Origin: Oligoflexia bacterium
GTDB taxonomy: Bacteria; Bdellovibrionota; Bacteriovoracia; Bacteriovoracales; Bacteriovoracaceae
Reading direction: 5' to 3'
NCBI GenBank assembly: GCA_015231955.1
Contig: JADGAN010000040.1
Span: 1 to 46,700, forward strand
Length of the DNA stretch: 46,700 nucleotides
Shown here piece by piece: positions 1-46,700 of this stretch. A model generated the notes under the pieces. The model was not told the DNA's origin. It did not search any database and saw nothing but the letters and a program-made list of their open reading frames with translations. The first letter of the stretch is position 1, and each line of letters starts with the position of its first letter. Made by a program: the position numbers and the translations under genes.

Positions 1-14
1 TTTTGAAACCGTAT

Positions 15-131
15 ACTGTCCCCGCTAGCTTCACACTGGAACTGCTAACAAATACTGCTACCAGCTACCCTGCTACCTGCTTGCTGGATTTGTAAAACTG
101 TTTTACTGGAATCCAGTTTAAACTTACAAAA
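15..131. repeat. Left copy of 117-bp window-terminal inverted repeat
   Basis: This segment is the reverse complement of 46574-46690. A base-by-base comparison shows a single mismatch (T at 66 against G at 46639). Positions 84-116 form an imperfect palindrome with outer arms CTGGATT (84-90) and AATCCAG (110-116) and inner arms GTAAAAC (92-98) and GTTTTAC (100-106). The copy begins 20 bp beyond the stop codon of the minus-strand transporter gene at 152, in the same orientation relative to that gene as the right copy has relative to the methyltransferase gene. It may be a dispersed REP/MITE-like element or 3'-end hairpin at which the assembly stops. No coding sequence is seen in 1-151. Confidence 0.93.
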
Positions 132-151
132 AATTATAGGCCTCCATTTAA

Positions 152-1186
152 TCATTCATTCCAAATCTGTATCCACACCTTGCACATGGCGATGAACAAC
201 ACGGCAATGATGGGCCCGATGAGCACCCCAAATAGGCCAAAAACTTGTATTCCCCCAAAAATGGAAACTAGTGCCACCAAAGGATGGATCTCTTCTTGTG
301 CCCCTTTGAGGATATAAGGTCGGATGATATTGTCAAGGAGACCGGTTATGATTCCAATAATCAGCATGATGATGGCCTTTATCAGGGAGCCTTTGAGATA
401 AAGATGAAGAGCGGCCAAAATCCATACGGGAGTGCTTCCGATAAAGGGAATAAAAGAGAAGATAAAAGTTGCACTACCTGCAAGAAAGGGGGCCGGGAGA
501 TTTAAGGCAAGATAAGCGATGAACATAATCGAACCCTGAGTGATCGCCACCAGGAAGCTCGCTCGCAAGGAGTTTTTGGTAGTCTCTTGGATATTGGTTA
601 GGAGGGCGCTTTTGACATCTTCACGTAAAGGAATGATCTGGGAAATAAATTTTCCGATTCGTTCATTATCGAGTAAGAAAAAGATACAACTTAAGAGCAC
701 AAAAAGAGTTTGCAACATAAAGATAGGGATTTTTGCCGCTTGCTCCAGCGCAAAGCTGCTTGTGGCCGCTCCAATGGAGGCGACACTACTTTTAATACCC
801 TCTTCAATTTCGATAGGATCACCAATCAGATACTCTAGCATTGGCCACTTTTTCATACTGTGGAAGATGGCGCCGAGTGAAATATCACTGGTGGATAAAA
901 ATGCTGTTAAATTTGTTGCTTGCTTGAAAAGACCTTTGCCAAAAAGTGCTAGTGGCACAATAACGATGGCAACCAAAAAAATAAAGACAATTGTGGCCGA
1001 CAATTTGTGACTTAAGTTTAAAGAGATGAGCTTTTGTTGCAGGGGTTTTAAAGTCCATGCAATCATCCACCCAATCGTAATGGGGATTAAATAGGAGGCC
1101 GAGATTTGAAAAGATAAGATAAGTACAATAACAAACAAAATCAGGAAGGTGATTTTTGAGGCAGGCGTAGAGGTTTCTAGTTTCAT
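152..1186 (-). CDS. AI-2E family (PerM/UPF0118-type) membrane transporter
   Basis: This is a 344-residue polytopic inner-membrane protein of the AI-2E/PerM exporter superfamily, whose members have been linked to autoinducer-2 export or Na+/H+ exchange; the substrate here cannot be told. Hydrophobic helices lie near residues 10-50, 60-85, 155-175 and 205-335. The family signature is in the C-terminal half: a DNIIRP motif at 285-290, then an H-P-L stretch followed by a glycine-rich FGG...FG..G...GP segment. The length is normal for the family. Its ATG overlaps the stop of the upstream LysR gene in an ATGA (1183-1186), so it is probably translated by coupling. The first copy of the terminal inverted repeat lies just beyond its stop. 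The family is certain, the substrate unknown. Confidence 0.88.
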   Translation of the reverse strand: MKLETSTPASKITFLILFVIVLILSFQISASYLIPITIGWMIAWTLKPLQQKLISLNLSHKLSATIVFIFLVAIVIVPLALFGKGLFKQATNLTAFLSTSDISLGAIFHSMKKWPMLEYLIGDPIEIEEGIKSSVASIGAATSSFALEQAAKIPIFMLQTLFVLLSCIFFLLDNERIGKFISQIIPLREDVKSALLTNIQETTKNSLRASFLVAITQGSIMFIAYLALNLPAPFLAGSATFIFSFIPFIGSTPVWILAALHLYLKGSLIKAIIMLIIGIITGLLDNIIRPYILKGAQEEIHPLVALVSIFGGIQVFGLFGVLIGPIIAVLFIAMCKVWIQIWNE

Positions 1187-2169
1187 GCGAATGGCCTGGT
1201 TAAGGCCTCTTTAGGGATGTCGATCACCTTGAGTTGCAAGTAAGAGTCGTGATATTTATGATCACTCCGATTTAGGTTGATGACATGAGATGCACACGAT
1301 TCCAATATTTTTCTAACGGGTAAGGCCTTCTCTCTTCCTTTGCACCATAAGATATAAAAATCTAAAAAGATGGGCCTTTCAATCGTAAAGCCTTTGATTC
1401 CCATGTCCGCACTTAAGTGATCCAGTGTTTGTTTTGTGAATACCGAAACGCAGCGGTCTTTTTGAATCAAATTTAACGATAACTCTCTTTGATCAATTTC
1501 AATGACTTCATTGGGAATGCAATGAATACGTGAGAAGTGATCCAGAATTTTTTCGTTTAACAAAGAGTCCTTGGAGTTTTTTATAAAAGGAATATATTTT
1601 AGGATATCTTTTTTATCTTTAAAAGCATGGTAAATTTTTTCCGAGCAACAAAACTGCACCTCTTCCGATCCAACTTTTTTTGTGTCAATGTTATCGCTTT
1701 GGGGAATTTCACAAGTAAGGCCCCATTCGAAATTTCCTTTTACAATACTGCGTGCCATATCTTCAAGGGTGGAGGTTTTTTCGACGTTTACAATTCCATA
1801 AGGGATGTAATTATCCCAATATTGAAAAATAAGCTCTAAACTGTACTCTGCTACAATTCCCTCTTGAATTCCTATTTTGATTGGATTTCCTCCTATAAAA
1901 TCGGGAGAGAGACTTTTTAAAATGTCAGGGCCATACTGAAACATCTTTTTAACAATGGCATAAAGAGATTGTCCTTCGCTGGTCAAATCCAACTTTCTAA
2001 CAGAACGCTGGAATAGTTTGACATTGAGCTCTTTTTCCAGACGACTAATTTGTTCACTAATCGTCGGCAAAGAGATGCCTATCACCTTAGAAGCTTCTGT
2101 CATAGAGGAATACCTTGCCACTTCATAAAAATAATAAATCCAATTCCAATTGATATTTTTCATTATCAT
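1183..2169 (-). CDS. LysR-family transcriptional regulator, NhaR-like N-terminus
   Basis: This 328-residue protein has an N-terminal winged helix-turn-helix (about residues 7-65) followed by a substrate-binding-like effector domain. The opening N-W-x-x-Y-Y-F motif and the TISEQI / LEKELNVKLFQR recognition segment recall NhaR, the LysR-type activator of a Na+/H+ antiporter gene. The gene is divergent from the BON-lipoprotein operon and overlaps the membrane transporter gene by 4 bp. By the usual LysR logic it may control itself plus either neighbour. The first ATG is favoured by an AAAGAG about ten bases upstream; a second in-frame ATG lies two codons later. The inducer is unknown. Regulation of the coupled transporter is inferred from arrangement only. 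Confidence 0.85.
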   Translation of the reverse strand: MIMKNINWNWIYYFYEVARYSSMTEASKVIGISLPTISEQISRLEKELNVKLFQRSVRKLDLTSEGQSLYAIVKKMFQYGPDILKSLSPDFIGGNPIKIGIQEGIVAEYSLELIFQYWDNYIPYGIVNVEKTSTLEDMARSIVKGNFEWGLTCEIPQSDNIDTKKVGSEEVQFCCSEKIYHAFKDKKDILKYIPFIKNSKDSLLNEKILDHFSRIHCIPNEVIEIDQRELSLNLIQKDRCVSVFTKQTLDHLSADMGIKGFTIERPIFLDFYILWCKGREKALPVRKILESCASHVINLNRSDHKYHDSYLQLKVIDIPKEALTRPFA

Positions 2170-2310
2170 TTTTTAAAGCTCTTTTTTGAAAATAACCTAA
2201 TGACATCTTAGAAACAATGTTAGCTGGAATGCAAATTTTAGACCAACATGATCCAAAAAAATATTTGGAACAAGAATTGCACCAATAATGATCATTAAAG
2301 GAGAAACTTT
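2170..2310. promoter_or_regulatory. Divergent regulatory region between lysR-type gene and BON operon
   Basis: This 141-bp AT-rich region separates two divergent transcription units and must hold both promoters. It contains a perfect 12-bp palindrome TAATGATCATTA at 2286-2297, immediately before the AAAGGAG ribosome-binding site (2297-2303) of the BON gene, where a bound protein could block transcription or translation. A TTGGAA / TAATGA pair lies upstream with a sub-optimal 15-bp spacer. I could not assign a convincing sigma-70 promoter or a clear T-N11-A LysR box. Confidence 0.4.
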
Positions 2311-2637
2311 ATGAAAATTAATTTTACTACGTTTTTTATGTTTTTTGTGATGATGAGTACCTTGGTGTTTACTCTAGTTGGTTGTAGCAGTGGCCCTACT
2401 AATGCGAGCACTGGTCAATACGTTGATGACACCGTCATTACCACCAAGATCAAGGCCGACATGGCAACTGACAAGATTGTCAATTATTTTCAAATTAATG
2501 TTGAAACCTACAAGGGAGTGGTACAATTGAGCGGTTTTGTCAACACGAGGGAACAAGCTGAACGCGCCGAAGTGATCGCTGCAAAAGTGCCCGGTGTCCA
2601 GCAAGTTAAAAATAATTTAATAGCTAAAGCAAAGTGA
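2311..2637 (+). CDS. BON-domain lipoprotein (OsmY-like single BON)
   Basis: This 108-residue envelope lipoprotein has a hydrophobic signal segment (about 5-24) ending in a lipobox L-V-G-C with the lipidated Cys at 25, then one BON domain (about 37-107). The typical features are visible: the D-D-T-V-I-T-T-K-I-K-A start, a central VETYKGVVQLSGFV strand pair, and the final V-x-G-V-Q-Q-V-K-N-N-L. BON domains bind phospholipid or envelope surfaces and are often osmotic- or envelope-stress proteins. AAAGGAG lies seven bases before the ATG. Six bases separate it from the cbpA-like gene, so it is probably the first gene of a stress operon with cbpA, cbpM and the RNB nuclease. Confidence 0.9.
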   Translation: MKINFTTFFMFFVMMSTLVFTLVGCSSGPTNASTGQYVDDTVITTKIKADMATDKIVNYFQINVETYKGVVQLSGFVNTREQAERAEVIAAKVPGVQQVKNNLIAKAK

Positions 2638-2643
2638 TTGTAG

Positions 2644-3450
2644 ATGAAAGATCCCTATGTGGTCTTGGGGGTTTCAAAGAGTTCTACCCAAGATGAGATT
2701 AGAAAGGCCTATCATAATCAAGCAAAAAAATATCACCCTGATCTAAACCCAGGGAATAAAAATGCTGAAGCAAAGTTTAAGGAGCTTTCTTTGGCCTATG
2801 AACAAATCGGTAGTGAAGAAGAGCGTATTAAGTATGATCAGGGTGAAACAGTGAAAGAGGCCCATCAGAAACAGTATCAAGAGCGCAGTTCGTTTTTTCA
2901 TAAAACTCAAGAAGGGGGAGGGCGTTACTCCTTTTTTTTTGACCAAGAGCTTGAGGATAGAGATGAATTTTATCAGATGTCTATTGATTTCAAAGATGCA
3001 ATCCTTGGAGCAGAACGAGAGATTACGCTTCCTCATGGAAAACGTTTGTTGGTGAAAATTCCAGCGGGTGTAGAGAGCGGAAGCAAGTTGCGTTTTAAAA
3101 ATCAAGGAAGCTCAGGGGGAGATGCCTACGTTGAAGTTACGGTACGACCACTAGTTGGGTTTAAGCGCATTGGTAACAATATTGAAACTGAAGTGGCCGT
3201 GAGTTTCATTGAAGCTTTGTTGGGAGCAGAGATTAAAATTCCTACCATGGATGGATCTGTTCTGCTTACAATCCCTCCGGGTGTCACCACTGGCAGTCGC
3301 CTGCGCATTCGTGGTAAAGGTGTAAAAGGCAGTGGGGATCAAATTGTGTTGATCAAAATTGTACTTCCACTAAAAATTAATCCTGAATTGCAAAAGAGCG
3401 TTCGAGAGTGGGGTGAAAAGTACTCCTACAATCCAAGGGAGGAGTCATGA
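2644..3450 (+). CDS. cbpA: CbpA-like class B DnaJ/Hsp40 co-chaperone
   Basis: This 268-residue protein starts with a J domain (residues 3-68, catalytic HPD tripeptide at 31-33), which stimulates DnaK ATP hydrolysis. A short linker leads to two peptide-binding C-terminal beta domains (about 115-175 and 180-255) with the P-x-G-V-x-x-G-S-x-L-R motif present in each. There is no Cys-rich zinc finger and only a minimal G/F region, so it is CbpA type rather than DnaJ proper. No strong Shine-Dalgarno sequence precedes the ATG, which sits six bases after the BON gene stop and may rely on re-initiation. The next gene overlaps by ATGA and encodes a CbpM-like modulator, which strongly supports the CbpA assignment. 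Confidence 0.9.
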   Translation: MKDPYVVLGVSKSSTQDEIRKAYHNQAKKYHPDLNPGNKNAEAKFKELSLAYEQIGSEEERIKYDQGETVKEAHQKQYQERSSFFHKTQEGGGRYSFFFDQELEDRDEFYQMSIDFKDAILGAEREITLPHGKRLLVKIPAGVESGSKLRFKNQGSSGGDAYVEVTVRPLVGFKRIGNNIETEVAVSFIEALLGAEIKIPTMDGSVLLTIPPGVTTGSRLRIRGKGVKGSGDQIVLIKIVLPLKINPELQKSVREWGEKYSYNPREES

Positions 3451-3725
3451 ACCAGAGGAAACCGACTGTCTCTTTAATGGAGGCAGCTTTGGAAATAGGT
3501 CTTGCCCCTGAAGTGATTGTGCGCTTTATTTCGTTTCGTTGGATCATTCCTTGCGATGGACAAGCTCAGCTTCTTGATGAAGAAGATCTTGCACGCGCGC
3601 GTTTGATTTGGGAGTTACAACAAGAATTTGGTGTCAATGATGAAGCTATTCCCATTATTCTAAAGCTGATTGATCAACTTAACCGTATGCACTATTTAGG
3701 TCAAAAGGAGTTCGAGAATGAGTAA
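3447..3725 (+). CDS. cbpM: CbpM-like chaperone modulator (MerR-type HTH)
   Basis: This 92-residue protein has a MerR-like helix-turn-helix N-terminus (S-L-M-E-A-A-L-E-I-G-L-A-P-E-V) and a helical C-terminus (D-E-A-I-P-I-I-L-K-L-I-D-Q-L). This is the CbpM layout; CbpM binds the J domain of CbpA and inhibits its co-chaperone activity. The start ATG overlaps the cbpA stop (ATGA, 3447-3450), the usual coupled arrangement that keeps the two proteins in balance. The downstream RNB gene overlaps its end by 8 bp. It could instead be a DNA-binding regulator, but size and position favour CbpM. Confidence 0.82.
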   Translation: MNQRKPTVSLMEAALEIGLAPEVIVRFISFRWIIPCDGQAQLLDEEDLARARLIWELQQEFGVNDEAIPIILKLIDQLNRMHYLGQKEFENE

Positions 3726-5187
3726 TCATCACCGTTCTATTTTACAAAAGGTTGCTTATCAAGCAATGGTAGAGCGAGACTTGCTACCAGAATTTTCACA
3801 AAGGGTATTTCAAGAAATTGCACAAATTAAAAATTTACAAAATTCACCAAGAGAGTTCAATCAAACTTTTGTTGATTTACGCCAGCTAGCTTGGTGCTCT
3901 ATTGATAATGACGATTCTAGTGATTTAGATCAACTGACGGTAGCACTACCTGAGGCAAGCAAGGATGGTGTCGTGAAAATTTTAGTGGCCATCGCTGATG
4001 TGGATTTTTTTGTAAAGAAAGCTTCGGCCATTGATGATCATGCCAGAGCGAATACCACCTCAATCTATACAGCGGCCGAAATATTTCCCATGTTGCCACT
4101 AGAGCTTTCTACAAATCTGACCTCTTTGAATGCGCATCAAGATCGAGATGCCATGGTGATTGAGATGGAGATTAATTTACACGGCAAGATTGTAAGCTCT
4201 AATATCTATCCGGGCCTGGTTCACAATCATGCAAAGCTTACTTATAACAGTATTGGCCCATGGCTGGAAAAGCAAGGGCCGACACCAGAGGCAACAGCAG
4301 TAATCTTGGAAAACCTTCGCTTGCAGGATAGAGTCGCGCAACTTTTACGGAAAAATCGTTATGAACAGGGTGCTTTGGATTTGGAAACTATTCAAGCACG
4401 ACCTGTTTTTCATGGAGATATTCTGCAAGATTTGGAAGTTGAAAGGAAAAATCGTGCTAAAGAATTGATAGAGGATTTTATGGTGGCGGCCAATAGTGTG
4501 ACTGCAAAATTTTTGAAAAAGAGAGGATTTGCATCTCTGCGCAGGGTAGTTCGTAGTCCTAAACGCTGGGATCGCATTGTAGCAGAGGCCGAAAATTATA
4601 ACTATGAACTTCCGCTTAAGGCAAACTCTGAAGCACTTGCTGATTTTTTACGTAAACAAAGGGCCCTTGATCCCGTGACATTTCCTGATCTCTCGCTAAC
4701 CATTATTAAACTTCTGGGTAGAGGTGAATATGTTCTTGAACTTCCTGACGGTGATCAAGAGATCGGGCATTTTGGTTTGGCAGTGGAAAATTATACTCAC
4801 TCTACTGCTCCTAATAGGCGTTTTCCAGATCTGATCACGCAGCGACTGCTGAAATTTGCCTTGAAGTTAGAGAGTAACTCTTATTCGGTAGAAGAGCTGT
4901 CTCAGTTGGCCTCACATTGTACGCAAAGAGAAGATGATGCAAATAAGGTCGAGCGGCGAGTGGCCAAATCTGCAGGGGCCTTGTTACTCTCTTCTCGCCA
5001 TGGAGAACTTTTTGATGCCATCTGTACTGGTGCTGCCGATAAAGGAACCTGGGTGCGAATTTTTCATCCTCCGATTGAAGGAAGACTTCTTTATGGTTTT
5101 GAAGCAGTGGATGTTGGAGATAAATTACAAGTGAAGCTAATTCATACCGATGTTACAAGAGGGTATATTGACTTCAAACGTGTTTGA
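3718..5187 (+). CDS. RNB-domain (RNase II/R family) exoribonuclease
   Basis: This 489-residue protein is a short RNase II/R-family 3'-5' exoribonuclease. The catalytic RNB block begins with S-I-D-N-D-D-S-S-D-L-D-Q at residues 61-72. Metal ligands corresponding to the first three Asp of the family are D63, D69 and D71, but the fourth position is Gln72 instead of Asp, as I recall for a subset of short bacterial RNB proteins. The RNB end motif H-S-T-A-P-N-R-R-F-P-D-L is present, and an S1-like beta segment forms the last 50 residues. N-terminal cold-shock domains are essentially absent, so it is shorter than RNase R. An AGGAG lies about seven bases before the ATG, within the end of cbpM. It is the last gene of the operon. 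Confidence 0.88.
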   Translation: MSNHHRSILQKVAYQAMVERDLLPEFSQRVFQEIAQIKNLQNSPREFNQTFVDLRQLAWCSIDNDDSSDLDQLTVALPEASKDGVVKILVAIADVDFFVKKASAIDDHARANTTSIYTAAEIFPMLPLELSTNLTSLNAHQDRDAMVIEMEINLHGKIVSSNIYPGLVHNHAKLTYNSIGPWLEKQGPTPEATAVILENLRLQDRVAQLLRKNRYEQGALDLETIQARPVFHGDILQDLEVERKNRAKELIEDFMVAANSVTAKFLKKRGFASLRRVVRSPKRWDRIVAEAENYNYELPLKANSEALADFLRKQRALDPVTFPDLSLTIIKLLGRGEYVLELPDGDQEIGHFGLAVENYTHSTAPNRRFPDLITQRLLKFALKLESNSYSVEELSQLASHCTQREDDANKVERRVAKSAGALLLSSRHGELFDAICTGAADKGTWVRIFHPPIEGRLLYGFEAVDVGDKLQVKLIHTDVTRGYIDFKRV

Positions 5188-5189
5188 TT

Positions 5190-7199
5190 TTATTGCGCTA
5201 AAAAATTTTGCAATTTGAGTGAGGCGTGTGCTTTTAAGAGATCATGAAAATTGTTGCGAGTTTTTCGAAGCTCGCGGCGATATTTAAGAGAGAGATAAGG
5301 GGCCCTAATAAAGTTACTATCATAAATTTTTTGTTTGAGTTTTAGATAGTATTCTAAAAGAGAAAATAACTCTGTTTGATTGACAAGATGTACGGTGAAT
5401 TCATACCCTACATTTTCCAAGAAGAGATCCAGTTGAGGCGAAGAGAGTGATAATAAAACCCCAAGAGCGCGATCAAGATTTTTAGCTTTGATTTCTGGAT
5501 AGTAGTCTTGTAAAACTTCACGGTTGATATCAAGATTGGCGGCTTCATCCCCTTGCTCGTTTGCACCTCTTCTTGGGTGAGTCGTGTCCATACTTAGAAG
5601 AAACTCTTTGGCAGGAGGAAGTGGTTCCTCGAGGATGGCCTTAGCATTAATAACTCCTTTTCCATAAGCACCTGCTTTAATATAACTACAAGTCGAAGCA
5701 TCTTGATCACACTGCATCGACCCTAATTTTCCCTCTAGAGATAATTTTTTTAAAATGTAACGGAAAAGATCGATGCGATAAGGGTCGTACTCTTTTAGCT
5801 TGCTTTCACTATGAAAGGCAGACCAGTTGGCAATCACCCCTGCGATAATTGCGGTAGCATAGGAGGTGCCACTGCTTCTTGCCGAACCATAGGCATACTC
5901 TCTTCCATCTGCATACGTTGTCTGCGCACGCCACACACTCTCACCAGGGGCCGCCACATCCACACTCTTTCCTCGAGACGATCCGGCCCAGGGATTATTG
6001 TAAACATTGGTGGCGGTAGCGGCGATGGTTTCATTGTAGCGTGCAGGCCAGACCACTCCCTTATGAAAAAAAGTTTCTGGAATATAGTTTCCGGCAGCGG
6101 CCACGGGAATAATTCCCGCCTCCAGCGCTTTATTTAAAGCACGATGCAGTCGATAGGAAGGCAGCGGCCCTCCAAGAGACATGGAGAGTACCTTGACCTT
6201 TTCATGATAAAGCTCCGGCACATCGTTACGCCGATTATTATCAATGGCACTATAAATAGCGGCGATGAGATTGGGATAAATCAGGTGAATGACATTTCCG
6301 GTTGAGACGCGATAGGGGCGGATGCGTGCCCTTGGTGCTACTCCCAATACATATTGTGAAAGTGGTCCTTGACTTTGCTCGCCTTCTACTTGCCGTCCAT
6401 CGGGACTGATGATCACACTGGCGGTGCTGGTTCCATGCCCTTTCCAGTATCCTCGCGAGTCACGAGCGTTGGAGTTAAAGAGCGTGAAATTTTCTGGATG
6501 ATCAATCTGCTCTTTGGGATTTAGCTCTGGATGATCGGTATATCCCGTATCGGGGTGGCCCACTAAAACCCCCTCTCCCCAGAGCGCCATCTCATCGTGC
6601 TGTTGTTGTAAGCGAGAGGCCTCTTCGATCCGCCCACTACTCTTAAGTGATGTGATCTCCTCTCTCATTGCTTGCTGTCGCTTTAGCAACAACTCCTGCA
6701 TCCACTCACCACTCCACTCCCCTTGCGCATTTTTTTGTAACAAACCTGTCAGCTTATGAATCCATAGCGGATCACAACTGGCATAGAGGGGATTTTCCTC
6801 CCAATCTTTGGCGGTAGTATTGAGGCAAAAAGAGTCATACACCCACTCTTTCCGATTCTCTAAAACCTCATCGCTATTACTTGCAGTAGGATCTTCACAT
6901 AAGATCTCAAGTTTTTTTCCACCATAACCTTGTAGCTGATAATAGAGTGGCCACCACCAGGCAAGCGGTCGCATCTCTTTAACCGTATAGGAGTAGAGCA
7001 AGGGATCCCTCTTATCTTGTTGCAAATTTTCTGGTGTAGGAGCTACTTCTTCAATCAGTGTACGAAGTGCCTCCTCACTACTATCCCAAGATAAACTTAA
7101 TCCATAGCAGTTGAGTGCTGCATGCACTGGCGAGAAAGAGAAAGAGAAACAGAGAGAGTAGAGAGAGCACAAGCGTACAAGAGGCCATAAAAACTTCAC
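5190..7199 (-). CDS. Exported subtilisin-like serine protease (S8)
   Basis: This is a secreted subtilase of about 669 residues. The start chosen is a GTG at 7199 because AAGGAGA lies six bases before it and it begins directly with a signal peptide (V-K-F-L-W-P-L-V then a Ser/Phe/Cys-rich hydrophobic core ending near V-H-A-A). An ATG at 7268 would add 23 charged residues and has no comparable ribosome-binding site. Numbered from the GTG, the triad is D217 (G-H-P-D-T-G-Y), H255 (G-H-G-T-S-T-A) and S446 (S-G-T-S-Y-A-T-A), with the oxyanion Asn near 371 (A-A-A-G-N). About 190 residues before the triad form a propeptide-like region with paired cysteines. It ends 2 bp from the convergent RNB gene. 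The substrate is unknown. Confidence 0.92.
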   Translation of the reverse strand: MKFLWPLVRLCSLYSLCFSFSFSPVHAALNCYGLSLSWDSSEEALRTLIEEVAPTPENLQQDKRDPLLYSYTVKEMRPLAWWWPLYYQLQGYGGKKLEILCEDPTASNSDEVLENRKEWVYDSFCLNTTAKDWEENPLYASCDPLWIHKLTGLLQKNAQGEWSGEWMQELLLKRQQAMREEITSLKSSGRIEEASRLQQQHDEMALWGEGVLVGHPDTGYTDHPELNPKEQIDHPENFTLFNSNARDSRGYWKGHGTSTASVIISPDGRQVEGEQSQGPLSQYVLGVAPRARIRPYRVSTGNVIHLIYPNLIAAIYSAIDNNRRNDVPELYHEKVKVLSMSLGGPLPSYRLHRALNKALEAGIIPVAAAGNYIPETFFHKGVVWPARYNETIAATATNVYNNPWAGSSRGKSVDVAAPGESVWRAQTTYADGREYAYGSARSSGTSYATAIIAGVIANWSAFHSESKLKEYDPYRIDLFRYILKKLSLEGKLGSMQCDQDASTCSYIKAGAYGKGVINAKAILEEPLPPAKEFLLSMDTTHPRRGANEQGDEAANLDINREVLQDYYPEIKAKNLDRALGVLLSLSSPQLDLFLENVGYEFTVHLVNQTELFSLLEYYLKLKQKIYDSNFIRAPYLSLKYRRELRKTRNNFHDLLKAHASLKLQNFLAQ

Positions 7200-7315
7200 A
7201 AAAGATCTCCTTTTTTTTCTTTCCTTTAAAACATCATCACCACCAATACCCCTATCGTCCATTTTCATCCCAAGCTTTAAATCTCTTCCAGAGCAGTGTT
7301 TTAAGCAACTTCTGC

Positions 7316-7344
7316 TTGACGGGAATTTCTATAGATCATAGGGT
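7316..7344 (+). promoter_or_regulatory. Candidate sigma-70 promoter for the OPA-type transporter
   Basis: TTGACG at 7316-7321 is followed by a 17-bp spacer and TAGGGT at 7339-7344. The -35 is one base from consensus but the -10 is weak. It lies in the 178-bp space between the divergent subtilase and transporter genes. Downstream, a five-codon open frame (ATG 7361, TAG 7376-7378) overlaps the transporter GTG start by one base, which could allow re-initiation. Confidence 0.4.
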
Positions 7345-7377
7345 GAGGTGTGAAAATTTTATGAAAAGGCGGCAGTA

Positions 7378-8736
7378 GTGATTAGCAAAATAAAAAAATT
7401 TTATAAAGGCGGAGTCTCTTCTCCTTTACTGCAGGATTCGAAGTTAATTACATCCCTCTACCAACGACACCGCATGCAGGTGTTTTTAAGCATTACTCTT
7501 GGTTACGGTTTTTACTACGTCTCCAGGCTAGCACTCTCTGTTGCCAAAAAGCCGATGTTAGATGCCAAAGTAATGGATGTGCAAGAGATGGGACTGATGG
7601 GCTCTGCTATGCTCTTTGCTTACGGCATTGGCAAGTTTGCCAATGGATTTCTTGCCGATCGTTGCAATATGAAGCGCTTTATTCCCACGGGACTTTTCAT
7701 CAGTGCTCTGATCAATTTGTTGCTGGGTTTTACCACCCTCTTTTGGGTATTTGTACTCCTATGGGCACTTAATGGTTGGTTTCAATCGATGGGTGCGGCC
7801 CCTAGTATTGTCTCCCTCTCCCAGTGGTTTAGTAATCGTGAGCGTGGCACCTACTACGGTATTTGGTATGTCAGCCATAACATTGGCGAGGCCATCACTT
7901 TTGTTGGCATCGCTTTTTTCGTAAGCACCTATGGATGGCAATACGGTTTTGGTAGTGCAGGAGCGATTTGTGTGTTTGCCGCTATAATTATGTACCATTT
8001 CATGTCTGATCGCCCTGAGACTTTGGGGCTACCCAATATTTGTGATTACAAAAATGATCACGCTGAAAATGGTAATGGAGTAAGAGTTAAAACTCTTACT
8101 GTAAAAGAGGCACAACTCGAAGTTTTAAAAAATCCCGCTATCTGGATCCTCGGCATCTCTAGCGCCTGCATGTACATCTCTCGTTATGCCGTTAATAACT
8201 GGGCCGTGCTCTTTTTGCAAGAAACTAAAAACTACTCCTTAATGATGGCGGGCTCAATTATCTCATCCTCTCCTATTATGGGCATTCTCGGCTCTGTCTC
8301 TTGTGGCTTCATTTCTGATCGCTTTTTTCGCTCGCGCCGAAATATTCCTAACCTCCTCTTCAGTTCGATGGTGATCATTTCACTTTTGATTTTCTATTAT
8401 ACTCCACCTGGACACCCTTGGATCGATACTATCGCCATGGGCCTTTTTGGTGTCGGTATTAGTGCTTCAGTCACCTTTCTCGGAGGGCTGATGGCCGTGG
8501 ATATCAGCTCTCGCAGTGCTACTGGCGCGGCCATGGGACTTATTGGTGTCTTTAGTTATGCAGGAGCAACGCTGCAAGATGCCATCAGTGGATATCTCTT
8601 AAATGCCAATAAAGTAACGCTAGCAAGTGGTGCTATCACCTATGATTTTGGCCCTGTTATTCTCTTTTGGATTGGTGCTGCAATCGTTGCCACACTCCTT
8701 CCTCTCCTCGTATGGAATGCCAATGCCAAAGAGTAG
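7378..8736 (+). CDS. MFS transporter, organophosphate:phosphate antiporter type (GlpT/UhpT-like)
   Basis: This 452-residue protein has 12 predicted membrane helices and belongs to the OPA branch of the major facilitator superfamily, whose members exchange glycerol-3-phosphate, hexose phosphates or phosphoglycerates for phosphate. The diagnostic loop is N-G-W-F-Q-S-M-G near 130-137, followed by W-F-S-N-R-E-R-G and a Y-V-S-H-N-I-G-E-A helix. An early Y-Y-V-S-R-L segment also matches GlpT/UhpT/UhpC. The start is GTG, with AGGCGG five bases upstream; the next in-frame ATG is at codon 33. The gene ends 4 bp from the convergent pRiA4b-ORF3-like gene, with no room for a terminator. The exact substrate is not predictable. 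Confidence 0.88.
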   Translation: MISKIKKFYKGGVSSPLLQDSKLITSLYQRHRMQVFLSITLGYGFYYVSRLALSVAKKPMLDAKVMDVQEMGLMGSAMLFAYGIGKFANGFLADRCNMKRFIPTGLFISALINLLLGFTTLFWVFVLLWALNGWFQSMGAAPSIVSLSQWFSNRERGTYYGIWYVSHNIGEAITFVGIAFFVSTYGWQYGFGSAGAICVFAAIIMYHFMSDRPETLGLPNICDYKNDHAENGNGVRVKTLTVKEAQLEVLKNPAIWILGISSACMYISRYAVNNWAVLFLQETKNYSLMMAGSIISSSPIMGILGSVSCGFISDRFFRSRRNIPNLLFSSMVIISLLIFYYTPPGHPWIDTIAMGLFGVGISASVTFLGGLMAVDISSRSATGAAMGLIGVFSYAGATLQDAISGYLLNANKVTLASGAITYDFGPVILFWIGAAIVATLLPLLVWNANAKE

Positions 8737-8740
8737 CAAC

Positions 8741-9328
8741 TTATAATCCTACACGCACTTCAAAATCTGCGGCCTCTTCGAACACTTGCGATTTTTCATC
8801 CCATGGACGGTATTGTTTTGGAGCAGAACCTCTTATTTCAATAATCCCACTACTCTTGTTAGGGACAGGGTTTTTACTTATAGAGGCAAGTTTGATTTCA
8901 AAGCGATGTTCATCGCCAAAATCAAAGACATAGGCAAATTTTTGTGAGCGACCCCACGCTATATCTTTAAGCTTAATATTGGCATTGCCTTCACCTAAAG
9001 GATTGCCAGCGTACTTATGTTGGTGATCCCACCATACGTTATTCATGAAGAAAGCAAACATGTGATCCTCATCCCATTGGGTTGCTGCTTGAATAGAGAG
9101 ATGAAGATCAAAGAGAGTTTTCTCTTCTGCTAATTGAATCGTGCATGCAAAATTTTCGGCCAAATTTTCGGCCAAATTTTCAGCCAAATTTTCAGCCAAA
9201 TTTTCAGCCAAATTTTCAGTAAGATATTTTACATGGAAGAGGTAGTAATTGGTTTTATCAGAGCAGCACTTAGGAAGCTTGATTCCACTCCCACAAGCGC
9301 ACAGTTCGATTAGGTCTGTTTTCTTCAT
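8741..9328 (-). CDS. pRiA4b ORF-3-like protein with SEC-C-like Cys motif and internal repeat
   Basis: This protein of about 195 residues has two recognisable parts. The N-terminus carries a small Cys cluster (C-A-C-G-S-G-I-K-L-P-K-C-C), as in SEC-C zinc motifs. The C-terminal 130 residues match the plasmid pRiA4b ORF-3 fold: a strand followed by L-H-L-S-I-Q-A-A-T-Q-W, then Y-V-F-D-F-G-D-E-H, and a late G-S-A-P-K-Q-Y. Between them is a run of A-E-N-L units encoded by a 12-bp tandem repeat. The ATG at 9328 is chosen because GGAGG lies five bases upstream; an upstream TTG at 9340 overlaps that site. The family is often annotated near mobile elements but its biochemical role is unknown to me. Confidence 0.8.
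   Translation of the reverse strand: MKKTDLIELCACGSGIKLPKCCSDKTNYYLFHVKYLTENLAENLAENLAENLAENLAENFACTIQLAEEKTLFDLHLSIQAATQWDEDHMFAFFMNNVWWDHQHKYAGNPLGEGNANIKLKDIAWGRSQKFAYVFDFGDEHRFEIKLASISKNPVPNKSSGIIEIRGSAPKQYRPWDEKSQVFEEAADFEVRVGL
9150..9220. repeat. 12-bp in-frame tandem repeat (about six copies)
   Basis: Units of AAATTTTCGGCC or AAATTTTCAGCC begin at 9150, 9162, 9174, 9186 and 9198, with a partial sixth at 9210. On the coding strand they read as repeated Ala-Glu-Asn-Leu. Because the period is a multiple of three, slippage would change linker length without a frameshift. Confidence 0.95.
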
Positions 9329-9481
9329 GTTTTCCTCCAATAAAATGAAAAAGATTAAAGAATAAAGAGTTAAGTAGAGTGATAAGTTAGAGACTTTTAT
9401 TGTCAGTGTCTAGTTGCTACTAATATTGGCGTGATAGGCATTAAAAATTGGAGCAAAATAGTTTATTACTCGCAGTTATAA

Positions 9482-10987
9482 CTATTGTGAGATGATGCTG
9501 ATGGCATCCTCTACGCGATCAACGATTTGCAAGGAGTTGAAGTTTTGCATGCTGCTTAGTTGGCGTTTTTCACTCAGCATGCTATTTTTTAAAGCGTCAA
9601 AGAGTGGTGTCCAATACTCTTTACCCACCAAAATCAATTTTGGTGGAGGAGTGAGTAGGTTAAGTTGCAGCTGATCGATGAAGGAAAAGAGGGTATTAAG
9701 GGAGTCAAGATCGCCTGGGAGCACCACCACCGCTTGTGTATGTTGGGTTAGCAACTCATTACGCACTAAACTCTCCTTCGTCGCATAGAGTGTTTTGAGA
9801 TGATCAATCTTGCTAAGCTCGTTTTCCATCTCGGGATCTATGATCGCCTTAAGTGGTGTGGAGTGCTTTCCGGAGAGAGTGATCGCTTCACTAAGTGCAG
9901 CTGCCAAACCCGGGGCACCATTAATTCTTAGCGGAGTATTTTTGTTCAGCAAGTGCATGGCCAATTGAGAGGCCAGTTGGCAACTGGGATCCTCTTTGGA
10001 CAAACGTTTTCCTGCAAGAAAAGTTACCACCTTTGGTCCATGCATAATCGCCTGGTACCCTTGTTCAAAATCGTTTTTTAAGTTTTGTGCAAGGGTTTCT
10101 GGATCCGCTGCCTCTTCAAAAACAGGAAGAGTGCTAGTTGGCAATCGACCTAAGATCTCTTGAGGATTGTCTAGAATGGGCAGATGTTCTTGCATTGCTT
10201 GCCATTCAGAAAGAGTGATCAGCGGCCGTTCGCGCACACTCACTTGTTCTAAGCTTTTATAGATTGGTTCCCAAAACTCTTTTCCTACGGCCGCCATCTT
10301 TGCGGAGTTGCGTCCTTGCATGGAGCGATTCCAGATTTCAAAAATCTCATCCATGGTGCCAAAGCCACCAGCAAAACAGAGCTGTCCTGTGGTGTTTGCG
10401 ATCAGGCCAAATTTTCGAATGGGCATGAGCTGGACATCGATATAGTGGTCGAGGGAAGTGTGGGGACTATACCAGCGATCAAGATCTACCGATTGCGTGC
10501 GTGCATGTTGCAATTGCAGGTCACGGGCCTTGATGAAAGAGTCTGCCACAAAACTCATTACCCCACCACGACCACCAACACGTGGTCTGCCATGTTTTTC
10601 CGCAAGACCTTGATTGATCTTCTCGATTAAGGGGTAATAAGAGTCCTCTGCTTGCAAGCGAGATCCACCAAAGCAGCTGACTGCCGCTGGAAGATGCTTC
10701 AAGAAAGAGTATAGTTTATCGATGTCGCTGAATAGTTTTTGTTTACGCTCTTGGAGCTCTTGTTGTTCCATAGGATTGATCGCCTCAGAAGTTTTTATAT
10801 CACTAATCTCTTGCTGCTTGTTGTCCGCACAACTTTCAATATTCCCCAGTTGAGAAATGTCTCTATTAATAGTATGGATATCCAATTCTGCCTTTGCTGC
10901 TTTAGTGGTTACAGGGATAGTAGCTCCAAGTAGTGCTATAAGCAATACGATTAACATAGGAAAACGTGGTAATTTTAAAGCGTCCAT
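9482..10987 (-). CDS. Exported tandem LOG-family (lysine decarboxylase-like) protein
   Basis: This 501-residue protein has an N-terminal signal or anchor (about residues 12-31, M-L-I-V-L-L-I-A-L-L-G-A) and a charged coiled linker to about 95. Two Rossmann-like LOG domains follow. Domain 1 (about 100-270) has C-F-G-G-S-R, then G-G-R-G-G-V-M, and A-G-G-F-G-T-M-D-E, matching the LOG P-G-G-x-G-T-x-x-E phosphoribohydrolase motif with Ala for Pro. Domain 2 (about 310-500) repeats the plan with A-G-K-R, I-N-G-A-P-G-L-A-A-A and a degenerate P-G-D-L-D-S-L-N-T. Classic LOG enzymes release cytokinin bases from nucleotides and are cytosolic, so an exported duplicate with one decayed site is unusual. GGAGG precedes the ATG by nine bases. 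The substrate is unknown. Confidence 0.8.
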   Translation of the reverse strand: MDALKLPRFPMLIVLLIALLGATIPVTTKAAKAELDIHTINRDISQLGNIESCADNKQQEISDIKTSEAINPMEQQELQERKQKLFSDIDKLYSFLKHLPAAVSCFGGSRLQAEDSYYPLIEKINQGLAEKHGRPRVGGRGGVMSFVADSFIKARDLQLQHARTQSVDLDRWYSPHTSLDHYIDVQLMPIRKFGLIANTTGQLCFAGGFGTMDEIFEIWNRSMQGRNSAKMAAVGKEFWEPIYKSLEQVSVRERPLITLSEWQAMQEHLPILDNPQEILGRLPTSTLPVFEEAADPETLAQNLKNDFEQGYQAIMHGPKVVTFLAGKRLSKEDPSCQLASQLAMHLLNKNTPLRINGAPGLAAALSEAITLSGKHSTPLKAIIDPEMENELSKIDHLKTLYATKESLVRNELLTQHTQAVVVLPGDLDSLNTLFSFIDQLQLNLLTPPPKLILVGKEYWTPLFDALKNSMLSEKRQLSSMQNFNSLQIVDRVEDAISIISQ

Positions 10988-11023
10988 TTTTTTGTTCCTC
11001 CAATTGCAATATAAGCTGTTATG

Positions 11024-11029
11024 ATTATA
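11024..11029 (-). promoter_or_regulatory. Candidate -10 element for the tandem-LOG gene
   Basis: On the minus strand this reads TATAAT, a perfect -10 hexamer, 36 bases before the ATG at 10987. I see no good -35 at 16-18 bp, so it may need an activator or may be chance in this AT-rich 127-bp divergent region. Confidence 0.35.
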
Positions 11030-11114
11030 CTCCGTTTGCCTAGAGTGAAATCTCTTATCTTGAGAATGGTTGGAATTTTACACGCTTAGTGAAAAGATAA
11101 AAAAGGAATAAATT

Positions 11115-11861
11115 TTGTTGATTACCAGAATTCTTGTCGCTAATCTCTCACCCATGAGTGGTATAGAAAAGTGGTTAATCTCCAATTATTTAAGTCATGA
11201 GCATTACCGTTACGGGAAATTTTATTCTCTGGGTTTTGTTGTCATTTGCTTACTGATGAGTGGCCATTTTTGGGCCTCGTATGGCAATATTGGGACAGAG
11301 GATTTTTTATTGGCATCACCCTATAAAGTATTTGTACAAAAAAAATGGTGGTGCCTACTGACAACAGCGCTGATCCATGCAGACTTAGGACACTTGCTCT
11401 CCAATGCATTCATGCTGGTCATTATGGGACGTTTTGTGAGTTCCTACTATGGTTTTTGGGTTCATCCTGTCTTAAGTTTGCTACTTGGAGGAGGTGTTTG
11501 TAACCTTTTAGTGCTAGGAACATTAGAGGAAAAAGTGGCATTGTTAGGGGCCAGTGGAGTGGTTTATTACCTATGGGGTATTTGGCAGGTGCTCTATCTC
11601 TTGATTCAGAGGCACATCTCACTCAATCGCCGTTTTATGAAGATCACAGCAGTAAACCTGTTCTTATTGCTTCCCTCCTATTTTGATCCACGAGTAAGCT
11701 ACCTAGCGCACCTGCTGGGATTTCTTTTGGGGGTCTTATCGGGAGCGGTCCTCTTTTTGTTCAAAAAGAGATTCTATTTTTCCTATGAAGTTTTCTATGA
11801 ATCAAATGAAGATGCACAACCCACCGAATTCATACAATCACCACGAAGGATTGAAGAGTAG
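11115..11861 (+). CDS. Rhomboid-family intramembrane serine protease
   Basis: This 248-residue polytopic membrane protein is a rhomboid protease, which cleaves transmembrane segments inside the bilayer. The active-site residues are visible: G-A-S-G with Ser147, and His199 in S-Y-L-A-H-L-L-G-F. The H-A-D-L-G-H-L-L-S-N motif (H88, H93, N97) that shapes the oxyanion region is also present. Six hydrophobic helices fit the GlpG-type core. The start is a TTG at 11115, chosen because AAGGA lies seven bases upstream; a later ATG at 11154 has no ribosome-binding site. The gene is divergent from the LOG gene. A polar 30-residue cytosolic tail follows the last helix. The natural substrate is unknown. 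Confidence 0.9.
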   Translation: MLITRILVANLSPMSGIEKWLISNYLSHEHYRYGKFYSLGFVVICLLMSGHFWASYGNIGTEDFLLASPYKVFVQKKWWCLLTTALIHADLGHLLSNAFMLVIMGRFVSSYYGFWVHPVLSLLLGGGVCNLLVLGTLEEKVALLGASGVVYYLWGIWQVLYLLIQRHISLNRRFMKITAVNLFLLLPSYFDPRVSYLAHLLGFLLGVLSGAVLFLFKKRFYFSYEVFYESNEDAQPTEFIQSPRRIEE

Positions 11862-11999
11862 GTGCCATTGCAGGCCATTTTGATAAGGACAATGCGACCA
11901 CCACCTGGTATATAAAGAAATGTATGAGTAATTATTCTTTTTAGCTATTCTAATCGTCCAATATCAACAACACGATTTTATTCCCTTAATGGAGGATAT

Positions 12000-13763
12000 A
12001 TGTTTATCTCGAATCAGTTTCATGACAAGATGTTGCGCAAACATTTGTCTTTATACCTATCTATTTTTTGTCTATGTTTTTCTTTTGTATCATGTGATAA
12101 AAAAGTGAACCGGGATGGTCGCGGCATGCCACAAACGGAGGTTTCATCGCTAGAAAATCCTCCGCTCACAGAGAGTAATGATACTTCTAGTGACTCTGAT
12201 GCTTCTGCTACCCCCGAGGTGGTTGACAGCAATAGTAATAGCAATGATCCTACGGCCACTCCTGAGAGCAATACTGATTCATCTCTACCTTCAACACCAA
12301 CACCAACACCAACACCAATATCAATATCAATATCAATACCAACACCAATATCAATACCAACAGCAATGCCAATTTCCACGGAAATCTTGAAGGAAAACAC
12401 TGCTGCAATAAAATCCGATATGGAGAATATGTATAGCAAAGATACCGGAGAAAACAACAAGAATTATTGTGTGATGAAATCTCTTACAGATATAGGATGG
12501 AAAATCTATTCAAGTAAAGACACAAGAGCGACAGCATGGGGAGTCGCTCAAGATTCTGCCAACAATATGGTTCCCATTTTATATCACGATGAAAACATTG
12601 ATTTCGAACACAATCTAGCGCTTTGGATTTCCGAACAAAGCAAAATGCTTAATGACCCTAGAGCGGTCTCTTATTTTCAAAAGATATTGATAAGGCCATC
12701 TATCAATACGGCCGCTAAAAAATTGGCAGCAAATGCAAATAGTCATTTTGGACGAGGATCTCTGCTACCACAAGAAACAGGAAAGATTGGAGAAGCGTAT
12801 GATATGTTTTCAACCATAAGTACAGAAGATAAAGACAGAGTTCTTGAAAGAGCATTCAACAATGAAAAGTTGTTGATTGAAATCGATATCCTTAAAAAAA
12901 AGGCAGCATTATTTCTTTCAGGGACTACACTTCCTAAAACTGCTTTTGAACAAAAAATTGCCGAATTAGAAAATGAAAAACAACTAAGATTTGAGGAAGG
13001 ATTAAAAAAATCCCATGAGCAATTACAGCGGTCTCTTACTTACTCAGCAAAAGAACCCAGTCGACTACTCGATGCATTTTATCAAGAATATTCTATCTAT
13101 GATTGTGCTGGTGGAGTACAAACGGCGGCCTATGCCACACTTAAAGAATTATTAGGGAATAGCTCCTTTGATAAATTGATCAATGGACGCCACCGCCTTG
13201 TTATGAGCGATGAGTGGGGCCATTTACTGTTTACAGATGATCTCTTTTTTGGATCAAAAGGCCTGAATACAATTCCTATTAGTGGAAAAAAACAGATACA
13301 AGAACGAGGGATGTATGGTCTTATTGCTCAAAGTGGTGCTATTACCAGAGAAAACACAACAGTGGCGCTATCTTCTGCTAACGATCAAAATGAAAATTAC
13401 ATTATCGTTGATATTGATCAAAAAGCTTTTGATTGGTTTGTTGATAGTTTAAACGATGAAGTAGGTTCAAGACGCACAAATTTCGTTCCCATAAAATTAC
13501 AAGAGATTACCATCGAGTATTATAAGAAAAGAAAAGCTGGAGATAGAGAAGGTGCTCACGATCTAATCTTCAATAATCCATTTTTAGCGGGAACAAAAGT
13601 TTACGTCTTTCCTCTTGGAGTACGAACATTTGCCTATCATATTGAAAGATTATATACAATCAATCCACAAACTGCCTATTACATCTTGTTTTATGGAAAT
13701 GATCAAGAACGATTGTATCGAGAAATTTTTAATTCCAAGGTTAATGAGTGTATGAATCCTTAG
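12000..13763 (+). CDS. Unknown lipoprotein with Thr-Pro/Ile-Ser repeat linker
   Basis: I do not recognise this 587-residue protein. The N-terminus has a hydrophobic signal (about 15-30) and a lipobox F-V-S-C with Cys32, followed by an acidic Ser/Thr linker and a low-complexity stretch (about 98-125) alternating Thr-Pro and Ile-Ser. The remaining 450 residues are mixed alpha/beta with a short coiled segment near 310-340 and four scattered cysteines. A substrate-binding or enzymatic domain is possible, but no motif was identified. GGAGG lies four bases before the ATG; an in-frame ATG at 12030 would give a shorter signal but lacks such a site. It stands alone between rhomboid and hemerythrin genes, with 130-165 bp gaps on both sides. 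Confidence 0.75.
   Translation: MFISNQFHDKMLRKHLSLYLSIFCLCFSFVSCDKKVNRDGRGMPQTEVSSLENPPLTESNDTSSDSDASATPEVVDSNSNSNDPTATPESNTDSSLPSTPTPTPTPISISISIPTPISIPTAMPISTEILKENTAAIKSDMENMYSKDTGENNKNYCVMKSLTDIGWKIYSSKDTRATAWGVAQDSANNMVPILYHDENIDFEHNLALWISEQSKMLNDPRAVSYFQKILIRPSINTAAKKLAANANSHFGRGSLLPQETGKIGEAYDMFSTISTEDKDRVLERAFNNEKLLIEIDILKKKAALFLSGTTLPKTAFEQKIAELENEKQLRFEEGLKKSHEQLQRSLTYSAKEPSRLLDAFYQEYSIYDCAGGVQTAAYATLKELLGNSSFDKLINGRHRLVMSDEWGHLLFTDDLFFGSKGLNTIPISGKKQIQERGMYGLIAQSGAITRENTTVALSSANDQNENYIIVDIDQKAFDWFVDSLNDEVGSRRTNFVPIKLQEITIEYYKKRKAGDREGAHDLIFNNPFLAGTKVYVFPLGVRTFAYHIERLYTINPQTAYYILFYGNDQERLYREIFNSKVNECMNP
12292..12370. repeat. 6-bp-period low-complexity repeat inside lipoprotein gene
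   Basis: Alternating CAACAC and CAATAT hexamers encode Thr-Pro and Ile-Ser pairs in the linker of the lipoprotein at 12000. The repeat is in frame and likely to vary in length by slippage. It also opens a long spurious antisense frame of Gly/Val/Asp/Ile residues. Confidence 0.9.
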
Positions 13764-13928
13764 TTTTTCATTCTAGTCTTGTTGATCTGTGTTTTTGCTA
13801 GCATCGCGCTAAACCATTGTCAATCCTAAGATATATTTTCTCACGCTTTCATTGGTAGCATTTATTTTTATTTCGATAATAATGTTCTGTAGGGAAGAAT
13901 TACAAATCTATGTCGGGGAGAAGATTTT

Positions 13929-14351
13929 ATGAAAAGATCAGATCGTTTTAGAGAGCAGCATGAAGAGATGGTAAAAGTTGTTGGTCAAATTTCCGCATTA
14001 TCAACAAATGCAGATAAGGTTAAGCAAAATGCTAACAATGTTCGCGCACTCTTGTCTCAACTTATGGGCTCACTTAAGAGTCATTTGGCCATGGAGGACA
14101 ATGTTCTCTATCCCGATTTACTGAAAAATTCTGATGAAAAAGTAAGAAATTTAGCAACCAGGTATAGTAGTGAGATGGGTGGCATGAAAGCTGCAGTGGA
14201 AAAATATAATAGCAAATGGATTACAGCAAAAAATATTGAGGATAATGCTGCAATTTTTTTGAGCGAAACCAAAGATCTATTTAATGTTCTGGGAAAACGT
14301 ATCGATCGAGAAAATAGTGAACTTTATCCACTTTTGGATAAGGTCGCTTAA
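13929..14351 (+). CDS. Hemerythrin-like (HHE) metal-binding protein
   Basis: This 140-residue all-helical protein matches the hemerythrin/HHE cation-binding fold, which holds a non-haem di-iron site for oxygen, nitric oxide or redox sensing. Visible ligand candidates are H11 (R-E-Q-H-E-E-M), H52 and E56 (S-H-L-A-M-E-D-N-V-L-Y-P). The final helix has D-R-E-N-S-E-L-Y-P-L-L, where the usual His before the Glu is not obvious, so the site may be atypical. No signal peptide is seen, so it should be cytoplasmic. GGGGAG lies upstream of the ATG. A weak terminator-like hairpin follows the stop. Confidence 0.85.
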   Translation: MKRSDRFREQHEEMVKVVGQISALSTNADKVKQNANNVRALLSQLMGSLKSHLAMEDNVLYPDLLKNSDEKVRNLATRYSSEMGGMKAAVEKYNSKWITAKNIEDNAAIFLSETKDLFNVLGKRIDRENSELYPLLDKVA

Positions 14352-14352
14352 G

Positions 14353-14376
14353 TCATTCAGTGAATGAACGCTTTTT
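14353..14376 (+). terminator. Possible weak terminator after the hemerythrin gene
   Basis: A TCATTC (14353-14358) / GAATGA (14362-14367) stem with a three-base loop is followed after four bases by TTTTT (14372-14376). The stem is short and AT-rich. It lies between the convergent hemerythrin and RtcB-family genes, where termination would be expected. Confidence 0.4.
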
Positions 14377-14483
14377 AATTTTAATCCACGCTTACGTAAA
14401 TGTCTTTTTTACCTCTGGAAAATCACATCTCAAATGAAATGCTTTCTGTCTCCCAATCACGATATTGGCCCCGTGCCCACTTA

Positions 14484-15596
14484 TCATTTAGAGTGATCTC
14501 TTCGCTTATAGGTCAGCAGTGGTCTAAACTTGGCCACCACCTTGGCCAGGTTTAGTTTTTCCAGTTCAGAAATAACGAAACTCACCTTTTTATAGGCCTC
14601 TGGTGCCTCTTCGAAGAGCAGCTCCTTATCCTCACAAATGACTACACTCCCTAGCTCCGTCTTTAGGAGATCACTTTGAGAGTAGAGGTGAGAGATGCGG
14701 CCCTTGACCATGCCTCGTTGCCATTTTCTGCCGGCCCCATGGGGAAGGGAGAAGAGATGATCTAAATTGCTATCTGGGACATAAACTAGATAGGTGAAAT
14801 CGCCGCGTGAACCGGGGATAATGGCGTAGCGATTAAAGGCGGAGGCACCTTTACGGTGAAGGTAGTGAGTTTTGCCCTCGAGCTCTAACTCTTCAATAGA
14901 GTTGTGAACTAGATCAAAAATGAGCTTGAACTGGGATCTTAGCTTTTCGCCAATTCTCTCTGCAATCATTTTGCGGTTAAATTTGGCCCAGGTCACTGCA
15001 TAGTTGTGCTCATGGAGATATTTTGTACCGGTATCACTTTGTGGATCGATGCCTGCAGAGTTCATGTTTTTGATATACTCTTCGAGGATGGAGTTTCCTA
15101 GTCCGCGCGAACCGGAGTGTACAAGAAGATAGACTTGTTTTTTAGATAGACCGGGCCCGCAAAACTTCTCCTCATCAAAGATCTCCTCTACACGCAGGAA
15201 CTCTGCAAAGTGATTTCCTCCTCCGATAGTGCCGACTGAGCGGGGGAATTTTAAGTCGCTGATTCCATGGTGAGAGGCATGAACGGCAGCATCCTCGTAG
15301 GGAGACTCGAGATCATCGAGAGTGCGTGCTATCTTATCTGCTACAAATTTATGCTGTTTGAGTTCGCTTTGAAAAAAGCTCATGCCACAACCAATATCGT
15401 TTCCGATAATGTAGGGGTAGATGATATTGGCGGTGAGAAAGGCGGCACCAACAGGATGGCCTTTACCTGGGTGCAGATCAGGAAAGGCCACAGCGCGAAC
15501 CATTCCACTTTTTGTGGCACTATCATGGAACTGAGCAAGGGCACTTCCTTCAAGCTTCATCTCATCAGTAATAAATATTTTTTTTTGCATTTGCAT
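14484..15596 (-). CDS. RtcB-family RNA ligase (RctB/PrfH-associated subtype)
   Basis: This 370-residue protein is an RtcB-type RNA-splicing ligase homologue, the family that joins 2',3'-cyclic phosphate and 5'-OH RNA ends with GTP and Mn2+. The metal-site motifs are in order: D67 and C70 (G-N-D-I-G-C-G), H129 (G-G-G-N-H-F), H160 (V-H-S-G-S-R-G), H231 (V-H-N) and the guanylylated His equivalent H286 (L-P-H-G-A-G-R). The shorter length and the F-P-D-L-H-P-G-K-G-H-P start fit the subtype often paired with release-factor homologue PrfH, which repairs damaged ribosomal decoding-centre RNA. No prfH gene is seen in this window. The first of two close ATGs has AAGGAT nine bases upstream. Confidence 0.9.
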   Translation of the reverse strand: MQMQKKIFITDEMKLEGSALAQFHDSATKSGMVRAVAFPDLHPGKGHPVGAAFLTANIIYPYIIGNDIGCGMSFFQSELKQHKFVADKIARTLDDLESPYEDAAVHASHHGISDLKFPRSVGTIGGGNHFAEFLRVEEIFDEEKFCGPGLSKKQVYLLVHSGSRGLGNSILEEYIKNMNSAGIDPQSDTGTKYLHEHNYAVTWAKFNRKMIAERIGEKLRSQFKLIFDLVHNSIEELELEGKTHYLHRKGASAFNRYAIIPGSRGDFTYLVYVPDSNLDHLFSLPHGAGRKWQRGMVKGRISHLYSQSDLLKTELGSVVICEDKELLFEEAPEAYKKVSFVISELEKLNLAKVVAKFRPLLTYKRRDHSK

Positions 15597-15708
15597 CTGC
15601 TAGAGATCCTTCTTGTCAATCATCGGAGTAGGTGTTCTCTTCTAATTTCCTTATTTAAAGTAGGAGTATTTGCAGGAGTTGTCCTTATAAACAGCTTCGA
15701 TAATGCAA

Positions 15709-16023
15709 TTAGCCGCGAATCATAACAAGCATCATTTTAAAAGGTTCATGGGCGTTAACGGCGTGAGGAATGTTGGCAGGCATGATGATGGTTTCGCCAG
15801 TTTTTAAGGCGTGAGCAGTGCCGCCAATGACAATCTCCCCGTTACCTTCTAAGACAGTGACGACAGCATCAAAGGGAGCGCTATGTTCGCTTAGGCGCTG
15901 TCCTTCATCGAAGGCAAATACGGTAATGCCACCAGAAGCGTTTTCGTGGACACGCAAGGAGACGATGCCTCCTTTTTGGTATTGGACAACTTGGGGTAGT
16001 TCAAATTTTTTTGCTTTTTCCAT
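15709..16023 (-). CDS. Small single-domain cupin
   Basis: This 104-residue protein is one cupin_2 beta barrel. The first motif reads G-Q-R-L-S-E-H-S-A-P-F-D followed by L-E-G-N-G-E. The second is G-E-T-I-I-M-P-A-N-I-P-H-A-V. Two candidate metal His residues are visible, while the canonical first-motif His pair and Glu are incomplete, so metal binding may be altered. Small cupins serve as sensors, isomerases or dioxygenases. The gene lies 37 bp downstream of the class III aminotransferase gene on the same strand and is probably in the same transcript. Its function in the cluster is unknown. Confidence 0.85.
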   Translation of the reverse strand: MEKAKKFELPQVVQYQKGGIVSLRVHENASGGITVFAFDEGQRLSEHSAPFDAVVTVLEGNGEIVIGGTAHALKTGETIIMPANIPHAVNAHEPFKMMLVMIRG

Positions 16024-16060
16024 GATTTATTTCCTTACTGGTTTGTTTATCTTTCAAATT

Positions 16061-17437
16061 CTATTGCACGATTTTGATGAGATCGAATACCTCTTCCAAG
16101 ATCGCTACGGCGTTGTCGATGGTTTCACGGTCAATGGTCATCGCGGGTTGCAGGCGGAAGTGGGGCGAGTAGGACATGGTAAGCAGTCCTCGCTTTAAGC
16201 ACTCGTGAAAGATGCGTTTGCTGGTGGCGCTTGAGAGTGGTTCTTGGCTCTCTTGATCTTCGACCATTTCGATGCCGAGGAAGAGGCCAGCACCGCGGAC
16301 TTCGCCCACAAAGGGATAGCGATCAACAAAGTTGCTTAGGCGAGACAGAAAATAACTTCCCATTTGCTCGGAGTTTTCAACCAGTCCCTCTTCGTCGATG
16401 ATTTTGAGGGAGGCCGCTGCAGCGGCCGCGGCCAGTGGATTACCGCCGTAACTGGAGGAGGAGCCGGAGGGTATGGACCAAGGGTAGGCAGAGGTGATCT
16501 CATCAGTAGAGATGATTCCACTGATAGGGAAGCCACCACCAAATTGTTTGCCGATGGTAAGGATGTCGGGGGTGATGCTTGCATGTTCTGAACCCCAATA
16601 GCGACCAGTGCGACCAAAGCCGGTGATCATTTCATCGGCGATTAAGAGGGCATCCCACTCTTTAGCGAGCTCGCTTATAGCGATGAGAAAGTCTGCGGGT
16701 GGGATCACATTCCCGGCGGTACCTTGCATGGGTTCTATGATGAAAGCAGCAATGCCTTTGGAGACACTCACCTTTAATTGTTTACGTGCAAACTCCACGC
16801 AGTGAAGACTGCAGGAGGGGTGTTTTAATTTAAAGGGGCAGCGATAGCAGTTAGCATAGGGGATGATATGGTTGCCAGGCACGAGTGGCCCATAGTGTGC
16901 TTTATAATCGAGTCCCATAAGTGAGAGTGCACCCATGGTTTTTCCATGGAAGCCGCCCCAGAAGGAGACAAATTCAAACTTATCGGTATACGCTTTAGCG
17001 AGGCGTAGCGCCGATTCGACCGCCTCAGCACCACTTGAGTAGAGTTGAATACGCTTTAGCGATGGGTGCAGGCGATGCTCACAGGCGCGCTCAAAAAAAT
17101 TCACGCGAGCTTCAGAGGTAAAGCTGCCAATGGTGGCCCGTGAAAGTTGTTTAGTCACTTCTCTTATATAGGTTGGGTGTGAGTGACCAATGCCGCCAAC
17201 GCCAATGCCACCAATGAGATCAATGAAGGTGTTGCCATCGATATCGGTGATTGCCGATCCTTGTGCTTGATCAACGACAATTCCTGCCATCATAGAGAAA
17301 GCCTGCAGTCCTGGGGCCAGCATCTCATCTTCACGGGCGCGCATGCGCATGCTTTTAGCACCAGGGATCTCTTTGCTTACGATGTGGGGGCGTTGATTTG
17401 TGGGTTGATTAATTCTGCGAAGGGGATTAAACTGCAT
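16061..17437 (-). CDS. Class III PLP-dependent aminotransferase (GabT-like)
   Basis: This enzyme of about 458 residues transfers an amino group from an omega-amino compound to a 2-oxo acid using pyridoxal phosphate. Numbered from the ATG at 17437, Lys297 in I-G-K-Q-F-G-G-G-F is the Schiff-base lysine and Asp268 in I-A-D-E-M-I-T-G-F-G-R-T-G contacts the pyridine nitrogen. A C-Y-R-C-P-F cluster with three further Cys, as in archaeal-type GabT proteins, lies near 197-213. The 17437 start begins just before the conserved N-terminus; an upstream in-frame ATG at 17620 would run 78 bp into the divergent gene. It faces the nucleotidyltransferase gene across a 105-bp shared promoter region. The substrate could be an amino alcohol or amino acid precursor. 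Confidence 0.9.
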   Translation of the reverse strand: MQFNPLRRINQPTNQRPHIVSKEIPGAKSMRMRAREDEMLAPGLQAFSMMAGIVVDQAQGSAITDIDGNTFIDLIGGIGVGGIGHSHPTYIREVTKQLSRATIGSFTSEARVNFFERACEHRLHPSLKRIQLYSSGAEAVESALRLAKAYTDKFEFVSFWGGFHGKTMGALSLMGLDYKAHYGPLVPGNHIIPYANCYRCPFKLKHPSCSLHCVEFARKQLKVSVSKGIAAFIIEPMQGTAGNVIPPADFLIAISELAKEWDALLIADEMITGFGRTGRYWGSEHASITPDILTIGKQFGGGFPISGIISTDEITSAYPWSIPSGSSSSYGGNPLAAAAAAASLKIIDEEGLVENSEQMGSYFLSRLSNFVDRYPFVGEVRGAGLFLGIEMVEDQESQEPLSSATSKRIFHECLKRGLLTMSYSPHFRLQPAMTIDRETIDNAVAILEEVFDLIKIVQ

Positions 17438-17476
17438 TTTTTTACCTATGATTGATCTAAGGTTTGTTTTGCTGTC

Positions 17477-17505
17477 ATAGTTGCGACTATAAAATCTTTT
17501 GTCAA
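17477..17505 (-). promoter_or_regulatory. Candidate promoter for aminotransferase-cupin unit
   Basis: On the minus strand a consensus -35 TTGACA (17500-17505) is followed by a 17-bp spacer and AACTAT (17477-17482), a partial -10. The distance to the ATG at 17437 is 39 bases. The same 105-bp region must also serve the divergent nucleotidyltransferase operon. Confidence 0.45.
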
Positions 17506-17542
17506 TATCTAAAGAAAGAAAGAAAGAGAGGGCCAACTTAAG

Positions 17543-18361
17543 ATGAGTGGAGAAAAAGTGGTGGGGGCGATTGTGCTCGCGGCAGGACTTGGAGAGCGTA
17601 TTCAAGAACTCTCTTGTCATAAACCGGAAGTTTCGCTCTATGAGGGTGGCCCTTCGCTACTCATGCGTCTAAGCACTCAGATCAGAGAGAAGGCAAAGAT
17701 GCCGCTTTTGCTGGTGGCAGTGAATTCACGCTTTGGGTGTAGTGCTGCGAAGAGAGAGAGTTACGAAGGTGCCAAGGTGATGGTGGTGGATACCCCGAGT
17801 TCACTGCATACTTTTTATCATGCGATAGAGGAGTTTTCGAAAGAAAAGAGAACAGGGCATGTTTTCGTCTCTATGGTGGATACTGTGGTAAGCGATGAAG
17901 ATTTTCACTCCTTTGTAGAGTTTTGTGAAAAGGAGCTGGCCCCTGAAGAGAGTGCGATTTTGACTACGCATTTTATTGATGATGAAAAACCACTTACAGT
18001 GCTGCTCGCTTCCGATAGTCAAAAGGTTTTGCGTTTTGCAGTGCCTGTAGAGAGTGTGCCGGAGGTGGTGGTTACCGCTGGGATGTATGTGTTTCCGCTC
18101 GCGCTACTGCCTTTTTTGCGTGAGGCCGTTGATAGTGGAGTGGAAAAGATGAGAAATTTTCTGGCCCTAATGGTTAAAAGCAATTATTCTATTTTGGCCT
18201 TTACAATTGAAAAGAGCATCGATGTTGATCGACCGCAAGATGTTCAAAGCGCAAGAGATTTCCTCCTGAAAGAGCAAGAGCAAGAGAGAGATGTGAAGTT
18301 ATGTTGCAAAGATACAGTCAAAACGGCAAGTTCGATAGTAAGTCTGGAGAAGAGCATTTAA
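17543..18361 (+). CDS. LicC/IPCT-like nucleotidyltransferase (NTP-transferase fold)
   Basis: This 272-residue protein has a GT-A-like NTP-transferase fold. The nucleotide-binding signature V-L-A-A-G-L-G-E-R is at residues 11-19 with a lysine in H-K-P-E-V shortly after. A metal-binding Asp sits in S-M-V-D-T-V-V near residue 113. Such proteins make CDP- or UDP-activated small molecules, for example LicC (CDP-choline) and IPCT (CDP-inositol). A CDP-alcohol phosphotransferase two genes downstream makes cytidylyl transfer the more likely reaction. The last 25 residues are unconserved-looking and overlap the ATP-grasp gene by 61 bp. There is no strong ribosome-binding site. The substrate is unknown. 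Confidence 0.82.
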   Translation: MSGEKVVGAIVLAAGLGERIQELSCHKPEVSLYEGGPSLLMRLSTQIREKAKMPLLLVAVNSRFGCSAAKRESYEGAKVMVVDTPSSLHTFYHAIEEFSKEKRTGHVFVSMVDTVVSDEDFHSFVEFCEKELAPEESAILTTHFIDDEKPLTVLLASDSQKVLRFAVPVESVPEVVVTAGMYVFPLALLPFLREAVDSGVEKMRNFLALMVKSNYSILAFTIEKSIDVDRPQDVQSARDFLLKEQEQERDVKLCCKDTVKTASSIVSLEKSI

Positions 18362-19401
18362 ATCAACTTTTGGTCTTGGCCATCTATCGAGAAGAGGCCT
18401 TTTCCAATCACGCCATTACTGCTGACCGTGCGATTATGGATGAGTCGTGCGAGCGTATTTGTGATCGCGCAGAGGAGTTTGGTTTTGAGGTTTTAGTAAG
18501 GCGCGTTCCCGGAGAGCAGTATAAGGAACTCACTGTTCAAGAGCTGAAAAGCTTTCACCTGATCTTATCCATGGCCCAAGGGGAAGATCTTCTAGCGCGC
18601 TTAAAGCGTGTGGAGGTCGAATCGGAAAAGTGCTCGCCCTCTTTTCCCATTGTCATCAACTCCGTCGATGCCATTGAAAACTGTTTTCGCTTAAATCTTT
18701 CTAAAAAATTAAAGGCAGCACATTTACCCTATCCTGAGTTTTTGGTGATTGATCCACGTGAGATAGGGGCGCCAGCAAGCGAGAGTCTCTTAATCACTCA
18801 CTTTATAGAGAGGTGTGGTGGTGGGGTATGGGTAAAGCGTGGGGATTTTCACGCTTTAAGTGATCAAGATGTGGTCTTTGTAAAGGGCCAAGAGGAGCTT
18901 TGGCAATCGCTGCAACACTTTTGTAAGGAAGGGGTGGAGCGAGTGATTTTACAAAGGCATGTTGAGGGGGATATTTTTAAATTTTACAAGGTGATTCATC
19001 GTCACTTTTCCTATCGAAAGATTCACACTTCGCCGACGGCCTCTCTTGTAACTCATACCCATGAGCAGCAGCAAAGTATGCGCCTGCTTGCAGGAAGAGT
19101 GGGTGAGGAGCTTGCACTCGAGGTGTATGGTGGGGATATTGTGATTGATGGCAATGGTAAATTGCATGTGATCGATGTCAATGATTGGCCCTCTTTTCGT
19201 AGCTCGCTAAAAGATGCAGCGATTGCAGTTGCCGATTTGTGTTGGGATAAAGTGATTAAGAGCACACTCTTGCACCATACCGATTTACTGAATAAGAGAA
19301 ATTCAACAAGAAGTTTAGCAATAGCTAATGCTAAGGAGGTTAAAGGTGCAGCGGCCACTCAGTACCTTTATGGAACAGTTTCAACAGAGCATCAAGGGTA
19401 G
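18301..19401 (+). CDS. ATP-grasp enzyme (RimK/ITPK-like)
   Basis: This 366-residue protein has an ATP-grasp fold. The N-terminal alpha/beta lobe ends at V-I-N-S-V-D-A-I-E-N-C. Central-lobe signatures are W-V-K-R-G-D and V-I-L-Q-R-H-V-E-G-D-I-F-K-F-Y. The Mg-binding end reads H-V-I-D-V-N-D-W-P-S-F near residues 289-299. The D-V-N-D-W-P ending resembles inositol-trisphosphate 5/6-kinase-like members, so either a kinase or an amino-acid/amine ligase is possible. The start overlaps the nucleotidyltransferase end by 61 bp and lacks a good ribosome-binding site; no better downstream start was found. The true start is therefore uncertain. In this cluster it could phosphorylate an alcohol or conjugate two headgroup pieces before activation or transfer. 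Confidence 0.8.
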   Translation: MLQRYSQNGKFDSKSGEEHLNQLLVLAIYREEAFSNHAITADRAIMDESCERICDRAEEFGFEVLVRRVPGEQYKELTVQELKSFHLILSMAQGEDLLARLKRVEVESEKCSPSFPIVINSVDAIENCFRLNLSKKLKAAHLPYPEFLVIDPREIGAPASESLLITHFIERCGGGVWVKRGDFHALSDQDVVFVKGQEELWQSLQHFCKEGVERVILQRHVEGDIFKFYKVIHRHFSYRKIHTSPTASLVTHTHEQQQSMRLLAGRVGEELALEVYGGDIVIDGNGKLHVIDVNDWPSFRSSLKDAAIAVADLCWDKVIKSTLLHHTDLLNKRNSTRSLAIANAKEVKGAAATQYLYGTVSTEHQG

Positions 19402-20323
19402 AGATACCGAGGAGAAGCTCGACCTTTTCTTTTATCGCCCTCTTGGCTTTATGATTGCTAAAGTTGCGCAAAAACTCTCCATGACTCCAACTCAACTTAC
19501 ACTGATTGGTTTAGTCAGTGGAATCTTGGCGGGCCCTTTATACCTTGATCCTCAAAACTACCCTGCGGTGGTAGTGGGCACCCTTTTATTTATCGCTGCT
19601 GGAATATTTGATAGCTCCGATGGGCAGTTGGCGCGACTCACTTCGACTTCGACTAAGCTTGGTCTAGTGTTAGATGGGATTTGCGATAACTTGGTATTTT
19701 GCTCCATCTATATTTGTGCTGCTTACCCTTTTGCTAGTGAGTATGGGCCAAAGATTTATCTGCTGGCGGTGCTAGCGGGAGTTTGCCACTCCTGGCAGTC
19801 GGCAATCCTCGATTTTTATCACCGGGAGTACCTCTACTTTGGCCATCGAAAAACGGAAGGGGATCACTACTGGAATCCGACGGTAGAGGAGGTTAAGCGC
19901 CACTATCAGGAAGCGGCATCCTTTCAAGAAAAACTTTTTTATCGTTTACGCTTTTCTTGGATTTGGCAGCAAGAGAAGCTCTCGGTGCGTACCCCTGCGG
20001 AACGTATTGATATGAAGAAGCGGCTGCTGCTTTCAACGACGGAGGAGAGTGAGCACTTCTCAAAAATGTATCGCCACTATAATAAGCGTATGCTGACGCT
20101 TTGGCGTTTGATGGGAACCAATTTTCACACTATCGCCATTATTGCTTTTATGTTTGTGGGCCGCTTTGACCTCTATCTTTTATCGGTGGATGTGATTGGT
20201 CTCTCTATGGTCTTGATGATGAATCGAAGTATTCAGCGCCATCTCGATCAAAAACTGTTGGCCGCTACTGCTGCCGCAACTGCGGCAGCAACTGCTACTA
20301 GTGCGCATGCAAAACGGTTTTAA
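19346..20323 (+). CDS. CDP-alcohol phosphotransferase-family membrane enzyme
   Basis: This inner-membrane enzyme of about 325 residues transfers a phospho-alcohol from a CDP-linked donor to an acceptor alcohol. The complete signature D-G-x2-A-R-x8-G-x3-D-x3-D is present (D-G-Q-L-A-R ... G-L-V-L-D-G-I-C-D), with an extra Asp three residues before. Hydrophobic helices flank it, and a polar insert of about 90 residues with many Tyr, His and Glu separates the early helices from the last two. The start chosen is GTG at 19346, because AAGGAGG (19333-19339) sits exactly six bases upstream; an ATG at 19328 lies before that site. It overlaps the ATP-grasp gene by 56 bp. The Ala/Thr-rich C-terminus is encoded by a GC-rich hairpin. 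The acceptor could be diacylglycerol, ceramide or a soluble alcohol. Confidence 0.88.
   Translation: MQRPLSTFMEQFQQSIKGRDTEEKLDLFFYRPLGFMIAKVAQKLSMTPTQLTLIGLVSGILAGPLYLDPQNYPAVVVGTLLFIAAGIFDSSDGQLARLTSTSTKLGLVLDGICDNLVFCSIYICAAYPFASEYGPKIYLLAVLAGVCHSWQSAILDFYHREYLYFGHRKTEGDHYWNPTVEEVKRHYQEAASFQEKLFYRLRFSWIWQQEKLSVRTPAERIDMKKRLLLSTTEESEHFSKMYRHYNKRMLTLWRLMGTNFHTIAIIAFMFVGRFDLYLLSVDVIGLSMVLMMNRSIQRHLDQKLLAATAAATAAATATSAHAKRF
20270..20289 (+). promoter_or_regulatory. GC-rich hairpin just before the flippase-like gene start
   Basis: GCTGCCGC (20270-20277), AACT loop, GCGGCAGC (20282-20289) form a perfect 8-bp GC-rich stem at the end of the CDP-alcohol phosphotransferase gene. It sits 11 bases before the GTG of the next gene, which has no Shine-Dalgarno sequence. 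It could tie translation of the two overlapping genes or simply reflect the Ala/Thr-rich coding. Confidence 0.45.
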
Positions 20324-21290
20324 GCTCCTCCTTAAACTCCTCTTTGCGCTTCTTGGTCTCTTCGCGCTCTATACTCTCTTTGCTGGGTATGGATTTCATA
20401 ACATTGTAGTAGAGCTTAAAAGAGTCAACATTCACTTCGTTTGGATTTTACTTACCTTCACTCCTACACTGCTTTGTTATGCGCTTGCATGGTGGCTTTG
20501 CACGAGTGATCATGATCAAGCGATGGGCCGTTTCTCCTTTGCAAAGCTATATACATTCTTTCGAATGACGGTGATCTCGATTGCCTGGAATAACCTTACT
20601 CCCTTTTTAAAAGTTGCAGGGGAGCCGCTTAAGGCCTTGATGCTAAAACAGGAGCTTTCGGGAGATATGAAGAGCGCCATCATCAGCACGGTGATTTATA
20701 ACTATATTCATCTGATGGGGACGCTGGCGGCCTTTGTGCTAGCGGCCTTGTGGCTTTTGCTACTCTACCCTTTAACTGCTCTTGTAGCGGTGGGTGCCTG
20801 GGTGGTTTTAGTGGCCTCTCTTTTGCTTTTGTTGCTGTTTTTTGTTGCTCCCTCTTGGTTTAAAGTTACCAAGAAAGTGTGGGCGCAAAAGTGGTATAGG
20901 GGGATGCAGGAGTTGAATGCTTTTTTTAAAACTCATCCCAGACGTGCTGCAGTGGCGATTTTATTAGAGGTGGGTGCGCGTTTTATTGAGGGAATCACTT
21001 TTTATTACGCTTTTTGGATTTTAGGACCTGCGATCTCACTAGGTAGTGGTGCGCTTATCGAAGTGGCGCGCACACTGATTGATACGATCTTCTTTTTTGT
21101 TCCTTATCAAATTGGTAGTCGAGAACAAGGACTCTACTATTTTATGAGTGAAGTTTTGCTAATTGGTAGCGAAGGGTATTTAGCAGCGGCCATGCTTTAT
21201 CGTCTGGTGGAACTCTTATGGGCGGCGATTGGTTACTTTTGGTGGGTGATATATTTTAAGCGAAGATGCCCCGTCGCAGTTAAGGAGTAG
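20301..21290 (+). CDS. Flippase-like lysylphosphatidylglycerol-synthase TM family protein (UPF0104)
   Basis: This 329-residue polytopic membrane protein, with about eight helices, belongs to the lysylphosphatidylglycerol-synthase transmembrane-region/flippase-like family. The family marks are N-N-L-T-P-F-L-K-V-A-G-E-P-L-K-A near residues 97-112 and V-P-Y-Q-I-G-S-R-E-Q-G-L near 268-279. The family includes flippase domains of MprF and AglD-like proteins that act on modified lipids. There is no ribosome-binding site; the GTG (or ATG two codons later) overlaps the phosphotransferase gene by 23 bp, so coupling is likely. It ends 58 bp inside the convergent winged-helix gene. Moving a newly made lipid across the membrane is the natural guess. 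Confidence 0.85.
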   Translation: MRMQNGFKLLLKLLFALLGLFALYTLFAGYGFHNIVVELKRVNIHFVWILLTFTPTLLCYALAWWLCTSDHDQAMGRFSFAKLYTFFRMTVISIAWNNLTPFLKVAGEPLKALMLKQELSGDMKSAIISTVIYNYIHLMGTLAAFVLAALWLLLLYPLTALVAVGAWVVLVASLLLLLLFFVAPSWFKVTKKVWAQKWYRGMQELNAFFKTHPRRAAVAILLEVGARFIEGITFYYAFWILGPAISLGSGALIEVARTLIDTIFFFVPYQIGSREQGLYYFMSEVLLIGSEGYLAAAMLYRLVELLWAAIGYFWWVIYFKRRCPVAVKE

Positions 21291-21490
21291 CAGTAGTTTG
21301 TATCTTCTTGGATAAGGCCAGAGGTGCGAAGAGAATCGAGGTGCATGCTCACCATCTTAAGATTAAATTGGCCTTCACTTCCGTAGTCGTCTTTTAATTT
21401 TTCCATAATCGTGTTGATGTTGCTTGCAGGATTTTCGGCAATATTACGAATGATTGCAAATTTAAAAGGGAGTTTCATGTTGAATGTCAT
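21233..21490 (-). CDS. Small winged-helix protein, module A
   Basis: This 85-residue protein has a single winged-helix fold: F-A-I-I-R-N-I opening helix, a predicted recognition helix V-S-M-H-L-D-S-L-R-T-S-G-L-I, and a wing ending L-T-A-T-G-H-L-R. It is a paralogue of the 88-residue protein at 23879, and each follows a paralogous DMT carrier gene. Its ATG is 2 bp after the stop of the carrier gene, with AAGG within the end of that gene. The 3' end overlaps the flippase-like gene by 58 bp tail to tail. It may act as a dedicated regulator of the carriers or the cluster. Confidence 0.78.
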   Translation of the reverse strand: MTFNMKLPFKFAIIRNIAENPASNINTIMEKLKDDYGSEGQFNLKMVSMHLDSLRTSGLIQEDTNYCYSLTATGHLRLKYITHQK

Positions 21491-21492
21491 AG

Positions 21493-22485
21493 TTACACCT
21501 TCCTTAAATTTAAGAGTTCTTTAGGATTGGCCACCACTAGAAGTGCACCGATAGTAATGATGATGGCACCGATGATGAGCGTGGGGGTGAGCTTTAAATC
21601 GGTCAGAAAATAACCAAAGACAATTCCCCAGAGCGCGTAGGTGATATTTAAACACATCGCTCGAGCAACACCCGTCATATTCATTGCTTTATACCAGAAG
21701 AGATAAGAGATGGAGCCAACCAGGGCCGTCAGTAAAATCACTGCTCCACTGGTTGCAAGCAGTGCTGACTTAAAGACGATAAGGCCACCAATAAGTGGCA
21801 TCACGGCCAAGAGGTAAACCACAAAGGAGGTGGCCTGGCGAATATTGATGGCGATAGAGGGATCGAGCAGGTCCATCACATAGGTGGAGATCACCCCTTC
21901 TAGCGACCAACCGATTGTGGGAATGAGTGCGAAGAGAATGCCCATATAGAAGTGCGGACTCACGCCACCTTCTGGTGGAGTGTATCCTACCACAAAGGAG
22001 CCGATGATACAGGTAATGATGCCGATCCAGGCGCGCAGGGAGACGCGCTCTTTTAAAAAGATCATAGCAAAGATTGTTCCTAGTGCAGGATAGATTGCGG
22101 TGATAGAGAGGGTGTAGGCGGTTCCTGCAAATTGAATTCCGAGCAGGTAACCGGACATCGCAAGCGGGCCTCCTAGTAAAGCGGCAAAGCAGACGATGAG
22201 TCCTGGTTTGGTCATGAGACTTCGAAAGATCTCGCGGCCGCGACCGGTGGAGAGGTTTAAGAGTGAGAGCCAAAGTGCCGCAAGGCCGTCGTGCAGGCAT
22301 GCTCCAACCAAGGGTGCCACATAAATAGCAAGTTCGGGAGAGGTGAAGGGAAGCATCGTCATGGCGATGCCAAGAAGTACGCCATCGAGTCCCCAAAAGG
22401 CGCCAGAGAGAGCGCCATAGAGTAATCCTCGCTTGGCATAGGCAATAATCTTTTGTTCTTGTGCGGGTGTTGGTGTTGGTGTCAC
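21493..22485 (-). CDS. DMT/EamA-type 10-helix transporter, LicB-like, module A
   Basis: This 330-residue carrier of the drug/metabolite transporter superfamily has ten hydrophobic helices in two related halves. Motifs such as G-G-P-L-A-M-S-G-Y in helix 3, I-Y-P-A-L-G-T in helix 4, L-K-E-R in the loop after it, and G-W-S-L-E-G-V-I in the second half recall LicB-type choline permeases; this is from memory, not a search. The start is GTG at 22485, supported by AAGGA six bases upstream. It is divergent from its paralogue at 22716 and followed directly by a winged-helix gene. Import of a choline-like amino alcohol or another headgroup precursor is the inferred role. Confidence 0.82.
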   Translation of the reverse strand: MTPTPTPAQEQKIIAYAKRGLLYGALSGAFWGLDGVLLGIAMTMLPFTSPELAIYVAPLVGACLHDGLAALWLSLLNLSTGRGREIFRSLMTKPGLIVCFAALLGGPLAMSGYLLGIQFAGTAYTLSITAIYPALGTIFAMIFLKERVSLRAWIGIITCIIGSFVVGYTPPEGGVSPHFYMGILFALIPTIGWSLEGVISTYVMDLLDPSIAINIRQATSFVVYLLAVMPLIGGLIVFKSALLATSGAVILLTALVGSISYLFWYKAMNMTGVARAMCLNITYALWGIVFGYFLTDLKLTPTLIIGAIIITIGALLVVANPKELLNLRKV

Positions 22486-22527
22486 TAGATGTCCTTTGTC
22501 CTTTATCCTTATTAAGTTTTATATTAG

Positions 22528-22533
22528 ATTATA
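22528..22533 (-). promoter_or_regulatory. Candidate -10 element for DMT module A
   Basis: The minus strand reads TATAAT here, 43 bases before the GTG at 22485. No clear -35 is seen at 16-18 bp, so activation by a regulator is possible. Confidence 0.35.
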
Positions 22534-22607
22534 CACTATAGATCGTTAGGCTATCTCTTAAGTAGTTTGATTTTGATTTATTAGCAAGTAGGGCGGAGTA
22601 AATTTTT

Positions 22608-22645
22608 CAAAGCAGTGCCAAGGGTAGTAGGCAGTGCATGCTTTG
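22608..22645. promoter_or_regulatory. Candidate operator: nested inverted and direct repeats between the two DMT genes
   Basis: CAAAGCA (22608-22614) and TGCTTTG (22639-22645) form a 7-bp inverted repeat. GCAGTGC occurs twice inside it as a direct repeat (22612-22618 and 22631-22637), 19 bp apart, about two helical turns. The element lies in the 230-bp region between two divergent paralogous carriers, each co-transcribed with a winged-helix protein. It is a plausible binding site for those proteins. The rest of the region holds no open frame. Confidence 0.45.
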
Positions 22646-22715
22646 CAATTTGTGTTAGGTGAAGTAATAGATAAAGTGTAAAATAGCAAAAAAACAAAAT
22701 AACCAGGACGATTTT

Positions 22716-23885
22716 TTGAGCGAGAACGACAACAATAATCTCCTCTTTAGAAAGGTAAATGGAGTAATTGGAGTAAGAGGTACAACTGTTGCAGATCAAA
22801 TCCAAGGCGAGTTGGAGCTGCTTAGCTTGCAAAAGAAAGTGTTGCATAAGATTCGTGGCCTAGTCTTTGCGCTCATTGCAGGGTTGATGCAAGGAGTGGC
22901 AAACGTGCTTTTTTATATGTTGGTCATGATTGCCATTGCTAATACCAGTGATGGTCCTCTTTATAGTGAAATTCCTCCTAAGATTTGGGTGGTGTTCTCC
23001 TTGATGATGGCGCTTGCAAGTGAAGCGGGGGCCGCACTTTTGCTGCTGATTAATGCAGCGCTCGCAAAAACCTTTTCAGAGGTGAAAGCGTTGTTTGGCA
23101 ATCGTAAAATGTGTATGCGTATGCTGGTGATTGCCACCTTTGCAGGCCCACTGGCAATGAGTGGGCTAACGCTTTCACAATACCTCTTACAAAAAAATCT
23201 TCATTTAAGCATGAGTACTTTTGCGGGAGCTGCTGCCTATGCGGGAGCAGTTTTATGGTTAAGGCCTAGGGAGCGTTTTAAGTTATCGATCCTTTATGCG
23301 CTGGTCTTGGCGATGATGGGGATCTTCATCATCTCTTATGATACTCATTATGGAACTATTGCCGCCACTACCTCTGTGATCGGCGTATTGCTGATGTTGG
23401 TATACCTGCTGGGTTTTTCAATGGAGAGTGTTGGTACGCTGATGATGATGGAGCTGTTCTCTCCCAGTGTAATTGCTTGTGCTCGCTATCTCTTTTCCAT
23501 TGTGGGTTATCTTGTGATCATTGTACCGATGTTGGGCGTGGCCTTTTACTCCTATGGGCAATTAGGAAACCTCTTTTTAAGTTTAAGTGAAGTTTTGATA
23601 CAAAAAACTTTGGGACTAATGGTGCTGACTGCGATTGCTAGTTCGATGGCGACACTCTTTTGGTACGAAGGGATCTCCAGAGTGGGAGTGGGCCTCTCGC
23701 TTCCCTTTTATCTTTCGCATCCGTTATGGGGCCTTATTATCTCCTTTCCACTACTTCGAAGCGATCTGAATCACGCTTACTGGAAACCACTTGTGGTTTC
23801 GGCGGCGTTTTATGCTGTTAGTTTCTTGCTGGTGCTCGCTTTCGCAAAGGATGTCTCTCCTTATCGTCAGGGGGAAAAATGTTAG
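22716..23885 (+). CDS. DMT/EamA-type transporter, module B (paralogue of module A)
   Basis: This 389-residue membrane protein is a diverged paralogue of the carrier at 21493. Shared blocks include G-P-L-A-M-S-G in helix 3, M-E-S-V-G-T against L-E-G-V-I-S in the second half, and a matching F-S-P-S-V-I-A / D-P-S-I-A-I segment followed by an R and a long hydrophobic stretch. It has a longer polar N-terminus of about 45 residues and a longer C-terminus. The start is TTG at 22716, with AGGACG eight bases upstream; no earlier alternative fits and the next ATG falls inside the first helix. It overlaps its winged-helix partner by 7 bp. Divergence from module A suggests a different ligand or direction of transport. 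Confidence 0.8.
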   Translation: MSENDNNNLLFRKVNGVIGVRGTTVADQIQGELELLSLQKKVLHKIRGLVFALIAGLMQGVANVLFYMLVMIAIANTSDGPLYSEIPPKIWVVFSLMMALASEAGAALLLLINAALAKTFSEVKALFGNRKMCMRMLVIATFAGPLAMSGLTLSQYLLQKNLHLSMSTFAGAAAYAGAVLWLRPRERFKLSILYALVLAMMGIFIISYDTHYGTIAATTSVIGVLLMLVYLLGFSMESVGTLMMMELFSPSVIACARYLFSIVGYLVIIVPMLGVAFYSYGQLGNLFLSLSEVLIQKTLGLMVLTAIASSMATLFWYEGISRVGVGLSLPFYLSHPLWGLIISFPLLRSDLNHAYWKPLVVSAAFYAVSFLLVLAFAKDVSPYRQGEKC

Positions 23886-24145
23886 CGCAGGTGGTGCCGC
23901 TCAAGATTCAGTTGTTGAAATTACTTTGTAGCAAGGAAGCGCAGGGGTGTAGCGATCGTGAGCTTGCCGCTTGCATGAAGATGCGTTGGTCGCAACTCTA
24001 TATTGTGATGGAATCGCTACGGAATAATCTTCTAGTGATAGAGAAGAGTGTCGTGCTGGCAAGTGATCACGACATCTCCATTCGTTATGTGATTACCGAT
24101 TTAGGGAGAGCTTTAATCCGTGAGGGAGGATATGAGTTGGAGTAA
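23879..24145 (+). CDS. Small winged-helix protein, module B
   Basis: This 88-residue protein has a winged-helix pattern (K-I-Q-L-L-K-L-L-C, recognition helix W-S-Q-L-Y-I-V-M-E-S-L-R-N-N-L-L-V-I, wing Y-V-I-T-D-L-G-R-A-L-I). It aligns over most of its length with the protein at 21233. The ATG overlaps the stop region of the carrier gene by 7 bp, and GGGGAAAA precedes it. Its 3' end overlaps the convergent phosphatase gene by 53 bp. It is probably a DNA-binding regulator tied to carrier B. Confidence 0.75.
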   Translation: MLAQVVPLKIQLLKLLCSKEAQGCSDRELAACMKMRWSQLYIVMESLRNNLLVIEKSVVLASDHDISIRYVITDLGRALIREGGYELE

Positions 24146-25028
24146 GTTTTCGAGAAAGCTCCTGCGAGAGATCTAATTTTCCCACTCCTGTGCCTACTAG
24201 GGCAGAGTCGATCCCAAAGTTGTTGGCACCCAAGATGTCTGTCTTTAATTGATCACCCACCATGACCACTTTTTGTTTATCGCTTGCAAGCATAGGATCT
24301 AATCCCAGACGCCGAAAGGCCTCGATAAAAATCATGCTCTGTGGTTTTCCCAAATTAACAAAGCTTGGGGGAAGAATGTTGGTGATTAATCCATGGTAGC
24401 GTTCGCGAATGATGCTCTCAAGAATGGCGGCAATCGCCCCGGAGGTGATGCCGTAGTAGTTTTCTCCGCGAGGATAATAGGTGTCTGGATTAGAGAGCAC
24501 CAGCTTTAGTGGCAAGTTGTGCTCTAGGCGATAGATCATCGTCGAGAGTGCATGATCGATGGTGGGAATAAAATTTTTGTCATCCTCATCACAAATTAAA
24601 ATGGCGTCGATCTCTTCCGGAGGTGCTTGTGGAGGAGCAATGGTCGCGCCGGCAAGTTTTGCATATTCACTAGACTCGGGAGTTCCAATCACCAGAGCGC
24701 GCAAGGGATATTTTTCGCTAGCATCGAGATGATCAAAATAGCTTTTGAGCAGGGAACCAGAGGTGATGATATTTTGCTCAGGGATATTTAGTCCGCGTTT
24801 TTTAAAGAAAGCGGACATGCTCTTTGGAAGTTTGGAAGCACCATTGGTTAAAATAAAGTAAGGGGTGTGGGAGGCATTTAGGTGGTCGATAAATTCGATG
24901 GCACCAGGGATGGCCCCTTCTGTATTGGTGATCACTCCAAAGGCGTCGAGAAGGATGGTGTGATAGCGTGAAAGTAAATCAACAGCAGAGAAGGCCTTGA
25001 GGTTTGCTTGGTTTGTAGTTGTGCTCAT
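24093..25028 (-). CDS. HAD-IIA subfamily phosphatase (NagD-like)
   Basis: This 311-residue HAD hydrolase has a C2A-type cap. Motif I is L-L-D-A-F-G-V-I: the nucleophile Asp is present but the second Asp of D-x-D is Phe, as also seen (as Trp) in a subset of HAD-IIA proteins I recall. Motif II is L-T-N-G-A-S-K, motif III the Lys of N-L-G-K-P, and motif IV V-G-D-Q-L-K-T-D. HAD-IIA enzymes dephosphorylate small phosphates such as nucleotides, sugar phosphates or phosphoglycerol. It is convergent with and overlaps the module B regulator by 53 bp, and is divergent from topB. It may be the last member of the headgroup cluster or an unrelated neighbour. Confidence 0.85.
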   Translation of the reverse strand: MSTTTNQANLKAFSAVDLLSRYHTILLDAFGVITNTEGAIPGAIEFIDHLNASHTPYFILTNGASKLPKSMSAFFKKRGLNIPEQNIITSGSLLKSYFDHLDASEKYPLRALVIGTPESSEYAKLAGATIAPPQAPPEEIDAILICDEDDKNFIPTIDHALSTMIYRLEHNLPLKLVLSNPDTYYPRGENYYGITSGAIAAILESIIRERYHGLITNILPPSFVNLGKPQSMIFIEAFRRLGLDPMLASDKQKVVMVGDQLKTDILGANNFGIDSALVGTGVGKLDLSQELSRKLTPTHILPHGLKLSLNR

Positions 25029-25121
25029 AATTATTACTAAGTAACACGACTTCTATGACTTGTATAACAGTAAGTATTAGCGGTATACCTTTAGAAGAAA
25101 CAGAGGAGAGTTAGTAGAGTT

Positions 25122-27275
25122 ATGAAGTTGATTATTACAGAAAAACCGAGTGTGGCGCAAAATATTGCAAAAGTGCTAGGTGTGAATCGGCGCTACGATG
25201 GATATTTTGAGGGTAGCGGTTATCTGATCTCCTGGGCGTTTGGCCACCTCTTTACTCTATTTGATGCTAAAGATTACGATGCGAAGTATAGCAAGTGGAG
25301 CTTAGAGCACTACCCTTTTGTACCGGCGGAATTTCAATATAAAATTTTAGAGGATGCTGGTGTCAAAAAGCAGTTTGCAACCTTAGAGATGTTAGCAAAG
25401 CGCGGGGACATCGAGGAGATTATTAATGCTACCGATGCTGATCGCGAGGGGGAGTTGATTTTTCGCGAGATCAGTGAGATCGGCCCCCACTTTCGTGGCA
25501 AGAGCGTGAGGCGCTTGTGGCTCAGTTCGCATACACCTGAAGATGTACAAAAGGGAATGAAGGAGTTAAAGAGCGATCAAGAGATGCAAAATTTGCGTTC
25601 AGTGGCCTACCTTCGCCAGTGGTTGGATTGGTTAGTGGGAATTAATTTAACGAGTGTGGCAACGCTGGTGTTTGGGGGATTTAAAAAGACCATCTATGTG
25701 GGGCGAGTGATTATGCCTACGCTTAAGTTGGTTTACGATCGCGAGATGGCGATTTTAGATTTTAAAGTGGAAAAGTATTTTGAGTTGGAAGCGACCTTTA
25801 CAACGGATAAGGAGAGTTATCGCGGAGTCTATATTACCGAAGAGCAAATCACCAAGCAGGAGCTGGTAGAGGCGATTCAAAAGGCAGTAGAGGCGAAAAA
25901 AGTTGGAAAGGTGATTAAAAAGAGTTCCAAGAAAAGTAATGAACGTGCTCCCCGCCTTTTTAACTTAACCGATTTACAAGGGTATATTACCTCGAAGAGT
26001 AAACATTTCAGTGCCGATGTGGTTTTGAAAACCGCACAAGCGCTCTATGAGAATAAGTTTATCACCTACCCAAGAACCGCCAGTCGTTATCTTAATAAGA
26101 GTCAGGTAACGGATGCCAAGCGAGTTTTAAATTTGTTGGCCGGTAAATATGATTGTGATTTTAAATTTAGTGACTCCAAAGATATCTTTGATGATGAGAA
26201 GGTGGATTCGCATGCGGCGATTATCCCCACGTATGTGATCCCAGGTGAACGTGAGTTGAAGGAGGCGGAGGCGATCGTTTATGAAGCGATTGTAAAAAGA
26301 TTTTTGGCGCAATTTTTACCTAAGGCGGTCTATGAGTCCTCCGAGGTGATTACAGAGGTGGCGACGCCATCAGGAGATTACACTTTTAAAACCTCTGCGC
26401 GTATTTTAAGAGAAGAGGGGTGGTTAAAACTTTTTGGCAAGGAGGCGAGCAGTGATGGCGCAGGTGAGGAGGCGGCCCCTAAAATTCCTAAGGCCCTTCG
26501 TTTAAATCAGAGTGTAGCTGTAGAGAGCACAAAGTTAAATCCCAAAGAGACAACACCCCCCAAACATTATACAGAAGCGACCCTGTTATCGGCGATGGAG
26601 AATTGTGGCAAGCGGGTGGATAGCGCCGGCAATGAAAACAAAGATAAAGATGCGCTCTTGCAGGTGTTAAAGGGCTACAGTATTGGCACCTCCGCCACGC
26701 GTGCAGAGACGCTGCAAAAGTTAAAGCGAGTTGAATACATTGTGATGAGTGGAAAAAATATTTTAATCACCGATCGCGGCAGCGAGGTGATTCGTCGTTT
26801 TCCCGTGAAGGAGTTATTGGATCCCGACTTTACTGGAAGAATGGAAAAGCAGCTAAAAGATGTGGAGCGGGGGAAACTTGCACAAGAGCATTTTTTGCAA
26901 ACGATTAAAGATTTTGTTATCAAGGGTGTGAATGAGATCAAGGCGGGGAGAGTGGGCCCCTCGCGGGTACCACTGGGTGTGTGTCCTAGTTGTGGAGAGG
27001 GGCGAGTGTTCGAGGGGCAAAAGGGCTTTGGCTGCAGTCGTTGGAAGGAGGGGTGTAAGTTTGTATTGTGGAAAGATAACAATTTGGTTCGCGATTTTAA
27101 GTTGGAGTTTGATGCAAAGTTTGTCGAAAAAATTTTACAAGAGAAGTGTGTGACGACAACGCTTTATTCTCCAAAGAGTCAGAAGAGTTTTCAAGCAAAA
27201 CTTCTCATTGCCAAGGTCACCCTTCCAGGTAGCACGAACCAAGATCGTTGGGGCCTGCAGTTTGATCGCACTTAA
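25122..27275 (+). CDS. topB: DNA topoisomerase III (type IA)
   Basis: This 717-residue type IA topoisomerase relaxes and decatenates DNA through a 5'-phosphotyrosine link. The TOPRIM domain is at 1-140, with E7 (T-E-K-P-S) and D-A-D-R-E at 105-109. The catalytic Tyr is Y316 in F-I-T-Y-P-R-T. A C-terminal zinc-ribbon-like segment (C-P-S-C-G-E ... C-S-R ... C-K-F) lies near 622-645, followed by a variable tail. Length and order fit TopB rather than TopA. The ATG is preceded by GAGGAG about 11 bases upstream. The gene stands alone, divergent from the HAD gene across 93 bp. Confidence 0.93.
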   Translation: MKLIITEKPSVAQNIAKVLGVNRRYDGYFEGSGYLISWAFGHLFTLFDAKDYDAKYSKWSLEHYPFVPAEFQYKILEDAGVKKQFATLEMLAKRGDIEEIINATDADREGELIFREISEIGPHFRGKSVRRLWLSSHTPEDVQKGMKELKSDQEMQNLRSVAYLRQWLDWLVGINLTSVATLVFGGFKKTIYVGRVIMPTLKLVYDREMAILDFKVEKYFELEATFTTDKESYRGVYITEEQITKQELVEAIQKAVEAKKVGKVIKKSSKKSNERAPRLFNLTDLQGYITSKSKHFSADVVLKTAQALYENKFITYPRTASRYLNKSQVTDAKRVLNLLAGKYDCDFKFSDSKDIFDDEKVDSHAAIIPTYVIPGERELKEAEAIVYEAIVKRFLAQFLPKAVYESSEVITEVATPSGDYTFKTSARILREEGWLKLFGKEASSDGAGEEAAPKIPKALRLNQSVAVESTKLNPKETTPPKHYTEATLLSAMENCGKRVDSAGNENKDKDALLQVLKGYSIGTSATRAETLQKLKRVEYIVMSGKNILITDRGSEVIRRFPVKELLDPDFTGRMEKQLKDVERGKLAQEHFLQTIKDFVIKGVNEIKAGRVGPSRVPLGVCPSCGEGRVFEGQKGFGCSRWKEGCKFVLWKDNNLVRDFKLEFDAKFVEKILQEKCVTTTLYSPKSQKSFQAKLLIAKVTLPGSTNQDRWGLQFDRT

Positions 27276-27334
27276 AGTTCTATGAAATTCTATGTGGCCG
27301 GCCAGCACCGAAAGAGCACAAATGGTTGTATTTC

Positions 27335-27354
27335 AAAATAAAATTACTTATTTT
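27335..27354. promoter_or_regulatory. AT-rich inverted repeat upstream of the ATPase pair
   Basis: AAAATAA (27335-27341), a six-base spacer and TTATTTT (27348-27354) form a perfect dyad 68 bp before the first ATPase gene, in a 146-bp AT-rich intergenic region. It could be an operator or promoter-proximal hairpin. A GGCCGGCC palindrome lies just upstream at 27296-27303. The evidence is the symmetry only. Confidence 0.3.
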
Positions 27355-27421
27355 ATCTTTGTTTTATAGAACTTATACAGTATTATTTAGTTTGTAATTC
27401 AAAAACATTGGTTGTAAGTGC

Positions 27422-28741
27422 ATGAAAAGACTAGTCGACGACGATCTCCGAAAATGGGCACAGAATCCATCCAGAAAACCACTCCTGATTCGTGGTGCAC
27501 GCCAAGTTGGCAAAAGTTATAGTGTTACCCATTTAGCAAACTCCTTTTTTGAAAATTTTATTGAGATTAATTTTGAAGAACGCAAAGATCTGCATAAAAT
27601 TTTCGAAGCTGATTTGAGAGTAGATAGAATTGTTCAAGAATTGGAGTTTGCTTTCAATAAAGAAATTATTCCCGGTAAGACACTAATCTTTTTTGATGAA
27701 ATTCAAAAATGCCCAAACGCATTGATGTCTTTGCGATATTTTGCTGAAAAAAAGAGTGACTTGCATCTAGTTGCAACGGGATCGCTTCTGGAATTTATTT
27801 TAGATGAAGTATCTTTTCCTGTTGGAAGAATCGAACTGCTTCATATGTATCCCATGACCTTTGCAGAGTTTTTATTGGCCATAGGGGAAGAGAAGTTAGC
27901 TCATTTAATACAAGAAGGGCCAAAGGAGTTAGCCCCCTCTGTTCATGACAAATTAATGTCACTGTTAAAAAAATATTTTTTTATTGGTGGAATGCCAGCA
28001 GTTGTCAAATGTTATATGGAAAATCATGCTCCTGCTAAAGCATACAAAATTCAAAATGAAATAGTTCAAACTTTACAAATGGATTTTGCTCACTACCGAC
28101 CGAAAGTAGATGAAAGGGCCCTGGAAATTGCCTATAAAAACTTAGCAAAAAAAGTGGGCCAAAGAATAAAATACTCAGAGATAAGCGACGAATTTTCACC
28201 TCCTACCCTGAAAAAAGCGATTACTCTTTTGGCCAAGGCAAAGCTCATTCACTATGTTTGGCATGTCAGGCAAGCAGAGCTCCCTCTTGCTCTAGTTATC
28301 AATGATCGGCGTTTTAAAATTATCATGTCAGATGTGGGTTTGTTTCGGGCCTTATGCCAAGGATCTAGTGAGGTTGAATATGTAAAAGATGATCTCCTTG
28401 ATCTCTTTAGAGGTGCCATGGCAGAACAATATATTGGACAGGAATTCAAAGCTGCCAGAGCTAATTTCAGTGAGCTTTACTTTTGGGAGCGAGAAGAAAA
28501 AAGTGCACAGGCCGAAGTTGATTACATTGTAGATTTTTCTAATAAAATATATCCTGTTGAAGTTAAAAGTGGCCCCTCGGGACATTTGAAATCGCTTCAT
28601 CAATATTTAAATCACTATTCAAACACTCCACAAGGGGTTGTCTTTTATATGGGCCCAATGAAGAGAGAAGAAAAAATTCTTCGCTTACCTCTTTATTTTG
28701 CAGCTTGCTTTTTTTCTGGCAAGGAATTTCCTCTCAATTAA
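27422..28741 (+). CDS. AAA_14/DUF4143-type ATPase
   Basis: This 439-residue protein has an N-terminal P-loop ATPase domain (Walker A G-A-R-Q-V-G-K-S at 25-32; Walker B L-I-F-F-D-E-I near 87-93) and a sensor-like A-T-G-S near 118. A winged-helix-like middle is followed by a DUF4143-type C-terminus with the nuclease-like E-V-D-Y-I-V ... P-V-E-V-K-S motif, resembling PD-(D/E)xK folds. The family is widespread and patchily distributed in prokaryotes; its role is unclear. It is followed at 100 bp by another ATPase of a related family in the same direction. No conventional ribosome-binding site is obvious before the ATG. Confidence 0.85.
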   Translation: MKRLVDDDLRKWAQNPSRKPLLIRGARQVGKSYSVTHLANSFFENFIEINFEERKDLHKIFEADLRVDRIVQELEFAFNKEIIPGKTLIFFDEIQKCPNALMSLRYFAEKKSDLHLVATGSLLEFILDEVSFPVGRIELLHMYPMTFAEFLLAIGEEKLAHLIQEGPKELAPSVHDKLMSLLKKYFFIGGMPAVVKCYMENHAPAKAYKIQNEIVQTLQMDFAHYRPKVDERALEIAYKNLAKKVGQRIKYSEISDEFSPPTLKKAITLLAKAKLIHYVWHVRQAELPLALVINDRRFKIIMSDVGLFRALCQGSSEVEYVKDDLLDLFRGAMAEQYIGQEFKAARANFSELYFWEREEKSAQAEVDYIVDFSNKIYPVEVKSGPSGHLKSLHQYLNHYSNTPQGVVFYMGPMKREEKILRLPLYFAACFFSGKEFPLN

Positions 28742-28841
28742 TTTTCATCCTGTCGCAAGAGAGATCTCTCTACAAATATTAAAAATTTGGTTGACTATTT
28801 TAAATATACATGGCCAAATCTTTAAGAGAGGGAGATGGAAA

Positions 28842-30341
28842 ATGAAGATCATTGGACGAGAAAATGCCATCGAAATTCTGGAGAGAATCTACCACTCCTC
28901 CAAAGCAGAGTTCCTGGCCCTCTATGGGCGAAGGAGAGTTGGGAAAACTTATCTAGTTAAAGAGTTCTTCTCCAAAAAACAAAAAAGCAATCCCGCTCCA
29001 CTCTTTTTTTACTTTACCGCCCTTAAAGATGGAAGAAATTCCGAACAGCTTTTTTTCTTCAAAAAAGAGCTAGAAGGCGTCTTTTACCACTACCCTCTCC
29101 CAGAATTAAAGAGATGGATCGATGCCTTTGAGCTACTAACTTTGGCCATTCATAAATTTCTGGAAACTCCCTCAAATCGCTCTCGCCCTATTGTGCTCTT
29201 TTTTGATGAATTTCCGTGGGCGGCCCGAGCAAAATCGGGATTGGCACAAGCTCTCGACCACTACTGGAATCGCCATTGGTCTCATCTAAAAAACATCAAG
29301 CTGATTATTTGCGGAAGTGCCGCCTCTTGGATGATCAATAACTTAATTCGCGCCAAAGGAGGGTTGCATAATCGTCTTACCGAAGTATTGCGCCTACAAC
29401 CCTTCACCATAGAAGAAGTCTCTCGTTACTTAAAAGAGCTGCAACTTCACTATAATGCTCAAAGCTTGGTGGATATCTATCTTTGCCTTGGAGGAGTTCC
29501 TTACTACTTAAATTTTCTTCGCCGTGGAAAAAGCGCTGCTCAAAACATATCACAAATCTGCTTTGGAAAAGATGCCCCACTTGCAGGAGAGTTTGAAAAT
29601 CTTTTACACTCGCTCTACGACAACTCCGAGATTCACTATAAAATCATTCAAATCTTAAGCACCCGCAAGAGCGGGATGTCTCGAAATGAGATCCTGAAAA
29701 AAATAAAGCTAAACTCTGGAGGGCAGATCTCCAAGTGCCTCTCAGAGTTAGAAGAGGCGAGCTTTATTGCCAGCTTTATTCCGCTGGGAAAAAAGAAAAA
29801 GGATATCTTCTTTAAAATTGTTGATCAATACACCCTCTTCTATTTAAGCTGGATTGATAAAAGCTCTCACAACATTCTCGATCACGCTTCCGCTTCCAAA
29901 TATTGGTCACAAATGGTCTCCTCTCCCGGATATTATGCTTGGTCAGGATTGGCCTTTGAAATTTTTTGCTTTAATAATCTTCACCTCATTCGCCAGCAGC
30001 TAGGGATAGAAGAGATTGCCTGTAAGGTTGGCGCATGGAAATATGTCCCCTCGGCAAAGAACAAAGAGAGTGGAGCACAAATTGATCTGGTGTTTGATCG
30101 CGAGGATAAAACTATCACCCTTTGCGAGATCAAATACTCTCTCTCCCCCTATCAGACGGACAAACAAGAGATCTTAGGCCTGCACCAAAAGATCGCCACC
30201 TTTAAACAAGTCACCAACACCAAAAAGCAAATCCTATTTGCCTTGATCACCCTCCATGGGGCAAAACCAAGCATCTTTCTTGATGAGGTAGTTACAAACT
30301 ATGTGCAGCTGGATCAGGCACTGGAGAAAATCAATCGATAA
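28842..30341 (+). CDS. Archaeal-type AAA ATPase with DUF234-like nuclease C-terminus
   Basis: This ATPase of about 499 residues starts at 28842, where GGGAG precedes the ATG and the family-typical I-I-G-R-E opening begins; an upstream in-frame ATG at 28698 would overlap the previous gene. Walker A is G-R-R-R-V-G-K-T at 29-36, and Walker B is V-L-F-F-D-E-F. The middle carries a winged-helix region, and the C-terminus has I-D-L-V-F ... C-E-I-K-Y-S, the PD-(D/E)xK core seen in DUF234 proteins. It probably forms a unit with the preceding gene. The combination of ATPase, DNA-binding and nuclease-like parts would fit a defence or DNA-maintenance role, but that is inference. Confidence 0.85.
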   Translation: MKIIGRENAIEILERIYHSSKAEFLALYGRRRVGKTYLVKEFFSKKQKSNPAPLFFYFTALKDGRNSEQLFFFKKELEGVFYHYPLPELKRWIDAFELLTLAIHKFLETPSNRSRPIVLFFDEFPWAARAKSGLAQALDHYWNRHWSHLKNIKLIICGSAASWMINNLIRAKGGLHNRLTEVLRLQPFTIEEVSRYLKELQLHYNAQSLVDIYLCLGGVPYYLNFLRRGKSAAQNISQICFGKDAPLAGEFENLLHSLYDNSEIHYKIIQILSTRKSGMSRNEILKKIKLNSGGQISKCLSELEEASFIASFIPLGKKKKDIFFKIVDQYTLFYLSWIDKSSHNILDHASASKYWSQMVSSPGYYAWSGLAFEIFCFNNLHLIRQQLGIEEIACKVGAWKYVPSAKNKESGAQIDLVFDREDKTITLCEIKYSLSPYQTDKQEILGLHQKIATFKQVTNTKKQILFALITLHGAKPSIFLDEVVTNYVQLDQALEKINR

Positions 30342-30368
30342 AAAAAGCATTGCCTATGTTGCCTCTGT

Positions 30369-30418
30369 GCCGACATTTGGAATTAACTGTGTTGACCTAC
30401 ACAGTCCCATTAGTCGGC
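30369..30418. terminator. Nested hairpin between convergent genes (possible bidirectional terminator or repeat remnant)
   Basis: An inner stem ACTGTGT (30386-30392) / ACACAGT (30399-30405) with a six-base loop sits inside outer arms GCCGAC (30369-30374) / GTCGGC (30413-30418). It lies in the 125-bp gap between the ends of the ATPase gene and the minus-strand small membrane-protein gene. No T-run follows directly on either strand, so a classic intrinsic terminator is uncertain. A later T7 run occurs near 30455-30461. Confidence 0.45.
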
Positions 30419-30466
30419 CCCAAAACTTGTTTTCCAGCTCTGTCTAAGGTTACGTTTTTTTGATTT

Positions 30467-30778
30467 TCATAAGATGAGTTTTTTATGAAAAATTTTATTG
30501 ATTAAATAACCAAGTAATTTGAAATAAAAAAGGTACCCTAGCAAAGGATAGATGACAATCTGGAAAATTAGCAACAACGAGTCAGAAACAGAGCTAGGCA
30601 CTAAGTACATTGTTATTAAATATGAAAAAGGGAAAAAAGGTATTAAGGTTAGTAGTCCTGCCCCCATCCCTCCATCAGGTGTAGGAAATATCCATACTGC
30701 ATACGCAGAGCAGATGATACAAAAAATCCAGTAAGAAATTTTCAAATAAGTAACTATTTTTAATAAACAAGTTTTCAT
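30467..30778 (-). CDS. Small unknown membrane protein
   Basis: I do not recognise this 103-residue protein. Three hydrophobic segments are visible (about 12-30, 40-60 and 67-90), with a Pro/Gly-rich loop P-T-P-D-G-G-M-G between the first two and a Lys-rich end. Its ATG overlaps the stop of the preceding gene (ATGA, 30775-30778). It is the last of three AT-rich genes following the RHS gene. A role with the RHS product, such as immunity or anchoring, is possible but unsupported by any motif. Confidence 0.6.
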   Translation of the reverse strand: MKTCLLKIVTYLKISYWIFCIICSAYAVWIFPTPDGGMGAGLLTLIPFFPFSYLITMYLVPSSVSDSLLLIFQIVIYPLLGYLFYFKLLGYLINKIFHKKLIL

Positions 30779-31077
30779 ATTTGCTCCATTTTGTTTTTAT
30801 CTCCGCCTGTCATTTTATAACTTCTTTTTTCACTGTTTATTTGTTTATTATTTTTTCCTGAATTAATAACTCTTTGATCCCATTCATCCTGTGGCATGCC
30901 TTCTGGATATTTAATCTTTACACTATAATTAGTTTTTGTGCCTGGCTTAGGCCCTACTCTATTGCCAACTTGAATCTCTAGGTTATTATTTTTTTTATAT
31001 CCGCCAATTTGAAATAATTGTCCGCGACGTGTAGTTACTTCAATATAGGAATGAGAACTAATAAAGCCTCCGTGCAT
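30775..31077 (-). CDS. Small unknown polar protein in the RHS locus
   Basis: I do not recognise this 100-residue protein. It opens abruptly with H-G-G-F-I-S-S-H-S-Y-I-E-V, a beta-strand pattern, without any signal peptide. It continues with a strand-rich region and ends in a Lys/Asn/Ser-rich tail. That beginning looks like the inside of a domain, so it may be a displaced fragment of an older RHS C-terminal tip, a small immunity protein, or a mis-started gene. It sits 12 bp after the lipoprotein gene and overlaps the next gene by 4 bp. The ribosome-binding site is weak (GATGAG). Base composition is strongly AT-rich. Confidence 0.5.
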   Translation of the reverse strand: MHGGFISSHSYIEVTTRRGQLFQIGGYKKNNNLEIQVGNRVGPKPGTKTNYSVKIKYPEGMPQDEWDQRVINSGKNNKQINSEKRSYKMTGGDKNKMEQI

Positions 31078-31089
31078 ATCTACTCATCT

Positions 31090-31710
31090 TTAGCGACAGT
31101 TGTTTTCAAGGACTGATTTTATATAGGCAGTACGACTCATTGCGGAAACTCCTCCAATATGCTTGTCATTAGTTTCGAAATCTTGTCTTTTGGTAGTATA
31201 GTTGTCTATTGAAAAAATTCCATTGCGTACATAAGGAGTGATTTTTTTAGTTGATAAATCTATATGATACGCGTCCACAACAACTTCCTCGAAATTGATT
31301 CTTTCTATAAGCACACTTTTTGAGTCTCTGCTAAATAAACAGGATATAGAATCTTTTTCAATTTCGATTTTATACTCATAAAAATTAAAGTCTTCTTTAT
31401 TTAACAGACCAAAAGAGTGCGATGTTTCAATCCCATTATCAATAGGACACAGGAAATATGATTTTTTATCAGGAGAAAGTATTGCAGTAGAATTAAGTCT
31501 GAAAAAAATATTCTTATTGTTATGAGCGCAAAAATTCAAGATAAAAACTTCCTCTGTCTCAGATTCAGAAACCGCTGACTGTTGAATACATATTTTCCCA
31601 TATTTAACAGAGGAAAATTCGTCCAAACAAACTGGATTTGTTTTTGTACCTTGGCCAGAGCATGCAGAAAAGAACATGATCAATGCGACCGATTTAATTT
31701 TAAAATTCAT
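31090..31710 (-). CDS. Lipoprotein overlapping the RHS gene; candidate immunity protein
   Basis: This lipoprotein of about 206 residues begins M-N-F-K-I-K-S-V-A-L-I-M-F-F-S-A-C, a short signal with the lipidated Cys at 17. The ATG at 31710 is favoured because AAGGAG lies nine bases upstream, inside the end of the RHS gene; an earlier in-frame ATG at 31728 would prepend six residues before the signal. The mature part is beta-rich with four or more cysteines and no motif I recognise. It overlaps the RHS stop by 11 bp, so the two are co-translated. As the RHS tip is a peptidoglycan peptidase acting outside the cytoplasm, a periplasm-facing lipoprotein directly downstream is the expected place for a protector. 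This is inference from position. Confidence 0.75.
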   Translation of the reverse strand: MNFKIKSVALIMFFSACSGQGTKTNPVCLDEFSSVKYGKICIQQSAVSESETEEVFILNFCAHNNKNIFFRLNSTAILSPDKKSYFLCPIDNGIETSHSFGLLNKEDFNFYEYKIEIEKDSISCLFSRDSKSVLIERINFEEVVVDAYHIDLSTKKITPYVRNGIFSIDNYTTKRQDFETNDKHIGGVSAMSRTAYIKSVLENNCR

Positions 31711-34700
31711 AAATATTTGCTCCTTCATTTAATTGATTAAGTGGTTGCAACATGTTCTGTTTGACTGTTTCTCTAACAATAAAATCAGTTGGATTAGATC
31801 TTTCAGCTTCGTTAGCTTCAATTCTTTCGAAATGTAAATGAGGTTGATTGGTTCCGCAATTTTGACCTGTACATGTATTTCCTATTGTTTGTCCCTCTGA
31901 AATTTCAAGTCCTTTTTCAAACTCTGAAGAAACATGACGATATATGCTAGTAGAATTGTCAGTATGTTTTATAGCTATCATAGAACCACCTTTTTCTGAT
32001 CCTACTTTTATTATAAAACCATCCTTTACAGCAGTAACTGGTGTATTTATAGGGGCCCTAAGATCTACTCCTTTATGATTTATAGATGCTCCAAGAATTC
32101 CTGTATTTCTTGGGCCGTAATCTGATGTTATGATCACAGGTTTTTTGCCAATTGGTGATGCTAATCCTTGAGGGTCAGTTCTGTTTATAGGATCACCACT
32201 AGCATACTCAACCCCTCTCCAATTCCCAGGAGCACTCAAAAGATCGGCAGGAGCACTTTGCACCAAAGGATCCACACTCATCCACTCACCAATGGTTGGA
32301 GAATAAACTCTTGATTTAGAGAAGTAAAAGAGGAGCTGCTCTTTATCGACCAGAGGTTTGTTCATGCCGGGAAGTTCGATAAGGCCTGCAAAACTCCAAA
32401 GAGTTAGCTGCTCGAGTCGCTTGTTCTCTTCAAGATTTTCTTGGTTATAGAGGACTGCTTTAAAACCCCAGGCGGAGTAATCTCGTCGCCAGAGCACCTT
32501 TCGTTTGGTGGTGGGATCACTGCTAAGCATGGCCCTTACGTTGCCGAGATAGTCACTAATTAAGGGGTAAGTTTTGCCATTGATCGTGAGGGCCATAGGG
32601 AGGCCACCCATGCGATCTAACTTTAAGACGCTTCCTTGATGAATAAAGAGATCATCATTTACTTTAACGGTGCAACTTTCAGTTGAGACTTTGTCTAGGG
32701 CCGGACAAGCGGCCAAGAGTTCTCCACTGCCGTCATAGAAAAAATGAAATTTTTCTTGGTCTAGATCAATCCCAACTAAGTTTTCGTTGCTCCACTTAAA
32801 AACAGCACGATCACTGATGGCCACCACTCTTCCTCGTTCATCGCGGGTAGGGAGTAGCAGATCATTTTTTCTAAGCACCGGTTTTTTGTTCTTATCGAGA
32901 ATCTGACTTAAGTCTTCACTCAAAAGCTTTTGCTCATGAGGGAGTATGTAGGAGTAGTGGGCCTCTGTTAAGAAGAATTCAAATCCCTTGCTTCCTGGAG
33001 CGGTATTGGAAGCGTAAAGCCGATCCTCTAGTTCATGGTAAAAGGAGTAGTTATAACGCTCGGTAAAGTAGTTCTCTTTATCGTTTACGGCACTGATCAA
33101 GCTAAGATCTTTACTTTTCATATCGTAGTAGTGTTTTAGTGTAAGGCCAGAATAATCAATGCCACTGATTTTACCATCAGCATAATATCCTTTAATTTTA
33201 GCGATAGGGGAGATCTCTTTTAGGAGGTTCCCCTGGTAGGTATAGGTATTGCTGATCATGACAGCACCGTCTTTTAAAGTTTGATAGCGTTGCAATTTAC
33301 CGTAAGGGGTATACAAAAACTTCTCCTCAATATTATTAAGACTTGAGGAAGTCATCCTTCCCTCGTCATCATAGTCAAACTCTCTTGTAAAGAGCACTTT
33401 CCCTTGAGAGTTAGAGTAAGAGATCTGCTTTAAGAGCGATCCCTTGTAATTATACTGTTCCGAGAGGGAGGTTTGATCTTGCTCTTTAGCAAGAATGGCC
33501 GTTACGCGATCTAAGCTATCGTAGTGATACTCTCTGGCGGTGACATAATCGTTAAAGGTATTGGTTTTATAGTCGTAATGGTAGTTTGTCGCGGCCCATG
33601 GAGGAGAGTGCTTACTTGCTGCTTTTCCAATGCTGTTAATTAATTGGCCGTAGTCATCATAGTTCCATTCATAATCTAGTTCAGGTAGTGTTTTTAGCTC
33701 ACCTATCGGGGAGTATTTATAAGAAAACTCTTCTCCCTGATAAAAGGTAGAGATGACTCTTCCAAAGGGGTCGTAACACTCGCTGGAATCCTCACGGTAT
33801 TGATTTGTATCACCTAGACCGATTCTTACTGTCTGGCAATTTTGCCGATCTTTAAAAGTTTTAAGATAGGAAGAAAAGAGATGGCCATCATTACTGGAAA
33901 AAAGTTCTCCTTGAGAGTCAAAGAAATTTTCTGAGGTGTATTTTTTTTCGTGGCGAGAGCTATCGCGTGAGAGAAGGCCTATTCTAAAATAGGAGCTACT
34001 GTCGCTGTTTAGATAATCGGGAAAAAATTTATAGGGTTCGTACTGTTTCCAAATAGAATTTCCTTCACCATACAGGATAAGACCAGAAAAGAATGCCGCA
34101 TTTCCACTTACGGTGGCACTGTTCTCAATGCGACCAAATCCATCCAAATACCAAAGATACTCCACACCCCAAGCATTAAACTTCACGATACGCTCTAATA
34201 CTTCTAACCTAGGGTAAGCTGGCATTGGAAGGGCCAGGGAGTAGAGCTGTTGATTATTTTTGGAAACTGTTAGTAAGATCCCTTCAGGCGAGTAAGTATA
34301 GTTGTAAGTTACTCCCAGCACGGTTGTTGTTGATAATGGTTGCATAAAGAGTTGATCGAAGATTGTTGTTGACCTACCACTCTGATCGGTGACCGCTTTG
34401 ATGATAGGGAGGTTATCTTGATATTCAATACTCTGCTTGTAACCATTGCTATTGGAGACCGATGCTAACCTTCCATAATTGTCATAGGTAAAGTTCTTTT
34501 CAATATCCCCGTAGAGATACTTTGAGACTTTTCCTGGTGCATTGTTACTGTGATAAAAGAGTTCGCCTTGAAGCTTTACTTGCGGCCCTAGACTTAAAAA
34601 ACTTTCGGTAACGGTTTGCCCTGGTAGGGTGACGTCCCTTGGTTTGGTAGTCGCAAAGGCCCTCTCTCTCACGGGATAACGTAAGTAGTAGAAAGGGTCA

Positions 34701-37700
34701 AATTTGTACTGCACTTGATTGGTGATCATATCTTCTTGATCAAGGGCCCCTTTCTGATTCTCTTCTTGGGTATAAAAGAAGTGCTGAGTAGGGTTACTCT
34801 TTCGAAAACGAGTCACAACGGAGGTGATTAATCTATGTAAAGAGTCATACTTATTGGTAATGGTTTGTGTGTTATCCAAGCGAATAATTTTTCCAGCAGC
34901 AAACTCCGTTCGATCCCAGGTATAAAGATTTTCTTTTAGTACACTAGAATATTCATCAAGAACCTGGATCGAGGATGGCTTGGCCATAAGAAGAGGGCGG
35001 CTTAAGTGTCTTGTTAAGGGAAGGGAGTTGTCTTTGCTCATGGTGTGATCAACGGCCATTGATTGGTAGTGTTTGTTGGGGGCCACGACAACCTTCCTAG
35101 AGTAATTAAATCCAATAAAATTTCGAGTTAGAGGGTCAGCATATTTATCTTTATAGGTATACTTTTCGATAACGACCGATTGTTTGAAGAATACAGGGGT
35201 ATCGTGACTTATATCAAGTCGTGATCGTGTAGGCACTTCTTCAGAGGTAAAGCGAGTTATTTTGTCTTCTAGCGATTTCATGGAAAAATTGTAGTCATTT
35301 AAAGCAGTAGTATGTTCCAGCCATCTCCTCTCCTCCTCGCGTGCTGAGAGACTTTTAATAAGGCCGTCCCAATCTGCTAAAATAGAGTCATAGGAGTGGG
35401 GAACAAGCGGTGGAGTTACTCCGGGATTAAGATAGCGATCGAAGATTTCAGAAAACTCATCCCTTAGATCACCAGCGGAAGGCGTGGAGGCCTGTGGTAT
35501 CTCCTGTGGTTTTACCTCCTCCACCAGATCTGCAATCTCATCCTCGTCACCATAAGCAGGGATATGACCACCGGCATTTGGATCTTTGGTAATTGAACTA
35601 ACGGTGGTTATTCCCTCGGTGGTTTCATACTTTATTTCGTAGTATCCACCAAAGGCCGAGTACATTTTGCTAAGAAGTTTGTTTTTTGCGGGATAGTGAA
35701 TGATCTCTGTTTCCCCGTTTCTAATAATATAGCTTTCACCATCGATGGGGTTATGATCAATGCCTTTGCCGTTAAAGAGGGTAAGGCGCCCATCACGAGT
35801 TAAATCTCCCATGGTTACATCTTCAAGAGAGGTTAATTCTATATTAAAAAGCTTAGCATACTCTTGAGGTGTTAATGTTTTGGCCATCACCAGATCTTTT
35901 CCTCGTAAGTAGAGGGTTCGACCAGTGAGAACGTCAACGATTCCATCTTGGTTAAAATCGTGAAAGATGGAGTAACCACCACATTTAAAATTGCTTTGAA
36001 AGGAGACAGCTCGGGAATGGCCAATGCCTTCATCAGTTACTAGCGCTCTTGGAGAAACAAAAATCGCTCCTTCGTTTATAGGGCGAATATCTTGGTAAAA
36101 AACGAGAGGTGAACTCCCTTCATCATCAAGGGGATTGGGTATAGGAATGGAGACATTAAGGTTACGACGGCCATCGTCGTGCATATCTTCTCTTGAGGGC
36201 CAAGTGATCTGACTAGCAAAACTGCCACCTTTAAGAAGTAAAATATTGCGAATTAGGAGAGAGGGTTTTTTTGATTCGGCCTCTGTTTGAGCGTACGCGT
36301 ACTGTTTATTTCCCAAGCAGTAGATGAGATCTTTTTGGCCATCACCATTAAGATCAATATAGTTAATAGCATTGGGATAGGTGTTGACCACGGGGACGTT
36401 TAACGTATCATGAGGCCTATTTCTGATAGGAATAGGATTGTCTTTGTTTGTAACATAAAAGCTATAAGGTTCAAGCGCAATGTTGCCGGTATTAAAAAAG
36501 CTGGCGTGCGGTTCAAAGTTAACAGTGGCACCATCCCACTTTCCTTTGTAGTAGAGAAGAGTGGTTTTGTATTCTGTATTGAATTTCGGTTCAAGCGTGC
36601 TAAAGCGTCCAGGTAAAATATAGTATCCTGTTCCATCGCGCCCGCTCGCTCCATTCCAATCTCTTTTTTCTAAGAATTTATCATAGAGATACTCTGACTT
36701 CATGTGATCTTCAACGGCCTTTAATTTGCTGGTCTGATCAATGATAACCTTATCCACCACCCAATCATTATCAAGATCGATGTAGACCTCTTGCTTGTTA
36801 CTTTTTGGATCATAAGCAAAATTGGTCAAGTGATGGCGATAGGCCAAAGTGGGGGTTAACTTATCGTTAGACTGATATGCATTTTTTACATAACTTGTGA
36901 TGGGCCTAATATAGGCGTAATCCCCTTTAAAAAGTGGAAACTTGGCACCAGCAAAGGCAACCTTTTCAAGATAATTTTCGGAGTAGATAAAATCCACTTT
37001 CCGAGTAGGAGTTTCTCCTCCCGCCAAATGTTGATAAGTAATAGATGTTAATTTTTGAGAAAGGCCAGCAAAGGTAAAGTGTTCAAAGACAGGGAGGTCT
37101 AGGCCATTGGGATCGGAGATAGAGGTATAACCAAAGGAGACGCTAAAGTGGTAAGGGGAATTGATCTCTTGAAGAAGAACACCATTCCAAATAAAGTTAA
37201 TGCCATTTCCAAGAAGATCACAAGCATAGTCTAGTTGGCCGCTCTCATTAAAAACATAGTGATCACCATTTAAGCTACTCACCACGAATGCCACTCGTTT
37301 TGAATTGACCAAAATTTCAATGATGGAATTTCCCGTCTCATCAATAAACGATCGGTAAGCATTAAAGTTAAAGGAGTCTAGGGCCAATTCTGCTCGATTT
37401 AAGATCTTCTTTAAAAGGGGAAGACGTTGTTCAACCAGATAGTTTTCTTCTGGGACAGGAATTAATTCACCACCACCAAGTCCCACCATAATCAAAGGGG
37501 CATACTCTTGCCCTTGAACACTTCTCTCTATCCGTGGAAGGGACAGTCCCCACCCTACTCCAAAATGAGAATCACGATCATTATGGGAGTCGTACTGAAA
37601 AGTTAAAGATTTGATCGGTGAATAGTTAGCTGGTAGCGGAATGACAAAGGAGGTTTGAAAATTACCTTGATGAGGAACGACTTGATAGTAAGGGGCAAAT

Positions 37701-37972
37701 TGGAGTCTCTTCTTGAGGGTCTCAGTAATCGTATCAAAAGAGGGAGAGGGAATGTGATCGGCCGATGACGGTATGGCCGCTTTAAGAGTTGTTAATATGC
37801 CATTAGCAGCTTCATGACTAGGTTGTTGAGAAACGGCCCCAGTATGTGTTCCGTTAGGATCGCGTAGACTAGGATCATTCTCTCGCGGTGTATGGATTGC
37901 AAAAACAGAGTTAAGTTCACAAAGTAGAATTAAGATTAGTGCTAATAGTGTCTTAATACTTACTTTCATCAT
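31700..37972 (-). CDS. Giant exported SpvB/RHS protein with M23 metallopeptidase tip
   Basis: This protein of about 2090 residues starts with a Sec signal peptide (M-M-K-V-S-I-K-T-L-L-A then a Leu/Ile core to V-F-A). The ATG at 37972 is chosen over 38023 because AGGAAG lies five bases upstream. An SpvB-like N-terminus (Y-D-S-H-N-D-R-D-S-H-F-G-V-G-W) is followed by FG-GAP/VCBS calcium-loop-like units (D-L-N-G-D-G-Q-K-D, D-F-N-Q-D-G-I-V-D) and many YD/RHS repeats (F-D-Y-D-D-E-G-R, Y-H-Y-D-S-L-D-R). The RHS core closes with D-P-I-N-R-T-D-P-Q-G-L. The last 154 residues are an M23 peptidase: H-K-G-V-D, Y-R-H-V and H-L-H-F supply the zinc and catalytic residues. The tip is AT-richer than the body, as if exchanged. 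Confidence 0.93.
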   Translation of the reverse strand: MMKVSIKTLLALILILLCELNSVFAIHTPRENDPSLRDPNGTHTGAVSQQPSHEAANGILTTLKAAIPSSADHIPSPSFDTITETLKKRLQFAPYYQVVPHQGNFQTSFVIPLPANYSPIKSLTFQYDSHNDRDSHFGVGWGLSLPRIERSVQGQEYAPLIMVGLGGGELIPVPEENYLVEQRLPLLKKILNRAELALDSFNFNAYRSFIDETGNSIIEILVNSKRVAFVVSSLNGDHYVFNESGQLDYACDLLGNGINFIWNGVLLQEINSPYHFSVSFGYTSISDPNGLDLPVFEHFTFAGLSQKLTSITYQHLAGGETPTRKVDFIYSENYLEKVAFAGAKFPLFKGDYAYIRPITSYVKNAYQSNDKLTPTLAYRHHLTNFAYDPKSNKQEVYIDLDNDWVVDKVIIDQTSKLKAVEDHMKSEYLYDKFLEKRDWNGASGRDGTGYYILPGRFSTLEPKFNTEYKTTLLYYKGKWDGATVNFEPHASFFNTGNIALEPYSFYVTNKDNPIPIRNRPHDTLNVPVVNTYPNAINYIDLNGDGQKDLIYCLGNKQYAYAQTEAESKKPSLLIRNILLLKGGSFASQITWPSREDMHDDGRRNLNVSIPIPNPLDDEGSSPLVFYQDIRPINEGAIFVSPRALVTDEGIGHSRAVSFQSNFKCGGYSIFHDFNQDGIVDVLTGRTLYLRGKDLVMAKTLTPQEYAKLFNIELTSLEDVTMGDLTRDGRLTLFNGKGIDHNPIDGESYIIRNGETEIIHYPAKNKLLSKMYSAFGGYYEIKYETTEGITTVSSITKDPNAGGHIPAYGDEDEIADLVEEVKPQEIPQASTPSAGDLRDEFSEIFDRYLNPGVTPPLVPHSYDSILADWDGLIKSLSAREEERRWLEHTTALNDYNFSMKSLEDKITRFTSEEVPTRSRLDISHDTPVFFKQSVVIEKYTYKDKYADPLTRNFIGFNYSRKVVVAPNKHYQSMAVDHTMSKDNSLPLTRHLSRPLLMAKPSSIQVLDEYSSVLKENLYTWDRTEFAAGKIIRLDNTQTITNKYDSLHRLITSVVTRFRKSNPTQHFFYTQEENQKGALDQEDMITNQVQYKFDPFYYLRYPVRERAFATTKPRDVTLPGQTVTESFLSLGPQVKLQGELFYHSNNAPGKVSKYLYGDIEKNFTYDNYGRLASVSNSNGYKQSIEYQDNLPIIKAVTDQSGRSTTIFDQLFMQPLSTTTVLGVTYNYTYSPEGILLTVSKNNQQLYSLALPMPAYPRLEVLERIVKFNAWGVEYLWYLDGFGRIENSATVSGNAAFFSGLILYGEGNSIWKQYEPYKFFPDYLNSDSSSYFRIGLLSRDSSRHEKKYTSENFFDSQGELFSSNDGHLFSSYLKTFKDRQNCQTVRIGLGDTNQYREDSSECYDPFGRVISTFYQGEEFSYKYSPIGELKTLPELDYEWNYDDYGQLINSIGKAASKHSPPWAATNYHYDYKTNTFNDYVTAREYHYDSLDRVTAILAKEQDQTSLSEQYNYKGSLLKQISYSNSQGKVLFTREFDYDDEGRMTSSSLNNIEEKFLYTPYGKLQRYQTLKDGAVMISNTYTYQGNLLKEISPIAKIKGYYADGKISGIDYSGLTLKHYYDMKSKDLSLISAVNDKENYFTERYNYSFYHELEDRLYASNTAPGSKGFEFFLTEAHYSYILPHEQKLLSEDLSQILDKNKKPVLRKNDLLLPTRDERGRVVAISDRAVFKWSNENLVGIDLDQEKFHFFYDGSGELLAACPALDKVSTESCTVKVNDDLFIHQGSVLKLDRMGGLPMALTINGKTYPLISDYLGNVRAMLSSDPTTKRKVLWRRDYSAWGFKAVLYNQENLEENKRLEQLTLWSFAGLIELPGMNKPLVDKEQLLFYFSKSRVYSPTIGEWMSVDPLVQSAPADLLSAPGNWRGVEYASGDPINRTDPQGLASPIGKKPVIITSDYGPRNTGILGASINHKGVDLRAPINTPVTAVKDGFIIKVGSEKGGSMIAIKHTDNSTSIYRHVSSEFEKGLEISEGQTIGNTCTGQNCGTNQPHLHFERIEANEAERSNPTDFIVRETVKQNMLQPLNQLNEGANIYEF

Positions 37973-38317
37973 GAGTGCTTCCTGGTTGTGCAGTAAAGAG
38001 AGTAATTCCGCGAGAGAGTACACTTACCTAGAAAAAAGCAGAGATGTCAATATTGATGGTTAGATTCCTCTCCACGGTATTACAGGGAATTTTAAAGAGG
38101 AAAACAATTTCCAATAGATAGAGATTCTCGCAAAAGGTTAAGAATTCTTAGTCTTTATTTGCTAACCATAGGGGCCGGGCATAGAATTAAGGTTGTTAAC
38201 CGATTAATTATCTAGGTGTACATATAGTGGAGAGCAATTTTTTGCCCAACTCCGCAAGATAGGAACATTCACTCTCCAATGATAGCTTTAGAAGCGCGGT
38301 ACTGATCATAGGACTTT
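37973..38317. promoter_or_regulatory. 345-bp non-coding region upstream of the RHS gene
   Basis: No gene is seen here. On the minus strand a consensus-like TTGACA (38045-38050) lies about 73 bases before the RHS start, but without a good -10. A perfect palindrome TAAGAATTCTTA sits at 38139-38150. A TGGAGAG (38228-38234) / CTCTCCA (38272-38278) inverted repeat encloses a 37-base loop just after the end of the small Cys-rich gene and could be a terminator-like or RNA structure. Confidence 0.4.
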
Positions 38318-38506
38318 TCACATGCATAGTTTAAGACCATCACCGGAATCAAAGCAGTAGGAAGAGCGACATTGGCCGTGATCATGACAGTAAGAGCCAT
38401 TGGGTAATCCCCCATTACTGTGATCATCGATTTGCTCTTCGGAGTGGGTTACTTGCTTGGGGATCACAAGCATCAAGAATAGAGTTAGAGTTTTAAATAA
38501 ATTCAT
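38318..38506 (-). CDS. Tiny secreted Cys-rich protein
   Basis: This predicted exported protein of about 62 residues begins M-N-L-F-K-T-L-T-L-F-L-M-L-V-I-P, a signal peptide, then a short acidic stretch. The C-terminus carries C-x5-C-x4-C-x9-C (C-H-D-H-G-Q-C-R-S-S-Y-C ... C-M), a disulfide-rich mini-domain like those appended to extracellular proteins. The ATG at 38506 is chosen because AGGGAGGAGG lies four bases upstream; a longer frame would overlap addA. It follows addA by 38 bp on the same strand, so it may be read from the same transcript. The function is unknown. Confidence 0.65.
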   Translation of the reverse strand: MNLFKTLTLFLMLVIPKQVTHSEEQIDDHSNGGLPNGSYCHDHGQCRSSYCFDSGDGLKLCM

Positions 38507-38544
38507 CGTTCCTCCTCCCTTTATCTTCAAATTTAAAAGAGCGG

Positions 38545-41500
38545 TCACTGCTTGTCAATTGTTCCATTTATATCTCCTGTGGCACTTAAAATAATTGCGG
38601 CCTTCAAGTTTGTATTTGCGGGTAGGATTGCTAGAACGGCATCCTGATACCAGGCCAATTGCTCTGCAAATTTTTTGATCTCAGTGGCATCGGGAGAACG
38701 ATTGCTTTTATAATCAAAGATCATCGCTTGATTGGTTTTGGAGTTGTAAAGAAGAAGATCAATCACCCCATGGATGATCTTTTGCGTTTGGCCCTCTTTA
38801 AAAGTAAAGGGAACTTCTCCCCAGCGTTGCCACTCGCCTTTTAAATAGTCCAAGGCCTTAAGCGCGAGCACCACTCGTGTGCAGTCCTTTTCAAGCTCTA
38901 AGATTTTATTTGTTTGAGCGATTCCATTTTCCTTGCAGGCAATCTTAAGCGCTTGCTTCTGGTTTAGAGAGTGGCAAAGGTGCAAATAGAGCGCGCGATG
39001 AAGGGTGATACCAAAGATCTCATCATGAACAATCGTTGATGAGGGTATCCCACTCATAGGAGGGCATGGTCTCAATGTTAAAGAGGCGAGCTTTTGTAGA
39101 TTTGGATAGGCCATCTCACTGGCCGCACCCGGATCCCTTGCAGGATTGGTGTGACTAGCGAGAGCTTGCTCAATCGGTGTAAGCATGGTTCTCAGTTCCA
39201 AGTCCAATTTTTTTGAAGGCGTAACATCCTTTGGCCACTCCAGCACCAGTCTGCAAACTCTTGAGTCTCCATCGTCGATTACTACGCCCTTGCCACTTCT
39301 GCTTGCAGTGTAAGCAGACCAGACCAAAGTATTTAAGCTCACTCCACGCTCCAACTCGCCCATGGGGATGATCAACATTTTTTTTGCTCTGGTGGCGGCC
39401 ACATAGTGGAGCCTTCGGTTCTCGTAATGTTGTTGACGCTCTTCCTGTTCTTCTAGCGTCGATGGAGATGCTCCTCCTACGGCGCTAGTGAAGATGGCAC
39501 TGTAATTTCCGGTATTGATGTTCCATTCCGTCCCACTTGGATCAGAGAGGTAACAAGGGATTCTTGCATTGGGTTTGCTCTGAGAAAGGCCATCAAACAA
39601 AACCACTACAGGAAATTCCAGACCTTTGCTTTGATGAATAGTCATGACTTGAATGGCGTCCTCTGAACTTCGCAAAGGCGGATTTAGCTTTGGAGGTGAC
39701 GTAAGCCACGTTTGCGCCCAATTGACCGCTTCATCAAACCCCAGACCATTTTTCTTTGCATGATCATCTAAAAGCAAGGCCATGCGATAAAGATTGGACA
39801 AGTCCTCTTCCGCATTCTGGCCGATGCTGAGGAAGGGCGCTGCCAGTGAGTGTTCGATCAGATCGAGGGCGGTCTCCAAGACCGGACGAGAGTGGCGCTT
39901 TTTGCGTAACTCGCTTAAAAACTGCTGTAACTCCGTTTCCGTCTTCGTCGAGGTATAAGCATCAAGAGGAGTGGTCGCAGAAAAAGGCAAGTGGTGTAAG
40001 GAGGCCAAACCTAATTTTTGCAAAGGACGGGCGAGCGCTGCCAGAGCAAGAAGGTAGCGTTTTACCAAAGCGGTGTTGCCGTAGAGTGTTCCTCCTGAGA
40101 CTTGCACCGGAACACCAATCCTTGCAAGCTCCGAAAGAAAGGCGCCATACTCGGTGGTGGTTCGAGAAAGCACCGCTATCTCACTTGCTCGATACTCTTC
40201 TCCCTCAATGATCGATTTCAAGAGGCAGGCGAGTTTTGGAAACTCAATTTTCCTCCCGTCCTTTGCACTAGCAGGCCCGCTTGTTAAAATATGGATAAAA
40301 GTCTTCTTGGGATCGATCTTTTTTTTCGGATCACAAACCAGATCCTCATAAGGGATGGGATCGATCTTGGGATTGCCCGTAAGCTTGTCGCCCGTTTTTC
40401 CCTTTTGAATAAAGTAATCAGGGAAAACGGAGTTAAAGGCATGGATCAGTTCCGGACGACTTCGAAAATTGGTTTTAATATTCACCGAAAGACATTGCCT
40501 GTTTTTAGACTGCATCCACTTGCCTAGTTCAATAAACGCTCCCACATCGGCACGCCTGAAACGATAGATACTTTGTTTCAGATCCCCGATCACAGTCAGG
40601 CGTCCACTCTTTTTTCCCGCCAGTGCCTTAGCAATCTCTACTTGTAGGGGATCGTTGTCTTGTGCCTCATCAATAAAGAGGTGATCAAACTTGGACTGGA
40701 GTCGCATCAGCACCTCTTTATTATTAAACAGTACCTCGCGAAGCTTGATCATCAAGTCCAGTTGATCAATGGCTTCCTGATCGCGCTTGACCTCTTCATA
40801 GACGGCCAAGATCCCCTCTCTAGAGTTCGGAAGTGGTTCAAATAAAATTTTGCAGAGAGGAGCATAAATCTTATCGTAATAGGTGGCAGTTTTCTTTCCG
40901 CACTTGAGCTGCTTGTAAAGATCGAAACAGGCCTGGTTGGCAGAAAAATCAGTACCGAGATATAACGTTGGCGGATTAAAACAGGAGGCAAGCGAGGGAA
41001 CTTTATCAAGAAGGTGCGCTTCCTTCAGTGCCACTCCTAAATGGTACAGCACATTTTCTAAAAAGCCTTTTCCCTTGCTGGGAGAGGCAGCAGAAAGCAC
41101 GGCCGCAAGAGCACTTCTAAAGTTTGTGATCTCCCGATCAATCTGCACAAGCTGCGCCTTTATGGACGCTACTGAGGTGCGAGTGCAACTTGGTGTTTTT
41201 CGATCCCGACCGTTTAAGATGATGTTCACCAGGCCTGTAATACCATAATAAGTTTTATATTCGTACTCCCCATCAGTCACACTCATGCCTGCACGAATCA
41301 GCTCACCTATCCACTGTTGGGCCGCTAGAATTTTTTTGTCTTTATAGTTACTATTGTGAAGTAATCGCTCCACCGTTTCCGAAATTAACTCAGAAGCATC
41401 ACCATCCTCAGCAATTTTATAACCGGGAGAGAGTTTGGCCTCAATGGGGGATAGTTTCAAGAGACGATCGGCAAAGGAGTGGATGGTTCCGATGTAGGCG

Positions 41501-41886
41501 AGATCGAGCGAAGAGAGCGCCTGCTTAAGCAATTTTTTTTGTTGGCCACTGCTCTCCCTGCTGTTTAAGAGGGTCAACATCTTTTTACGAATTTTAAGCT
41601 TGAGCTCCCCTGCGGCCTTTCTTGTAAAGGTAATGGCCGCGAGTCTTTCGACGTTCAAGGGAGTGGCCTTCGGATCACGAGGAGCAACCAACTCTACAAA
41701 ACGACTGACAATCAAGGTGGTCTTTCCTGTTCCTGCACCAGCAATCACCAGCACATCTTTTTTTCGTTCGACAATCACCGCCTCTCTGGCCTCGTCCTCG
41801 CTTTTAAATTGGTCATAAGTAAAGAGGGGTGCTACTGAAGACGCAGTTGCAGATGCAGATGCAATTGTTTTTCTATCTTTTTTCAT
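38545..41886 (-). CDS. addA: AddA-like UvrD helicase-nuclease
   Basis: This 1113-residue protein is a superfamily 1A helicase with a C-terminal RecB-type nuclease. Helicase motifs in order: I, A-G-A-G-T-G-K-T-T near 50; Ia, F-T-R-K-A-A-G-E-L; II, F-I-D-E-A-Q-D; III, G-D-L-K-Q-S-I-Y-R-F-R; V, T-I-H-Q-S-K-G-L-E-F; VI, Y-V-A-A-T-R-A. The nuclease core is G-V-I-D-L-L-L ... I-F-D-Y-K-S-N, then a Q-L-x-W-Y-Q helix. It is the motor subunit of an AddAB-type complex that resects double-strand breaks for RecA. Its start overlaps the addB-like stop by ATGA. Length is close to AddA proteins. Confidence 0.88.
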   Translation of the reverse strand: MKKDRKTIASASATASSVAPLFTYDQFKSEDEAREAVIVERKKDVLVIAGAGTGKTTLIVSRFVELVAPRDPKATPLNVERLAAITFTRKAAGELKLKIRKKMLTLLNSRESSGQQKKLLKQALSSLDLAYIGTIHSFADRLLKLSPIEAKLSPGYKIAEDGDASELISETVERLLHNSNYKDKKILAAQQWIGELIRAGMSVTDGEYEYKTYYGITGLVNIILNGRDRKTPSCTRTSVASIKAQLVQIDREITNFRSALAAVLSAASPSKGKGFLENVLYHLGVALKEAHLLDKVPSLASCFNPPTLYLGTDFSANQACFDLYKQLKCGKKTATYYDKIYAPLCKILFEPLPNSREGILAVYEEVKRDQEAIDQLDLMIKLREVLFNNKEVLMRLQSKFDHLFIDEAQDNDPLQVEIAKALAGKKSGRLTVIGDLKQSIYRFRRADVGAFIELGKWMQSKNRQCLSVNIKTNFRSRPELIHAFNSVFPDYFIQKGKTGDKLTGNPKIDPIPYEDLVCDPKKKIDPKKTFIHILTSGPASAKDGRKIEFPKLACLLKSIIEGEEYRASEIAVLSRTTTEYGAFLSELARIGVPVQVSGGTLYGNTALVKRYLLALAALARPLQKLGLASLHHLPFSATTPLDAYTSTKTETELQQFLSELRKKRHSRPVLETALDLIEHSLAAPFLSIGQNAEEDLSNLYRMALLLDDHAKKNGLGFDEAVNWAQTWLTSPPKLNPPLRSSEDAIQVMTIHQSKGLEFPVVVLFDGLSQSKPNARIPCYLSDPSGTEWNINTGNYSAIFTSAVGGASPSTLEEQEERQQHYENRRLHYVAATRAKKMLIIPMGELERGVSLNTLVWSAYTASRSGKGVVIDDGDSRVCRLVLEWPKDVTPSKKLDLELRTMLTPIEQALASHTNPARDPGAASEMAYPNLQKLASLTLRPCPPMSGIPSSTIVHDEIFGITLHRALYLHLCHSLNQKQALKIACKENGIAQTNKILELEKDCTRVVLALKALDYLKGEWQRWGEVPFTFKEGQTQKIIHGVIDLLLYNSKTNQAMIFDYKSNRSPDATEIKKFAEQLAWYQDAVLAILPANTNLKAAIILSATGDINGTIDKQ

Positions 41887-44753
41887 TTGCTGATACCCCT
41901 GATGATCTTATTTAACTTGGCCACATTGTTGTAACTTTTTAGTGGCAGACCAAAACGCTCACTACGAATACCTGCCGTACAAATCACTTTATAATCGCAA
42001 TATTTGCAAGGGCCGTTGCCATCGTCGATGGCCAGCGGAGACATTGGAAAAAGAGAGTCATTCAAGACAGTGATAATAAGATCCAGCCACTCGTCCCCTC
42101 TGACCAAGAGCTCGGCCACCTCCGAACCGGCAAACGCACGCTTGGGGGCCATGGAACTTTCCAGTAGTCGAAACTCTATCGCTTCTGTTCGAGGAACCAG
42201 TGTTCGATAGCTTGGAGTCTGCTCCAACAATTTGTAGTAGAGATAAAGTTGCACATCAAAGGAGGGTAACCAAGGAGAAGAGTTTCTATCCTTGTCTCTT
42301 TGTCGTCCGGACTTGAAGTCAAGCAATCGAAGCGATCGAGGCGAACCTTTTTTTCCCTGATACTGATCAATACGATCAATCGTTCCAGCTAGCTCTACTC
42401 TCCCTGTGGTAGTGGCCACAGTAAGAGTCACCGGGCCAAACTTCTGTTCACAAGCAACATCAAAGGGGCGATGTACTGATTCCAAAACATCACTCTCAAT
42501 CAAGCGTCCAAGCAATCTCTTTATGAGATCCTTTTCCATTTGCACCCGATCTTTTCTCCCCAAAAATTTAAACATCGGTGAGGCATTCAAGATCTTCCTC
42601 GCCAATTGCTCCAGCTCTCTTTGTCGTTGTGCTTTTCCCTTGGCATTCCAAGCAGCAGGTGCTTTTTCTCCTCCATCCTTAACAGAGTAGGCCTTGGCAC
42701 AAACAAGGTGAATCAGGCCACCACGATCTAGTGAACTGACCTCATTGTATGCAGGAACTTCCTCTCCTGCTGACCACTTTAAAAGTTCCGCAAAAAGGTA
42801 GGCCCTGGGGCATTCGAGAAGAGTCCCGATTCTACTGGGATGAATGGATAAAAACTTCGGATCAGGAGAGGGGCAAAGAAAAACTCCCTCGTAACTGTTT
42901 GCCACCTTCTGCGGATGGAGCAACAGTTCCAGATTACTAATCGCTGTTTGCAAATTTGCATAAGAGTATTGACACCAACTCGCAGGCACCTCCATCTTAA
43001 CAATACTCTTTGCATTTGTCTTGACCTTGCTCTTAACCCAGGCACCAACCGTAAGAGGAAAGAGTGGAAATTTTTTTTGCTGTTGTCTCGATTGTAAAAA
43101 CAACTCATCCAGCTCTTTTCCTTTCACATTCATGGCGAGCTCCACAAACAGCGAAGAGGGTGCATGCTCGAGAGCATCGATACTTTGTATACTGTAGGAA
43201 AAACAAAGTTGTCTCGGCCTGTGTGTGAGCAAGGAAAAGAGGGCGTCCTTTTGCAAATGAAGCCGCCACTGCGAGCGACTGCCAACTCCCAAGTACTCCC
43301 GTGTGTCCTCTGGAAGTACTGGATCCTCTCGCACCGGATGAGGATACACCTTCTCACTTAGTCCCATCAAGCGAAGAGCATCGAACTCGAGTCCAAACGA
43401 CTCCTCTAAAGTTCCCACAAAAATTCTATTCTCTGAAAGCTTGCAGGTTCTCTCTCTGAGTGCCAGCACCTCTTCCTGAACCAATAAGGGAATTTTCTCT
43501 ACCGGAACTAGGGCCAGATCAGTGCGTGCACAAAAACGCACCAAAAAATTTCGAGCAAGCTCCCTTACACTATTTTCATTAGGAGGCAGCTGCACCTGTT
43601 TACTATAAAACTCCAAAATACCGGCCACCAAGGCGCCCGCATCTCCAAGCTTTGTCAGTTCATAAAGCTCCTTTAAACCAGTCGTAAATTCGGGTGGAGC
43701 GAACTTGACCCAATCCTCCCCCTCGACAATCCCCTTTTCCAAAATATAGCTGGCCCACTTCTCATGATTCCACACCTCCGTTCCCTTCAAGTGAGGCAGC
43801 AGATGAATCATCGAAGTGTAAAAAAGATTGCAGTCCAAGGCGAGACAAAGCGCCGACAAGCGCGTTCCAGAAGCACTGTCCCCGAGCGATCGTCCCTCTC
43901 TAGAATAAAACCTGGCACTCTTCAAATAGCGTTCAAAATAAAGCACCACCTCTCTCACGTAGTCGCCGGGAACGATCACGCCAATTCTCCCACTCTCATT
44001 CCTAGTTACCTGGTTTGCAATCCAATGAACACTGGAGGCCAACTCCTCTTCAAACGAGGCCCATTCCTGCAACTCCGCCACCACGCCAGCAACATCTTGA
44101 AGCCTTGGAATCAATATCCGATTCGCTTTGATCTCCGAAAAAAAATTCTGTTCCGAATTCGATTCATACCCAGTCTCCACAGAGATAAAATACCCATTCG
44201 CCTTCTTTCCCATCAGCACAAGTAGTTTTGCCAAAGACTCCATCTTTCGATATTGAAAAGAGGCCTTCCAAATCGCACAAAGATCCTTGATCTTTTTTTC
44301 ATCAAAAGCAATCCCCTTGGACTTCCGGAGCAACTCATGAGGAGTTACCAGTGAATTTTCCAATTCCAAAATAGTTTCAGCAAATGCCTCTGCATGTCCA
44401 TGATCCAACTCGAGTTCCTGCGGATCGTAGTAGGCATACCTCTTTACACTATGACTACCGAACACCTTTCTCAAAGCAAAGACCAACCCATTCAAATCCT
44501 CGAGTTCGCACACTCCTCCTCCTCCTCCTCCTTGAGTAGTGAACAGCTCTAAGGCCAGCTCTCTAAGTAACGTAAACTTGACTCCGAAGAGCAGTTGATT
44601 GCACTCCTTTTCCTCCGCTAGGTCACGGCGAAGGGCCGCTCCCAAAATCGGCGTCGGCGTAATCACCTGAATCAGGGCAAACGCATCTTTTTTGCGAATA
44701 GCTTCAATGGTCGCTCGGATATTAGAAGCAACTACCCCTAAAGTTTTTGGCAT
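41883..44753 (-). CDS. addB: AddB-like Fe-S nuclease subunit
   Basis: This 956-residue protein is the partner of the downstream AddA-like helicase. No Walker A is seen in its N-terminal helicase-like region, as in inactivated AddB-type subunits. The C-terminal third is a RecB/Cas4-type nuclease: L-L-E-C-P-R-A-Y, G-T-I-D-R-I-D, L-L-D-F-K-S-G-R and a final C-x2-C-x5-C (C-K-Y-C-D-Y-K-V-I-C). The four Cys would hold a 4Fe-4S cluster, as in AddB. An AAGGAT lies near the ATG. It is transcribed away from the methyltransferase gene across a 442-bp gap. The complex would degrade broken or foreign DNA and initiate recombination. Confidence 0.82.
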   Translation of the reverse strand: MPKTLGVVASNIRATIEAIRKKDAFALIQVITPTPILGAALRRDLAEEKECNQLLFGVKFTLLRELALELFTTQGGGGGGVCELEDLNGLVFALRKVFGSHSVKRYAYYDPQELELDHGHAEAFAETILELENSLVTPHELLRKSKGIAFDEKKIKDLCAIWKASFQYRKMESLAKLLVLMGKKANGYFISVETGYESNSEQNFFSEIKANRILIPRLQDVAGVVAELQEWASFEEELASSVHWIANQVTRNESGRIGVIVPGDYVREVVLYFERYLKSARFYSREGRSLGDSASGTRLSALCLALDCNLFYTSMIHLLPHLKGTEVWNHEKWASYILEKGIVEGEDWVKFAPPEFTTGLKELYELTKLGDAGALVAGILEFYSKQVQLPPNENSVRELARNFLVRFCARTDLALVPVEKIPLLVQEEVLALRERTCKLSENRIFVGTLEESFGLEFDALRLMGLSEKVYPHPVREDPVLPEDTREYLGVGSRSQWRLHLQKDALFSLLTHRPRQLCFSYSIQSIDALEHAPSSLFVELAMNVKGKELDELFLQSRQQQKKFPLFPLTVGAWVKSKVKTNAKSIVKMEVPASWCQYSYANLQTAISNLELLLHPQKVANSYEGVFLCPSPDPKFLSIHPSRIGTLLECPRAYLFAELLKWSAGEEVPAYNEVSSLDRGGLIHLVCAKAYSVKDGGEKAPAAWNAKGKAQRQRELEQLARKILNASPMFKFLGRKDRVQMEKDLIKRLLGRLIESDVLESVHRPFDVACEQKFGPVTLTVATTTGRVELAGTIDRIDQYQGKKGSPRSLRLLDFKSGRQRDKDRNSSPWLPSFDVQLYLYYKLLEQTPSYRTLVPRTEAIEFRLLESSMAPKRAFAGSEVAELLVRGDEWLDLIITVLNDSLFPMSPLAIDDGNGPCKYCDYKVICTAGIRSERFGLPLKSYNNVAKLNKIIRGISK

Positions 44754-45195
44754 GGCCTTATCCTTGTCTGATCAAGATTTTTTTAGTTGGCTTTTTTGTA
44801 TTTTATCACAGCTCAAAAAGCTTTTTAGGAGAGATTATTTTGCTTGGTTAGTTGTTAAGCAGACAAAGAACAGATCACGCAAGAGTTGGCCAGAATGGCA
44901 GGAAACCCCGGTTTAGACCAATTTGGTTTCCTATTTTGACGTGTAAATCGAGTAGGAATTTTGATTTGTTTACAATTTTGAGTACCCGATATTTTAAATC
45001 AATTCGTAATGAAAAATTCATGAGTTACGATACCCTACCTATTCAATAGTATTTTTAAAATCACAGAAATATAGAAATTAGATCTAATACAATTTTTCCA
45101 TAGGCGATAATTTTTATTTTTGTATCATAATGATAGTAGTAATAAAAAAGTTCAAAATATAAATTCATTTTTACTGCAAAAAAACAGGAAGATAA
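44754..45195. promoter_or_regulatory. 442-bp AT-rich divergent intergenic region
   Basis: No gene is convincing here. A hairpin AGGAAACC (44900-44907) / GGTTTCCT (44925-44932) with a 17-base loop is followed by TATTTT-like sequence on the plus strand, and an overlapping AAACC-CC-GGTTT dyad offers an alternative fold. A 13-bp dyad TATCAT-A-ATGATA sits at 45123-45135, 60 bp before the methyltransferase gene, and could be an operator or promoter element. The composition shifts sharply to AT towards the methyltransferase. Confidence 0.4.
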
Positions 45196-46545
45196 ATGGA
45201 TTATTCCAGTCATGACATTTCTCATTACAATGAAACAAATAATTCAGCTATGCAAGGTAAACAGAATAAAACAAAGAAAATTTCATGCAAGAATCATAGA
45301 GTAAACATGGCGATATTAGGCGATAACTTAATTTCACTTGATTTGTTAAATAAATATTACGCTCACCAAAAAGAAGCTTTAGATATTGATATGATCTATA
45401 TCGATCCTCCATACAATGTAGGTGTTAATTATGGGTATAATAATACATGGAAAGGAGAATCAAGGAAATTTTTTGGCTGTGATTGGATAGGCAGTCACGG
45501 TTCTTTTCTTGATTTCATGGAACCAAGATTAAAAATAGGTCATCATCTGCTTGCTGAACACGGCGTAATGTTCGTATCTATCTGTGATAAAGAATACCCT
45601 TATTTAAAGATAGTTATGGATAAAATTTTTGATGCTAAAAACAACCTAGGAACAATAATTTGGAATAAAACTGGAGGGTCAGCATCGTATCATCTAAATA
45701 CTGTTCATGAATACATTCTTGTATATGCAAAAAACATCGAAAAAGCCCCTTCCTTGCAAAAATATAAAAAAGGTTCTCAGCAAATTATTCAAAAAGCAAA
45801 TGAAATAAAAAAATCAGGATTAAATTATATTAAAGCACAAAGTATATTTAAAGAGTGGATTCATAACCAGAAAAAAAAATTATACATATCACCAGGAGAG
45901 GCCGAATATAAATACCTCCATCCAGAAACATTTCGCCCATTTAGAGTAACTGCTAGTTGCGCTCAGGATAGATCTGAATCACGATGTCATTTGAAATTGC
46001 GACATCCAGTAACTGCAAAAGCATGCTTAACCCCATCGAAAGGATGGAAATGGAGCAAGGCCACTCTGCTTGAAATGTATAAGCATACTAAATATTATAT
46101 TGGCGATGGATTTGTTCTTGCAGGAAAAATATGTTACGGCAAAGATGAGAATAGTGTTCCTGGGAAAATAAAATATTTAGATGAGGATTTATCGCAAAAA
46201 CTTCCAACAATAATCAATTTATCTCCTCCGAAAAATAAAGATTTGCCTCCTAATGTTATTTTTTCTACCCCAAAGCCTGTTGCTTTAATTAAAGAATTGA
46301 TAAGATCACTTCCAAATAAAAATATTTCAGTGTTAGATTATTTTGCTGGATCGGGAACAACTGCGCAAGCAGTGTATGAATTAAACAAGGAAGACAACGG
46401 AAATCGCTCCTGGATTTTGATTGAAGAAGTAAAAAACACTTTCCAAAAAGTATTATTAAAACGCTTAGAGCATATTGATCCAAGTAGCGACTATAAAATC
46501 TATGAATTCCATACGGGTACTTCCGTTTTAATAAATAAAATTTAA
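45196..46545 (+). CDS. DNA methyltransferase, Mod-like beta-class (DPPY)
   Basis: This 449-residue site-specific DNA methyltransferase has motif IV D-P-P-Y at residues 70-73 and motif I F-A-G-S-G-T-T near the C-terminus, the order of the beta class, which includes type III Mod proteins and many N6-adenine enzymes. The region between them (about 175-350) is Lys-rich and should hold the target-recognition domain. AGGAAG precedes the ATG. Codon usage is extremely AT-rich compared with the AddAB genes next to it, a sign of transfer. No restriction endonuclease gene is seen between it and the window end, so it is either an orphan or its partner lies outside. The terminal repeat begins 28 bp after its stop. 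Confidence 0.88.
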   Translation: MDYSSHDISHYNETNNSAMQGKQNKTKKISCKNHRVNMAILGDNLISLDLLNKYYAHQKEALDIDMIYIDPPYNVGVNYGYNNTWKGESRKFFGCDWIGSHGSFLDFMEPRLKIGHHLLAEHGVMFVSICDKEYPYLKIVMDKIFDAKNNLGTIIWNKTGGSASYHLNTVHEYILVYAKNIEKAPSLQKYKKGSQQIIQKANEIKKSGLNYIKAQSIFKEWIHNQKKKLYISPGEAEYKYLHPETFRPFRVTASCAQDRSESRCHLKLRHPVTAKACLTPSKGWKWSKATLLEMYKHTKYYIGDGFVLAGKICYGKDENSVPGKIKYLDEDLSQKLPTIINLSPPKNKDLPPNVIFSTPKPVALIKELIRSLPNKNISVLDYFAGSGTTAQAVYELNKEDNGNRSWILIEEVKNTFQKVLLKRLEHIDPSSDYKIYEFHTGTSVLINKI

Positions 46546-46573
46546 AAAATTGCGCCTGAAGATATAAAGTAAA

Positions 46574-46690
46574 TTTTGTAAGTTTAAACTGGATTCCAGT
46601 AAAACAGTTTTACAAATCCAGCAAGCAGGTAGCAGGGTGGCTGGTAGCAGTATTTGTTAGCAGTTCCAGTGTGAAGCTAGCGGGGACAGT
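46574..46690. repeat. Right copy of 117-bp window-terminal inverted repeat
   Basis: This is the inverted partner of 15-131 with one mismatch at 46639. The palindromic hairpin core occupies 46589-46621. It lies 28 bp past the stop of the methyltransferase gene, in the same sense relative to that gene as the left copy is to the AI-2E-type gene. The ten bases beyond it (46691-46700) do not match the left end. Confidence 0.93.
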
Positions 46691-46700
46691 TGCCAGTTAG

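Follow-up and report, generated by a model that had tools for sequence, protein, structure and literature searches.

Gene organization of the locus

The window analyzed here, a stretch of 46,700 nucleotides from a contig of an Oligoflexia bacterium of the family Bacteriovoracaceae, carries a core of four overlapping genes on the forward strand. They encode a nucleotidyltransferase (NT, 17543-18361; NTP_transferase, 1.9e-5), an ATP-grasp enzyme (AG, 18301-19401; recognized by its AlphaFold fold and a kinase profile), a CDP-alcohol phosphotransferase (CDPPT, 19346-20323, with an alternative start at 19328; PF01066, 5e-12) and an LPG_synthase_TM/flippase-like membrane protein (FLP, 20301-21290; PF03706, 4e-18; HpnL, 1.8e-10). 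An earlier reading of this DNA, made from the sequence only, gave overlaps of 61, 56 and 23 bp for NT/AG, AG/CDPPT and CDPPT/FLP; these are correct with the CDPPT start at 19346, a GTG codon preceded by an AAGGAGG ribosome site. The same reading placed a class III PLP aminotransferase gene divergent from the core, and this gene, AT3 (16061-17437, reverse strand; Aminotran_3, PF00202, 4e-92), shows the PLP-lysine motif PDILTIGKQFGGGFP. The AT3 ORF of 519 amino acids is over-long: homologue alignments begin only at about residue 69, and a start at 17437 is compatible with them. This start leaves no overlap between AT3 and NT, which are separated by a divergent gap of about 105 bp (17438-17542) between the corrected AT3 start and the NT start, presumably a shared regulatory region. 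Promoter and terminator scans gave results at the level of chance, this intergenic stretch included, and an Rfam scan of the window found no RNA element.

Families and predicted folds of NT, CDPPT and FLP

The signature of CDPPT, DxxDGxxARx8GxxxDxxxD, is perfect as first described, and residues D95, D98, G99, A102, R103, G112, D116 and D120 are invariant across eight homologues. Its top NCBIfam match was archaetidylinositol phosphate synthase (7e-12), and it scored 26 bits against the BT1523 family, where the cut-off is 350, so it is not of the PIP-synthase type. The host genome encodes three CDP-alcohol phosphotransferases, the other two of which resemble PgsA and PssA by eye. Concerning NT, an orthologue had the Thermococcales IPCT/DIPPS family as its top NCBIfam match (6e-11). 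The NT fold resembles LicC, IPCT and PntC among many sugar nucleotidyltransferases, and the fold comparison (Foldseek, VIA-align) did not separate CTP from other NTP specificity. These family assignments support the proposal that a CDP-activated alcohol would be made by NT and moved by CDPPT, with FLP as the probable flippase.

Conservation of the cluster

Presence and absence were counted in a phylum-wide sample of 291 genomes. NT and AG occur in the identical eight genomes, and NT, AG, CDPPT and FLP are neighbours in all seven of the other Bdellovibrionota genomes with NT, where a FLP homologue always adjoins the cluster and a HAD phosphatase gene is linked to it in six. The same four genes standing side by side in seven other genomes exclude a chance arrangement.

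Conserved co-occurrence holds for the core of the cluster and fails for the importers and regulators once counted with it. Of the neighbouring genes, DMT1 matches EamA in Pfam (5e-19) and the HAD-IIA gene has a domain match at 1e-30. DMT2 has no Pfam match, owes its DMT assignment solely to BLAST against DMT1 (1e-16) and gave no match at E 1e-10 among 37 related genomes; the winged-helix assignments are weak (best, 0.033). None of these genes lies near the cluster in the Bdellovibrionota relatives. The DMT transporters, winged-helix proteins, HAD-IIA gene and cupin were rejected as members for their absence beside the cluster in relatives, and they probably lie outside it.

AG had also been considered as a private gene: a single-protein query gave only a chance match among 38 relatives, a result that the wider phylum search reversed. 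With the AG alignment as query, at least 588 relatives are encoded in the genome collection, and NT alone as query found no match in the contigs of this collection.

About 70 further loci, mostly from Bacteroidota, combine NT, AG and CDPPT with a HAD phosphatase and a myo-inositol-phosphate synthase (MIPS). Profiles derived from Bdellovibrionota found NT, AG, CDPPT and HAD together, their order unchanged, in most of 74 loci, among which the Bacteroides vulgatus locus itself does not figure. The core is therefore not uncharacterised, as had been claimed, since dozens of Bacteroidota loci share its order and were tied to inositol lipids in 2022 (PMC9246714). Nor is the ATP-grasp enzyme foreign to known systems, as it recurs in these loci in the order NT-AG-CDPPT-(FLP)-HAD-MIPS.

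The inositol half of the proposed pathway

In the host genome MIPS lies on another contig (C20), in a GFO-MIPS-HAD-IA operon (L033:6592-9820) in which GFO is a Gfo/Idh inositol-dehydrogenase-like gene. MIPS is present in 8/8 cluster genomes (NT x MIPS, Fisher p 8e-7), which points to an inositol-derived substrate in place of the phosphocholine type suggested by analogy with lic1. Judged from sequence, the inositol assignment for the cluster is strong. It is very improbable that the core belongs to a lic1- or phosphonolipid-like system equipped with dedicated importers and regulators, as the sequence-only reading had it. The NT fold does match LicC and PntC, among many others, and DMT transporters lie next door, but importers and regulators are not conserved with the cluster and MIPS travels with it. 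With MIPS as the conserved partner of the cluster, neither the lic1-like nor the phosphonolipid reading was retained, and no finding in this analysis suggests a phosphonate. Pfam and NCBIfam matches of the genes at 15709-25028 of this locus include nothing like LicA or LicD.

A soluble phosphodiester, that is, a di-inositol-phosphate-like compatible solute made from CDP-inositol and inositol phosphate in the manner of IPCT/DIPPS, would agree with the matches of both NT and CDPPT to those families. We nevertheless regard it as quite improbable, given that a flippase-like protein adjoins all eight Bdellovibrionota clusters and that Bacteroidota carriers produce an inositol lipid (PMC9246714).

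GFO and AT3 also accompany MIPS. Among the 291 genomes, MIPS is found in 40 of the 43 with AT3 (p 3e-34) and in 41 of the 42 with GFO (p 7e-38), both values ignoring relatedness; at the threshold applied, AT3 is missing from 13 genomes with MIPS. Other Bdellovibrionota families include three sampled genomes that have MIPS and lack NT, and in these a different, PIP-synthase-like CDPPT (archaetidylinositol-P synthase, 1e-34; BT1523 family, 7e-34) stands beside the same AT3, accompanied in two of the three by GtrA. Since AT3 lies beside this cassette in genomes without NT, GFO and AT3 track inositol and not NT. In relatives AT3 adjoins the cluster or MIPS, and the cluster AT3s form one group separate from paralogues (support 79/80). 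Three loci (L015, L017 and L018) have GFO-MIPS-AG-CDPPT-FLP contiguous with HAD-NT and AT3 alongside, and an Ignavibacteriales locus (L081) holds all eight genes. The aminocyclitol gene set of MIPS, Gfo/Idh dehydrogenase and aminotransferase is present in one genome and co-inherited, the phosphatase being associated by linkage in loci only.

In GFO the catalytic positions EKP, D and H are retained. The protein matches inositol 2-dehydrogenase (2e-18), which is the best match of the Ignavibacteriales GFO (1.5e-25); its best solved-structure matches are unassigned oxidoreductases. The nearest curated families and solved structures of AT3 are broad class III aminotransferases and amino-acid racemases. 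Such family matches do not single out a substrate, and it is gene linkage and co-occurrence that argue for the inosose/inosamine step. Amination of inositol by GFO and AT3 is likely on these grounds, and the amine-bearing headgroup proposed earlier is plausible, since the aminotransferase is part of the module.

The lipid might instead be a plain phosphoinositol lipid as in Bacteroidota, with GFO and AT3 yielding a separate, lipid-free inositol-derived amine, perhaps catabolic or an osmolyte. The NT-AG-CDPPT-HAD-MIPS core does occur in Bacteroidota without linked GFO or AT3 and is tied there to PI-DHC. We hold this to be unlikely, however, because loci carrying the labels of four phyla (L040, L043, L071, L081 and L111) have AT3 or GFO among the lipid genes or next to them, and because AT3 adjoins lipid-transfer genes in two different cassettes.

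The ATP-grasp enzyme: kinase or ligase

Sequence matches of AG to ATP-grasp families are weak (TTL, 0.0027) and its predicted fold is clearly ATP-grasp (AlphaFold model, pLDDT 81). The AG profile matches inositol 1,3,4-trisphosphate 5/6-kinase (ITPK) at 1.3e-5 and 2.8e-5, over the C-terminal part only; for this half the inositol kinases are best, with 1.3e-5 versus 0.84 for RimK. AG and ITPK share the ATP-grasp fold and a C-terminal D...ID-x-N...P[S/G][F/Y] motif aligned by profile, and the aligned ligase has LELN instead of ID-x-N. Similarity between them is low, with 16-18% identity in the structure alignment, and unlike ITPK, AG is bacterial and lies within a lipid operon. We tentatively consider AG an ITPK-like kinase.

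The fold search did not separate kinases from RimK/Ddl-type ligases, their Z scores of 19.5-21 being tied or nearly so. AG could accordingly be read as a ligase of the RimK type, with aminoinositol as the acceptor of an amino acid and an aminoacylated headgroup as the result. Its ATP-grasp fold is equally near RimK, LysX/ArgX and Ddl, and some Bacteroidota members match RimK in the middle domain, a Sphingobacterium orthologue having a RimK-family match of 8.5e-9. Against this stand the C-terminal half, nearest to inositol kinases and with ITPK-like ID-x-N, and the retention of AG in Bacteroidota loci without a linked aminotransferase, where there is no obvious amine to acylate. A ligase is thus rather unlikely; it would concern one step and be compatible with an aminoinositol headgroup.

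Proposed pathway

On balance, the window appears to hold half of a pathway, split between two loci, that leads to the headgroup of an amino-inositol phospholipid (or phosphosphingolipid). In the pathway suggested by gene families and linkage, MIPS would convert glucose-6-phosphate to inositol-3-phosphate, from which the HAD phosphatase would release inositol; GFO would oxidise one inositol hydroxyl to give an inosose, and AT3, as inosose aminotransferase, would transaminate it to an inosamine. AG, as ITPK-type (amino)inositol kinase, would restore a phosphate, NT, as CTP:(amino)inositol-phosphate cytidylyltransferase, would convert the phospho-inosamine to its CDP derivative, CDPPT would transfer phospho-inosamine to diacylglycerol or ceramide, and FLP would move the finished lipid across the membrane. 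In Bacteroidota, where no GFO and AT3 are linked to the otherwise identical set, a plain inositol lipid would result. The substrate of amination could differ in some genomes, being inositol phosphate or the lipid. We found no reports of demonstrated activity for any NT-AG-CDPPT cassette gene in any organism.

Few bacteria have inositol lipids, which are important in gut Bacteroidetes. The cluster is the version of the gut Bacteroidetes inositol-lipid cluster found in this group of predatory bacteria, linked here with an additional dehydrogenase and aminotransferase, which probably exchange one inositol hydroxyl for an amine. The NT-AG-CDPPT cluster reaches well outside Bacteroidota, and in those other lineages it is coupled to these two enzymes. 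If true, the swap would give a lipid headgroup so far undescribed in bacteria, adding an amine-bearing cyclitol to bacterial membrane chemistry and tying lipid synthesis to aminocyclitol chemistry of the aminoglycoside type. It is quite possible, if a little short of probable, that Bdellovibrionota and some Thermodesulfobacteriota and Ignavibacteriota make undescribed phospho-aminoinositol lipids via CDP-aminoinositol, with an ITPK-like AG that was overlooked in the gut Bacteroidota cluster.

Comparison with known systems

In the open-licence literature, searches on amino-inositol phospholipids and on an ATP-grasp gene in inositol lipid clusters found nothing relevant. The nearest system is the 'alternative inositol lipid cluster' of Bacteroides (Phocaeicola) vulgatus and Prevotella described by Heaver et al. 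in 2022, who term their own gene assignments unconfirmed (PMC9246714); B. vulgatus and P. veroralis, carriers of the Bacteroidota form, produce phosphoinositol dihydroceramide (PMC9246714). This cluster has in common with the host an NTP transferase beside a CDP-alcohol phosphotransferase with the signature DX2DGX2AR...GX3DX3D, a HAD hydrolase and MIPS (on contig C20 in the host), and an LPG-synthase-like protein was also noted nearby (PMC9246714). The host differs in the added AT3, the linkage of GFO to MIPS and the spread of the genes over two loci. The ATP-grasp gene, about which that paper's text is silent (PMC9246714), is shown here as a constant member of this less-studied of the two known inositol-lipid clusters.

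The other, the BT_1522-BT_1526 operon of Bacteroides thetaiotaomicron (PMC9246714, PMC8791184), shares MIPS, a CDP-alcohol phosphotransferase and the product class, but it uses a PIP synthase with CDP-DAG, GtrA, a PgpA-like phosphatase and an AUR1-like synthase, and has neither NT nor ATP-grasp genes. A similar CDPPT, together with AT3, serves the three NT-free Bdellovibrionota genomes described above. In IPCT/DIPPS of hyperthermophiles, which serves di-myo-inositol phosphate, CDP-inositol made by a nucleotidyltransferase is likewise used by a CDP-alcohol phosphotransferase; in the host the two are separate genes and are joined by the ATP-grasp enzyme, flippase-like protein, dehydrogenase and aminotransferase.

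Streptomycin has an aminocyclitol pathway of the same kind as hygromycin A. In the latter, MIPS, a phosphatase, a Gfo/Idh dehydrogenase and an aminotransferase (Hyg18, Hyg25, Hyg17 and Hyg8) lead from glucose-6-phosphate to inosamine (PMC10949010). The host phosphatase is of the HAD type and its aminotransferase is of class III, and whereas the aminocyclitol of these pathways goes into an antibiotic, the host genes sit with lipid-transfer genes.

Gene organization and conservation of the cluster

The window corresponds to one contig, C49, of a draft genome totalling 5.6 Mb; the closest relatives that bear a name are metagenome bins from Bacteriovoracaceae and elsewhere in Bdellovibrionota. On its plus strand, the genes for a nucleotidyltransferase (NT, 17543-18361), an ATP-grasp protein (AG, 18301-19401), a CDP-alcohol phosphotransferase (CDPPT, 19346-20323) and a flippase-like protein (FLP, 20301-21290) overlap successively by 61, 56 and 23 bp; a class III aminotransferase gene (AT3, 16061-17437) and a small cupin gene lie in the opposite, minus orientation. 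The coordinates and domain calls of the sequence-only reading were borne out apart from two corrections: the true AT3 start is near 17437, and the DMT transporter gene DMT2 is identifiable solely by similarity to DMT1. These two genes are divergently placed at 21233-24145, each overlapping or abutting a small winged-helix-like gene. The window also carries an RtcB-family RNA ligase gene downstream of the cupin (14484-15596; NF007153, above cut-off) and a minus-strand ORF of 2107 aa (31700-38023).

Eight of 291 Bdellovibrionota genomes, the host included, carry NT, and an alignment-based search found AG in exactly the same eight. In all seven other carriers a single locus holds NT, AG, CDPPT and FLP (32-61% identity to the window proteins). 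The sequence-only reading had counted the DMT, winged-helix and HAD-IIA genes as members too, but none of them, nor the cupin, is found beside the four genes in these relatives, and a DMT2 search of 37 related genomes gave no hit at E 1e-10.

Inositol genes associated with the cluster

In three relatives the operon starts with genes for a Gfo/Idh/MocA oxidoreductase (GFO) and a myo-inositol-1-phosphate synthase (MIPS; PF07994, 3e-97), and a HAD-IA phosphatase gene is placed between FLP and NT. In the host, GFO, MIPS and HAD-IA form an operon on contig C20; a second MIPS copy on C63 (L034:7992-9362), 91% identical to the first, has neither GFO nor HAD adjoining. HAD-IA motif I reads FD[FY]GG[TC] (host, L033:9161-9820; L015-L020; about 65 other loci), and in nearly all those loci Gly replaces the usual second catalytic Asp (DxD), which bears on its assignment as phosphatase or transferase. 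In another genome, G088, in-frame stops and a gap split MIPS upstream of an intact AT3 (L036:6832-8176), possibly through pseudogene formation or assembly error.

Across the 291 genomes MIPS was present in 53, AT3 in 43, GFO in 42 and all three together in 38. MIPS was shared with AT3 by 40 genomes (Fisher p 3e-34) and with GFO by 41 (p 7e-38), and NT was confined to MIPS genomes (8/8, p 8e-7), all p values being inflated by relatedness. This pattern extends over several families. AT3 occurred without MIPS in three genomes (G149, G196, G208), all drafts of 71-86% completeness.

When the AG alignment was used to scan species genomes of GTDB, at least 588 encoded relatives came to light, from which 80 loci were kept. 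Among the 74 not previously used, the fetched stretch included CDPPT in 70, NT in 65, HAD-IA in 63 and MIPS in 45, the prevailing order being NT-AG-CDPPT-(FLP)-HAD-MIPS. The majority are from Bacteroidota, with neither AT3 nor GFO among the linked genes. AT3 lies beside the cluster in eight of the nine loci labelled otherwise (Bdellovibrionota, Thermodesulfobacteriota or other deltaproteobacterial bins, Ignavibacteriales, one Alphaproteobacteria bin and one Lachnospiraceae bin), and an Ignavibacteriales locus (L081) holds all eight genes. The sole exception, the Lachnospiraceae bin (L087), is arranged as in Bacteroidota and may be misbinned. The Alphaproteobacteria bin (L043) has a Bdellovibrionota-like operon; either misbinning or transfer would account for both label mismatches. 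In a tree, the cluster AT3s form a group separate from class III paralogues; its support is moderate (79/80), and the branches leading to the paralogues are very long.

Predicted enzyme functions

Judged from gene content and sequence, the headgroup is very probably inositol-derived and CDP-activated, a well-supported reading, and it is probably joined to a lipid rather than to a soluble alcohol. The best NCBIfam matches, both far below curated cut-offs, were an inositol-1-phosphate cytidylyltransferase/DIPPS fusion for an NT orthologue (6e-11) and archaetidylinositol phosphate synthase for CDPPT (7e-12); the window NT itself best matched a sugar-1-phosphate nucleotidyltransferase. Since the predicted NT structure (pLDDT 90.5) is about as close to many sugar nucleotidyltransferases as to PntC, LicC and IPCT, its specificity for CTP and inositol is inferred from context.

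AG is modelled by AlphaFold as a complete ATP-grasp fold (pLDDT 81) about equidistant from RimK, LysX/ArgX, Ddl and inositol 1,3,4-trisphosphate 5/6-kinase (ITPK; Z 19.5-21), so that on fold an amino-acid ligase, the main rival, fares about as well as a kinase. Profiles of 7 and of 36 sequences, however, prefer inositol kinases in the C-terminal part (1.3e-5 and 2.8e-5, respectively), the metal-site motif in profile alignments is ID-x-N as in ITPK against LELN in the aligned ligase, and AG is kept in Bacteroidota loci that have no linked aminotransferase to supply an amine. We therefore lean towards a kinase, which would put back the phosphate removed at the HAD step.

Comparison with known inositol pathways

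For B. vulgatus and Prevotella, Heaver et al. (PMC9246714) reported an alternative cluster that comprises an NTP transferase (BVU_RS13095), a CDP-alcohol phosphotransferase (BVU_RS13105), a HAD hydrolase (BVU_RS13115) and MIPS, proposed CDP-inositol as an intermediate, with functions unconfirmed, and found phosphoinositol dihydroceramide in its carriers. The NT-AG-CDPPT-HAD-MIPS loci contain the same gene kinds plus an ATP-grasp protein; the text of that paper mentions no ATP-grasp, aminotransferase or flippase. The BVU locus tags allow one gene between the transferase and the phosphotransferase and another before the HAD gene, and comparison with our loci suggests AG and FLP for these two positions.

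An independent check on amination comes from three genomes (G145, G111 and G025) that have MIPS, GFO and AT3 but neither NT nor AG and resemble instead the B. thetaiotaomicron route. In all three, AT3 adjoins another kind of CDP-alcohol phosphotransferase (L159:13069-15897, L160:6265-8625 and L162:7637-10308; Bdellovibrionota families f8 and f3), which best matches archaetidylinositol phosphate synthase and the PIP synthase family of BT_1523; a GtrA protein lies between the two genes in two of the genomes, of family f8. These loci possibly represent a second aminoinositol cassette, of which we found no published description. In this phylum, the same dehydrogenase and aminotransferase thus accompany each of the two inositol lipid cassette types known so far, and mainly for this reason we propose that inositol itself, made via MIPS, would be aminated by GFO and AT3. 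Our preference for amination, a modest one, also draws on an analogy: hygromycin A aminocyclitol synthesis uses MIPS, a phosphatase, a Gfo/Idh dehydrogenase and an aminotransferase (PMC10949010), the same four enzyme kinds as the predicted MIPS, HAD phosphatase, GFO and AT3.
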